From Terebella lapidaria (taxonomy: Eukaryota; Annelida; Polychaeta; Terebellida; Terebellidae), in assembly GCA_949152475.1 (NCBI GenBank), contig OX424570.1, forward strand, positions 7,428,181-7,492,180: a DNA stretch of 64,000 nucleotides, given 5' to 3'. Positions 1 through 64,000 of this stretch are shown here, piece by piece. The position numbers were made by a program, and so were the translations under genes. Below the pieces are notes generated by a model. The model did not search any database. It worked only from the letters and a program-made list of their open reading frames with translations, and had not been told where the DNA came from. How positions within the stretch are numbered: position 1 is the stretch's first letter; every line of letters starts with the position of its first letter.

Positions 1-2639
1 TCATAAGAATCCATCCTGAAGAGATGGGACGGATCATTCGCAGAGGAATCGCGCTGGCATTTCATTGAGAGATAAATATATTCTGAGTAATAAAAACAGT
101 CTGAAAAGTTACTCTTTTTACCCCTTTTTGTGTATGAGGAGCACACAAATGAAAATTACGCAGTGACTGAATCTATATGATTTAATCTATATTTGAGGCT
201 GTAATGAATAGATAGAGGGACCACGAGAGCCAAAACTGAAACAATATATAGTGCCCATTAAGTGAGTGAGTCCTGAGGAGGTCCTGCATAAAAGTTGCCT
301 AGTTGAGACTTCCTGAATTCTTCTAAATCTAATTTTCAGGATACTCCAGAGACGTTCACGTAATTCAGCAACCACCGAATTTCGTGATTCAGCACCCACT
401 GAGTCTATTACAATATTCGATATTTTTTTATGATTGAGGAAAGCCTCTTATTTCTGAAAATGAAACGATAACTATACGACCACGTAACCAATAGGCAACA
501 GGAAAGAATAATTACCGAGTACGTCTGCAAAGTATTTTGCCGGGCACGTGCGTTGAATCAGGGGAACACATATGTCGAATGTCGGACAGTTGATGGATGT
601 TTTTATAAATACAAATTTGATGTTATGTTACTCCTGCAATCGATTACTTAACAAACATTACGCCATGTAAATGGAAACGTTACAGAGATGATGCTTGCAG
701 GTATATGACATAAAATGAAAAACAACAACACTATTATATTCAATGATGGACACCAAATCTCAATAGTCAGGAACTTGAGCCTTGAGCGATGGACCTTTGT
801 AGGTTATTACTATGCAATTTCCATGATCTAATTATGAATATTCCAACATTATCCCCCCCCCCCCCCCCCCCACATTATTATCATAACATCATATACCTCA
901 GATTCGTCATCATCGAAGATACTAATAATTGACTTTGTGATGTAATCTTCAAGATCGATAAGTTTCCAAGAACACTACAGTTTTTCTAGGCGACGACAAT
1001 GACAACTACTAGAATACATTTCATGGACTAGATTTAGATCCATGAATAACTGAATTATAAAAATACATGTACATAATGTTGAAGACGTAATGTTTTATCA
1101 CTTCAAAAGGTACACGTATGTTTGCTTTCGAACCAGGCAATTGCCATATTTACCCGAATTCATCAAGCTGTAATACAGTTGTGGCATATGAATGGACTTT
1201 CTGGATGCAAGACACCGACACCTGTCGACACCTGCTGGCATGCACTGGTCACACTGTATCCACACTCTTTCGGTACCTGCACCGTTTGCTCTCTTGCAAA
1301 CAGGACATGAAAGAAAATTCGTCTTTTCGGAGGTACTTTCACTTTTTTTGTTTGGTTTTACCTCTATTTCCTCTGTTTTTTTTTCTGCCCTTGCATGCCG
1401 ACTTTCAATCGTTCTCTAATGGCATTTTTCTTTCTTTTCAGCGATGATATTGTTACACTTAACTAATCAACAACCAGCTGGGGTCTTGGAAAGCTTCAAC
1501 AATTTCGATTTTGGTTCCAAGGTGTTATCTTGGGGAAAAAACCCTAAACCATTCTTCCCAAGCAGTCGTTCATCCATGCCTTCTCCTGGTCGATCCAGAT
1601 ATAGTATTTCCTTAACCATCTGGCATTTAGCGCTGTGTAGGTTCCACCCCCCCCCCCCCCCCTCCATCCCCCTCACCGCCTACAATCATAAGGACACAGC
1701 AACACCAAGAGCACTACATTATACAAGTGCACTTACAGATTCCCGTGACTGGGACGTACGCCCAGGTTCTAGACCCTTTTCTGGGCACTACCTTCACTTG
1801 GCCTATGCTGGAACTAAAAACAAGTCTCACGATTTGTTCATCAAAATGATCAGAAACGATTGGTTTATTCGTTACTTACAACTGAAGTGTAGATGTTGTC
1901 TCGGGTGTTCTCAGTGAGATGATACTTGGTGGGGTGACGTTTTTTAGTCCCAAAAACCACTCCTTTGCGGAATGATGTCCTCAACTTTAGGTCCTTGACG
2001 GTTTGTCTATTTCAAGCAAGCAATTACAACTTTCATTAACCTGTTTGTTGTCGACAAAGTTTGTTGACCATGAGTGGCAAAATCGTACGTAGGCTAGGCC
2101 TACCTGTCCTTTTGCATCACTGCACTCTGCTCACGCCGAATCCTAAGTCTGCAGCGTCTTGCGTCCGCCTAACAGTTCCTGCTTCACCACCACTGGAAGC
2201 GCTGGAAACCTAGATCAACCAAAAGCTGTCCGAATTTACGTCAGCAAACTCCTCTTTGGTCAATATTAACGTTTTGCAGGATACGTTGAAAAAATTTGGA
2301 TGTCAATCGTCAGCCTCGTCACTTGTTCCAGGGTATAGCAAGTTGAGTTGGATGAAATAGTATTATCTAAATTTATTATGTAGTGAAGATTTGTGGCTGT
2401 ATTGATTGTTATATTTCTTTGTTTATTGTTGGTTTGTTATTCATGACACGACACGCTAGTGATGTGTTTAAGGGATGTGATGAACTCTTTCGTATTTCGA
2501 AAATTTGAGTTAGAAAACATTACTGAGGATAGATTGTTCAGTCAATTATCTGCTCAAAGCAACGCGATAAATATCACTTTCGTCCTCTGATATTGTTAAA
2601 TTCTCGAATAGTATCATCATACTTTCCACTTGTTCACTA
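1..2639. other. Non-coding stretch, no gene seen
   Basis: I see no credible gene. Open frames are short, lack conserved motifs and have skewed composition, such as a proline run created by a poly(C) tract near 1646-1661. A second poly(C) tract lies at 853-871. Around 2050-2340 the plus strand is less AT-rich and carries a frame from an ATG near 2070, interrupted once by a stop, with a helix-like stretch. It matches no family I know and could be an exon remnant or chance. Otherwise this is unstructured AT-rich DNA. Confidence 0.5.
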
Positions 2640-5277
2640 ATGTATGATTATGTATTAAGTATCTTTCGAGTGTATAACGTAAATATAGATAATGATCACC
2701 AGACTACCATTCAAGTTGAACAAATGGGTCTGGCATACATTAACATTGTACGCCCAGTCCCTGACATATTGATATTTCATGTGTTAATCAGATTGCAGGA
2801 TGCGGTAAATCAACACATGCCTGCCCAGGTGCTTCAACACACATTTCAATATTTCATTTGTTCCATTATTTTGACAATACCTAACCATGGGAACTATTGA
2901 GGAAGTATTTTTTTTTGCTCATTTGATAAATGTTTTCGTTGTTCATTAATGCATATTTTACATTGACGCATCAGCTTTGTTTACATGGTGTTTTACTGAT
3001 GTTGTTTGTTCTGCATATTGTGCCATTTTGAAATATAAAAATGCCTTTGAGTGACATTCTCATGCAAGTATTATCATTACACCACTCACATGTATCAAAA
3101 ACTCCATAGTTGTAAAATCAAAGCAGTTTTGCCCCTACGTTCAATACACGTGTCATTGTTGTGAATATACCGTTATCATACTGATTGTGACAGCAAAAAA
3201 AAAACACAATCAACATATGTAATTTGCAGTCTGTGACTCCTAGTATGGTATGAATCACCTGTCACACTGATCTTTTGATATTTGAGAACCGGCGTAGGAC
3301 ATTTGATGATAACTGCAATTCATCCGTTTAGCCAATATCAGTGTCGAGTTGAAGGGCAGTTATTTCATTTAGCATTCGTCACTGTTTCATCCGGAACAGG
3401 GTGTACATACTGATATATAATGTGTGCCATCTTTAGCAGGATCCTGTCTGACAGACATGATCAATCAAGTCTTTTGTTCCCGTCTCGCCCCTTGACATAG
3501 TGACCAGCTTGTGATGCATGATCTGACATTCTGAAATGGTCCACAGCCTGGAATTCATGTTAATTATGTGGTATCTGTTGGAGACGCACCACCCAAGGGG
3601 GGATTACTTGAAAGGTTTGATGTTGCTATTTATTGCAGGCATTAGGTGCCGTTTCCCATTGTGGCAGACAGTGTTGACCAACCTCGAAACACTAAATCGA
3701 GATAAATTGGTACCACGTTTAATGAAATGGCACGTAAGTATGGCTGTGCGTCTCCCTCGTATAGTCTGCATCAGTGGTATTATTAAAATCCCAACTATAA
3801 ACATGTATTTTGTTTGTGAAATCTCGAGAGGGAACAACATATGATAAATCATGTGTAGTTGTGTGAATGTGACATATTACCCACCAAGCAATCGGATTGT
3901 GGTTCCATAAATGCATATATTAGCTGGACAATAATCCTGTACCCAACGATTAGGATATATACGAGATTTTCGTCAACGGAACTACCGTACGTTTCAATCG
4001 TGATGGCATATATTTCTTGGGATATATCCTGCAATAATATTTCATGCCACTGAAACTCTTAATACCTATGCATAGTTAATTTGATACTTGTCAGGAACAA
4101 ATTAGCTCTACAAAGAATATCAACAAGCAATAGTGGGATAAGTGTCACGATGTTACCAAATGACAGTTATTTCACCATTCCAGACTGGTGATTGCCATCT
4201 TCTTTCCGGTTCTTGTGACCTGTGTCCGGTCCACATGTTACACCTGTTTCAGACTAGACTCGGGGGGGGGGGGGGGGGGAGGAGGTCTTTCATTTGCAGC
4301 CTTGATAGTCCCAGTAGGAACGCCATTTTCTTGTGATACCAATGGATGTTCTTTTCTGCAATTGATGTTTTTGTTTCAAATTTCTCGAGATGGTTTTTGT
4401 AATAGGTAAACAGGCAAGATGAATGATGACTTTGTCACCAAATGTCAGTTTGCTATCGGGCGTTTCAGACAGTCTGGTGATCATAGAGTGAATCTCGACT
4501 AATGTATATAATATATATTAGTATGTCTACGAATGACTCTTTTTTGTGCTGGGGTTTCATTTGTCCGTAGATGAAAATGTAACATTGTACCCTGCAGAAG
4601 GACGATAGACCACACATTAATTTACGTTGTGGTATTACAAATGACGCAGAAGAGTGGGAGCTTTTATGGCTTGCTCGTAAGCGCCAATGATCAGAAGCAT
4701 CAACTTGACATTTATTCCTGAAACTTGGCAGGAACATGATATAGATATAAGGGTGCTCCCGATTCGAGATGAACAAATGGTCCTCTACACTTGGCTCAAA
4801 ATAAAGCTCAATAACCTAAAACCATGAACTAATGGCCAAGAACATCACAGTCAGGGTAATGTTTAGAAATCGCCATGTCATAGAAGCTCGAAGACTAAAA
4901 GGATTCTTCTCGAAGTGTTATATTCATTGTCTTGTAACTCTCGATCACACTGAGAGATTCACGTGTCTCGGTCTACTCTGTCCGATGAAATTGGTACCCG
5001 ATTGGCAGTTTTGGATACGCACGTGTGTCCCAGTCATCGATGAAAATCACAATCTTGATGTTTCCTAATAAGTTTTTAAAGCAAAGAATCATTCTCAGCT
5101 GGTCCGATTACCGCTGGTTTGTTAATGAAATTTGCAGCTCAGTATACTCGATAATCCCACAATGTTTCTGAACATTACATCAGTGTAATAAGTATCCATG
5201 AATGAATGATATTTTGACTGCACTTTGGATTCCATTGATCACAAACAGGTCATATTGGCAGACAATGCGGGAAAATA

Positions 5278-5545
5278 CTGCATCTCATCTTTTTGTTGAG
5301 TCGAATACAGTTTCAAATTTAGTTCATTTCCTTTCTGGGAAGCATAATTAGGTCATCAAGATCAGACGGCCATTGACCTTTAATGATGGAGTTGAGGTCA
5401 GAGAGAATGCAGCCATGTGGGGAAACATTACTGCCTCGCATCTTTCTGTTGAGTCGAATATTCGTATACAACTTCAAAGTTAGTTCATTTCCTTTCCAAG
5501 GAAGCATATTTAGGTCATCAATATCGGACGTGCATTGTAGCGTAT
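5278..5545. repeat. Two-copy direct repeat of about 160 bp
   Basis: A segment beginning near 5278 (CATCT, TTTTGTTGAGTCGAATA, then TTAGTTCATTTCCTTTC and AGGTCATCAA) is repeated with about 158 bp offset at 5436-5540. The spacer also contains AGGTCA-like words. No coding potential is apparent. Confidence 0.6.
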
Positions 5546-8419
5546 GTATAGCATATGTTCGGCTCTTTGTTGTAAATTTGTGTTCAACTTTTAGCAAAAA
5601 AGCTACTGGGTTGATGGACAATAAGAGGCTGGTGTAGTACGCCACTTTTGAGGACACAGTCAGCGCGAATTATAGATATAGATGATATATATATAGTATG
5701 GAAATATCCGAAGATACTTTTTGTGATATGGCAACAGAGATCAACTACAGAACAAAATATATGCCATTATATATCCCTGTCTTTGTGCCTTGTGATTGTA
5801 TATAATGGGGTGGCATGGAGGTTAACAAGGTAGCGTCCGCTATGGTGGACACAATAATGCTATATAAGGTGCATTTCTCAAGTCCTTACATTGAAACTAA
5901 TAAAATTATCTCAATTTTGTAGAGACCAATGTTTGTTTTGTCTCAGCGTGCTTCCAATATCAAATATTAAAATGGAAAATCTCTATTTTGCTGTTATTCA
6001 GGCCTGGAATCTGACTTTTGTGATAACTATTATGTATTACTGTACTGTGTGCATACATTGATGTGATAGTCACCAATTTTACAATTTACATGCATTCTTT
6101 ATAGATTTTTCCAACTGATATTTATTCGATATTTTTGTCTACTTTAAAACTGAGAGCAACAGCTTTTCACCGAACATCAAAGATCGATAAATCCGAGTCC
6201 ACTACTTGTGTCTAGTCGAAAGCGTGCTCAAGATCAGACGGCTTCTGCTGAGGCCGGATGAGGGAAGAGAGGCCAAAAGAAGTTGAACGAACTTCTGGTC
6301 ATTGACCTTTATCATGGAATTGTGGTCTGGAAAAATGCAACCACTTGACAAAGTCAGTGTAAATGTCCAGAATTATATTCTGGAAAATAATTTAGTTTCA
6401 AATAATAACCACGTGCATCAACACATGTCCGCCTATGTAGTTCAACACACCTTTCAATATTTATTTATTCAATGTATTCAACTAGTGGGAATATTAGGGT
6501 AAGGGTAAATTGTTGCTCATTTGTTAAAGCTGCTACCTTCGAATGTTCAAAACCCATTTTTTGCTTAACACATCTAATGCAATATAACAAAAGGTGTGCT
6601 CAATGATTTTGATGATTACAGTCCGTCCGAGTTGTCTTTTCATCCGTTTTAGTGCTCATTTTGTACTGGTTTCGTAAATAAAACAAATTAAAACAAACGA
6701 AGTGTATCCATCAAACCCAAATGTAAACAAACGCTCAAATCACGCTTAAAAGTCCACATCGGGTACACTTTCCAGTTAGTATGTGCATATATAGTGTAGT
6801 TATGAGAAAATAATCAGTGATATACCATGATGTGCGTGGAATGTCAGTCTATCTCGCATTTCTATGCTTTGTTTACTGTAGGAACTGCCTGTTCAAATGA
6901 GCAAAATTTCCCTGAGGACTGGTTATTTTCATTACATTTGATGTGAATATGTTTCAGTCAGTTAGTTTAGTAAGTTTAATATGAAATATGGTTTTAAAAA
7001 ATATTGACTGGTTCGAAGGCAGGTGCTTTAAATGCTGATCGTTGTTCATAAATTTATATTTCACATTGATGCTTTGGATATGTTTCATGACTTATCATGA
7101 TGTGATTTCCTCGAGATGTCAACTGTTGCATTTCTCCTGCACGTATTATCAATACTCCACTTAATATGTACCAGAGTCTCCACTGTCACCAAGTCAAAGC
7201 AGTTTTACTCCTACATAATGTGACAACATAATCAGCATTTGTAGCCTAGTTGTGTCTCCCAATATGGCATGATTCACCAGTCATATCTGTCTTATGACAT
7301 TTGTTAGAGAGCCGTTTACTTCATTTGGCACTGGTCATTTTTTCACACCAGGGGGTATATAAAAAACGTGCTACATTTAGCAGTAGCATATCTGTCAGAC
7401 AGGATACATCTGGTCATTTGTTCCCTTCTCACCCTCTGTATCCTGAATAGAGTGGCAAGCTTGTGAAACATGATCTGACATTGTCGGCAGGCTGAAATTC
7501 ATGCTAATTAGGTGGTATCTGTAATAAGCACGACACCCAGATGTGGGACACTCGCATGGTTTGATGTTGCTATTTATTGCAGGCATTAGGTGTAGGTTCC
7601 CGTGGTGAACTAAAATGATGACCAGACCTTGAAATACTAAAATCGAGATAAATTGGTGCCACGATTCATCAAATGTCAACTGGATTTGGCTGAGTGACTC
7701 CCTCGTGTATCAATACCCCCATTAAACATGTACATTGAACATGTTTATAAAATTGCGAGTAGAAGCCAGATGTGATCATTCATGTGTTTTTGTATCAAGG
7801 CGGGATATCACCCACCAAACAATTGAATCGTGGCTTCATAGGTGCGGATATCACCTGGACAATCATCCTCTACACAACAGTGTATATTTCATGAGCGATT
7901 TCACCAATAGGATGAAAACCGACTACCATATGTTTGAATCTTGATTGTAAAATACACTACAATAATATATTTCCTGCTTGGAACTTCACTACCCATCCCT
8001 TTAGTCATGAATAATTCATTTTATTTCCAGGGAGTAGTTCTACAAAGAATAAAAACCAGAAATAGTTGGCGAAATTGTCATGATGTTAACAAATGACTGT
8101 TATTTCACCATTCCAGACCGGCGAGTGCCATCTTCATTCCAGTTCTTGTGGCATGTATCCGGTTCACGACAGGAGTCCTGTCATCTTACAGACCAGACTC
8201 CGGGTGTATATGCCAGGTTCTTGAATCAAATCTTATGGAGTAGAAAGATATTATATGTAGTGTGTAACTGTAAGTACCCAGCAAAAGAGGCACTCCCTTG
8301 TGATATTTTGTCTGATATGTTGTTTTTTGCAATGGATGATTTTGTTAGATTCTAGAACGGTATCATATTACTTTCCCTTGTACGTTTAATTTTTCGAGTG
8401 TATCTTGTTGTAGATGAAA

Positions 8420-8930
8420 CAAAATGATAGTGACTACCGGACTACTATTCAACTTGGTGTCCCAACCGAGGTTTGAAAGAGCTTCGTTGTTGTTCCAAAT
8501 GGTGTATTTAGGCATACTATTGGCACCATTAAAGTCTTGTGTTGTTGCAAATAGATTCACATTCGTACAACTGAGCCGATGTCAATGCGGGTGGATGTTG
8601 AATCCATCACAGATGATAGCATAAACTCACAAGCCTTTTGGCTTATGATTAGGTAATGATGTTCCTGTCATACATTTATTCCATGGGGAGTGATTCGGAT
8701 TTCTGAAATGTTGATATGTTGTCGAGCAGTTGTTTACTAATTACATCAGGTGTACGGTAGAAACGAACTACATCTCATACATTGTATGTTCCTGGAGGAG
8801 CCAGTTTTTTTTAGATCAAAGAGTTGGTTGGGCTTCATTCCTATTAAAAAATGGTGTATTTAGGGTTTGCTGTCGGCATCATCAAATTCCTGTTGTATTG
8901 CTGGTAATAGGTTGATACTCACATTCTGAG
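8420..8930 (+). mobile_element. Copy of the 0.5 kb element with terminal direct repeats (diverged)
   Basis: A diverged approximately 140-bp repeat (about 8430-8560) is followed by a spacer of about 220 bp and a second copy (about 8795-8930, ending GGTTGATACTCACA). The order matches the intact copy at 55021-55528. The spacer keeps recognisable words such as GGTGTACGGTAGAAAC. It is non-coding and old compared with the copy at 55 kb. Confidence 0.45.
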
Positions 8931-10249
8931 TTTTTACATTTATGCTCATGACACATTGACATTCCATGTGGTAATCAGATTGTAGGCTGTATCCTCTTAC
9001 TCACAATCCAATATTTCATTTGTTGCATGTATTATGAGCTATTCATCAACAAGTATGAATATTGATTGAGTGCAATTAATTGGTCATTTGTTAAATGCCA
9101 TTACTTGCTCATTAATTTTTATTTTCACATTGATGTATCCACTATATATATTGCATGACGCTGTTTGGTATACTTTGCCTAGAGCTATTTCCATATATAC
9201 CACCCTTACGCCAAGATCCGAGCCAACAAGAGATGTTAATATAAGCACATGCTTGTTCGTCAATTGTTGTAAAATAAATAAAGTTTAGTTTAAATTTTCT
9301 TTTCATATGGGTTTCTTGAGATGTGGACAAGAGACATTTATCATGTACGTATTTCCATTACACCTCCATGATCCATGCCAGTTTGACAGCACAAAACATA
9401 ATCAGCATTTGTAGTTTACATGGTTTATGACTCCCAATACAGTATGACTTATCAGTCGCGCCTGCCCTATGACATTTGAGAACCGGCATTGGACATTTGT
9501 CGAGAAATGCACATCATCCTTTCGAGGCATATATCAGTGTATAGTCAAAGGGCAGTTTACTTCATTTGTCACTAGTCACTGTCATCTACACCAGGCGGTA
9601 TACTAGTATAGAGAATGTGCCACAATTAGCACGAGCCTATATATCTGTCAGACAGGATTAGTCAGGTGCTTAGTTATCGTCTCCCTCCTGAGTCCTAAAT
9701 AGATTGACCAGCTTTGTGATTCGTGATCTGACATGGTCTGCAGCCTAAAACTCATGCTAATTAGGAGGTATCTGCAAGAAGCACGCCAACCAAGTATGGG
9801 ACATTCTATTAAAGGTTTGATTTTGCTATTTATTGCAGGCATTACGTGTAGTTCCCCGTGGTCAATTAAAGTGCTGACCGGACCTCGAAATACTGAATCG
9901 AGATAAATTGGTTTCACGTTTGATCAAGTGAAATGGATTTGGCTGATTGTCCCTTGTGTAGTCTGCACTAGTGCTATCATCACCATACTCACAAATACTT
10001 GCTGTATATCTGATGTCAGTTTCTCAGTTCCTGTTTTGTTCAAGCAATCAATATGCATTGTTGAAGTTACAGAGTTCAAAAGCAGTGTACAAGCGGTTTT
10101 GTGAAGTAGCAGCATTTGTAGAAATACATCTTATCCATTTTTACCCATGGTGTTGTGTCTGAGTTTTTATACTAATGTTTTGTGTCTTCTCCTCTGTGTG
10201 TTTCACGACTGAATGCCTAAAGTAATAGAAGATTCAAAGAAGCCAATAA

Positions 10250-13200
10250 TCCTCGCCAGTTATAATCATGCAACTAATCGAAATGCTGAGAAACGTGTCA
10301 TCGCGAACTGTTCGCGTGTAAAAGTATGTGGGTATATGGGTTTGTAATTTCCTAATCAATTATGTCGTGTTACCCGATAAGTTTAATAGGTGAGCAATTT
10401 CTATAGGCGAGCATGACAATGTATACAGTATTATATTACTTTCGAAAAAAAAAATAACCCGATTCATCGCGTGCCTACCTATGACTTTGGATGACACCAG
10501 GGACTAATTAAAAGCAAACACCCAATTTAGCAGAAATGTCTCTGTCAGACATGATATGTCAGGCCTTTGTTCCATTCCAACCCACGAGTCCCCCAAGGGA
10601 GTTGTCATGACCCCAACTGTGTAACAACCCACGATATAAGGCAATGAAACGATATCACAGTCTTGTCAGTGGTAACACATCTTTGTCATGTACGAACGAT
10701 ATGTAGCTGGACATAACTGTAGATCCTGGAACCAAATAGTCACGCAATTGCCATAAAATAAGAACTTCTGTTTGTGCAATGTGTTGGCCACTATGTTTGC
10801 ACGATCAGAAGTGTACATGTAGGAATCAGTATTAAGTACATAATAAATTTATAGTTGAATTGCATAGAGAATCCCGGTGTATTAATATAATTTTATACCC
10901 AAGTTCACTGCTACATTACCAGCCACACATCCTTTGCTCATTTTTGAAAAATAGAAAAAGAAGAAACAGCATTATGCATTGCACATATTTTGTGTCATGT
11001 AAACATGTTCCACCTTGCTTTCATCACCATGACATCTCCTTTTAACTGGACAATCATTCTCTGCAAAATGTTTAGGATATACGTGTGTTGAGATCTTCGT
11101 CAATTGAACGAATCCAAGTACCTTCAGTTCGCATTGTACAGTATTAGGTTTGTACTTAGATTCATACCACTGAGCTGATGTCACTGCTGGTGAACGTTAA
11201 GTTTGTCCCAGGTGTGCCATCAACTCAGTAGCCTTTTGGCTTGTAATTAAGTACTCATATACTTATATTATCATGGGGATTTTCACATTATTTTGATATG
11301 TTGCTGGGCATTTGTGTACTAATTCCATCAGTTGTACCGTAGAAACAAGCACTATCTGCCCCAGGCAAAGCCGGTGTGTCTTTGGATAAACTATTTGATC
11401 TGGCTTAATTTCGATTCCAAAATGTTGTGTTTTAGGTTTGATGTTGGCATCATCCGAACCCTGTATTGCTGGTAATAGGTTGATATTTACATTCTGACTG
11501 TGAATATTGTGTGCTCAATCTCTTGACACATTGACATTATATTTGGTAATCAGATTGCAGGTTGTGTCCGCCTACTCATATTTGAATATTTCATTCCTGG
11601 CAAATATTTTGATATATTTATCAACAAGTGTGAATATTGATTGAGTGTAATTCATTGCTCATTCGTTAAACGATACAGTGTAGTTATTGCTCGTTAAGGT
11701 ATATTTCACATTGATGCATCGGCTATGGATATTGCATGAACATTTCACGATGTTCTTCGCCTAGCGTTATTTTCATATTGTTTCCATGAGATGTGGACAA
11801 GTGATATTCTTTTCAATGTATTACCATCGCATGACTAGCTATAGATGAATCCGTTGTTCCAAAATGAAAACAGTTTTTCTCGACATAAAACGTGCCGTTT
11901 GTTGTGAATATACCATTATCATTATTCATTGTAGATAAAACATAATCAGAAATTGTAGTCTGTGACTCCCAATATGGTATGAATCACACAGTCATTGGAC
12001 ATTGAGAACGGGCATTGAACATTTTATGATAACTGCAATTCACTATACACTGATTGAATATACATTGATCTAGGCCTCAAAGGGCAGTCTACTTCTTTTG
12101 TCACTAGTCACTCTATCATCTGAACCAGGCGGTATACTAGTATACAACATGTGTCACAATTAGCACTAACCTATCTGTAAGAATGTCAAGTCTTTTGTTA
12201 TCGTCTCCCTCTGTAGTCCTGAAGAGAGTGACCAGTTTGTGATTCATGTTCTGACATGGACTGCAGTCTGAAATTGGTGATCAGGTGTGAGACACTGGAA
12301 AAGTTTGATGTTGCTATTCATTGCACACATTACGTTCGAAGAGTTGACAAAACATTAAAATACTAAATCGAGAAAATCAGGTGGGACTTTTACTGAATGT
12401 CTCCCTTTTGTAGTCTGCACTAATGTTTATTTTCATCATCCTCACTAAACATGTACTTGTATTTTATTTGTTTTGTACATGTATTTTGTTTTAATTGCGG
12501 GCAAGAACCATATCTGGCGAATCATCCTAGCTATGTCAGGCAGAATACCACCCTTCGAGCAATTGTATTGTGGTTTCATATGTGCAATTATCACATGGCC
12601 ACTCATCCCTTACGCAATAGTTGATATTTTATGAGATAATTCATCCACTGAATAAAAAACAACTGTCATGTGTTTGAATCTTGATGGTAACAACCCTGCA
12701 AAAATATTTACTGACAATGAAACTGTTCTTACCCATCCCTCTGTTGATGTACGCCAGTGTCTTTCGATAAGGTATTTTGTCGGGCTTTGTTTCTGTTCCA
12801 AAATGTTGTATTTTACATTTGTTATTGGAATCATCAAAATTTGGCTGAATTGGTGGCAATAGATTGATACTTACATAGTTATTTCGTTACTTGTCAGGAA
12901 TAATGTAGTTACGAATACGAGCTAGCCATAGTGGGCTTAATTTTCATGATGTCACCAAACGACTGTTATTTCACCATTTCAGACTGGCGAGTGCCATCTT
13001 CAATCCAGTTCTCGTGCCCTGTGTCGGGCCCCCATGTCACAGACCACACTAATGGAGTCAAATGTCAAGTTTCCCGATTGGATCTAATAGTAGGAGAAAT
13101 GTTTAGTTTGTATTGAAGTCATAATTAAGCCAAAGAGCCAGGAAATTTATGAAGACTTTGTCACCAAATGTCAGTTTGCTCTTGGAAGATCGGGACTGAT

Positions 13201-15350
13201 GAGTCTGTTGACCTCACAGTGAATCCCGTCTACTGTCTATACTATATATTAGTACTTCAATGAATGAGTGTGTCTCATTTGTCTGTAGATGAGAATGTAT
13301 CATTGTACCCTGCAGAGGGACGATAGACCACACATTAATTTACGCTGTGGTATTACAAATGACGCAGAAGAGTGGGAGTTTTATGGCTTGCTCGTAAGCA
13401 TCAATGATCAAAAGCATCAACTTGAAGTTATTCCGGGAATTGGTCAGGAACATGTTGCAGATGAAAGGACTGTTGTAGGATACGAGATGGATAAATGGGC
13501 CTCTACACTGGACTCAAAATGATGCTCAGTGACCTGAAGCCATGAACATATGACCACAAACATCGCGTTCATTTGACAAGGAAAATGATTGGAAATCACG
13601 ACGATAAATAAGCTCGTGAACAAGGATGTTGGATTGAGTTTTTTTCTCGAATATTTACACTCGAAATCATTCAACTAATAGATCCACGGTATGTGTTCTG
13701 GTTCACTCGGGCAAATGGCAAAGATACCTGCTTGACAGTATTTGGAAATGCGCATGCGTCACAATCACCTTGCGCCAGTATTTAACAGTACAATATCGAT
13801 TATAATCATTATTTTCAATTGATATTGGTCGGAAAGTTGTTTGAGGCCATAATATTTGGGTCATAGGTGTAATGGCTTTGAGCATGGTATACATACAGAC
13901 ACTATAAGACAATTACAAAATTAATAACCAGTAGCCAATATGTTGGCGGACATTTTGTACTCTTCCCTTGAGCCACACAAATAGCGACCAGTCATACCGA
14001 CCAATGACGTGGTACAGTCCCGCCTACGAGTTACGTATGGTAATTGTGTGCTATCTGTGGGTATCACGGTGTCCAACTGGTGGCACACGAAAGGTTTGAT
14101 GTTGTTATTCATTGCTGGCATTACGAGTGAGGTGTCCCATGATGTTTGAACATTTTGACCAGGATAAATTTCACAATACAGTGTTACATGACTGAGCTAA
14201 ATTAGGGTGGTCGGGAGAGTTGATTTCGTCCTATGTGTATACACATCAGAAGCAAAATGCTGAGATGCAGACAGTCACCCCTATCGAGACGCTCATAGCA
14301 TCTTGCAGAAGAATGGCCTATCGATTCCGGTTATTATTTTATTTGATTATTTTTTTAATTTCATTAAAAATTTCCATTGCCAATTAGAAATTTGTACATG
14401 TATTTTCACCAAAATAACTATGGCATGTTGTACTAAACCAACATATCCCTCTTTGGAGTTCGTTGATGTGTGATAGTTCCTAGAACGATTTCACCGAGAC
14501 CGAGTAAAGACGTGAAAAAAAGTATATATTTTACTAACAAAATGTGGCATGATATGTTTTTGTTCGTATCAAGTTTCCTCAGAGGGAAACCGAAATGACA
14601 TGTGGTGTTTAAATTTTCACCAAATGTCGGGCAGCAAGTTGGTGACTGGAAAAGCACTGGAATAAAAATTTCAGACCGCTTGCGGGGGGAGTCTTTGTTA
14701 GTAATATTAGTGACATTGAATACAAAATATTATTCATCTGACAGTGCCTTGTCTTGTGCCTTGAAAGCAAGAGAAACAGTTTGTGATTATACATAATACG
14801 GTGACATGGAGGTTAATAAGGTAGCACCCGACATGTAGGACACTAGTTATGGTACATAAGGTGCGTCTCTCAAGTCATCGAGATCCGAAGACACCCTGCA
14901 GGCTGTAGTACAAAAAAAAATCATGGAAAAGAATCTCACTCATAGAAGGAAATTTTATATGGACCACGGATTTGATAGGTATCGTTTGTAGGTATCTCGA
15001 ATGGTAGGTATTATATTGAAACAATATGTGTACTAGTTCTAACATTGTCTTGGTTTCAGTTTCGAGATTAGTCAGTGTATTCATGTGGAGTCGTTCATTG
15101 TTTTCTGGATATCTAATATGAATGTCTCACGTATGTTCCTCAGTCACTGTTTCGTTCAAGCAATCAAATTTCATCGTTGAAGTTACCCAGTTAAAAAGCA
15201 GTGTCCACACGGGTATGAGGTAGCAGCATTTATAGAAATTCACCCATGGTGTTAGTGTCTATGTTTTTATACCAATGTTTTGTGACTGTCCTCTGTGAGT
15301 TTCAGGACAGAATGCCCTAATCATGTTAATACGAGATTCAAAGTAGCCAA
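10250..15350. repeat. Macro-tandem unit A (about 5.1 kb), non-coding
   Basis: Ordered modules are M8 (about 10250-10700, ending near CCCCCAAGGGAGTTGTCATGAC), 0.5 kb terminal-repeat element remnants (about 11160-11500), M1 (12060-12310), M2 (12310-12450), M3 (12490-12640), a single 140-bp repeat (about 12745-12875), M4 (12945), M6 (13300-13540) and M7 (13965-14180, around TTGAGCCACACAAA). Unit B repeats this order, and 12010-13290 is nearly identical to 27110-28380, so at least that segment was duplicated recently. The longest open frame in M6 (13289-13522) depends on one base not shared by the other copies, so I do not call it a gene. Nothing else coding is seen. Confidence 0.65.
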
Positions 15351-15652
15351 TAATCCTCGCTAGTTATAATCATGCAACTAATCGAAATACTGAGAAACGT
15401 GTCATCGCGAATTGTTCGCATGTCAAAATTCTGACGATGCAGTATGCAGATGCTTCGTTTGATATGATTATTATTAGTGTATGGTCATACCTGAACAAAA
15501 TACTATTTTCGCAGAGCACTTGATTGGTCCTGCGTATATGGGTTTGTAATTTCCTGCTTTGCATCACATGCTTCTAATCAATTATTTCGTGTTACCCGAT
15601 AAGTTTGACAGGTGAGCAATTTCTATAGGCGAGCATGAAAATGTATACAATA
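15350..15652. repeat. Start of macro-tandem unit B, left of the piggyBac insertion
   Basis: This repeats the first half of module M8 (compare 10250-10440 and 31140-31490), including the words AATCATGCAACTAATCG and GAGAAACGTGTCATCGCGAA. The module is cut at the TTAA where piggyBac inserted and resumes at 24463, so 15350-15652 plus 24463 onward were one continuous unit. Confidence 0.7.
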
Positions 15653-15740
15653 TTAACCCTTTGACGGCGGAGTTTTTCCCACACCGTGCCCACACAGCCT
15701 TACATAATCCCAATGTCACCCTCCTGGGCCTGAGTTATTT

Positions 15741-16240
15741 GAGCATTGCTCATTATATGGACAACAAAATATATAATGTGGCACCTAATATAAAACTGCT
15801 ATAAAACTGAACCCATCCACCCATATATAATTGCCATGGCAACCACATTTTGCTCGAGGTCAGCTGTATTTTGTGTATATCGACAATACAGAATTTAATG
15901 TGGCATCTATTGCAATACCTCCGACTACAATATTTACATGAATATATAAGACCTGGTCTAGAGCATGTAACCATATAGACACAGAGCCCAGCCATCCACA
16001 GATGGTTGCCATGGAAACAGCAATTTACTCAATTTCAGCTATATTCTGTATATCGACAGCACAAAATTAAATGCAACATTTTTTAAAAAGTGCTTACATC
16101 AATATCCACATTCTTTATTAGTTAATTAACTTAAGGCCCTACAGTAAGTAACCATATAGACACTAAGCCTTTCCAACCACATATTTTTGCCATGACAACA
16201 CCAAATTACTCAATTTCACCTATATACTTGAGGGGGAAAA
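15741..16240 (+). repeat. About three tandem repeats of about 180 bp in the piggyBac left arm
   Basis: Three diverged copies start near 15822, 15996 and 16181. Each carries a TTGCCATGGCAAC-like palindrome, then TCAATTTCAGCTATAT-like and TGTATATCGACA-like words. They lie in the piggyBac left subterminal region, between the terminal repeat and the last transposase exon I recognise. Subterminal repeats are common in piggyBac elements and often matter for transposase binding; that role here is inferred. Confidence 0.6.
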
Positions 16241-17585
16241 AGATTTCAGTGGTTTATTGTGTTAGTGATTTAGTAGCAAATTTTTTATTTCAGCTACTGA
16301 TATCACTCATTCAGTGAACTACATGCCAAAGAACACCCTCCCTCCTTGCAAACCTTTCGGGGCTCAGCACATGATGGACTTGGGGTTTCCCCTATCAAAA
16401 CAAAGTGTAAGACATATTTTTACACAAACCACACTAGGCGAAACAATTACAAAATATTTATTGATAGCTTAATATATTATAGTACATGTGTATTGTGAGG
16501 ACTCACTTCCTGTTTATCCTGACTCTTCCACAGGCAGCTGTGTTATTGTCCCACAGGAGACGGAGCAAGGATGGACTGGTGTAGTAGTTGTCCACAACGT
16601 ATGGAAGGTACTGTTAAGTGATATGTATGTAATGTGGAAAAAAATATTGTGTTTCATGGCCGCTATGTTTGTTTGACCTTCAAGATAAGTTCCAAGGTCA
16701 CAGAGCAGATACTGCGCTCATCGTGGCATTGCGTGGTAAACTCTACGCGGTAAAACCAAAGGTAAGTGCAGTAACTGTTCTTAGTTTATTAATATTGTAA
16801 GTATTTTCATTTATTATGTCTGTCAAATATATTGCATGTGTGAAATATGTATTATATATGAATATCGTGTGCATTATGACCATCTTTGAATGACAAAATG
16901 AAAAAAAAAAATTTGGCGCTTGTGAAGTTTTACCTGGAGACCGATGAGTGATCATGATATATTTGATCATATTGTACCAATGAGAACCCGCGTGTCACAG
17001 TTGATAATAATGAAACAGAGCGTTTAGAATATAATCATAAATATTCAAGTTGATTTTGAATGATTTTTGTCTGTTACTTTATAGTTTTACCAGTCATCAC
17101 AGTCACTGCGGGACATATTAGCTGATATGAGCGATTTGTGTTATCTACATGCCAGTTAATTCCTTATCCATTGATGAATGTTGCCGTTTTCTCATTTCAA
17201 CCAATAAAATACATGTATGTTCTAATATCTTTGAAACAGTCTAATCAAGAGAACGAACAAGCATGAACAAATTACTGCAGAATAAGACGACAGAATGACA
17301 GACGCACCAAGGGATGTACGCACGACTCCTAGATCTTGTCCATGGTAAGTTTTCTATCTAAAATAAAAGGGCTCATTTGAGGACGTGCGTTATACCAAAC
17401 AGAAAATTCCCATGAAAAACAAATTTAGCTTTCAGTCATACATGTATCCTAAAACCATTATATACTTTTGCATGCTTAAGGTTTCAGAAGATGAACAGAA
17501 GAAAAATACAATGAAATTTTCAACACCTTATAGTAACTTTACAATTGGTTCATGATGATCTGTGGGTCTGTGTGGTTTTCGGCCT

Positions 17586-19793
17586 CTAGTCGGTATCGCC
17601 CACGTCATCATCTGTTTCAGCTGAGACAGCAATGTTCTCCCAAAATGACCGACGATCAACGGGCATCAAAGGTGTCAGCTTGTCTATTATGTCCTGTTTC
17701 TTCTGTGGCGTAATTCCTCGGTCCTGCTCATGTTGCTCTGGAATAACCAAAACACTCTTCTTAGCTTTCTTCTGGATGAAGTCCAGGACACGATATTCTG
17801 CATCACTGTGGGATTTCTTGTAGAATAATTTGGTGGAGTCACGTCTCATTTGGATCACGACCATGTCACATAATTTAACTTTTGATTTTCTCAGCTGAGC
17901 CTGGCTTCGTTTTCCTTCCCAGGCACGAAAGTTCTTGTTCTGCAGCTCTAAGACGTCGATATTTGGATTGGATCGCTTGATGACATCAACAAAGTCACTG
18001 AAATCGAGGACCTTTCCATCTGGACATTTTTTCATCTGAAGTTCGACTCCGTGGTGTATTGAGTCTGCAGGCATAAAGGTGTGTCCCGACTCAAAAAATT
18101 TGATTGTGATATCCTCTACTGCAACGAGATCACTGTTCACGAGAGCGACGAGGCTGGTCAGCAGCACCCAATTCTTATTTTGGGTAGAGCAGTTGTCTGC
18201 CCAGATTATGGCATGTTTTACGTCTCTTTCAGTAGGATTGGAGAGGGCTGTTACAAATGTAGATGCTATTTCCGAAGCACTTCGCCCCGCAATTGCTTCA
18301 TGCCATACGGCAGAAAGGGTCTTTGTCTGATTGTTCTTCTTTTGTGGCTTCTTTCCAAGAGTAGCAAAAGTTTCATGATATGCCACCAGCCTTCTGGTAA
18401 AAATAGCCGTCTTGCATCCTGGCATATGTGGTAACATTATTACTTTTTGGAGATCCACGCTGCGAACAGAGTATTCGTTGGACCACTCTTTGTTTGCATC
18501 CTCTTGATAATGACGCCTGGCAATTGTAGCAGCTTCTATATGTTTCTGTTCCTTCTCCGAGTTGGTTGTGGTTGACAGTGTTTATGGCTTCCGTTGGTTC
18601 TGGTTGCCCACTGATCTGCTCGTTCTGTTCTTTGCTTCTGCTGTTTTGTTCGCCACTACGCACATGGAGGTGTCCCGTTGCTTTGGCATGTATTTCGTGT
18701 TCAGTGCAACACTCGCATTCTTCTTCTCCTAGCTTAGTGAAGCTGATCTTCATGTCACGTACGGTTTTACGATATGTCTCGTAACCACATTGTTTTTCTG
18801 GATGCTTCTCCTTCAAATCTTCGTGCATGAAGGAGATCGTCACATCGCTAGAAAGATACCTTCGGTTCGGTGCATGTTCACGTCGATAATGGCTGATGCT
18901 GGGTTGGAAAGATTCTGTATGTGCAATCAAGGATCTCTGTCCAGCTTATTTCTGACTTCGTGCTTTCCTCTATTGTCTCTGGGAGGGGACACCAGCGAAT
19001 TTGAGCGCATAGCAGTGATGTCAGTCCTGTCATTCTTTGGGTGGTAGCCTAAGGTTGTTAGAAAAAAGGTTTTGCACACCTCGTGGGACTCGCCATCAGA
19101 TGAAGGTAGATGATACTTGAATGTCATGTCTCTGCGACTGCGGCCTCCAGTAGTTTTGCGACCTGTTTCCATTTTGTCAATCTTGTGGAAAATCCAGGCT
19201 CTCTGTTCGTTCACAGACAACCGTCGATACTCTTCATTGAATGTGCTTCTGTCCTCCTCTGTTATCTTCTGAGAACATTTTTTAGGGCATCTGGATACAT
19301 CACACGCTGGTCGCAGTCCAGTGTCAGCCTTTTGCTTTGGACGTGGAAGATTACAACCTTCTTATGGTTCAACCAGAGTTCCTCGGTCCGGAGTTTCTAG
19401 CTTCCGCTTCTTATATGGAGGGGGGAGGCGCTTTGATTCATCATCGGACTCCGAGTCTGTTGAATCTTCAGGTTTATAGTCAGGGTCTTTATATTCATTG
19501 TCTTCTTCTGCTGTGACCACAACATAATGAATATTTTCTGAGTTTGTAGTGTCCACAACTTCAGCAGCTCCGCGTTGCAACTTTTGTATGTCAATAGTTG
19601 TATCATTAGCAACTGCATATTCAACCACATATTCAACTACTTCACGATTACTGCTGTCATCATTATCTGGAGATGGATGCTGCACTTCAGCAAACCGGGC
19701 TGCGGTTTGGGTCAGTTCACAGGCATCTTGTCCGAGGTGATCACTGTCATTGTTATCAGACGACTCCTCATATCCCAACGTAACGGAACACAT
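17586..19793 (-). pseudogene. DUF7869-like (RNase H-fold transposase-like) protein, decayed
   Basis: Read from an ATG near 19793, about 735 codons can be followed. The N-terminus is acidic and disordered with a basic nuclear-signal-like KKRK patch (19440-19400). Next comes a Cys-containing segment (RCPKKCSQK) and a domain with RRDMTFKYHLP, CKTFFLTTLGY, SISHYRREHAPNRRYL and the cysteine pair ECECC. The C-terminal domain has HEAIAGRSASEIAS, IIWADNCSTQNKNW and ESGHTFMPADSIHHGVE. The D-N-C-x-QNKN and GHT-x-D motifs are typical of a widespread invertebrate family usually labelled DUF7869, probably derived from a transposase. The frame contains one in-frame stop near 19360 and shifts frame near 18930 and near 18560, so it is a pseudogene. 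Its biochemical activity is unknown to me. Confidence 0.65.
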
Positions 19794-19859
19794 CAACTTG
19801 AAAAGTGTGATGCAGCTGTGACAGGTTTGTTGACATCTGTTTGAGAGAAAGAAATAAAG

Positions 19860-22230
19860 ACGATTTTGAATATCAACCTGGGAACTATTCTAGGGTAAGT
19901 TCATTTACTCGATAGCTACGGTTTACAGTCTACAGGTATGTGTCAAAGATCCTTGCAAAATACTTAAAGCTACTTCAAAAAGAATACAAATGTTGCAATG
20001 TTCACCAAAATTCTGTTTACACATGTATGTACACACAGTAATATCACCAATCTGTCTCTTGGCACTCGTACATGCGTACACTACAGTACATGTAGCACCA
20101 TATCAGTTGAGCATTAAAGTGATACTTGACTTCATTATATATCATATATACAAAAGGTAAACAACTAAATGCTTATGAAATAAGGCACACCGTGAAGGTA
20201 TGGATCGAATCCTGTTGGTTGGCCGTGCCATTTCCTTTTGTATATATAACTAGTATTGTTTTAAAGGAAACAAAAAATGGGCATGGATCTTCTCCCTCGG
20301 GGAACAAACCATTTTCATACCAGTTTTTATATTAATAGAGGGCCACTGAAAGACCATGATTCTAGATCTATTGGCAATCAAAATATTATGCGAAATTCAA
20401 AGTAATAAATTCATAGACATAATAGGCGTCTGGGGTTCCAGGAAAGTCATATGTCTAAGGTAAGTATTATAATAATATATGCAAATGGTAAATATATGTA
20501 TGCGTATTGTTCTATTCTTCTATCAAGTCTCGGAGCAGGCTTGTCTTACGGAAGTTCGTTAATTGACGAATGCAATGATTAGCGGATGTAGATGTAGATA
20601 TTTATTTCTCACAACCACACAAGTAACATTTTCAAAGATGAAGAGATATTAAATACATACAGTGACATAACGGTGGAGGTGAGGGGAGTAACATAACCAT
20701 AGGGTTGTCTTCCTGTTATCCCCAGGTAGGAATAAATGAAAAACTTTGTAAGCAGTGAGAGCCGAGCATGTGAGAACCAAAGCATGAGCGCCCAGGACCT
20801 GTGTACCACCCGCCACGGAGAAGAGGGGAGCAAATTACCAAACGGGACGAGGAAAACGACCATTAGTGAACCCGACGTAAATATTCACTACAAGAAAATT
20901 GAAGTGTGAATATAAAAAACGCACTAATGGTTCATATTCGTATTGTATTCGGAACAACGAGGGTTATCTCAATGAACTTGTGCCAAATATTTACCCAAAT
21001 GGATAGTCTTCATATGTTTTTTCATCAGACTACGAGTTTTGCCAGTATTCATTTGAGTGTGCCATTTATTCCATATGGATGGGAACTGAAAAAGTGGTAG
21101 TCTATCCACAAATCTGGATTTTGATTTTGGGATGTTAAACATATGGGATTGCCTGGTTGTGTAATTCCCCTGAATATCACTAATGAAATTGAACAAATTA
21201 TCAAAGAGCTTGGCAATTTATTAAGAACAAAATCATGCGGACTACCTATGATCATCGGATCTCCGTACATACTGGAATATCCGATAAAAAACCTGACAAC
21301 TATCAATAAATGAGCACATTCGCCTTGTAATAAGTTTAACCAAATAAGGGGACTTTCTCCGCTTCATTTTTGTACCTGTCATTTATGTCATGTTTTTCTG
21401 CCGTTTAGGCCACGCAAATACACGGAGAATCTTAATACGGTACGTGCATGTGGGTGTTTTGTATGATTGATCAAATACGTTTGGCAAATTTGTAACAAGT
21501 TTGTTAAATAATATACCTCGATAGTTCCATAGAAATGCATATTAACTAGCATTTTATGGTGTTTATTTTTATGTGGACAATGCTGATATGGCTTTCATGG
21601 TTTTTGATTTTTTCACGTCGGTTGTGCATTTGTGATAGATGCTGTGGGTCTGCTAATGGCGCATGCGCAAGACCTTGTAATCAACAGCAATCCGTTAATT
21701 ATTGGATTTCCGCGCATCAAGTGTGCTCCGAGACCTGTTTATGATGCATGGTAGGCCTACACAGTGAAGGTATGGATCTAATCCTGTCGGTTGGCCCTGC
21801 CATAATTGCCATAAAGGGCCTGAATCTCCTGGAATTGAAAGTAGGCCTACCTGTACCGAATATGTACTTGGCGTTACAAATATGAACCAAACGCCAGACC
21901 TGATAGATAATATGACTTGAGAAAAAATTTGAACTGACGCCTGCCATATCAGAGTATTGATATTGCGTGATCCTGAATGGGCGATAATAGGGTCACTAGA
22001 AAATTAACCGCATTTAAAACAGTTTGTTGTCAGGGCACGCTGTTGAAGATTGATTACAACATAATTATACGTTTTGTTACCTTGTTCACGTTTAGCTGAC
22101 CGCTCTTTAGCGAGGGTAACTAATTTCTTGCCTCTTTCAAACATCTTGAAAATGTTGTGCACGTGCGACAAACTTGTAGTTACTGCTCAGCCTCGTTATC
22201 AATTTCAGCACCCATCCCAAATCAAAGTGC
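19860..22230. other. Non-coding flank of the DUF7869-like gene
   Basis: No gene is seen. A phrase of about 40 bp (GTGAAGGTATGGATC, AATCCTGT, GGTTGGCC) occurs twice, near 20192 and 21762, and contains a tRNA box-B-like word on the minus strand but no partner box A. A probable LINE tail lies at 20583-20880. The rest is AT-rich. Confidence 0.4.
20583..20880 (-). mobile_element. Probable LINE 3'-end fragment
   Basis: Read on the minus strand, a GC-richer segment with a protein-like end is followed by a 3' tail in which AAATAAATA runs into repeated CTACAT words near 20583-20600. A short A/T-rich repeat tail after a truncated body is typical of non-LTR retrotransposon 3' ends. No reverse transcriptase domain remains, so the family cannot be named. 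Confidence 0.35.
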
Positions 22231-22300
22231 AGTAACTGCAACTTTGTTTGGTAAAACCAAGGACGAGTGCAGTAACTGTCAGTTACTGCAAAGTCACTGC
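22228..22300. repeat. Palindromic TGCAGTAACTG cluster
   Basis: Several copies of TGCAGTAACTG and its complement occur here. Two lie back to back at about 22272-22294 and form a 23-bp near-perfect palindrome. The same word lies at 16766 and 22466, the candidate ends of the DUF7869-bearing insertion, suggesting terminal or subterminal transposase sites. Confidence 0.5.
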
Positions 22301-24339
22301 AGATAATGCGTTTTTCCTTGGCACGACAACGTTTTGTTGTAGATACTGCTAATTAAAAATGGTGAAATTAGTGGATTATATTGAGGTAGGACCACCTAAC
22401 TTTTATAGATGATGCAGCAGATACGGCACCTTCAAATTTCAGGAAAAACTCATTTTAGTCTTTTTTGCAGTTACTGCAGTTTTGCTTGGGACGGCAGCAC
22501 AAACAACTGATATCCTTTGCCCAGGAGGTGCGTGCTCGTCAGCAGGGTCATCACAACGTGCTGTGCGAGGCTGATCTCGGTCCGGTCAGTTTTACCACTG
22601 AATCACCCAAGGCCCAGGACTTGATACCTCACTTGGTGGGCTTGTTTGGAAGGTACTGTTTGAAATGTACCTTCTTCTTGAAGAGGCACATGTGCTCCTC
22701 AATTGCAACCTGAAACATACAAGACATACACACATATAGCCGCCATATTATACATTCTTGAGAAGAAGAAAAAATCAATACAAGTACATCCAAAAATACA
22801 TTTCAGAAATGTAGCTGCAAAGCAAATAATTGAGAATGAATTACACAATTTTGCATGGGTTACATATTGCAGTATCCCTAGCAGCATACAAGATTCATGA
22901 AACTACCTGCTGATGTGGAACGTGTTGACTTGTGAATGACCGGTTCAGGTCATCCATGAACCATCGGACTCTCCATAAGGGGTCGCGAGCAGGTGCAGCA
23001 ACGTCATTGACGAGGTGGAGGTAGCGTAATATCTGGGTGAAGCAATCCCTTGGCATCCATGCGAAGATAGGTGTGTGGATCAGCGCTTGCTTGGACCAGT
23101 AATCCTTCAGTTTGGGTTTTTTGCACGATCCCCATCAAAAAACATAAACCAAAAAAAGCTTTCATTTCGTCGAGAGATGGCTGGGTCCAGGGCATTTTGT
23201 GTTTGGCTGGCTGTTGCTGTTGACACGCCTTCGCATAAGTGTCAGTCTCATTCAAGACTCTTTGAAGGGTGTCGTCCGAAATAAAAAGCTTAAAAAATCC
23301 AAAGCAGACTTCTCTGCATCCAGTGTGTTTACCGGTCCTGGGGCTGAAGTCGGAGTAAATGCGGGCTATCGAAAAACTCACATGTTCCGCACCCACTGGA
23401 GCACCTCATCATCGTCATCTTCATCACCTTCCTCGTCAGTTTCATCTGTGAATAATCAGTTTTATTCTATTTTATTACTGAAACTACCAACCAGTACATG
23501 ACAAAGCAAGTGAGCATGGAAATAAACTTCAGCTGTATATCAGTCTAAATTGAAATTATACAGTTTCTATCCACACGATGATGCATCTTTGCAAGAGTTT
23601 AATTTTATTTGAAAAAAAAATCTCATCTGGATGACAGGATAGGTCAATTGGTATTTAACATCAAGCTATCAAATCATTTACCCACAAAACCCATGATTAA
23701 TGTTCGTAGATGCATCCCTAATAGGTACAACCCATGAATAAATGACGGATGACGGGTATTCAAGATTCATACAACCGGTATTGATATCGGCTTGTATTAT
23801 CGCCCACTTTTAATTGCCAATTTTCAGGCATTAATCGCAATAATAATTGCCTAAGTTCACGATATACTGACACACAACTATTTACATTATCATAATATTC
23901 ATTCAAATGAAACCAAATCGCCCTTACACGAAAAATATCACGGGATGACATTTTTGACAACTGGCTGTCAAAATCCCGAAAACCTACCATCGCTGCTGTC
24001 ATCCCCGATTCCGTCGTTTCTGAGATGATTCCACACGACGTCGAGGGCCAAGTCATCCTCGGATTCATCAAAGGACTCTTCTGATTCTAAATGAATATCT
24101 CGCAATCGCTTTCACCGTCAGAAAAATCTGCCCGGTCCAGCGCCATTGATGTCAACCAAACGTCAACAAGTTTATGGGTCAGGTCAGGTCACGGAAGCGC
24201 GCAAAAACTGTGTCATGCGCTACTTTCGCGTTTGCTCATTCGCTCAAAAATATGTGACGTCACGGCCATGTCTATATTTAGTACTAAGAATGCCTCACTT
24301 TCAATAGCATGGGGAAATACCAAAGGAAAACATGGACGC

Positions 24340-24458
24340 AAACCGAAATTGGTTTCACGATGCATTTTAGCACCGTCCGTCCAAACGTAGGCGATGCATT
24401 TTTGCATCGTCCGCCCAAACGTAGGCGATGCATTTATGCATCGTCCGCCGTCAAAGGG
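24340..24458. repeat. piggyBac right subterminal palindromes
   Basis: Three successive blocks of about 37 bp contain a GATGCAT-type palindrome and the phrase CGTCCGYCCAAACGTAGG, ending in the terminal inverted repeat. The left arm has no counterpart, so the element ends are asymmetric, as is common in piggyBac. Confidence 0.7.
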
Positions 24459-26129
24459 TTAAATTACTTTCGCAAAACAAATATCCCACTTCATCGCCTG
24501 CCTATGAGTTTGGATGACACAAGGGACTAATTCAAAGCAAACACTCAATTTAGCGAAAAATGTCTCTGTCAGACATGATATGTCATGTCTTTGTTCCATC
24601 TTAACCCACGAGTCCCCCAAGGGAGTTGTCATGACTCGGAATGTGTAACAACCCACGATATAAGGCAATGAAATGATATCACTGTCTTGTCAGTTATAAC
24701 ACATCTTTGTCATGTATAAACGATATGTAGCCTACTCAGCTGGACATGACTGTAGAAGCTGGAACCGAATAGTGACTCAATTTCCATAAAATAAGAGCTT
24801 TGGTTTGTGCAATATGTTGTCCATCATGTTTGCACGATCAAAAGTGTACATGTAAGAATCAGTTTTAATCAGTATTATGTATGTACATAATATATTATGT
24901 AGTTGAATTGCACAGAGAATCATGGTGTATTAATATAATATTATACCCAAGTTTACTAGAACCTTACTAGCCACACACCCTTTTACTCATTTTAGAAAAT
25001 ATAGAAAGAGCAGTATGCATTACACATGTGTTGCGCCATGTAGACATGTTCCGTTCTTCTTGCTTTCATCTCCATGACATCTCCTTTTAACTGGACAATC
25101 ATCCTCTGCGAAATATTTAGGATATACGTGAATGGAGATCTTCGTCAAGTGAACGAACCCAACTACCTTCAGTATGCATTGTACAGTATTATATTGGAAA
25201 ATGTAATGTATTTTATTAACTGCTATGCTATTAACTACTCGGCATTAATTATTTTTCAAGAGAGAGAGAGAACGCAGGCAAAGACTACCAGCCTTTGTCA
25301 TGTTGTTATCAAATGTCATGTTGTTACTGTTATTTCACCTGTCCAGACTGGCGAGTGCATCTGGTCCACGACAGTAACTGTTGCCCTGTCATCTCACATT
25401 ATGTTACAGACCAGACTCATGTGTGAATGCGGTGGTTCACGAATCAGATGTTAATGTAAAATGTATAACTGGATGTTTTTTGTGTAGTTTGTAGCTGTAC
25501 GAATCTAGCAAGAAAGGCACTTGCTTGTGATATTTTGTATGCTGTGCATCTTTTGTGCAATTGAGGATTTTTCATTAATCCCTTCATTAAACATAAACAT
25601 CACATGCAATATAACATAAGCGTAGCATACCCATAATGATGAGCAACAAACAAAAAGGTACAAGACAATATGAATATTCATTGATACAAAGAGGCACGTT
25701 GCGCGTTTGCGATAATCAGAGAATAGTCCTTAGAGTATGTGTAACTATCGCAATACTCACTCGCACCGAGTTTAGAGGATGAGTTGATCCCTAAGACGTT
25801 TGATAGGTCCGTCAATAAAGTTTTCCAGTGCTGCGCTACCTGTGTAGTTCGGGTAAAGTTCATCACTACAATACAAATGAACGGTTGGTGGTCTTATTCA
25901 TTTGCACGAAGGGTATCCATGTGTAGAGAAAGGCACAACCATGCGACTTGGAGATTCTCCTCAATGAAGTATTCACATGTTGGCGAGTTTCGTCTTGGGA
26001 TTTGGTATCTCTTGGACGTGGAATTGATGATACTCTTATATCCTTGTACTATCCTACTCCCCCTGTACATTTAGTTTTTAGTGTGTATCACATTGTAGAT
26101 GAGAAATATCACGTCGTAAATGAGATAAT

Positions 26130-26590
26130 GTCATTGAATACAGAAAAGTCTGAAAGGGTTTCATTGTTAGTACAAAATGTTTTATTTTAGGTTTTCTATT
26201 GGCATTATCAATATCAATATTATAAAAATGCCAGATTGTTGGCATTAGGTTTGTACTCGGATCCATACCACTGAGCTGATGTCACTGCTGGTGAACGTTA
26301 AGATTGTCCCATGGGATGCCATCAACTCAGTAGTCTTTTGGCTTGTGATCGGGACTCATATACTTATCAATATTATCATGGGGATTTCTAATTCATTTTG
26401 ATATGTTCCACCAGGTGTACGGTAGAAACAACTTCATTTCACACACTGTCTGCCCCTGGCAAAGCCAGTGTGTCTGAATAAAATATTTGAACCGGCTTAA
26501 TTTCTATTTCAAAATGTTTTGTTTTAGGTTTGCTATTGGCATCATCCAAATGTTTTATTGCTGGTAATAGGTTGATATTTACATTCTGAC
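26130..26590 (+). mobile_element. Copy of the 0.5 kb element with terminal direct repeats
   Basis: A diverged left repeat (about 26130-26250), a spacer (about 26255-26450, including CACTGAGCTGATGTCACTGC) and a right repeat (about 26451-26590, starting TCTGCCCCTGGCAAAG) follow the order of the cleaner copy at 55021-55528. Non-coding; older than the 55 kb copy. Confidence 0.5.
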
Positions 26591-28392
26591 TATGTACATT
26601 GTATGCTCAATCTCTGACACATCGACATTCCATGTGGTAATAAGATTGCGGGTTGAATACGCATACTCATATTTAAATATTTCATTCCTTGCAAGTTGTG
26701 AATAATTGTGAATATGTTGTGAACAATTGTGAATATTGATTGACTGTAAATTGTTGCTTATTCGTTAAAAGGAACAGTGCTCGTTAATGTATATTTCACG
26801 TTGATGCATCCGCTATAGATATTGCATGATTATTTCGTGATGCTCTTCGCTTAGTGCTGTTTTCCTATTGTTTCCATGAGATGTGGACAAGTGATATTTC
26901 TTTTGCATGTATTATCATCGCATGACTTAGCTTCAGTGAATTCGTCGTTGCAAAATGAAAACAGTTTTGCTCGTACATAAAACGTGCCATTCGAATATGC
27001 CATTATCAATATTCATTGTGGGAAGATAAGACATAATCAGAATTTGTAGTCTGTGACTCCCGATATGGTATAAATCACACAGTCATTGGACATTGAGAAC
27101 GCGCATTGAACATTTTATGATAACTGCAATTCACTATACACTGATTGAATATACATTGATCTAGGCCTCAAAGGGCAGTCTACTTCATTTGTCACTAGTC
27201 ACTCTATCATCTGAACCAGGCGGTATACTAGTATACACCATGTGTCACAATTAGCACTAACCTATCTGTCAGAATGTCAAGTCTTTTGTTATCGTCTCCC
27301 TCTGTAGTCCTGAAGAGAGTGACCAGCTTGTGATTCATGTTCTGACATGGACTGCAGTCTGAAATTGGTGATCAGGTGTGAGACACTGGAAAAGTTTGAT
27401 GTTGCTATTCATTGCACGCATTACGTTCGAAGAGTTGACAAAACATTAAATCGAGATAAATCGGTTTCACTTTGGATCAAGTCAGGTGGGACTTTTACTG
27501 AGTGTCTCCCTTTTGTAGTCTGCACTAATGTTTATTTTCACCATCCTCACTAAACATGTACATGTATTTTATTTGTTTTGTACATGTATTATATTTTAAT
27601 TGCGGGTAAGAACCATATCTGACGAATCATCCTAGTTGTGTCAGGCAGAATACCACCCTTCGAGCAATTGTATTGTGGTTTCATATGTGCGATTATCACA
27701 TGGCCACTCATTCCTTACGCAACAGTTGATATTTAATGAGATAATTCATCCACTGAATAAAAAACAACTGTCATGTGTTTGAATCTTGATGGTAACAACC
27801 CTGCAAAAATATTTACTGACAATGAAACTGTTCTTACCCATCCCTCTGTTGATGTACGCCAGTGTCGTTCGACAAGGTATTTTGTCGGGCTTTGTTTCTG
27901 TTCCGAAATGTTGTATTTTACATTTGTTATTGGAATGATCAAAATTTGGCTGTATTGGTGGCGATAGATTGAAACTTACATAGTTATTTCGTTACTTGTC
28001 AGGAATAAGGTAGTTACGAATACGAACTAGCCATAGTGGGCTTAATTTTCATGATGTCACCAAACGACTGTTATTTCACCATTCCAGACTGGCGAGTGCC
28101 ATCTTCGATCCAGTTCTCGTGCCCTGTGTCGGGCCCCCATGTCACAGGCCACACTAATGGAGTCAAATGTCAAGTTTCCCGATTGGATCTAATAGTAGGA
28201 GAAATGTTTAATTTGTATTGAAGTCATAATTAAGCCAAAGAGCCAGGAAATGTCAGTTTGCTCTTGGAAGATCGGACTGATGAGTCTGTTGACCTCACAG
28301 TGAATCCCGTCTACTGTCTATGATATATATTAGTACTTCAATGAATGAGTGTGTCTCATTTGTCTGTAGATGAGAATGTATCATTGTATCCT

Positions 28393-29418
28393 GGGGCCTA
28401 GTGCTGCACCAAACCGTCGGTGAAGCGTCGGTGACAACGTTCGTCGTAAAAACACCAACGTCCGTCGTGAATTATGCGTCGGTGTGAAAGTTGGTGTGTA
28501 CCAAGCTGTCGGTCGTTGAAAACTAACGTCCACTGGACGTAAAATCTGCGACTCCTACTGAGCAGTCGTAGATGGGTCGTACAGCTTTTGAAATCGTGTA
28601 CCGCACAATATAAGTGGAGTAGAATATTTTTTATCTGTGCGATATGTTCACATAACACTCTGATAGCTTTGGGAACGAGCTGTTATCAAAATTTCAATGA
28701 TTGCAGAGTATCAGTATAATTATGCTACAAACTGCGCTATTTTGATGGTTGCTTGAACACGCGAATAAAACTAAAATTATGAAACTGCACTAAATCATTC
28801 GTTTTGCATTTACTGTAAATAGCCATATTTTGGTTTCCAAAATACTCAGATATATTTATACACTGAACCAATGTACAGATCGTATTGTGATAAGGGACGA
28901 TAACACTTCTCATTATGTATCAAAAGGCTGTAATGGTTGAATCCTTTGCAATTGCATCATGTGTTAATCAATGCTAATTAAAGTAATACATGTGTGAGAT
29001 ATTGGAATCGCACAGGGTAAAATATACATTCATTGTCAACAGATTTATTGTACGCTTCAATAGGTTTATGTTTGCACCCGCAGTGCATACCAGAGTGGTT
29101 ACAGTAAATGTTTGAAAAATTTATTGTCCACGCAATAGCTTTCCAGAATCATACTGTACGTGTATTTCCAACACCAGCCATCCATATAAAATGCATTTAA
29201 TAGTTAAAACTGATAATCTTGACAATTAAAACAAGTATGTGCCGATCCGTCGGTAGGCACCCCGACGCGTCGGACCAACGACCAATTTGCGACTTCTTGG
29301 TGCACACCACACGGGCGGTGATTGCACGACGGACGTTTCTACGACGGACGTAGGTCCCACCGACACTCAATCGACGCTTGTTTTACAACGGTTTGGTGCA
29401 CTAGGTGCACTAGGCCCC
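28393..29418. mobile_element. 1.03 kb non-autonomous DNA transposon (MITE-like)
   Basis: The ends are the perfect inverted pair GGGGCCTAGTGC and GCACTAGGCCCC, and about 10 bp inward both ends share TGCACCAAACCGT in inverted orientation. The first 200 bp and last 200 bp are CpG-rich and packed with CGTCGG/CCGTCG words; the middle is AT-rich. The paralogous site in unit A near 13305 reads straight through TACCCTGCAGAGGG, which proves an insertion. A target duplication is at most a few bases (CCTG-like). The superfamily cannot be assigned from the ends alone. No coding frame survives. Confidence 0.75.
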
Positions 29419-31139
29419 TGCAGAGGGACGATAGACCACGATAGACCACACGATAGACCACACAATAATTTACGCTGTGGTATTACAAATGACGCAGAAG
29501 AGTGGGAGCTTTTATGGCTTGCTCGTAAGCATCAATGATCAAGAGCATCAACTTGACATTTATCCCGGAATTGGCCAGGAACTTGTTGCAGAAGGAACAA
29601 CTGCTCCCGGGTACGAGATGGATGAATAGGCTTCTACACTGGACTCAAAATTAAGCTCAATGACCTGAAGCCATGAACATATGACCACGAATATCACAGT
29701 CATTTAGCAGGGGACTGATTGGAAATCACGATGTTGAATAAGCTCGTGAACAATGATGTCGGATTGAGGTTTTTTCTCGAATATTCACACTCGAAATCAT
29801 TCAACTAATAGATCCACGGTATGTGTTTTTGTCTACTCGGGCAAATGGCGACAGTACCTGCTTGGCAGTATTTGGAAATGCGCATGCGTCACAATCATCT
29901 TGCGCCAGTATTTAACAGTACAATATCGATTATAATCATTATTGTCTAAATATTTTCAGTGGATATTGTTTGAGGCCATAATACTTAGGTCATAGGTGTA
30001 ATGGCTTTGAGCATGGTATACATACAAACACTATAAGAAAATTACAAAATTGATGGTATACATACAAACACTATAAGAAAATTACAAAGTTGATAACCAA
30101 TAGCCAATATGTTGGCGTACATTTTGTACTCCTCCCTTGAGCCACACATAGAGCGACCAGCTTGTGATCAATGACTCGGTCCAGGCTCCCGCCCACGAGT
30201 TACGTATGGTAATTGAGTGCTATCTGTGGGTGCCACGGTGTCCAACTGGTGGCACATGAAAGGTTTGATGTTGTTATTCATTGCAGGCATTAACAAGTAA
30301 GGTGTCCCATGAAATTTAAACGTTTTGTCCAGGATAAATTGCATATACAATCTTACATAACTGACTAATTATGGTGGTTGGGGGAGTTGTATACACGTGT
30401 ACATCGCAAATATCAGAAACGACTCACATGGAGACAGCAACCTTTATCAGGCCATTTATAGCATCTTGCAGAAAGATGGCCTTTCATTTCCGGTTACTAA
30501 TTGACTCGATTTAAATGTATTTCCACCATGAGAGCTATGATACCTTGCACTAAAACAACACAAGAGCTATGATACCTTGCATTATAACAACACACTACTT
30601 CTTCCGAGTGTGTTAATATGTTAATTACTCTCTAGCACGATTCCAAAGACAGAGTAAAGAGCGTGAAAAAAAAGTATTTTCTGATCAAATGTTCCCTTTC
30701 AGTTTGCTTTGTATCACGGTTTGATAAAGGGAAATTAAACAGACATGTGGTGTGAAAATTTTCACTAAGTGTAGGGCAGTATGTCACTGGAAGAGCACTG
30801 GAATGAACCGTTCATACTGGAGCATAAATACTGACCATTAAGATGATGGCTAGTCGTCTAGTGTGCGCTTGGGGATCATTGTTAACAAGATTGTTCAATG
30901 TAATTATCCTGTAACCGCGCTTCGGGAACTGAATACAAAACATCATTGAATACCAAATAGCATACAGGAATTTCAGATTAGTCAGTAAACTCTTGCGACG
31001 TCGTGCGTAGTACATGTATTTTTTTAACCAGAATTCATGTGTGATGTCTGTTCCTTACTTTCTGTTTAATTTGTTGAATTTATCAAGTTCGAACGCAATG
31101 TACAAATGTACAAACCAATCATTACTGGTGAGTCACGTT

Positions 31140-34100
31140 CTGTCATAAAATACTGACGATGCAAATTTACAAAGACTTCGTTTGATGTGATAATTATAGT
31201 ATACGGTATAATGCGAACAAAATACAAAATAATTTTTCAGGACACATGATTGGACCTGCATTATTGCGTTCATGATTTCCCTAAGCATATTACTTTTCTT
31301 GTACTTGATAATATTCTTCTAATCCATGATGAGTGTTATCAGATACTGATAACTTGATAGGCGATCGTGACATTGCTTGCCTCAAAATGTATTTTTTTCT
31401 TATTCTTGAAAAGGGACTCATAATCGATGACTGAGTGTATCCCGCAAGTTCATTAGGCGAACACGACAATGTATAGGCCTACAGTATTAAATTGCTTTCT
31501 GGAAAAAGAATAAAGAATAACCCGATCTCGTGCCTACCTATGGGTTCGGGTAACACCAGGGACTCGTTCAAAGCAAACACTAAATTTAGCAAAAATGTCT
31601 CTGTCAAACATGATATGTCAGGCCTTTGTTCTATCCCAACCCACGAGTCTCCGGAGGGAATTGTCATGACTCGGGAATGTGTAACAACTCACGATATAAG
31701 GCAATGAAAGGATATCACGGTCTTCCCAGGGGTAACACATCGTTTGGCGCTGAAACAAAATGGTCACGCAATCGCCATAAAATAAGAACTTTAGTTTCTA
31801 CAATATCATCATATTTGCACGATCAAGTTTGCATGTAAGAATCAGTCTTAATCGGTAATATGTGCATAATATATGTGATTGACTTGCAATCTGTATAAAG
31901 AATCACGATGTACTAATATAATATTATAATCCAAGTTTACCTGAACCTTTCCACCCACACAGTTTTTACTCATCATGTGGGAATAGAAGAAAAAACATTA
32001 GGCAGTACACATACTATTTGGGCAATGAAAACATGTTCCATTCTTCCAGCTTTCATACCCATGAGACAACGCATCAGAGAATCATCAATGGAGTGGAGGT
32101 GGCCAGTTTTGTCTTATGTTTCTTCAAAACAATACCACATAATCAAGTGTACTAGGATTCTCGTGAGAGCAACTATACTTTAACCACTCTCATGTTCAAA
32201 ACCCTTCTGTCAAACACGATCATTACTATTGGAAAATATTATCGTGTTTTTGTATGATATTGCTTGAACCCTGTCCAGGTAGAATTCGCATATAATTTCC
32301 ATCTATCCGTTTTATTAATTTTTGTATTATTTTATAGTAGTGGTGAAAAACCATGTGCAAAACTTATAGAAGAGAATGGGACATAATGTGGCTAATCAAC
32401 AACATTATGACTTGTCATGAAACCCAACTGATTTATTTTGTATTCCAATGATTTCATTCACCCATCGTCAATTCAATACTAACTCAATTGAAAAGTTAGT
32501 ATGTGGACAACTCTTGTTTCTCGGCTTCCGACCATTCATGATATCAAACTTGATATTAACAAATTTCTTAAATGGGCAGTGTAGTGTTGAAAATAATGAT
32601 GATGCAATGACAAGGGAAGATAGAATCCATGCATTCGTCTCACAATACAACCATATTCACGAACACTCCTTTACAAGTCATATTCCTCACATTCATCAAG
32701 CATTAAAGGTCATCGTCATTCTAGGTTCACAATTTGTTGCCAGTACTTATATTTAAGATATGATATCTTAACCAAGACATGACCTTTACCATGTGGATAA
32801 TGAAGTTGAGCTCTTCTCACCAATTCACTGTTTGGTGAAAATTTATTATATCGATGACACATGAACATTGATTTTCTGGAATGACTAAGCCAGTGTTCAA
32901 GCAAATTGTATTTCATGTTACTTCCAATTCCGAGTAAGTTCCTGATAAATTTCTGTTAGAAGTTTCTGTTAAAATATAAAGTATGTTATCAGATATGAAT
33001 ATCCAGTCTCTTTGGCCACATTGTATTCAGCATTGATCGTCCCATGTGACTCGTTTAGGATGAGTAAATTTCAGACCAGAATAATCTTTGTTGGCATAAA
33101 CTCTGGGAGACTACTTGACTGCAAAAGTCCAATGCCTACCAACTACAACAAAATTCATTAAAAACTATTGAAGAATATTGATACCAATATGTACGCAAAA
33201 GTCACAACATGTTGTGGCAATAAACCCAGATGTGGGTGTGGATGGTAAATTGTCATTACTGGTGGATCGACCTCGTTTTCCCGAGGAAATCAGATGTCAG
33301 TGTTCAGTCGAACAACAACAGCAAACGACTTATTTCCGTTGCAAGAGTTTCAACTAAAATGCAAGAATTCTCGGATGTCAGGTTTGAACTGAGAGATATC
33401 AGCTCATTCATTTGTGCCATGCTGCTGTATCCAATCACTATTTGTAACTCATCATGTGATGAAGGAGTCGCCACGGTAACCGGCTCCAGGAGCTACACCA
33501 ATCGCCACCAGCTCGTGCATCAGTAGTTTTATGTGAGTGATTGCAGAAATCCACGGGGCACTATCGTGTCAACAATGTCCAAATTGCCATAAATCTGATC
33601 AAATACAAAAACCTGCTTTAACAAGTGTTTCGTACATGTTGTCGGTGGCATGCATTATGTGAAATTTGTCTGTGATGGATATTTGTTTTAGTTTTCATTT
33701 GTATCAATAGAGACGTATGTGTGTCATTGTGGTTCATATCGAATACGTGTATCACGTGTCCTTGCACGACAAACTTTTATGTCAGGAACTCTATAGCGTG
33801 ATTTGATTCATTCATATGAATGAGCCTCATATAAAAGTTGTGTTGCGTCCCAATCAACACTCAGGGCGATTGTTACAATATGTATATGGCATTGCAATGT
33901 CTAATTGTCTTTCTAAATTTGAAACCTTTAATAAACAATGAAGATCACTTCATCGATTAATTTACTGTGACCACCATCACCTAAACAGGTCGGATAATCA
34001 GTGTTTGGCATGGTGGAAACTTATTTAACCTTCATCACACAACATTGTATACAAACTACAAGCGTTTATTGCTAATTAGCGAAAATGGTGCGTTATGATT

Positions 34101-37100
34101 ACTGAATACATGTATTTAGAATGGGACAATGATTCATTTATGGTGAATTGCTGCCATTCCAGAGGATCGCTTCCCTATGCCCAATCATGGCCACGTTTGC
34201 CCATTCAGGAAGCTAATTAGAGTAAACTACATCATTGGTAAACACTAAACACAATGGTCTGGCGTCGGAGTCTGTATTACTCTCTGCGGGAACATCAGAG
34301 CCTTGCAAATGTCACACATTAGTGACGTTAGATGATGGAAATTCGATGTTGTGTGCTAGGAATCTTCTCTGTGTCTGCAGCAAGAAACATGCTATGCTTT
34401 TGTGAAAACTTGGAATGGGCTAATATCATGGTATTGTGATTACGAAACACTGAAAATATAATACTGGAGAATTACTTCCGACTGAACTAGTAGTCTATAT
34501 CTCACCGTGATAGAAAATCTATTATAGCATAAATTGTTAGTATTTTTTAATTAAATGAAATTAATTTCATTGATTCACATGTTGATTTAACAAATGTTAC
34601 ATAACTATTCTTGAAATTGGTTTGCAAATTAAATTACAAAACTGTGCACCTATATAAATATTGAAAATGTTTTGATATTGTCTTACTCATCAGTGGTAGT
34701 TTAACACAATATACCGGTACAGTACACGCATAGTTTCAATTCGCATTACCGGATTATGGAAGCAATATTAGTACGTTAAACGTATGTATCAAATTATAGG
34801 TATGGGACAAAAATTGAGACATGATTGGAATTCTTTCCGAATAGGCCTGAATCACCAGTGACTGACTACGCCTTCTTTCAGGAAATAAGTAGAACTTCAA
34901 TGCTAGGTGCTCACTTTCTTATTGAATAACATGTTTTGTTATTTCATGTTATACGTATGAAGTCAGATGCCATGGAGTCTGATACAGATGTCAATCTTTG
35001 CTGTATCTCCGCTAAGTAATATTAAATTAAACAGTCAATAAGCCCACACGTATTCTACTGAAAAACAAAACCATATCCGTAACAATACATCAGTGACAAT
35101 TGCCCTATAACATTCTGAACATCGTGTCAGACAATTCATGATCATAGCAATTTATTATCTTCAAAGGATTTTGATGTAGAGTTCTACAAATTAGTTTATA
35201 TAAGCTTGGGCTGGTGCGTGTTTCATCTTGAAATGATTGAGGTATATATTCAAATCAGAACATATTTTGAATTTAGCAGTGGCTTCTCTGTCAGACAGGA
35301 TATGTCGAGGTTTTTTCCCGGTCTCGCCTCTAGATTCCTGAATAGAGTGACCAGCTTGCGATTCGTGATCTGACATGTACTGTGGGCTGAATTTCGTGCT
35401 TGTCTGAAGGTTTCATGAAAACATACATGGATGTATATGCATAACCATACATATATAAATGTACATGGGTACTAGCAAACAGATAAGTTCATATTCTAAC
35501 ACAGAATGCATGGAGGAATCGAGTGGTCGAATCGGAGTGATACTATAACTATCAAAGCTATATAGATATCACCAACACCCAGCAAGTGGGGTGTGATAAC
35601 AAATACTCCCGAAAGCAAATCCTTGCCCCACATGCGACACCTGCTATGTTATCCACGCATGCAAATCAAGACACAAATACATGTACGTACAAAAAATACA
35701 AAACAAGGGTGGGAATGAGACCTTAATCATATGTGTGACAGGCTTTGCCTACCGTCAATCAGATCATAAAACTCATGAGTGACGCCCATGACACTCCCTG
35801 AAGGTTCATGTCAGTCTAGGCAATACAAATACCTACGGTTTTAGCAGTTTGTAAGTCATAGTCTGTGCTTTGACTACGAATTCCGAAATCATCACTGATC
35901 ATGTCAACCGTCACATTTGTATTATAGCCTTGTAACATTTTGCCTTTATGGTCAATTTCCATGTAAAGATGAGATGAGAAGATGAGAAGCTTGTTTGTCT
36001 GGAATATCTGACGTGATCATATCTTATGTTACTCGGGGAGATGACATCAATTTGCCTGTACTTAGGTGAAATTGAACGAATTGGCTTTCTTTTCCTCATA
36101 GCAATACATTGTCTTTTGATGTCACCATTCATTGTATTTATTAAAGATACTGTCTCATGGTGAATTAAGGTGTTGACCCTACCTAGAAAAAATTAAAATC
36201 GAGATGCATAATGAAATGGAATGTCCGAACGACTCCCTTGTGCAAACTACATCAGTCTTACCATATTCGATAGTCATGTATTTTCATTTGATAAGTTCCC
36301 AGTAGGAACATAATCGGACATGATAAACGTAATGAGTTGTGTCATGGCAGACATATCATGCTAATGGATAGTAGCAACTCAAATGTTATCAAACGAAAAA
36401 AAAAACAGTTGCTTCAAATTTCACGGATGGTGATATTTACAAAACAAAAATACCATACTCTACTATTGGAACTGTGACTCCCATTCGTTTCTCGCAGGAG
36501 AAGGAAGATCCGCAAGGGCTACCAGCCATAGTGGGCGAAATTGTCATGATGTACCAAATTACTGTAATTTCTCCATTCCAGACTGGTGAGTCCCATCTCT
36601 ATTCCGCTTCTTGTGTCATGCACCTGGTCCACCACAGAAGCCTTCTCATCTTACAAATGTTGCAGACCAGATCTTGACATAGGAAAATATCACCAGATCT
36701 CCAGTGTGTAGTTCTTAGGAGCCCAGCAAAAAAAACACTTATTCATGATATATAGCAATCATGTAATTGTTCTGTTTTCATTTTAAATTGGACTGTCTAT
36801 TAGACCAGCCCAGGATATTACTTAGGTCGGAGGTCAAAGTTATCAGTAGGGATTGGTCACAAATGTTCATTTAAGACTTCTCTCTACTCCTCCCTTGAGC
36901 CCCACAAAGAGCGACCAACTTGTGATCACTGACTCGGTACAGGCTCATTGCCACGAGTACTATGGTGTACAAATGGTTTGATGCATGCAATAAAGAGTGA
37001 GCTGTCCCATGATGTTTGAACGTTTTGTCCAGGATACATTACACAATCCATTTGTGTATATGTGCGAGCTGAGTTTATGTATCTGTATCTGTGTGTGGGT

Positions 37101-39351
37101 GTGGGGTGGATCGTGTTAGGACAACTTTACCAGCTGCCGATTATGGAGTTACATAATCAACAAATTGAGAGGCAGACCCCCACTCCTATTGAGTTATTAA
37201 CAGTATAACGAATTGTCGTAAAGTATGTTTGTTATTCTTGGTCATGTGAATAAATTCCTGAATCAAAATGATATGTTTGTTGCTGTGAAAACGTTGCAAT
37301 CGCTCTTGTTGGCTTCCGATAAACTACTCATTTTTTGTCATTCAATTTTTGTCATTGTATGTAAATAATTTCCAGCGAGATTCTAGGAACGAGAAAAACT
37401 CGTGACAAAAATGACATCATATATGTTTTCATTTCATTTGCCGCTTTATCACGTTTCCATTGCAAGGAAATTAGAATGACTTGCAGTGTGTAAAGTTCCA
37501 TTGAGTGTCGTATCGCTGACAGCAAATGAGTCTGGAGATCATAAAAGAAGCCGTTCAGACGGAATCATGCACACTGGCCATTTAATAGATGACATCGATC
37601 ATACAAGACATACTTTTTTGTTTAGGAGTCAATGTTGACAACATTGTTTCGAAATTTAACACTTTGGAACAAAATTCAATACATATATGCGCATGTACAT
37701 TCACACACATTCGACAAACCGACTTCAGCTCAATTCATCGTTATATAATATATAGTCATGAACAAAACCCTGTGTCTGTTTCAGAACGGATAATTCAATT
37801 TCACAGGGCCGATTTATGCAATCTTCACATCGCCCAACTATTGATTTTCAACAAAACATTCGTATGCACTTTAGCTGTTTTCTTCGAAGTTCATTCCACC
37901 AAATTATTCATACAATCCACACCACCGACATGTTTGGCTTATTATACTTGACAACCCCAAAAACGTCTATCGTATATTCTTGTGCATTCTGCTCACTGTC
38001 GAATAGTATTATAGTGCGCTTGCATAATGTAACACAGACCACGATCAACTTGAGATTCGTATGTAGCAGGACTTGTTTGACTGTAAGTATCAATCTATTG
38101 CCACCAGATCAACTACATTTTGATTATGACAATAACAAACATAAAATACAACATTTTGCAATACAAACAAAGCCCGACCAATTAGTTTATCCAAAAACAA
38201 ATAATTATTAATTCAATTTTGTGGAAATTATGACGACCCCCATGTGCGGGGCAGGAAATGCCTACTCTTTCCCGAACACCATGAATCACCTTATGGCCAT
38301 TTATGTTGGTGAATTTTTTTTGAATTTGCCTCACCCTGGATTTCGAGACTGGATATCTGACTGGGTGTTGTTCACTTGGAATACCTTATACTTGGGCATA
38401 TTTTCCATGTTTATTCCATTGATAACCTCTTCTAATATTGATAGTTAGAGCAAAACTATCTATTGATAGTTATAGCAAAAGTGCCACCATATTTATTCCC
38501 TTTACACATTTCACCTTCCGAGTGTATCAAATTGTTGACGAAGAGAGATGAGAGTTATTACTAGAATACAACTTGCTAGGATTGGGACAATGTGACTTGC
38601 TCACATGAACACGTGACCTGTTATGGTGAATGATATGTTATTATCGCTAAATTAGTTGATGGGCATGCAGCTACACAAATAGTTGTGCATCTGACTTATA
38701 TTATGGTACCTGACACCTAAAAACACGGATGCGTTTTGTACAAAATCAGTACAGTATTCGATCTGGATTCTGTTACATGTGTGTAACATATGGTAGACAG
38801 TTCATGTTTTCATATTCACCTGTAGCAATATTTAGAAGAATAATATATATGATATTTAGAAGAATATGTTGTGTATTGGAACAAAAGAAGCATCTCTTTT
38901 TATTGCAAAAGTTCCTCGTTTTGGGTTCCCTATTGATTTCATCATTGTTAATAGAGTAGGTTATTGTTAATAGGTTGATTTATACGCATATATTGTTGTC
39001 TATTTTATCCCCAGTTACCTTCCTACAGCCGTACGGGTATAGTTTCTAAAATTGACCGATTGTAGTTCCTTATAATTGTTGATTATCACATGAGAACATT
39101 ATTGTCCACTAGTGCAAATAATGGACACAAGATTCAACAGGTGACCTCAAGTGAACACTGTAATAATCATAATATTATGCGCAACTGTTTTTGTGTTCCG
39201 CATACTGGATTTTTCCGGCCCATATATCACAAGTTACTCCCTGTTCTAAATTTGAAGCTTTACATATGCTATAAATAGGTAAACGACCGTGTAAAAAATA
39301 GTTTAATAACGCCCACGATCTTCTACGGAGCCGCTGAACGGACAATTTTTT
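31140..39351. repeat. Macro-tandem unit C, diverged, and unique-looking non-coding DNA
   Basis: M8 is clear at 31140-31740, including the uninterrupted TTAA site near 31482. After 32150 similarity is patchy: M1 near 35270-35400, M2 near 36150-36250, M4 near 36545, M7 near 36890-37060, and a 140-bp repeat in reverse orientation near 38083-38190. Between 32200 and 35200 I recognise nothing: it is AT-rich with short random frames and no splice-linked coding pattern. No RNA gene was recognised. Confidence 0.5.
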
Positions 39352-39550
39352 AGGTTACCGGACCTATGGTCTGATAACCTATTGCCATGGCGTTGCGTCC
39401 GTCGTCCGTCCGTCGTCCGTCGTCCGTAAACAATTTTACCTTTAAAGTTTACGATCAGATTTTTCTGAAATTTTGCATTAAAATGCCTAAAAATATTTCC
39501 AGAGGGAGGTATTGTTTAGTTTTTTTATTTTCGCCTTTTTCTCAAAATGG

Positions 39551-40250
39551 CGGCCGTTTTCGTTGAAAAATGGGCAATTTTGGACTTTGACGGTCGTTTT
39601 CTCAAAATCTGTTCAGTAACTTTTTTTCTTATTGATGCATAACACTCCTCATATGTACCCCTGTGACATGTATAAATTTCGTTGCCCTTGAATTGCTCCA
39701 AGTGGGCCATTTTGGGCCCAAACTCGGCCCAAATGGGACTTTCCAATGTTAACTTCTCCGATACTTTATAATGCGACACATTAAGCCTAATATCTCACTT
39801 AATATTGAGATTAGAGACTAGGAATCAATTGTGGACATATATGAAATGTTATATGATGAATATTCTCGTGACCTTGAATTTGACCTCTGACCTCGGTTTC
39901 AAGGTCATAGCGGCCGTTCTCGTCGAAAATGGCTAATTTTGGACTTTGATGGTCGTTTTCTCAAAATCTGTTCAGTAACTTTTTTTCTTATTGATGCATA
40001 ATACTCCTCATATGTACTTCTGTGGCATGTATAAATTTCGTTGCGCTTGAATCACTCGAAGTGGGCCATTTTGGGCCCAAACTCGGCCCAGATGTGACTT
40101 TCCCATGTCAAATTTTCCTATGGTTCATAATGGGACACATTAAGCGTAATATCTCACTTAATATTGAGATTAGGGACTAGGAATCAATTGTGGACATATA
40201 GGAAATGATATATGCGGAATATTCTCGTGACCTTGAATTTGACCTTTGAC
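39551..40250 (+). repeat. Two 360-bp tandem units
   Basis: The word CGGCCGTT at 39551 returns at 39911, followed in both by GGTCGTTTTCTCAAAATCTG, TTCTTATTGATGCATAA and GTGGGCCATTTTGGGCCC. The second unit leads into the 134-bp array. Identity is about 90 percent by eye. Non-coding. Confidence 0.75.
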
Positions 40251-40256
40251 CTCATT

Positions 40257-40748
40257 TTCAAGGTCACAGGACAAAATGGCTAATATCTCGCTTATTATCG
40301 ACTTTACAGCTTAGAAATCAATTGTGAACATATAGGAAATGATATATGCTGAATATTCTCGTGACCTTGAATCTGACCTTTGACCTCATTTTCAAGGTCA
40401 CAGGACAAAATGGCTAATATCTCACTTATTATCGACTTTACAGCTTAGAAATCAATTGTGAACATATAGGAAATGATATATGCTGAATATTCTCAAGACC
40501 TTGAATTTGACCTTTGACCTCATTTCCAAAGTCACAGGACAAAATTGCTAATATCTCGCTTATTATCGACTTTACGGCTTAGGAATCTATTGTGAACATA
40601 TAGGAAATGATATATACTGAATATTCTCGTGACCTTGAATTTAACCTTTGACCTCATTTTCAAGGTCACAGGACAAAATGGCCAATATCTTGCTTATTAG
40701 CGACTTTGCAGCTTAGGAATCAATTGTGAACATATAGGAAATGATATT
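40257..40748 (+). repeat. 134-bp satellite array with nuclear-receptor-type motifs
   Basis: Units start at 40257, 40391, 40525 and 40659, an exact 134-bp period; the last is cut by the LINE insertion at about 40748. Most units carry, within 40 bp, GACCTTGAA, TGACCTTTGACCT and TTCAAGGTCA. The middle word is a direct repeat of AGGTCA with one-base spacing (DR1) and the outer ones fit extended half sites used by NR5A/ERR-type receptors. Regulatory use is inference; satellite conservation by concerted copying would give the same picture. Confidence 0.8.
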
Positions 40749-40810
40749 GTTGTTCACCCTGTACACTGCTACCTTGGGTACACTGATCCGCGACTGACAT
40801 CTGCTACCAC

Positions 40811-41638
40811 ATGTATGCGGATGACACGCAACTGTATGAAACGTGTCATCCTTCCGCAGTTCCAGCTGCCATTGAGAGGCTTGAACACTGTGCACGTCAA
40901 ATCAGCTCCTGGATGTTGTCTAACCAGTTAAAACTAAATCAGTCCAAAACTGAGTTCATTCTCTTGGGCTCGAAACACAATATTGCCTCATTACCTACTA
41001 CCACCATTTGCATAGGTGACTGTACCATAAAGCCATCTCAAATTGTCAAAAACCTCGGCGTCTTGATGGACAGTGAGTTGTCCATGGTCCCACAGATAAA
41101 GTCCATATGCAGATCAAGTATGATGCATATCCGTCACCTGGGAAAAATCAGACCATTCCTGACGAAAGAAGCGGCATGCAGCTTGTCCCACTCATTGGTC
41201 ACCTGTCGGATCGATATCAACAACGCTCTGCTGTACGGCGTCGGCCAGGTTCATCTTAACCTGTTGCAAAAGGTTCAAAACACTGCTGCGAGCAGACGTG
41301 TTCACATAACTCCTATACTACGAGAGCTTCACTGGCTGCCAGTGAGGCAACGTATTGAGTATAAGTTGTTGCTCCTGGCTCGCAAGGCTCATCTCAGTGG
41401 ACCTTCATATCTGCAGGACCTCATACCTGTGTACAGACCAGTCCGGTCTCTACGTTCCCGCGACGAGAAAGTACTATCGGTGCCTCAGTCAAGAACTAAA
41501 TCCTATGGTGATAGAGTGTTTAGTGTCTCTGCACCTAAACTTTTCAATGACTTGCCTATCGATCTCCGCACCTGTGAATCTCTCGATGTCTACAAACGAC
41601 ATCTAAAAACTCTCTTATATAGAAAATGTTTTGTCTAG
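40811..41638 (+). pseudogene. LINE reverse transcriptase C-terminal fragment
   Basis: The 275-residue frame begins MYADDTQLY, the RT catalytic motif, followed by LKLNQSKTEFILLG, KNLGVLMDSELS, HIRHLGKIRPFL, LRELHWLPVRQRIEYKLL and the C-terminal signature FSVSAPKLFNDLP with KRHLKTLLYRK. These blocks in this order are typical of the L2/CR1 group of the Jockey superfamily. Upstream coding sequence (FTLYTATLGTLI) continues in a different frame, so one frame slip lies just before YHMYADD near 40795. Relative to family members a few residues are missing near QNTAAS. The endonuclease and fingers are absent because of 5' truncation. Confidence 0.85.
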
Positions 41639-41760
41639 GTCATTCTATATTATCATGTAGTTATTATTATCTTGTGTAGGTAATGGGCTTTTAACATTTA
41701 ACATTGTAAGGCGCTTTGAGCCTAATCTTCTGGTAAAAGCGCGGTATAAATGTGTAACAT

Positions 41761-41804
41761 GTATGTATGTATGTATGTATGTATGTATGTATGTATGTAT
41801 GTAT
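41761..41804 (+). repeat. (GTAT)n microsatellite
   Basis: Eleven GTAT units form the tail of the LINE and directly abut the 3' end of Penelope-like unit 1. Either the Penelope-like array inserted into the LINE tail, or the tail was extended by that event. Confidence 0.9.
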
Positions 41805-41913
41805 GTTTTGGAGAGAATAAAAAATGCACTGGCACAAGATAATTGTAAGAGTAACACATAACATAAAACAGCAATAAAAATTCAATGAGCGACATTGAAC
41901 AAATTTTGTTGGA

Positions 41914-44205
41914 TTATTTAAGTCTGCTTCTGACTAAAAGTTCTTTAAGGTTTTGATGCTTCTTGTAAGCTGTTGCTATTTTAATATCACCATCAGTATT
42001 TTTGTTGAGTTGTTTCATATGCTTTTTAACAATTTGGGCCGAAAGAGCACCTGTTTTTGAGAAGGGTACTATATACACCAGGTCGAATTTATTTTTACTT
42101 TTGTTCAAAGGGTCATACTTTGTAAATTTTTGAACGTTGAGGCCATGAGGTTCGAAAGTGCCTAGAGTGTCAATCCAACAATATTCCCTTTCAAGTCGCC
42201 ATTGTTTGTTTAAAAGTTCATCACCAAGATCGGAAACCTGTTCAATTGGTAAAAGAGAAAAACATTCGATGGAAAATTCAGTTTTGCTGTGAAATTTAGA
42301 TAGATGACTGTATAATGCATTTTCCTCATTGCAGCTAGTTATTGCAGCACGGTGACGATTGTTTCTGAATTTGAGTGACTTACCGGTTTCACCTACGTAT
42401 TGTTTTTCGCAAAGCTTACAAGTGTATAGATAAATTATATTTTCTGAGTTGCAATCCAAAGCTGAGTTGATTGAGTAGGTTTGTTCAAAAACTGATCCTG
42501 AGAAATTTTGACAATTTGGAACTAAATGACATGTCTGATGACATTGTCTAGAATTACAAGGTTTTGAGCCAGATGAGCTGGAAGTGGGCAATTGAAAATC
42601 AGCACCTAGTCTTTCCTCACTGTTTAGAATTCTCAATGTTTCATTCTTTATTTTGCGAAGCCAACGTTTTGAATAGTTACGTTTCGAAAGTGCCTTGAAT
42701 AATGTTTTGCAAGCTGATTCAACATCATCTGGATATGAGCAAATTTGGAAAAATCGAAAAACTTGGGACTTGATTAGTCCTTTATAAGTGTGCTTTGGAT
42801 GAAAAGAGAGCTTATGCAGCAACTGATGAGTATCCGTTGGTTTGAAGAAAACTTTTGCTTCTAAAGTGTTTTCTTTGCTCCTGAACAAAGTAGTATCCAG
42901 AAAATTAACTGAATCAGTACTAATTTCAGCTTTGAACTTGATTGATGTCCTATGAGAATTGAATATTTCGAGAAACTGATTAAATTTGGAAATGCCATGT
43001 GGCCAAATGAGGAAAATGTCATCTAAATACCTATAATAGCAATCTGGTTGGAATGGACACTTTTGCAATGCTTGCTTTTCAAATTCAGCCATATATATAT
43101 CTGCATAATGAGGTGCATATTTCTGACCCATGGCTGTACCTGAAACTTGTAGGAATGTCTTACCGTCAAATTCAAAGTCATTACATTTAAGTGAAATTTC
43201 CAATAATTCTATTATACCTTTGAATAGTTCATTGTTTTTCAGAGTCGGGAATGCATTTTTAAGTGCTTGGATACCTTCTTCGTGATTTATATTAGTATAC
43301 ATACTTTCAACATCTAAAGTGATTAGTAAAGAATTTGGATCTAGTTCAAGCCCTCTAACTTTATCTAAAAAGTCATACGTGTTTTTTATATATGACGGAT
43401 GCTTATTTGCTTGATCTTTTATATATGAATCAATATACATAGCTACTTTTTCAGATTCACTGCTGCAGTCAGAAACAATTGGGCGCCCTGGAGGCATTAC
43501 ATTTGGAATTGGCCAGGAGTCTTTGGGTTTATGAATTTTAGGTAGCATATAAAATCTTCTTTGACGAGGGCGTTCTGGTGGTAAAAGAAATTGGAATACT
43601 TTTTCAGAAAGGCATCCAGAACTGCGTAATCCTTTTAAAATTTTTGTTATTTTTTCTGAATTTTCTAGGTAAAGGGGAGTGTCAATTTCTCTGTAATGAG
43701 CTGGATTGTATAATTGACGAAGGCCTTCATTAATATAATTTTGCCTATCCATAATTACGACTGCACTACCTTTATCTGCTTTTTTGATTACCAAGTCTAC
43801 GTTATTTTGTAAATCCTTTATAGTTTTATATTCCATTTTCGTTAGGTTTTTGGTTTCTGGTTGAATTTTCAGATTTTCAATTTCTTTAGATATTGCCGAA
43901 ATGCAATCTAAAACAGGCTTGTCAATCATGGAACTGGGTGGAGTCCAGGTAGATTTTGGAGTGAATTTTGATCTATTTGTAAATGAATTTGGACGGTGAG
44001 AAAAATAATTATGAAGTTTGAGTTTTCTACCAAAATCTTGCACAGCTTGTTCAATTGGATCCAATGTTATTTTGGGTGTGGGAACAAATGTCAAACCACG
44101 ATTTAGAAGAGCGATTTGTGTGTCCGAAAGTGTAAATTTGGAAAGGTTTACAACATTATTAGTCGTACTGGAGTTCGGTGGACTCTCAGAATTATTTAGT
44201 TTAAA
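41914..44205 (-). CDS. Penelope-like reverse transcriptase with GIY-YIG endonuclease (ORF2, unit 1)
   Basis: Copies element RNA into DNA and nicks the target. The conserved N-terminal block LLNRGLTFVPTP lies upstream of the first in-frame ATG, so translation must enter from ORF1, probably by -1 frameshifting at 44199-44205. Numbering from TFVPTP: KADKGSAVV about 106-113, RFYMLPKIHKP about 180-190, motif A LDVESMYTNI about 260-269, motif B GTAMGQKYAP about 319-328, motif C YLDD about 356-359, then the LSFHPKHTYKG block. A Cys-rich segment (PCNSRQC) precedes the endonuclease: IIYLYTCKLCEKQYVGETG about 553-571, R and H after it, the catalytic-region Glu in LEREYCWID and the terminal GLN. All core residues look present. 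It is nearly identical to units 2 and 3, differing by small in-frame changes. Confidence 0.92.
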   Translation of the reverse strand, partial: FKLNNSESPPNSSTTNNVVNLSKFTLSDTQIALLNRGLTFVPTPKITLDPIEQAVQDFGRKLKLHNYFSHRPNSFTNRSKFTPKSTWTPPSSMIDKPVLDCISAISKEIENLKIQPETKNLTKMEYKTIKDLQNNVDLVIKKADKGSAVVIMDRQNYINEGLRQLYNPAHYREIDTPLYLENSEKITKILKGLRSSGCLSEKVFQFLLPPERPRQRRFYMLPKIHKPKDSWPIPNVMPPGRPIVSDCSSESEKVAMYIDSYIKDQANKHPSYIKNTYDFLDKVRGLELDPNSLLITLDVESMYTNINHEEGIQALKNAFPTLKNNELFKGIIELLEISLKCNDFEFDGKTFLQVSGTAMGQKYAPHYADIYMAEFEKQALQKCPFQPDCYYRYLDDIFLIWPHGISKFNQFLEIFNSHRTSIKFKAEISTDSVNFLDTTLFRSKENTLEAKVFFKPTDTHQLLHKLSFHPKHTYKGLIKSQVFRFFQICSYPDDVESACKTLFKALSKRNYSKRWLRKIKNETLRILNSEERLGADFQLPTSSSSGSKPCNSRQCHQTCHLVPNCQNFSGSVFEQTYSINSALDCNSENIIYLYTCKLCEKQYVGETGKSLKFRNNRHRAAITSCNEENALYSHLSKFHSKTEFSIECFSLLPIEQVSDLGDELLNKQWRLEREYCWIDTLGTFEPHGLNVQKFTKYDPLNKSKNKFDLVYIVPFSKTGALSAQIVKKHMKQLNKNTDGDIKIATAYKKHQNLKELLVRSRLK
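44196..44205 (-). promoter_or_regulatory. Putative -1 frameshift site UUUAAAC-UAA (unit 1)
   Basis: In the ORF1 frame the message reads CA-U UUA AAC UAA, which is the X-XXY-YYZ slippery heptamer UUUAAAC followed at once by the ORF1 stop. Slipping back one base gives UUU AAA CUA AAU, exactly the ORF2 frame. Here ORF1 is interrupted upstream by a LINE fragment, so in this unit the site is uncoupled. I see no strong downstream pseudoknot by eye. Confidence 0.7.
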
Positions 44206-44277
44206 TGACTGAGCCAGAATTTCAACATTTCATTGGCCGTTTGTTCAGTCCAATGAATGTTATCTGGTTGTGTAGAG

Positions 44278-44566
44278 TTTGATTTATTTGATTTATTTGG
44301 TAAATCCATATACAGTAAAAGTAGAATACTGACACATGAATATACGAGGATAACACAAGAAAGTCTCAAAGAGACTTATTTACATTGTGGTCCTCCAAAA
44401 TAAGATAACGAGGAAAAATGGTGTATATGCAAAGGAGAACATAAAATGAAATATAAGTTTTGTAAACAAATAATAATAAATTAAAACAAAAAAAAAACAA
44501 AAACAAAAAAAAAACGAAAAAAAAATTAGAAGAATTTGTACACATTATTTGGATTTTTTTTGATAG
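44278..44566 (-). mobile_element. 289-bp LINE 3'-end fragment inserted in Penelope-like unit 1
   Basis: Units 2 and 3 read straight through TAGAGAACTTGATAGG, whereas unit 1 has 289 extra bases here. On the minus strand the insert runs from T/A-rich DNA through GGAGGACCACAATGTAAATAAG and TTTGAGACTT to a tail of AAATAAATCAAATAAATCAAA-like repeats. That pattern is typical of a LINE 3' UTR and tail. Only a 2-bp direct repeat (AG) flanks it. It cuts off the last part of ORF1, including the DxxH block of the SGNH domain. Confidence 0.6.
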
Positions 44567-46032
44567 AACTTGATAGGATCCAACTGTTTAACAACTGTGA
44601 GATTGCTGAAACGTGAAATCATGTCATCCAAAGCCCTGTTAATCATATCCAAGTTGCGTTTCTCTACAGACGGAAGATTGTCTGAGTAGTTAATTTTTGG
44701 AATAAGAATTTTGGAGTGGGGGAAGATTCGGAAAGCAGAGCTGAGCATATTCCTCAGCTCTGGAATTGAAGTAACACTTGGTTTGGAGCTTCGATTGTTC
44801 AGGCCAACACTTAAGATTAAGTTTTTGGGGGCATCAAATGACTTTTTACAGGCCGTGAACATCATTCTGAGATGGTTGAACAAAGCTCCAGGATAAGACA
44901 CAACTTGGATATCACTGACGGGGGATTTGGTGATGCGAGAGAGGTTAGAAGAGCCGAGGACGACAGTGGTGGAGGTTAGTTTAGGAAGGGCCCAAAGAGT
45001 TTTGGGCCCTCTGATAGTGGAAGGAGATACATGGAAAGTGGTGTTAGGAGAGTTTTTAGGAGAGGCAAAGCGAGAGCGTTTGCCTTTAGGTAGAGAGGAG
45101 GGTGAGAGTTCAGGAGAAGAAGGAGAGCGCAGACGCCGTTTGGGCGTGGCACTAAGGCGGTTATCAGGAGAAGAGCGAGAGAGAGGTGGCCAATCATCAG
45201 ATGATGAGAGGCAAGGAGGATTAGAGAGAGTGTCAAGGAGTTGGAAGCGGTTAGAAGTGGACACAGAGGGAAGGGTTTTAGGGAGGGTGTTATTTGAGGA
45301 TGGAGGTATAGAGCGAGAGGGTTTAGTATTGTTAGTAGGAGAGTTGGCACGTTTTAGGTCCATTAGGAGGCGGCCAAAGAAGTTAGAGCCTTGACCATGA
45401 CGATTAACACCCCAGTGGCTGTCAGGAACTGGATGGACAATGTGACACCCTTCAGGTAGACCCATCAGAGTGTCACGGAACAATTTGCAAGAATTAAACT
45501 TAACTTGAAGAAGTTGACGCATGATTCCATTTTTACTTTTATGCCAGAACGGGGACAGGCTAGGAATTTCACTAGCCAAACGTTTAGCCACTCCTGCATG
45601 GGGAGCCCTAAGGATCCGATTGGCTAGGTGTTGACAGTCATGGTACCGGGCTTTGTGATACTGATAGATGTGCTCAAGGCTAGGGAATCTCATACCACGA
45701 TAGGATATAATACATGGGAAGAAATTACTAAGTGGGTGTTTGTGACCTTTAACCTCACAAGTCTGAGGTTTTGATTGAGAGGTAGAATTTGGAATAGGGG
45801 AATTTGAAAGAGTGGAGCTTTTGAATTTCTGGATGGTGGAAGCCTGAAGTTTTTTGCCGAAATGAGATTTAGCCTGCTGAATGACGAGAGCTACCGAATT
45901 TGCAATGTCCGAATCAGATAAACCTAAAGAGGAAATGTGGACCAAAAGGTTTTGAATTGAGCTCTCGTAGTGTTCCACCAATTGTTCGGTCACGTTTTGT
46001 ACCCAATTTTGATTGATTTTGGAGATGTTTGA
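44545..46032 (-). CDS. NADAR-SGNH protein (ORF1, unit 1; C-terminus replaced)
   Basis: About 480 residues. An N-terminal helical segment is followed by a NADAR domain (about residues 86-214, counting from TEQLVE as 2-7) with HPLSNFFPC, SLEHIYQYHKA, HKSKNGIMRQLLQVKF and DSHWGVNRHGQGSNFFGRLL. These are the family's hallmark blocks, including the Glu of the E-x-x-YQ-x-x-KA motif. NADAR proteins remove ADP-ribose from nucleobases or use related NAD-derived substrates. A Ser/Pro-rich linker with basic patches (PKRRLRS, PKGKRSR) leads to an SGNH/GDSL-like domain from about 343: VVLGSSNLSRI (block I, GSS in place of GDS), SYPGALFNHL, and ILSVGLNN (block III). The end here reads KFYQKKSK because of the LINE fragment. 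No ATG precedes the NADAR domain in this frame, which opens at 46032. Function within the element is unknown. Confidence 0.8.
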   Translation of the reverse strand, partial: SNISKINQNWVQNVTEQLVEHYESSIQNLLVHISSLGLSDSDIANSVALVIQQAKSHFGKKLQASTIQKFKSSTLSNSPIPNSTSQSKPQTCEVKGHKHPLSNFFPCIISYRGMRFPSLEHIYQYHKARYHDCQHLANRILRAPHAGVAKRLASEIPSLSPFWHKSKNGIMRQLLQVKFNSCKLFRDTLMGLPEGCHIVHPVPDSHWGVNRHGQGSNFFGRLLMDLKRANSPTNNTKPSRSIPPSSNNTLPKTLPSVSTSNRFQLLDTLSNPPCLSSSDDWPPLSRSSPDNRLSATPKRRLRSPSSPELSPSSLPKGKRSRFASPKNSPNTTFHVSPSTIRGPKTLWALPKLTSTTVVLGSSNLSRITKSPVSDIQVVSYPGALFNHLRMMFTACKKSFDAPKNLILSVGLNNRSSKPSVTSIPELRNMLSSAFRIFPHSKILIPKINYSDNLPSVEKRNLDMINRALDDMISRFSNLTVVKQLDPIKFYQKKSK

Positions 46033-46201
46033 TCAGAGGACCAGAACAAGCAGGTTTGATGAAGTCATCCAGGTGTTGTTGTTTTTTACTGAAAGCCCTG
46101 GTGACTTGGCCTTGAGACTGCTGGAGCATTAGTGAAAGATGGTGAAAGCATTGAAGAAGAGTGTAAAAAGAACGGAAGTGAGGAGGTTTGGAAAGAGCCA
46201 T
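45914..46201 (-). CDS. Short leading ORF of the Penelope-like element (ORF0, unit 1)
   Basis: This 95-residue frame starts at ATG 46201 in a good initiation context (ATCATGG) with MALSKPPHFRSFY, contains a Gln-rich helical stretch and overlaps the open ORF1 frame by about 119 nt. ORF1 lies in the +1 frame relative to it. Since ORF1 lacks an AUG of its own, ORF0 may supply the start through a +1 or -2 shift or an alternative splice, or it may be a regulatory upstream ORF. I recognise no domain. The frame is conserved unchanged in unit 2, but near-identity of the units makes that weak evidence. Confidence 0.5.
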   Translation of the reverse strand: MALSKPPHFRSFYTLLQCFHHLSLMLQQSQGQVTRAFSKKQQHLDDFIKPACSGPLIKHLQNQSKLGTKRDRTIGGTLRELNSKPFGPHFLFRFI

Positions 46202-46411
46202 GATACGTTTCAGCAATTAATTTTGAAAGTATTAAAACCAGAACGTAATTGATTTGGATGATAAAACCGAAGGATAAAATTATAAAAATAAAAACAATTG
46301 TATAAAATGGAAACAAAACGTTTGAAGAAGCCTGAAGGCAAAGATATGGTCAATAATCTGACCAGATCTAAAACAAAACAAAATAATACAAAACAATATA
46401 AAAAAACGGTT

Positions 46412-46510
46412 ACTCACAATGTACTCTGCCTGTTGCACGACCGGTTTCGGAGTTGAATCCTTTGTCAAGTGCTGAAGTCTAAAGAACCTACTGTGGTTGC
46501 AGTATTTATA
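46412..46510 (-). promoter_or_regulatory. 5' control region: TATA box, hammerhead-like motif, splice-donor-like site (unit 1)
   Basis: Reading on the minus strand: CCTATAAATAC (TATA box, about 46503-46511); then about 40 nt on, a hammerhead-like core at 46469-46441 with CTTGACAAA, a short GGA/TCC stem, and GAAAC; then GTGAGT (first base 46417), a good 5' splice site. Penelope-like elements are known to carry small hammerhead ribozymes and, unusually, introns. The first core strand deviates from CUGAUGA, so self-cleavage is doubtful. A plausible acceptor follows a pyrimidine tract near 46105. Confidence 0.5.
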
Positions 46511-46537
46511 GGAAATATTGGCTTGTGCCAATGTCAA

Positions 46538-47000
46538 TTTTGTTTGAGTAAATCAATTAACAGTTTTCCAATGGTTGAGCAAATCAATTAGCAGTTTTCA
46601 GAACAGTTTGCCAAGAGAAGTGACATATGTTGAGTATAGATAATTAACAGTTAATGAATTCAATTGTTTTTGATATGCGTATCTGACACTGAGTAAAACA
46701 ATTAGCAGTTAGTTGATTGACAAACATAATTAACGTTTGAAGTTATATTTTCTGAAGTATGCTAAAATAAGTAATTTTCAAAATGGTATTACTGCGGTGC
46801 TTTCCAGCAATAGATTCTTAGGCAGAGATTTTATTAGGCATGAAATTGTTTTTTGAAACTGAAGATGTGTCAAATTGACTTGCATTGCTTCAGGAGACTT
46901 CAAATAAAATGAGATGAAATAAAAACAAAATGAACTGAAAAACAAAATATTTATAAAATGTGTTTTGACCCTTACAATATGCTAGGCACGGGCTAAGTAT
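46538..47000 (-). other. Non-coding 5' leader of unit 1 up to the unit 1/unit 2 junction
   Basis: AT-rich sequence upstream of the TATA box containing repeated CAATTAGCAGTT/CAATTAACAG words. It ends at the head-to-tail junction with the 3' end of unit 2, at GTTTTGGAGAG (47001). No coding frame. Because the units are in tandem, the 3' end of the upstream unit lies directly ahead of this promoter. Confidence 0.6.
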
Positions 47001-47109
47001 GTTTTGGAGAGAATAAAAAATGCACTGGCACAAGATGATTGTAAGAGTAACACATAACATAAAACAGCAATAAAAATTCAATGAGCGACATTGAACAAAT
47101 TTTGTTGGA

Positions 47110-49383
47110 TTATTTAAGTCTGCTTCTGACTAAAAGTTCTTTAAGGTTTTGATGCTTTTTGTAAGCTGTTGCTATTTTAATATCACCATCAGTATTTTTG
47201 TTGAGTTGTTTCATATGCTTTTTAACAATTTGGGCCGAAAGAGCACCTGTTTTTGAGAAGGGTACTATATACACCAGGTCGAATTTATTTTTACTTTTGT
47301 TCAAAGGGTCATACTTTGTAAATTTTTGAACGTTGAGGCCATGAGGTTCGAAAGTGCCTAGAGTGTCAATCCAACAATATTCCCTTTCAAGTCGCCATTG
47401 TTTGTTTAAAAGTTCATCACCAAGATCGGAAACCTGTTCAATTGGTAAAAGAGAAAAACATTCGATGGAAAATTCAGTTTTGCTGTGAAATTTAGATAGA
47501 TGACTGTATAATGCATTTTCCTCATTGCAGCTAGTTATTGCAGCACGGTGACGATTGTTTCTGAATTTGAGTGACTTACCGGTTTCACCTACGTATTGTT
47601 TTTCGCAAAGCTTACAAGTGTATAGATAAATTATATTTTCTGAGTTGCAATCCAAAGCTGAGTTGATTGAGTAGGTTTGTTCAAAAACTGATCCTGAGAA
47701 ATTTTGACAATTTGGAACTAAATGACATGTCTGACATTGTCTAGAATTACAAGGTTTTGAGCCAGATGAGCTGGAAGTGGGCAATTGAAAATCAGCACCT
47801 AGTCTTTCCTCACTGTTTAGAATTCTCAATGTTTCATTCTTTATTTTGCGAAGCCAACGTTTCGAAAGTGCCTTGAATAATGTTTTGCAAGCTGATTCAA
47901 CATCATCTGGATATGAGCAAATTTGGAAAAATCGAAAAACTTGGGACTTGATTAGTCCTTTATAAGTGTGCTTTGGATGAAAAGAGAGCTTATGCAGCAA
48001 CTGATGAGTATCCGTTGGTTTGAAGAAAACTTTTGCTTCTAAAGTGTTTTCTTTGCTCCTGAACAAAGTAGTATCCAGAAAATTAACTGAATCAGTACTA
48101 ATTTCAGCTTTGAACTTGATTGATGTCCTATGAGAATTGAATATTTCGAGAAACTGATTAAATTTGGAAATGCCATGTGGCCAAATGAGGAAAATGTCAT
48201 CTAAATACCTATAATAGCAATCTGGTTGGAATGGACACTTTTGCAATGCTTGCTTTTCAAATTCAGCCATATATATATCTGCATAATGAGGTGCATATTT
48301 CTGACCCATGGCTGTACCTGAAACTTGTAGGAATGTCTTACCGTCAAATTCAAAGTCATTACATTTAAGTGAAATTTCCAATAATTCTATTATACCTTTG
48401 AATAGTTCATTGTTTTTCAGAGTCGGGAATGCATTTTTAAGTGCTTGGATACCTTCTTCGTGATTTATATTAGTATACATACTTTCAACATCTAAAGTGA
48501 TTAGTAAAGAATTTGGATCTAGTTCAAGCCCTCTAAATTTATCTAAAAAGTCATACGTGTTTTTTATATATGACGGATGCTTATTTGCTTGATCTTTTAT
48601 ATATGAATCAATATACATAGCTACTTTTTCAGATTCACTGCTGCAGTCAGAAACAATTGGGCGCCCTGGAGGCGTTACATTTGGAATTGGCCAGGAGTCT
48701 TTGGGTTTATGAATTTTAGGTAGCATATAAAATCTTCTTTGACGAGGGCGTTCTGGTGGTAAAAGAAATTGGAATACTTTTTCAGAAAGGCATCCAGAAC
48801 TGCGTAATCCTTTTAAAATTTTTGTTATTTTTTCTGAATTTTCTAGGTAAAGGGGAGTGTCAATTTCTCTGTAATGAGCTGGATTGTATAATTGACGAAG
48901 GCCTTCATTAATATAATTTTGCCTATCCATAATTACGACTGCACTACCTTTATCTGCTTTTTTGATTACCAAGTCTACGTTATTTTGTAAATCCTTTATA
49001 GTTTTATATTCCATTTTCGTTAGGTTTTTGGTTTCTGGTTGAATTTTCAGATTTTCAATTTCTTTAGATATTGCCGAAATGCAATCTAAAACAGGCTTGT
49101 CAATCATGGAACTGGGTGGAGTCCAGGTAGATTTTGGAGTGAATTTTGATCTATTTGTAAATGAATTTGGACGGTGAGAAAAATAATTATGAAGTTTGAG
49201 TTTTCTACCAAAATCTTGCACAGCTTGTTCAATTGGATCCAATGTTATTTTGGGTGTGGGAACAAATGTCAAACCACGATTTAGAAGAGCGATTTGTGTG
49301 TCCGAAAGTGTAAATTTGGAAAGGTTTACAACATTATTAGTCGTACTGGAGTTCGGTGGACTCTCAGAATGATTTAGTTTAAA
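47110..49383 (-). CDS. Penelope-like reverse transcriptase with GIY-YIG endonuclease (ORF2, unit 2)
   Basis: It is six residues shorter than the unit 1 copy, lacking a NYSK-containing stretch between RT and endonuclease plus small changes near the Cys-rich segment (RQCQTC). RT motifs A (LDVESMYTNI), B (GTAMGQKYAP) and C (RYLDDIFLIW), and the endonuclease blocks YVGETGKSLKFR and REYCWID are intact. Two substitutions distinguish it from unit 1: DKFRGLE for DKVRGLE and VTPPGR for VMPPGR. Entry is presumed by -1 frameshift at 49377-49383. This copy could encode an active enzyme; activity is inferred only from motif integrity. Confidence 0.92.
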   Translation of the reverse strand, partial: FKLNHSESPPNSSTTNNVVNLSKFTLSDTQIALLNRGLTFVPTPKITLDPIEQAVQDFGRKLKLHNYFSHRPNSFTNRSKFTPKSTWTPPSSMIDKPVLDCISAISKEIENLKIQPETKNLTKMEYKTIKDLQNNVDLVIKKADKGSAVVIMDRQNYINEGLRQLYNPAHYREIDTPLYLENSEKITKILKGLRSSGCLSEKVFQFLLPPERPRQRRFYMLPKIHKPKDSWPIPNVTPPGRPIVSDCSSESEKVAMYIDSYIKDQANKHPSYIKNTYDFLDKFRGLELDPNSLLITLDVESMYTNINHEEGIQALKNAFPTLKNNELFKGIIELLEISLKCNDFEFDGKTFLQVSGTAMGQKYAPHYADIYMAEFEKQALQKCPFQPDCYYRYLDDIFLIWPHGISKFNQFLEIFNSHRTSIKFKAEISTDSVNFLDTTLFRSKENTLEAKVFFKPTDTHQLLHKLSFHPKHTYKGLIKSQVFRFFQICSYPDDVESACKTLFKALSKRWLRKIKNETLRILNSEERLGADFQLPTSSSSGSKPCNSRQCQTCHLVPNCQNFSGSVFEQTYSINSALDCNSENIIYLYTCKLCEKQYVGETGKSLKFRNNRHRAAITSCNEENALYSHLSKFHSKTEFSIECFSLLPIEQVSDLGDELLNKQWRLEREYCWIDTLGTFEPHGLNVQKFTKYDPLNKSKNKFDLVYIVPFSKTGALSAQIVKKHMKQLNKNTDGDIKIATAYKKHQNLKELLVRSRLK
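49374..49383 (-). promoter_or_regulatory. Putative -1 frameshift site UUUAAAC-UAA (unit 2)
   Basis: This has the same geometry as in the other units: ORF1 ends SHLN-stop, with the last two sense codons UUA AAC forming the slippery heptamer with the preceding U. The ORF2 frame opens only about 27 nt upstream of this point, so the overlap is minimal, as expected of a frameshift junction rather than an independent gene. Confidence 0.78.
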
Positions 49384-50920
49384 TGACTGAGCCAGAATTT
49401 CAACATTTCATTGGCCGTTTGTTCAGTCCAATGAATGTTATCTGGTTGTGTAGAGAACTTGATAGGATCCAACTGTTTAACAACTGTGAGATTGCTGAAA
49501 CGTGAAATCATGTCATCCAAAGCCCTGTTAATCATATCCAAGTTGCGTTTCTCTACAGACGGAAGATTGTCTGAGTAGTTAATTTTTGGAATAAGAATTT
49601 TGGAGTGGGGGAAGATTCGGAAAGCAGAGCTGAGCATATTCCTCAGCTCTGGAATTGAAGTAACACTTGGTTTGGAGCTTCGATTGTTCAGGCCAACACT
49701 TAAGATTAAGTTTTTGGGGGCATCAAATGACTTTTTACAGGCCGTGAACATCATTCTGAGATGGTTGAACAAAGCTCCAGGATAAGACACAACTTGGATA
49801 TCACTGACGGGGGATTTGGTGATGCGAGAGAGGTTAGAAGAGCCGAGGACGACAGTGGTGGAGGTTAGTTTAGGAAGGGCCCAAAGAGTTTTGGGCCCTC
49901 TGATAGTGGAAGGAGATACATGGAAAGTGGTGTTAGGAGAGTTTTTAGGAGAGGCAAAGCGAGAGCGTTTGCCTTTAGGTAGAGAGGAGGGTGAGAGTTC
50001 AGGAGAAGAAGGAGAGCGCAGACGCCGTTTGGGCGTGGCACTAAGGCGGTTATCAGGAGAAGAGCGAGAGAGAGGTGGCCAATCATCAGATGATGAGAGG
50101 CAAGGAGGATTAGAGAGAGTGTCAAGGAGTTGGAAGCGGTTAGAAGTGGACACAGAGGGAAGGGTTTTAGGGAGGGTGTTATTTGAGGATGGAGGTATAG
50201 AGCGAGAGGGTTTAGTATTGTTAGTAGGAGAGTTGGCACGTTTTAGGTCCATTAGGAGGCGGCCAAAGAAATTAGAGCCTTGACCATGACGATTAACACC
50301 CCAGTGGCTGTCAGGAACTGGATGGACAATGTGACACCCTTCAGGTAGACCCATCAGAGTGTCACGGAACAATTTGCAAGAATTAAACTTAACTTGAAGA
50401 AGTTGACGCATGATTCCATTTTTACTTTTATGCCAGAACGGGGACAGGCTAGGAATTTCACTAGCCAAACGTTTAGCCACTCCTGCATGGGGAGCCCTAA
50501 GGATCCGATTGGCTAGGTGTTGACAGTCATGGTACCGGGCTTTGTGATACTGATAGATGTGCTCAAGGCTAGGGATCTCATACCACGATAGGATATAATA
50601 CATGGGAAGAAATTACTAAGTGGGTGTTTGTGACCTTTAACCTCACAAGTCTGAGGTTTTGATTGAGAGGTAGAATTTGGAATAGGGGAATTTGAAAGAG
50701 TGGAGCTTTTGAATTTCTGGATGGTGGAAGCCTGAAGTTTTTTGCCGAAATGAGATTTAGCCTGCTGGATGACGACAGCTACCGAATTTGCAATGTCCGA
50801 ATCAGATAAACCTAAAGAGGAAATGTGGACCAAAAGGTTTTGAATTGAGCTCTCGTAGTGTTCCACCAATTGTTCGGTCACGTTTTGTACCCAATTTTGA
50901 TTGATTTTGGAGATGTTTGA
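49374..50920 (-). CDS. NADAR-SGNH protein (ORF1, unit 2; broken once)
   Basis: It contains the N-terminal helical segment, the NADAR blocks, the Ser/Pro-rich basic linker and a complete SGNH-like domain. Unlike unit 1, the C-terminus is native: after LDPIKF comes STQPDNIHWTEQTANEMLKF, supplying the DxxH block (DNIHW) expected of SGNH hydrolases, and the protein ends WLSHLN at the slippery site. The frame is broken once in the NADAR domain, so this copy yields no intact ORF1 product. In other retroelements SGNH-like esterase domains occur in CR1 LINE ORF1 and in some giant Penelope-like elements of rotifers, so this domain has precedent; NADAR is the unusual partner. Confidence 0.8.
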
Positions 50921-51089
50921 TCAGAGGACCAGAACAAGCAGGTTTGATGAAGTCATCCAGGTGTTGTTGTTTTTTACTGAAAGCCCTGGTGACTTGGCCT
51001 TGAGACTGCTGGAGCATTAGTGAAAGATGGTGAAAGCATTGAAGAAGAGTGTAAAAAGAACGGAAGTGAGGAGGTTTGGAAAGAGCCAT
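50802..51089 (-). CDS. Short leading ORF (ORF0, unit 2)
   Basis: It is identical in translation to the unit 1 copy (MALSKPPHFRSFY start, about 95 residues) and overlaps the ORF1 frame, which opens at about 50920. Role unknown: it may provide the translation start for ORF1 or act as an upstream regulatory ORF. Confidence 0.5.
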   Translation of the reverse strand: MALSKPPHFRSFYTLLQCFHHLSLMLQQSQGQVTRAFSKKQQHLDDFIKPACSGPLIKHLQNQSKLGTKRDRTIGGTLRELNSKPFGPHFLFRFI

Positions 51090-51300
51090 GATACGTTTCA
51101 GCAATTAATTTTGAAAGTATTAAAACCAGAACGTAATTGATTTGGATGATAAAACCGAAGGATAAAATTATAAAAATAAAAACAATTGTATAAAATGGAA
51201 ACAAAACGTTTGAAGAAGCCTGAAGGCAAAGATATGGTCAATAATCTGACCAGATCTAAAACAAAACAAAATAATACAAAACAATATAAAAAAACGGTTA

Positions 51301-51400
51301 CTCACAATGTACTCTGCCTGTTGCACGACCGGTTTCGGAGTTGAATCCTTTGTCAAGTGCTGAAGTCTAAGGAACCTACTGTGGTTGCAGTATTTATAGG
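51301..51400 (-). promoter_or_regulatory. 5' control region: TATA box, hammerhead-like motif, donor-like site (unit 2)
   Basis: TATAAATA at about 51391-51398 on the minus strand, hammerhead-like core at 51357-51329 and a GTGAGT donor-like site just beyond, in the same spacing as unit 1. The ribozyme-like core begins only a few bases past the start site predicted from the TATA box, so it would sit at the 5' end of the transcript, the position known for Penelope-like hammerheads. Confidence 0.5.
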
Positions 51401-51425
51401 AAATATTGGCTTGTGCCAATGTCAA

Positions 51426-51898
51426 TTTTGTTTGAGTAAATCAATTAACAGTTTTCCAATGGTTGAGCAAATCAATTAGCAGTTTTCAGAACAGTTTGCC
51501 AAGAGAAGTGACATATGTTGAGTATAGATAATTAACAGTTAATGAATTCAATTGTTTTTGATATGCGTATCTGACACTGAGTAAAACAATTAGCAGTTAG
51601 TTGATTGACAAACATAATTAACGTTTGAAGTTATATTTTCTGAAGTATGCTAAAATAAGTAATTTTCAAAATGGTATTACTGCGGTGCTTTCCAGCAATA
51701 GATTCTTAGGCAGAGATTTTATTAGGCATGAAATTGTTTTTTGAAACTGAAGATGTGTCAAATTGACTTGCATTGCTTCAGGAGACTTCAAATAAAATGA
51801 GATGAAATAAAAACAAAATGTACTAAAATGAACTGAAAAACAAAATATTTATAAAATGTGTTTTGACCCTTACAATATGCTAGGCACGGGCTAAGTAT
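51426..51898 (-). other. Non-coding 5' leader of unit 2 up to the unit 2/unit 3 junction
   Basis: This has the same sequence as the unit 1 leader apart from a 10-bp length difference near 51820. It contains no coding frame and ends at the junction with the unit 3 3' end at 51899. Confidence 0.6.
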
Positions 51899-52007
51899 GT
51901 TTTGGAGAGAATAAAAAATGCACTGGCACAAGATGATTGTAAGAGTAACACATAACATAAAACAGCAATAAAAATTCAATGAGCGACATTGAACAAATTT
52001 TGTTGGA

Positions 52008-54296
52008 TTATTTAAGTCTGCTTCTGACTAAAAGTTCTTTAAGGTTTTGATGCTTCTTGTAAGCTGTTGCTATTTTAATATCACCATCAGTATTTTTGTT
52101 GAGTTGTTTCATATGCTTTTTAACAATTTGGGCCGAAAGAGCACCTGTTTTTGAGAAGGGTACTATATACACCAGGTCGAATTTATTTTTACTTTTGTTC
52201 AAAGGGTCATACTTTGTAAATTTTTGAACGTTGAGGCCATGAGGTTCGAAAGTGCCTAGAGTGTCAATCCAACAATATTCCCTTTCAAGTCGCCATTGTT
52301 TGTTTAAAAGTTCATCACCAAGATCGGAAACCTGTTCAATTGGTAAAAGAGAAAAACATTCGATGGAAAATTCAGTTTTGCTGTGAAATTTAGATAGATG
52401 ACTGTATAATGCATTTTCCTCATTGCAGCTAGTTATTGCAGCACGGTGACGATTGTTTCTGAATTTGAGTGACTTACCGGTTTCACCTACGTATTGTTTT
52501 TCGCAAAGCTTACAAGTGTATAGATAAATTATATTTTCTGAGTTGCAATCCAAAGCTGAGTTGATTGAGTAGGTTTGTTCAAAAACTGATCCTGAGAAAT
52601 TTTGACAATTTGGAACTAAATGACATGTCTGACATTGTCTAGAATTACAAGGTTTTGAGCCAGATGAGCTGGAAGTGGGCAATTGAAAATCAGCACCTAG
52701 TCTTTCCTCACTGTTTAGAATTCTCAATGTTTCATTCTTTATTTTGCGAAGCCAACGTTTTGAATAGTTACGTTTCGAAAGTGCCTTGAATAATGTTTTG
52801 CAAGCTGATTCAACATCATCTGGATATGAGCAAATTTGGAAAAATCGAAAAACTTGGGACTTGATTAGTCCTTTATAAGTGTGCTTTGGATGAAAAGAGA
52901 GCTTATGCAGCAACTGATGAGTATCCGTTGGTTTGAAGAAAACTTTTGCTTCTAAAGTGTTTTCTTTGCTCCTGAACAAAGTAGTATCCAGAAAATTAAC
53001 TGAATCAGTACTAATTTCAGCTTTGAACTTGATTGATGTCCTATGAGAATTGAATATTTCGAGAAACTGATTAAATTTGGAAATGCCATGTGGCCAAATG
53101 AGGAAAATGTCATCTAAATACCAATAATAGCAATCTGGTTGGAATGGACACTTTTGCAATGCTTGCTTTTCAAATTCAGCCATATATATATCTGCATAAT
53201 GAGGTGCATATTTCTGACCCATGGCTGTACCTGAAACTTGTAGGAATGTCTTACCGTCAAATTCAAAGTCATTACATTTAAGTGAAATTTCCAATAATTC
53301 TATTATACCTTTGAATAGTTCATTGTTTTTCAGAGTCGGGAATGCATTTTTAAGTGCTTGGATACCTTCTTCGTGATTTATATTAGTATACATACTTTCA
53401 ACATCTAAAGTGATTAGTAAAGAATTTGGATCTAGTTCAAGCCCTCTAACTTTATCTAAAAAGTCATACGTGTTTTTTATATATGACGGATGCTTATTTG
53501 CTTGATCTTTTATATATGAATCAATATACATAGCTACTTTTTCAGATTCACTGCTGCAGTCAGAAACAATTGGGCGCCCTGGAGGCATTACATTTGGAAT
53601 TGGCCAGGAGTCTTTGGGTTTATGAATTTTAGGTAGCATATAAAATCTTCTTTGACGAGGGCGTTCTGGTGGTAAAAGAAATTGGAATACTTTTTCAGAA
53701 AGGCATCCAGAACTGCGTAATCCTTTTAAAATTTTTGTTATTTTTTCTGAATTTTCTAGGTAAAGGGGAGTGTCAATTTCTCTGTAATGAGCTGGATTGT
53801 ATAATTGACGAAGGCCTTCATTAATATAATTTTGCCTATCCATAATTACGACTGCACTACCTTTATCTGCTTTTTTGATTACCAAGTCTACGTTATTTTG
53901 TAAATCCTTTATAGTTTTATATTCCATTTTCGTTAGGTTTTTGGTTTCTGGTTGAATTTTCAGATTTTCAATTTCTTTAGATATTGCCGAAATGCAATCT
54001 AAAACAGGCTTGTCAATCATGGAACTGGGTGGAGTCCAGGTAGATTTTGGAGTGAATTTTGATCTATTTGTAAATGAATTTGGACGGTGAGAAAAATAAT
54101 TATGAAGTTTGAGTTTTCTACCAAAATCTTGCACAGCTTGTTCAATTGGATCCAATGTTATTTTGGGTGTGGGAACAAATGTCAAACCACGATTTAGAAG
54201 AGCGATTTGTGTGTCCGAAAGTGTAAATTTGGAAAGGTTTACAACATTATTAGTCGTACTGGAGTTCGGTGGACTCTCAGAATGATTTAGTTTAAA
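52008..54296 (-). CDS. Penelope-like reverse transcriptase with GIY-YIG endonuclease (ORF2, unit 3)
   Basis: The 725-residue part after TFVPTP keeps the NYSK stretch and has the RQCQTC form of the Cys-rich segment. Motif C reads YWYLDD instead of YRYLDD; the catalytic aspartates are unchanged. GIY-YIG endonuclease blocks are intact. There is no promoter because the unit is 5'-truncated, so expression would depend on readthrough. Confidence 0.92.
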   Translation of the reverse strand, partial: FKLNHSESPPNSSTTNNVVNLSKFTLSDTQIALLNRGLTFVPTPKITLDPIEQAVQDFGRKLKLHNYFSHRPNSFTNRSKFTPKSTWTPPSSMIDKPVLDCISAISKEIENLKIQPETKNLTKMEYKTIKDLQNNVDLVIKKADKGSAVVIMDRQNYINEGLRQLYNPAHYREIDTPLYLENSEKITKILKGLRSSGCLSEKVFQFLLPPERPRQRRFYMLPKIHKPKDSWPIPNVMPPGRPIVSDCSSESEKVAMYIDSYIKDQANKHPSYIKNTYDFLDKVRGLELDPNSLLITLDVESMYTNINHEEGIQALKNAFPTLKNNELFKGIIELLEISLKCNDFEFDGKTFLQVSGTAMGQKYAPHYADIYMAEFEKQALQKCPFQPDCYYWYLDDIFLIWPHGISKFNQFLEIFNSHRTSIKFKAEISTDSVNFLDTTLFRSKENTLEAKVFFKPTDTHQLLHKLSFHPKHTYKGLIKSQVFRFFQICSYPDDVESACKTLFKALSKRNYSKRWLRKIKNETLRILNSEERLGADFQLPTSSSSGSKPCNSRQCQTCHLVPNCQNFSGSVFEQTYSINSALDCNSENIIYLYTCKLCEKQYVGETGKSLKFRNNRHRAAITSCNEENALYSHLSKFHSKTEFSIECFSLLPIEQVSDLGDELLNKQWRLEREYCWIDTLGTFEPHGLNVQKFTKYDPLNKSKNKFDLVYIVPFSKTGALSAQIVKKHMKQLNKNTDGDIKIATAYKKHQNLKELLVRSRLK
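54287..54296 (-). promoter_or_regulatory. Putative -1 frameshift site UUUAAAC-UAA (unit 3)
   Basis: This is the third copy of the slippery heptamer with an adjacent UAA stop at the ORF1/ORF2 junction, in the same frame relation. Confidence 0.75.
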
Positions 54297-54819
54297 TGAC
54301 TGAGCCAGAATTTCAACATTTCATTGGCCGTTTGTTCAGTCCAATGAATGTTATCTGGTTGTGTAGAGAACTTGATAGGATCCAACTGTTTAACAACTGT
54401 GAGATTGCTGAAACGTGAAATCATGTCATCCAAAGCCCTGTTAATCATATCCAAGTTGCGTTTCTCTACAGACGGAAGATTGTCTGAGTAGTTAATTTTT
54501 GGAATAAGAATTTGGGAGTGGGGGAAGATTCGGAAAGCAGAGCTGAGCATATTCCTCAGCTCTGGAATTGAAGTAACACTTGGTTTGGAGCTTCGATTGT
54601 TCAGGCCAACACTTAAGATTAAGTTTTTGGGGGCATCAAATGACTTTTTAAAGGCCGTGAACATCATTCTGAGATGGTTGAACAAAGCTCCAGGATAAGA
54701 CACAACTTGGATATCACTGACGGGGGATTTGGTGATGCGAGAGAGGTTAGAAGAGCCGAGGACGACAGTGGTGGAGGTTAGTTTAGGAAGGGCCCAAAGA
54801 GTTTTGGGCCCTCTGATAG
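54287..54819 (-). pseudogene. ORF1 C-terminal fragment (SGNH-like domain only, unit 3)
   Basis: The frame enters at the 5' truncation point within RGPKTLWALPKL and covers the SGNH-like domain: VVLGSSNLSRI, SYPGALFNHL, SVGLNN and DNIHWTEQ, ending WLSHLN. The NADAR domain and linker are missing because of truncation. Small substitutions distinguish it from units 1 and 2 (for example TAFKKS for TACKKS). Confidence 0.8.
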
Positions 54820-55014
54820 GTTAGTCATTTTATTTTCAAGGTCAGAATACAAAATGGCTTAGATCTCGCTTATTATCAAATTTACAGCTTAGGGGTCCAT
54901 AGTGAACATATAGGAAATGATGTATGCTGAATATTTTGGTGATCTAGAATTTGACCTTTGATCTCATTTTCAAGGTCAGAGAACAAAATGGCTAATATAT
55001 CGCTTATTATCATC
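54820..55014 (+). repeat. 134-bp satellite, right-hand part
   Basis: Two diverged satellite units resume after the Penelope-like array, with TTTTCAAGGTCA, ATCTCGCTTATTATC, TTTACAGCTTAGG and AACATATAGGAAATGAT words matching 40257-40748. This joins the two sides of the interrupted inverted-repeat element. About 40 bp of a unit is missing at the junction, so the nested insertions involved a small target deletion. Confidence 0.75.
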
Positions 55015-55020
55015 TTTACA

Positions 55021-55528
55021 TCTGCCCCTGATGACGCCAGTGTGTCTTTGGATAAACTATTTGGTCGGGCTTTGTTTCTATTGCAAAATGTTGTATTTTA
55101 CGTTTCTTATTGGCATCATCAAAATTTGATTGTATTGGTGGTAATAGATTGATACTTACATTTATACCACTGAGTCGGTGTCACTGCTGGCGGACGTTAA
55201 ATCTGTCCCCGAGGATACCATCAACTCAGTAGCCTTCGGGCTTGTGATTGGGTACTTTTGTACTTGTCATGTATCTATTCCATGGGGTTAGATTCGGATT
55301 TCTAAATTATTTTCATAGGTTGTTGGGCAGTTGTATACTAATTCCATCTGGTGTACAGTAGAAACAACTACATTTAACACATTGTCTGCCCCTGAAGACG
55401 CCAGTGTGTCTTTGGATAAACTGTGTGGTCGGGCTTTGTTTGTTTCTATTGCAAAATGTAGTATTTTACGTTTCTTATTGGCATCATCAAAATCTGATTG
55501 TATTGGTGGTAATAGATTGATACTTACA
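55021..55528 (+). mobile_element. 508-bp element with 140-bp terminal direct repeats and 6-bp target duplication
   Basis: The left repeat 55021-55160 and right repeat 55385-55528 both run from TCTGCCCCTGA to TTGATACTTACA. They flank a 224-bp non-coding spacer. The host satellite supplies TTTACA on both sides (55015-55020 and 55529-55534), a clean target duplication. It is too short to code. The structure resembles a miniature terminal-repeat retroelement (TRIM) or a dimer of a small element; the ends lack TG...CA, so the family is open. Related copies occur near 8420, 11160 and 26130. Confidence 0.6.
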
Positions 55529-55534
55529 TTTACA

Positions 55535-55786
55535 GCATAGGAATCAATTGCGAATATAGAGGAATGATATATACTGAATATTTTCATGACCTTGAACTTG
55601 AAATTTGACCTCATTTTCAAGGTCACATCACAGAATGGCTAATGTCTCACTTATTATCGACTTTACAGCTTAGGAATTTATTGTGGACATACTAGAAGTG
55701 ATATATTTGTTGAAAATTTCATGCCTTGAATTTATCAGTGACTTTCAAGGTCACTGGACAAAAGGCTAATATCTAAAATGTATATT
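55535..55786 (+). repeat. 134-bp satellite, last units before the right inverted repeat
   Basis: Diverged satellite units continue after the 508-bp element (GACCTTGAAC, TTTGACCTCATTTTCAAGG, CTTATTATCGACTTTACAGC) and decay toward the inverted terminus at 55787. Confidence 0.7.
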
Positions 55787-55830
55787 GTCCGGTAACCTTT
55801 CTTAGCCCTTGGGCTAATTTTTTGACATCA

Positions 55831-55920
55831 TTATTGCGTTCCCTCGCAATAATATTGTGTTCCCTCGCGATCTTATTGCGTTCCACCGCAATCCGGATCA
55901 CGTTCCCTCGCAATATTATA
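55831..55920. repeat. Array of short palindromes (ATTGCG-TTCCCT-CGCAAT)
   Basis: Four 20-25 bp units of the form ATTGCG-TTCCCT-CGCAAT, with small variations, lie in tandem. Each can fold into a 6-bp stem with a 6-base loop. They lie just outside the inverted repeat at 55798. Function unknown. Confidence 0.65.
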
Positions 55921-58900
55921 TATGTATCAGTTGTCATGTCCTATGTCCAATCAGCAATTTGAACAGACCTGAATTTGAAAGTGTGAAGTGTTTGCTTTCT
56001 TTTGGCATCATCAAAAGCTAAGGAGCAGTAGACTGATACGTACACATTTAACGTCGTTCCCCTCAGGAGTGCCTCATGAAACTAAGAGGACAACATATTG
56101 AACATAATCTTTGTAATGGGTCAACAATATAATGAACTTTCGTTATATGTTTAGTTCCGAAGTCGAAAGTTACCAGCAGGTGGTGTGTCAGATATGATTT
56201 ATGACTTTTGTCGAATCCTACCTTGAGCCACACAAAAGGCAATCAGCTCGTGATCAATGATTTAGTAGAGATTCCCGGCCAGGAGTTCAAGTGCTATTTT
56301 CAGGCGCCTCATGAAAATAACATTACAGCATATTGAAGAGAACCTTTGTCCTGTGGACAAGCTCAAGATACAGTTACTTCGGAGGTCAAACGTTACAAGT
56401 AAGTGATATGTCAGACATGCTCGTTCATGACTTCTCTCTACTATCCCCTTGAGCCACACAAAGGGCGACCAGCTTGTGATCAATGACTCGGTACAGGCTC
56501 CTGCCTCGAGTAATATATGGTAATTGAGTGTTATCTGTAGGCGACACCCTGTCCAACCAGGGTAATATGGGAGTTTTGATGTTTTCATTCATTACTGGCG
56601 TCAACGAGTGAGGTGTCCCATGATGTTGAACGTTTTGTCCAGGATACACTGCACAATAGACATCGCTCGTGTATGAGAGCCAGCTGAATGTATACGTGTT
56701 TGCATGTGTGTGTCTGTGTGGGCGGTAGGTGGATCGTGTCAAGGCAGTTCGATGAGGTGTCACATGTGGAGAACCAAATTGAGAAACAGGCATTCACTGC
56801 TATTGGGGCATTTATAATGTAGTATGAGGAATGGTCGTATACTTATTGGTTGTTGTTGACTGTCTATTCCAATTCAGCAATCAGAAGAATATACTTTGTT
56901 GCCATTAAAATTGTGTTCTCAATATATCTTCTGTAAACTACAAAAACTTCTGCAAACAATTGTAAAACGTAACAAATATTATGTTTTCCTGGTAAAATGA
57001 CAGCATATATGTGTTCATTTAATTTGCCGTTGTATCAAGTTTCCCTAGCGAGGAAATTGGGATGACTTGCAGTGTGTGAAGTTCCATTGAGTATCTGATT
57101 GCTGACAGCAAATGAGTCTGAGAAGCAGTTCAGACTGGATTATGCACAATGGCCATTCACTCGATGACTTTGATCAGCAAGTTAATTTTTTTTCTTTAAT
57201 AACCAATGTAGATAACTTTTTTCTTGTTGATAACAATGGTAATAATTCGCAAGATGCTCTGTTCCCTATTGTGGCAACAGGCAGGAGGTTTGAATTTGGC
57301 TCCTGAGATGTTGTTTTCCAAATGGCGTCTGCTGGAGTCTGCAGAGTTTTGCAGCAAACAACCGGCTTCTAACACCTCATCCAGCTTGCGAGGTAACGTT
57401 GTACGCCGAAACACTCGCCATCGGCACTCCACCAATCGTCGTCCGCGGCCGTGTCTGTAGTTGTAGACCTTTTATTTCTGGGGAGTGGTTCGTATGTGGC
57501 TTGAGTGGGAACGCGACATCAGCTACAATGACATGTTCCCTAACCCCCCCCCCCCCCCCCCCCCCCTCGCAGGAAGTCGTCAGTTGGAATCTGCATTCTC
57601 ATTCTCTTATGTGATTTTCACGCCATTAAGCCGTTTCCATTCACCCATTTCACAAGTTTGGTTAAGGCCTACAATAGAAATAACTGAATTTTCCTCAACG
57701 GCTGCCCCAGTTTACATCAATGTGATATTTGTCCATGGGAACAATTGGCTTCACTATAATTTAAAGCAATTTTTCGATGATTGTTCCAAATTGGTGAGAG
57801 AAAACAATTTTCTTGTTAAATAGATACGAATCACTCAATCATAATGACAATGTAGAACTTTTGAAGCACGTCAGATTGCGCTGTGGTGTGATATTACAAC
57901 GGATGCGGAAGAGTGAGAACTTTTATGGCTTGATCGTAAGCATGAATGATCGTAAGCATCAACTTGACATTTATTCATGAAACTGGTAAGGAAATGGGAA
58001 AAGAACAGGATAGCAAAATGGAAACTAAAACTAGACCCAATATTACGCTCAAAAACAATCATGTCAATATGACCAGGTACATCACAGTTTTGGGGGTAAT
58101 GATAAAAACTCACAAGGTCAACGCTCTAGGTGGAAGTGAAGCATACGCTAGTTCATCAGCCTCTTTTCAAGTCTTACAGGCAAGTACTAGCCAATTCACT
58201 GAAATATTAACTTTGTTTAGAATCATTATAGCCTACTATTAGAGTAGCATTTTGGGAATGTAAATATTACCATCATGTTTTGTTTCAAGTACATGTAGGG
58301 CCACTTTGTTTGATAATTTACAATAATATATATGTATTATTTGTCATATCCTGTGTTCAATTAGATAATATGGTCTGTTATTTTCTTCGGACCTGGATGT
58401 GAAAGCGTGAAGTGCTTGGGTTATTTTTCTTTTGACATCAAAAACTAAGCAGTGGTAGGGTGATGCGTACAGATGCGTACGTCGTTCTCAATTTTTGACC
58501 AGTCACTAGCGCCTCATAAATCGGACGTCCACACAGATTCAACAGAACCTTTGTCCCGTGGACTAGCTCAGGATACATTTAGTTTGGAGGTCAAAAGTTA
58601 CCAGTGATTGATATGTCATATGTGTATGTACTCTTCCTTCGAGCCACACAAAGAGCGACCAACGTGACCGATGACGCGGTACAGGCTCCTGCCCACGAGT
58701 TATATATGGTAATTGAGTGCTATCTGACACGCTGTCCAAACACTGAACATGAAAGGTTTGATGTTTTGATTCATTCCATGCATTAAGGAAGAGGTGACCC
58801 ATGAGGTTTGAAAGTTTTGCCCAGGATACATCTTACAAGACACATCACTCCTGAATATGGACTAGCTGGATGTATGTGTCTGTAGAGGGGGGGGGGGGGG

Positions 58901-59319
58901 GGGGATTCGTGTTGAGGCAATACGACCAGGTGTCACATATTGAGCAACAGAATCAACAACTTGACGAATATTATGGCGAATGGTTTTAACATCGGTTGTT
59001 ATTGACTGGCATGTGAACAATAGCATAATCCAAAAAATATGTTCAGATTGCACTTAAAACTTTGTTACAATAGCTTCTCTTTTTCAACAAACAAGGACTC
59101 ACTTTATTTCATTTCTGTTATTGTTTGTTAGATAATTCCCAGCAATTTTCTAGGAACGAGAGTAAATCGTGACAAAAATGACAGCATATATGTTTCCATT
59201 TAATTTGCCGTTGTATCAAGTTTCCCTAGCGAGGAAATTAGAATGACTTGCAGTGTGTAAAGTTCCATGAGTGTCGGATTGCTGACAGCAAATGAGTCTG
59301 AAGATCATAAAATAAGCAT
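55921..59319. repeat. Non-coding DNA with macro-repeat modules M6 and M7
   Basis: Module M7 is clear at 56440-56700 and 58640-58830 (GAGCCACACAAAG, GACTCGGTACAGGCTCCTGC) and M6 at 57860-57990. A segment at about 57245-57445 is repeated at 60160-60345. Poly(C) at 57544-57566 and poly(G) at about 58886-58903 create artificial proline and glycine runs. I see no gene. Confidence 0.5.
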
Positions 59320-59329
59320 TTCAGACTAG

Positions 59330-60052
59330 CCCCAGCAGTGGCACTCTCCAACCTAAAATCGGTGGGGTGGTTGAGAAAGCTACACGTCAGACTGCACCCG
59401 CCTCACGCTTCAAACCGTGAGGCTTCGTTTTCAAGCGAATACATTACTCAAAACTGTCTTATTTTTCATCTAGACATAATTACCTAGCGTGGGGATATGT
59501 TTTGGTATGATTCGAAGCAATTTTCGTTTACAACAAAGACATCACTGACAAATTTTACACCACAAAATCACCGGATTGGAGACACCATGACGAAAGGTCA
59601 ACCAGAACGAACTCTTTGCTGAGAAAATACACTCATTTACACTACAAGAATTGAAATATCGAAGTTTTACACATATAATAAATTATTGCAAGCATTTTAT
59701 CTATATGTGTGCCTTTTTGGGTGATACAAAGATTTTGCTGTGTTTGGTGTGACAACACTCCGTCAGAGCGTTCCCACATCATCTGATGGCGATTTTGCCA
59801 TGTGGAAATTGTCAGGGTGTTATCAGTCCAACTAACCTCCACGCCAGCTGAATGTGTCTGGATGAGAAATAATTTAGTTTTGAGTAATATGTTCGCTTGA
59901 AAACGAAGCCCCAAACTTTGAAGTGAGAGGCAGGTGCAGTCCAGGAACGATAGCAATAGCCTCTTAAGATAGAGGCTGACGTGTGGCTCTCCCAATAGCG
60001 CCACCGATTTCTAGGTTGGAGAGAGCCATACGTCAGCCTTTATTTGGCTGGG
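59330..60052. mobile_element. 0.72 kb MITE with long inverted repeats and 10-bp target duplication
   Basis: Left end CCCAGC (59331) pairs with GCTGGG (60052). Inside, about 130 bp at each end match in inverted orientation, including CTCTCCAACCTA, ACACGTCAG, GGCTTCGTTTTCAAGCGAA and ACTCAAAACT. TTCAGACTAG (59320-59329) and TTCAGAGTAG (60053-60062) are a 10-bp target duplication with one mismatch. Paralogous sites near 37545 and 57130 read through without the insert. Length of duplication suggests a Mutator-like origin, without proof. No coding frame. Confidence 0.7.
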
Positions 60053-63000
60053 TTCAGAGTAGATCAAGCAAACTGGCCAATCACTAGATGACTGTTCAGC
60101 AAGTTATATCTTCTCTTTAATGTTCAATGTTGACAATATTTATTAACAATATTAACGTCGACAGATGCTCTGTCCCCACCTGCTGGGCAGGAGGTTCAGA
60201 GTTGGCGCCTGAGATGTTGTTGTCTCCCGAGCGGCGTTTGCTGGAGTCTACAGGAAGTTGTTGAGCAAACAACCGGCTTCTAACACCACATCCACCTTCC
60301 GAGGTAACATGATACGTCGGAACACTCGCCATCGGCACTCCAAAATTCAGTCGGCGATTCCCGTCTCTTGAGTGTACTCAAAACTGCCTCCTGCGTCTTT
60401 GCCTTCTTCGCAAGAACAGCGAAGATGCTGCCTGTTGCCGTCCCATGATCTGTCAGAAAGTGATATCCGAATGCACATTTCACGTCTGCTTTTGAATAAA
60501 ACTTGATAAAATATCGCTCGCGGAAACGCCTCGGGATTACATGTAATTACTTGTCATAAGAAAGGAAGACATACAAAGACTATGAAGTGGTCATATTGAG
60601 CTGATTGTCACGATGTTACCAAACGACTTTTATTTCACAATTCCAGACTGGCGAGTCTCATCTTCACTTCATTTCTTGTCAAATGTCAGGTTCTCGCATT
60701 CGATATCGAAGTACAAAGATGTCACTGGATGTTTTCTGTGTAGTTTGCAGCATAGAGGAACTCACCATGAAATATCTCCTGCGATATATGTCCATTAAAT
60801 ACGTCTTTTTGCAATAGATGTTTTCTTATATATTTTCGAGATAACCGGATCATATATGTGTTCAATTTTGTATAACACATGTATTTAGTTTGTATTGTAG
60901 TTACAATCCGAAGTACATGTAGTTATAACGATTCAGCCACTAGAGAATGCCTGGCTATCAGGATTGCAAAAAGGCCTCGTGATTGGTGAACGAGCCGCCT
61001 ACAATTTATCGTATATCTATATTTCAAACTGTTACGGATAGTACAAGATGTTGATAATGAAAATAGAAAACCTAACATCAAACACCCTCGAAATACAGAC
61101 GAATCCCGACCTCACAATCATAGCTAAAAGCAACACTGCGCAATGTCAGACAGTGTCTGGCTATAATTGTTTCTACTCTATACGAGATGACAATAAGCCC
61201 AATAAATTACTAAAACAATTCAGAAAAGTTGAAACAAACCCGGTGAAATTTGTTCATGACAAGTAAACAAATCACAAATGTACTGAGTTATTATTAACGT
61301 TTCTATAAATGAGTGCGGTCTCATATGCTAGGTCTTCATTTTTTTCTTCAAATTTGCCTCCTTGCGTTGTGTAATTGTCCATCAATTCTTCTTTGGTCCA
61401 ATAAGCCTTCTTTCACCTGATTATTGTGCATTGTAATCATGATGAACTGAATTGAATTGACAGTAGTAAATATGACAATTACGTTCCCATCCCTGTGACA
61501 TGAAATAAATAATAAGTGCATGTGCATTCGATGTTGATATTTCCCTGCGTGACAGTTCAATGAATGATTATTTTAGAAGGAATTTTTTTTTTCAAAATGT
61601 ATCTGGTATCTTGTATATGAGACTGATGGGAGATTGTTCGTAAAAAAAATTCACTCATGCGAATTTTAGAGATAAATTATATTTTAGAAGAGATATTGCT
61701 CTTAAGTTTTTAGTGCAGCCAGATTTCAAAGAAAAAGTGTAAAATATAAGAAAAAATATCGCCCACTCATACACATTTGTTTGGGAGAAATCCATAGAGC
61801 AACTTTGGAATTTTTGTAATTCTCACCTTTAATCGTTTTCCTAAGCAATGGAATTGAATTTTTACTTTCAAATGCAACATTGAGTAAGATGACATAAACA
61901 GCTTTATCTCAAGTAGATATACTCACAGCTATATTCACATCAATACAGTACCATTAATATATGCCCAAATATTCTGCAATTCCAATTTGGCGAAAGAATC
62001 AACATTGGGGTAGATTGCCAACTTTAGTGAGTTGGAGCTGTGAAAGTCAACATAAAAGTACTGACACAAAAGTGAGACACAAATAACTTTAGCCACCCAA
62101 TGCAAAGTTATAAAGCGAAAAGGGGGGTCTGACTTTTTAAATCACTTGAATGCATGATCACTTTATTCACACATATCACAGTGATATAGTAGGAAAAATA
62201 GGTAAAAAATATTGAGTCGACGTTGGATCCTGGCATGGGAATCGATTATATTGTAATTAAAGCAATATTCCGTACGACATCTTAAGAACCTTCTGCATGT
62301 TCTTGTTTTGTAAGACCTACACATGGAGATGCCAGTTCTTGCAAAATAGGTGGGGGAGTGTGGAAGGGCTTGGTGGCCAGGCCTTATTGTGAACCTCACC
62401 AGTGAGACAACAGTGGATCTTCTTAAATGGAGTGACAATTCAAGGTATGGGGGAATATTGGTGTGTGTTCATGTACATGAATTATCTACATTGCTAAAGT
62501 TGAAAAAAAATCCAATGACATATATATTATGTGTATTGTTGTCAGATAACCGAGTACGGTATTTTATTATGCTAATAAGTAGTCTAGAATTGATAATCTA
62601 CAACCAACATTTCCTCCTTTTTACTGATAACATACATTTACATGGGTACCCAGACAGAGCACTCCACAGTGGACTCCTCGTGTCGGTGCGAGTTGCAAAG
62701 TTCTCCACCTGTCAAGAAAGATGCAGCAGTTGATGCCAGACATCATGGAGCTGCCTACCTGAAGATGTGGGACTGACAGAAGGGTTCCTTTGACCAACCA
62801 TCGAAGAGGAAATACCAGAACTCGCGTCGAGAGGAACCAGGCAGCGCTCACTTCGCTCAGGCGAGGAGTTCTTAAACGCCTTTTTTGGTCCATGCCTAGT
62901 AGATGTACAAATATAACCAAGAATATGCGAGAATATTATAATAGGATATGCTTCTGGCACACAGTATACTTCTAAACAGGAATCTGATTCCTAAGGCTGA

Positions 63001-63124
63001 AATTAGGATTTAAGTAAAATTTCAAATTTTCAACCTTTGCGACAGAAGCCGGACATATTGTAGAAAAATGATGTGACAGAATTTACCAATTCTGGGTAAC
63101 CTACATGTACTGTGGATATGGCTA
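60053..63124. other. Non-coding stretch with a few coding-like patches
   Basis: The piece at 60160-60345 repeats 57245-57445. The minus strand at about 60495-60360 has a GC-richer frame (KCAFGYHFLTDHGTATGSIF then AVLAKKAKTQEAVLSTL) that reads like an exon but matches no family I know. Module M4 recurs at 60610. On the plus strand near 62360 a frame reads RAWWPGLIVNL, and 62690-62860 is GC-richer; both are too short to call. Between 61270 and 62300 I see only AT-rich DNA. Confidence 0.35.
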
Positions 63125-63304
63125 CGAGCATTAGAAATTACGGACAAGACCCCCACCTCACTATGAGGGGGTGAAAACCCTCTCGCCCGATTTGGCGACC
63201 ACATACCATCTCACATACTGCCGAGGCCGGGGATCGAATCCGCGCCCAACCGACCAAATTGGTGAGAAGTTAGCTCACATGCGAACTGAGCTAACTGGGG
63301 AACC
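63125..63304 (-). mobile_element. tRNA-derived SINE
   Basis: On the minus strand a tRNA-like head begins near 63304 (GGTTCCCCAGTTAGCTCAG). Box A-like TAGCTCAGTTCGC lies at 63293-63281 and box B-like GGATTCGATCCC at 63241-63230, about 40 bp apart, as in an RNA polymerase III internal promoter. A body follows with a GAGGGTTTTCACCCCCTC hairpin at about 63181-63163. The anticodon stem is not convincing, so this is a SINE rather than a tRNA gene. The 3' end is uncertain. Confidence 0.7.
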
Positions 63305-64000
63305 TATTTTTATCGGAGGTCGGTAGTTCCCGTTGTGCATAGGTAATGCGTATGAACTGATTATCGTTTGATATTGTATTACTTTCAAATATAGAAATGT
63401 AGAAGAAAAAAGCAAAGTGAGTTTTAGGCCTGACAGCGAGTTATCTCGATACTGTATCATGCCATACCATACTGCAGTATAACCATTATGCCTGATCACA
63501 GAGTCGGATTCCATTTATCTTTCTACCAGCAAACATGTCGAATCCTTTGTCCAATCGCTGGCAGAAAATGATGTAATTATGCAAGTGTTAATATAGTTAT
63601 CAGACATATTCAGTTGAATATCAATTTATTACGCCATGTCAGCAGACCACCCCCCCCCCCCACCCCCGCAAGACCCAACACGGTTTACATGGTTTATCCT
63701 GTCTGAATTCTCATCTTCCGGAGAGAGGTGTGGAGAAGGGGTAGAGGTTTTACGTGTTACTCCACCATGTCACTATATTATTCGAATGTATATGTTATAG
63801 TCTACTGTATCATATCCATAATTTCTACTTTATATGTTGTCTCTCATTCGTAGGCCTATCTGGTATGCAAGGTCAGCTCTAGCGATACAGCGTACAACTG
63901 GTTCTGATTTATTCTATATCCTATGCCCATAACTCCCCCCCCCCCCCGCCTCATTTCAGCCTGAATTACATATTCTTGACCCATTAACCACCCAACCCCG
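63305..64000. other. Non-coding end of window
   Basis: No gene is seen. Poly(C) tracts lie at about 63650-63666 and 63936-63947. The rest is AT-rich without recognisable modules. Confidence 0.5.

What the first reader, a model, noticed from the sequence alone, without database searches (positions are those of the whole stretch)
44545..50920. Penelope-like element whose ORF1 fuses a NADAR domain to an SGNH/GDSL-like domain
Seen: NADAR hallmark blocks (HPLSNFFPC, SLEHIYQYHKA, DSHWGVNRHG, SNFFGRLLM) and SGNH-like blocks (VVLGSSNLS, SVGLNN, DNIHWT) in one reading frame directly upstream of a Penelope RT/GIY-YIG ORF, in two units plus a truncated third. Known: NADAR proteins act as ADP-ribosyl N-glycosidases in some toxin-antitoxin and NAD-linked systems, and SGNH esterases occur in CR1 ORF1 and rotifer giant Penelope-like elements. 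Inferred: the element may carry its own enzyme to remove ADP-ribose from nucleic acid or NAD-derived marks, possibly countering host PARP-type defence or modifying its own RNP. I know of no description of this combination.
Basis: partly seen in the sequence, partly recalled or inferred. Interest (0 to 1): 0.92.

Follow-up and report, generated by a model that had tools for sequence, protein, structure and literature searches.

The report
Jumping gene with ADP-ribose-removing domain
A family of Penelope-type jumping genes in this eukaryote carries its own enzyme-like domain, of a kind known to strip ADP-ribose off DNA bases, next to an esterase-like domain, and relatives elsewhere keep both, so it may show how jumping genes resist a chemical defence of their hosts.

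Summary
The window holds three head-to-tail copies of a Penelope-like element (minus strand). ORF1 joins an N-terminal domain, a NADAR domain (Pfam E 5.9e-16) and an SGNH esterase-like domain; ORF2 is RT plus GIY-YIG. Window ORF1s are broken, but other copies in the genome are intact.

All 16 NADAR-bearing rows keep the E and K needed for guanine-ADPr hydrolysis and have His at the third catalytic place, as in T4 gp30.3, reported active. NADAR has the lowest nonsynonymous/synonymous ratio in ORF1 (small counts).

New here: ORF1 and ORF2 overlap at TTTAAAC plus stop, kept in both frames among many relatives, so ORF2 is probably made by -1 frameshifting as an ORF1-RT fusion.

In print already: NADAR in Gypsy Pol and Tx1 ORF1; SGNH in some Penelope-like elements. 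The combination I did not find in the library searched. Activity and a counter-defence role remain inference. Structure prediction could not be completed.

The parts
41914..44229 (-). ORF2 of copy 1: reverse transcriptase + GIY-YIG (771 aa open frame, first Met only at residue 101)
44199..44205 (-). TTTAAAC slippery heptamer of copy 1, followed by the ORF1 stop TAA
44277..44565 (-). about 290-bp insert with a CAAATAAAT-like tail interrupting the SGNH part of copy 1 (edges +-5)
44566..45009 (-). SGNH/GDSL-like domain of copy 1, C-terminal part cut off by the insert
   Evidence: place; family-level homology
45349..45780 (-). NADAR domain of copy 1 (E, K, H catalytic positions kept)
44545..46032 (-). 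main ORF1 frame of copy 1 (part of N-terminal domain, NADAR, linker, SGNH)
46033..46201 (-). start of ORF1 of copy 1 from ATG 46201, in another frame in this copy; relatives have both parts in one frame
46202..46993 (-). 5' leader / repeat-like region between copies 1 and 2, with a GT...AG intron-like stretch 46417-46368
   Evidence: motif positions; intron reading is inference
47110..49407 (-). ORF2 of copy 2: RT + GIY-YIG (765 aa)
49377..49383 (-). TTTAAAC slippery heptamer of copy 2, followed by the ORF1 stop TAA
49374..50612 (-). main ORF1 frame of copy 2 (most of NADAR, linker, complete SGNH)
50238..50668 (-). NADAR domain region of copy 2, one-base length difference near 50573
50613..51089 (-). 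upstream part of ORF1 of copy 2 (ATG at 51089), out of frame with the rest
51090..51891 (-). leader / repeat-like region between copies 2 and 3, intron-like stretch 51305-51256
   Evidence: motif positions; intron reading is inference
52008..54320 (-). ORF2 of copy 3 (770 aa), query for the genome and protein searches
54290..54296 (-). TTTAAAC slippery heptamer of copy 3
54287..54820 (-). ORF1 remnant of copy 3: SGNH part only, 5'-truncated

Best explanation
A young two-ORF Penelope-like retroelement. ORF1 is a Gag-like RNP protein with an N-terminal domain, a NADAR domain and a retrotransposon-type SGNH esterase domain. Some ribosomes probably slip -1 at TTTAAAC just before the ORF1 stop and make an ORF1-RT-GIY-YIG fusion, so both enzyme-like modules travel with the RT on the element RNA. 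The NADAR most likely acts as an ADP-ribosyl-guanine glycosidase (or on a closely similar ADP-ribose conjugate), cleaning the element's RNA, cDNA or RNP of ADP-ribose put on by host ADP-ribosyltransferases; the SGNH domain probably tethers the RNP to membranes, as proposed for LINE esterases. Shown: anatomy, domain homology, conservation of catalytic positions, constraint, dual-frame conservation of the slip site. Inferred: activity, substrate, host opponent, frameshifting in vivo.
For: NADAR homology. 16 of 16 NADAR-bearing ORF1s keep E, K and H at the catalytic columns; T4 gp30.3 has the same H; W and G of the following DxxWG are invariant too. Phage NADAR is among the four types reported to hydrolyse guanosine-ADPr in vitro (PMC11125620, passages); E88 and K95 are essential in E. 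coli C7 NADAR (PMC11543638, passages). NADAR has the lowest nonsyn/syn ratio in ORF1: 0.10 (6 nonsyn, 17 syn) against N-term 0.16, SGNH 0.25, linker 0.48, over 24 distinct copies. In P0012 and P0014 the SGNH Ser and His are replaced while NADAR residues stay. ORF1 and RT apparently on one contig in 4 other lineages. In an animal, a NADAR protein (SNA-3 of C. elegans) is tied to RNP function and needs its catalytic-type residues (PMC9303266, passages). Frameshift: TTTAAAC in 3 of 3 window copies and 30 of 30 genome loci; in the window ORF2s no Met before residue 101, past the conserved N-terminal motif; FKL in 23 of 33 ORF2 relatives long enough to tell; ORF1 ends LN in 18 of 26; both testable same-contig pairs fit one shared overlap, control 32 of 450.
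Against: No assay, no structure model. The Asp before the conserved W is kept in only 14 of 16 (C in P0004, H in P0008). His at the third place is rare elsewhere (2 of 71 viral-contig rows), gp30.3 is a very long branch and does not group with the PLE rows, and YbiA and phage NADARs did not rescue cells from DarT1 (PMC11125620), so the substrate in vivo may not be guanine-ADPr in DNA. No DarT family match in this genome; 32 PARP-type matches exist, some on contigs that look foreign, with no link to the element. No significant stem-loop after the slip site (z -1.04, 26 of 200 shuffles as good). 8 of 33 ORF2 relatives lack FK, and some relatives (P0043, P0045, P0046) have an upstream start in the ORF2 frame. 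N-term and NADAR constraint differ by few changes.
Confidence: 0.55

Rival explanations
1. The NADAR domain is a non-catalytic or binding module: it holds ADP-ribosylated RNA, NAD-capped RNA or protein and helps build the RNP, without cutting.
For: ORF1 proteins are usually structural (recalled); the SGNH domain of the same protein has lost catalytic residues in P0012 and P0014, so retroelement enzyme domains can become structural; the catalytic Glu of YbiA is His in 16 of 16; the Asp is not invariant (14 of 16).
Against: E, K and H kept in 16 of 16 rows; phage NADARs, which bear this His, are reported active in vitro; low nonsyn/syn ratio.
Confidence: 0.2
2. The NADAR acts on small NAD-derived molecules (cyclic ADP-ribose-type signals, RNA-repair by-products or riboflavin intermediates) rather than on the element's nucleic acid.
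For: TIGR02464, riboflavin-intermediate N-glycosidase, is the best NCBIfam model for P0001 although below its cut-off (62.4 vs 73.7 bits); PMC9503650 proposes soluble ADPr derivatives as targets of phage NADARs (passages).
Against: Place on an RNP protein and, by frameshift, on the RT keeps it at the nucleic acid (inference); the same paper favours macromolecular targets for NADARs of eukaryotic RNA viruses.
Confidence: 0.2
3. ORF2 is made by its own start, by splicing or by reinitiation, not by -1 frameshifting; the TTTAAAC is incidental.
For: No stable downstream structure; 8 of 33 relatives lack FK and some have an upstream start in the ORF2 frame.
Against: Chance of an in-frame TTTAAAC in an overlap of this length 0.0009, of any X XXY YYZ with Y=A/T 0.034; both frames keep it; no Met before residue 101 in the window ORF2s.
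Confidence: 0.15
4. Chance capture of a host or contaminant gene by one dying element.
For: All window ORF1 copies are broken.
Against: 15 NADAR-bearing relatives outside this genome's family; open, constrained ORF1s on many chromosomes.
Confidence: 0.02

Closest known systems
Tx1 LINEs of Crassostrea gigas and Gypsy elements of Ectocarpus with NADAR (PMC12477816, passages read)
   Same: A retroelement protein carries a YbiA-family NADAR domain; the authors suggest RNA processing.
   Different: LINE and LTR classes, not Penelope-like; the Tx1-type NADARs seen here keep Glu (5 of 5) where the PLE rows have His; the passages read name no SGNH partner and no ORF1-RT frameshift.
SGNH esterase ORF1 of CR1/L2 LINEs (ZfL2-1, PDB 4c1b) and of some Penelope-like elements (PMC3905857, passages)
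   Same: Same esterase family by profile (5.4e-9); the paper already says it occurs in Penelope-like elements.
   Different: No NADAR in the passages read; there coiled coil plus esterase, here an N-terminal domain shared with NADAR-less ORF1s and NADAR in between.
Terminons / Athena of bdelloid rotifers (PMC5408684, PMC6431247, passages)
   Same: Penelope-like RT with accessory GDSL ORFs; head-to-tail arrays.
   Different: Endonuclease-deficient RT, telomeric, several accessory ORFs; no NADAR in the passages read.
T4 gp30.3 and DarT-linked NADARs (PMC11125620, PMC11543638, passages)
   Same: Same domain family, same E and K; gp30.3 shares the His.
   Different: Stand-alone phage or toxin-antitoxin proteins; gp30.3 does not group with the PLE rows.
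SNA-3 of nematodes (PMC9303266, passages)
   Same: Animal NADAR domains on an RNP-associated protein, catalytic-type residues needed.
   Different: Host protein of SL1 trans-splicing with three NADARs, not mobile.

Membership tests
Penelope-like element (PLE) | RT of PLE type with C-terminal GIY-YIG endonuclease | tested here: met
   RVT_1 2.6e-11; GIY-YIG 18.8 bits, below Pfam cut-off 22.6; 40 of 120 listed homologs (of 1970 found) carry precomputed PF01541 by my count. No RT tree against named PLE clades was built.
Penelope-like element (PLE) | head-to-tail tandem copies with repeat-like (pLTR) ends | tested here: met
   three units, spacing about 4.9 kb; tandem hits about 4.9 kb apart on other chromosomes
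Penelope-like element (PLE) | hammerhead ribozyme in the terminal repeat (many, not all PLEs: recalled; also PMC6431247) | tested here: not met
   no Rfam hammerhead match at E<=1 or E<=10; no CTGANGA..GAAA core on the element strand, 3 on the opposite strand inside the three ORF2s, read as chance. Not a strict defining feature.
NADAR superfamily | profile match over cut-off | tested here: met
   59.6 bits vs 35.1; at E<=0.01 in 15 of 24 rows, the other 9 being the NADAR-less ones
NADAR superfamily | catalytic E, K and charged residue of the last strand | tested here: met
   E 16/16, K 16/16, H 16/16 in the column of YbiA Glu; alignment-based, no structure
NADAR superfamily | ADP-ribosyl-guanine hydrolysis | not testable with these tools
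   needs a bench assay
SGNH hydrolase | S, G, N, H in blocks I, II, III, V | tested here: met
   Ser in 22 of 25, Gly in 24 of 25, Asn in 24 of 25, His in 21 of 24 rows with that block (P0026 ends before it) (P0016 left out, SGNH part missing). Ser and His both replaced in P0012, P0014, P0025. The block-V Asp is often absent.
SGNH hydrolase | esterase activity | not testable with these tools
   needs a bench assay
-1 programmed frameshift gene pair | slippery heptamer in the overlap, conserved | tested here: met
   DNA seen only for this genome's family, for relatives inferred from both proteins
-1 programmed frameshift gene pair | stimulatory RNA structure 5-9 nt downstream | tested here: inconclusive
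   9-bp stem about 8 nt downstream, z -1.04

The most novel reading that the evidence does not exclude
Retroelements of at least three unrelated classes (Penelope-like, Tx1-like LINE, Gypsy) have taken up NADAR domains, twice together with an SGNH domain in this one genome, because their hosts carry a still unknown defence that ADP-ribosylates guanine in retroelement RNA or cDNA. The Penelope-like version is delivered both free and fused to the reverse transcriptase by frameshifting, as a built-in repair enzyme.
Probability: 0.25. Interest if true: 0.93.

Novelty: new variant of a known kind. Interest (0 to 1): 0.76.

Why it matters
The physiological role of animal and other eukaryotic NADARs is called unclear in PMC11125620 (passages); the one function I saw is SNA-3 in nematode trans-splicing (PMC9303266, passages). 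A mobile element that keeps the catalytic residues, on the protein that presumably packages its RNA, points to a substrate and makes it testable: retrotransposition with and without NADAR, in cells with and without given ADP-ribosyltransferases. It would place nucleic-acid ADP-ribosylation in the arms race between hosts and transposons. The frameshift would give Penelope-like elements a Gag-Pol-like expression strategy; I did not find one described (0 papers; 7 papers listed, passages of 2 of them looked at).

Tried and rejected
Led nowhere: hammerhead search; PLE ORF2 in viral contigs, 9 stretches, none confirmed; NADAR in genome contigs, 30 pattern matches, none confirmed, so the NADAR tree has no bacterial row but E. 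coli YbiA; ORF2 against solved structures, none; search of this genome with divergent ORF1s P0011 and P0014: identities and frame lengths of the listed matches fit the window's own family, so no second PLE family was separated; P0024 did not complete.

Considered and rejected: one-off capture. A shared origin of the PLE and Tx1-type NADARs is neither shown nor rejected (p-AU 0.54). NADAR-bearing ORF1s as one clade on a tree without NADAR columns: three label changes, p-AU 0.03; backbone weak and the N-terminal cut crude (rows P0008, P0016, P0026 left out), so I read it only as gain plus some losses.

A first alignment put the window's LPEG Glu at the YbiA Glu; the ungapped phmmer alignment to YbiA puts Val there and His one place on; the local-pair alignment of all rows and the one with gp30.3 put His there. 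I use the last; a structure would settle it.
Full report
What is there. The window lies in a genome of 762 Mb in 438 contigs (G000:C17:7428181-7492180; organism not named); eukaryotic by size and content (inference). On the minus strand at about 41.8-54.8 kb stand three head-to-tail copies of one element, spacing about 4.9 kb. Each has an ORF2 of 765-771 aa; the two that were scanned match RVT_1 and, below cut-off, GIY-YIG. Upstream is ORF1 with NADAR (E 5.9e-16) and an SGNH-like part. None of the three window ORF1s is intact. The genome search with ORF2 scored 58 of 2234 first-look candidates: all 58 are 98-100% identical, 3 have one stop inside. Of 30 loci cut out around ORF1, 27 gave a full ORF1 frame (567-573 aa), 24 of them distinct, pairwise nucleotide identity at least 0.963, median 0.985. 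So the family is young.

The fusion is conserved. Two protein searches gave 27 proteins. P0001 (96% to the window frame) is practically this genome's own element. P0027 has a different, Tx1-like ORF1 build with NADAR (by eye; NADAR). Of the other 25, 15 carry NADAR and 10 do not (P0011, P0018-P0026) but align over the N-terminal domain and SGNH. Pfam on 24 of these rows at E<=0.01: NADAR in 15, Lipase_GDSL_2 in 14. The profile of the 24 rows matches solved NADARs 2b3w (1.9e-17) and 8bau (2.9e-13) and the zebrafish LINE ORF1 esterase 4c1b (5.4e-9); the NADAR-less profile also finds 4c1b (1.1e-6). Four ORF1s have an RT homolog on a contig of the same source and length: P0002/P0034 (5762), P0003/P0035 (5375), P0004/P0032 (4805), P0008/P0039 (14721). 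That these are the same contigs is an inference; only 120 of 1970 RT hits were listed, so four is a lower bound, and for the other NADAR-bearing ORF1s the link to a PLE RT is not shown.

Catalytic residues. In a local-pair alignment of 16 PLE rows, the window, 5 Tx1-type rows, 71 viral-contig rows, T4 gp30.3 and E. coli YbiA, the E and K positions are kept in all 16 PLE rows. The third position (Glu in YbiA) is His in all 16 and in gp30.3; it is Glu in 5 of 5 Tx1-type rows; among viral-contig rows Glu 67, His 2, other 2. The Asp before the conserved Trp is kept in 14 of 16 PLE rows; one of 5 Tx1-type rows (L149) lacks the K. Published: E88, K95 and D171 of E. coli C7 NADAR are needed; the last is Glu in YbiA, Asp in BC4488-type and His in phage NADARs (PMC11543638, PMC11125620, passages). 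All four NADAR types tested, a phage one included, hydrolysed guanosine-ADPr in vitro, but YbiA and phage NADARs did not protect cells from DarT1. phrog_1017 gives P0001 91.8 bits, Pfam NADAR 59.7; different libraries, so only a hint of phage-like sequence.

Constraint. Distinct changes against the majority codon in 24 ORF1 copies: N-terminal 21 syn/12 nonsyn (ratio 0.16), NADAR 17/6 (0.10), linker 20/25 (0.48), SGNH 17/15 (0.25). Counts are small; NADAR and N-terminal do not differ much. The loci were chosen by similarity to P0011, which has no NADAR, so the choice should not favour conserved NADARs, though it does favour open frames. The exact NADAR E/K block is in 23 of 24, the His block in 24 of 24. 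In P0012 and P0014 the SGNH Ser and His are replaced while NADAR E, K, H stay.

History. The 16 PLE NADARs plus the window form one side of a branch (support 89/68, not strong; 88% of 200 bootstrap trees), with 36 of 71 viral-contig rows used; gp30.3 is a very long branch elsewhere, so the shared His may be convergent. A common origin with the Tx1-type NADARs is not rejected (p-AU 0.54). On a tree without NADAR columns the NADAR label needs three changes, compatible with one gain and losses; the backbone is weak.

How ORF2 is made. ORF1 ends CAT TTA AAC TAA; ORF2's open frame overlaps this end by 34 nt in the -1 frame, and its first Met is residue 101, after the conserved N-terminal motif. TTTAAAC is a classical -1 slip heptamer (recalled). 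It is in 3 of 3 window copies and 30 of 30 genome loci. Slipping there reads F-K-L. Of 120 listed ORF2 relatives, 23 lacked the landmark motif, 64 began too late, 33 could be judged: FKL 23, FK with another residue 2, neither 8; a few have an upstream start in this frame. ORF1 ends exactly in LN in 18 of 26 relatives (P0001-P0026). The two same-contig pairs that can be tested both fit one shared overlap containing TTTAAACTAA, and no other register from -3 to +3; mixed pairs fit in 32 of 450. Chance of this heptamer in such an overlap is 0.0009. A downstream stem is weak (z -1.04).

A parallel in the same genome. PF08719 gives 150 scored matches, all over the cut-off, of 973 candidates. Of the eight best that were cut out, seven, and one more (L149), carry a coiled-coil-like, L1-type ORF1 with NADAR at the C-terminus; in L002 only the NADAR part is open (the ORF1 typing apart from NADAR is by eye). 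In L149 a separate ORF after it matches Lipase_GDSL_2 at 2.8e-12, and an endonuclease-like ORF2 start follows (by eye; Pfam found nothing in its first 101 aa). So NADAR and SGNH occur together in two unrelated retroelements here. L001-L008 showed no other downstream frame of 120 aa or more within 1.5 kb (five of them looked at down to 45 aa), L153 nothing RT-like in 2.3 kb, L152 an endonuclease-like ORF about 1 kb on (by eye).

Mechanism. I read ORF1 as the RNP protein, SGNH as membrane tether (proposed for LINEs in PMC3905857, passages), and NADAR as an enzyme removing ADP-ribose from the element's nucleic acid, also present in the RT fusion. A NADAR protein of nematodes, SNA-3, works in RNP context and needs its catalytic-type residues (PMC9303266, passages), so an RNA-processing role is close to this reading. 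The genome has 32 PARP-type matches and no DarT match. The opponent is unknown.

Prior work. Full-text searches of the open-access library: NADAR with retrotransposon (104 papers, 20 listed, mostly other words beginning so), Penelope-like with GDSL, NADAR domain, NADAR with transposable element and ADP-ribose, 1 paper, Penelope with NADAR (8 papers, 7 unrelated by title), Penelope-like with ORF1 and frameshift, with GIY-YIG, with ribosomal frameshifting, 0 papers. The one paper I found joining NADAR to transposons is PMC12477816 (Gypsy and Tx1; passages). A PLE paper I recall as central (10.1093/molbev/msab225) is not held, most subscription journals are missing, and Repbase was not available, so prior mention of this combination is not excluded.

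Noticed in passing
L149 (G000:C4:24279500-24282500): Tx1-like LINE with NADAR at the C-terminus of ORF1 (K replaced by Q) and a separate GDSL/SGNH ORF (Lipase_GDSL_2 2.8e-12) before an endonuclease-like ORF2 start: a second NADAR + SGNH pairing in this genome.
   Followed up: partly
L001-L008: High-scoring NADAR copies (about 160-171 bits), seven of eight on L1-type ORF1-like proteins, with no frame of 120 aa or more within 1.5 kb downstream; possibly ORF1-only elements.
   Followed up: partly
P0012, P0014: ORF1 relatives whose SGNH Ser and His are both replaced (P0014: G, F; P0012: E, L) while the NADAR residues stay.
   Followed up: partly
G000:C433:620-1231, C318:6656-7262, C423:4066-4533: PARP matches with several in-frame TAA/TAG, as in ciliates with reassigned stops; possible contaminant contigs in the assembly.
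   Followed up: no
window 40178-40747 and 39550-40266: Tandem arrays of a 134-bp unit (4.3 copies) and a 359-bp unit (2 copies) next to the Penelope array.
   Followed up: no
window 40787-41638 (+): Reverse transcriptase fragment (RVT_1 9e-5, below cut-off) of another retroelement.
   Followed up: no
window 41759-41806: (ATGT)12 microsatellite right at the 3' end of the outermost Penelope copy.
   Followed up: no
window 17589-18581 (-): ORF of 331 aa with a DUF7869 match (3e-6).
   Followed up: no
L091 (viral contig): NADAR of a viral contig that groups next to the PLE NADARs (85/88, long branch).
   Followed up: no
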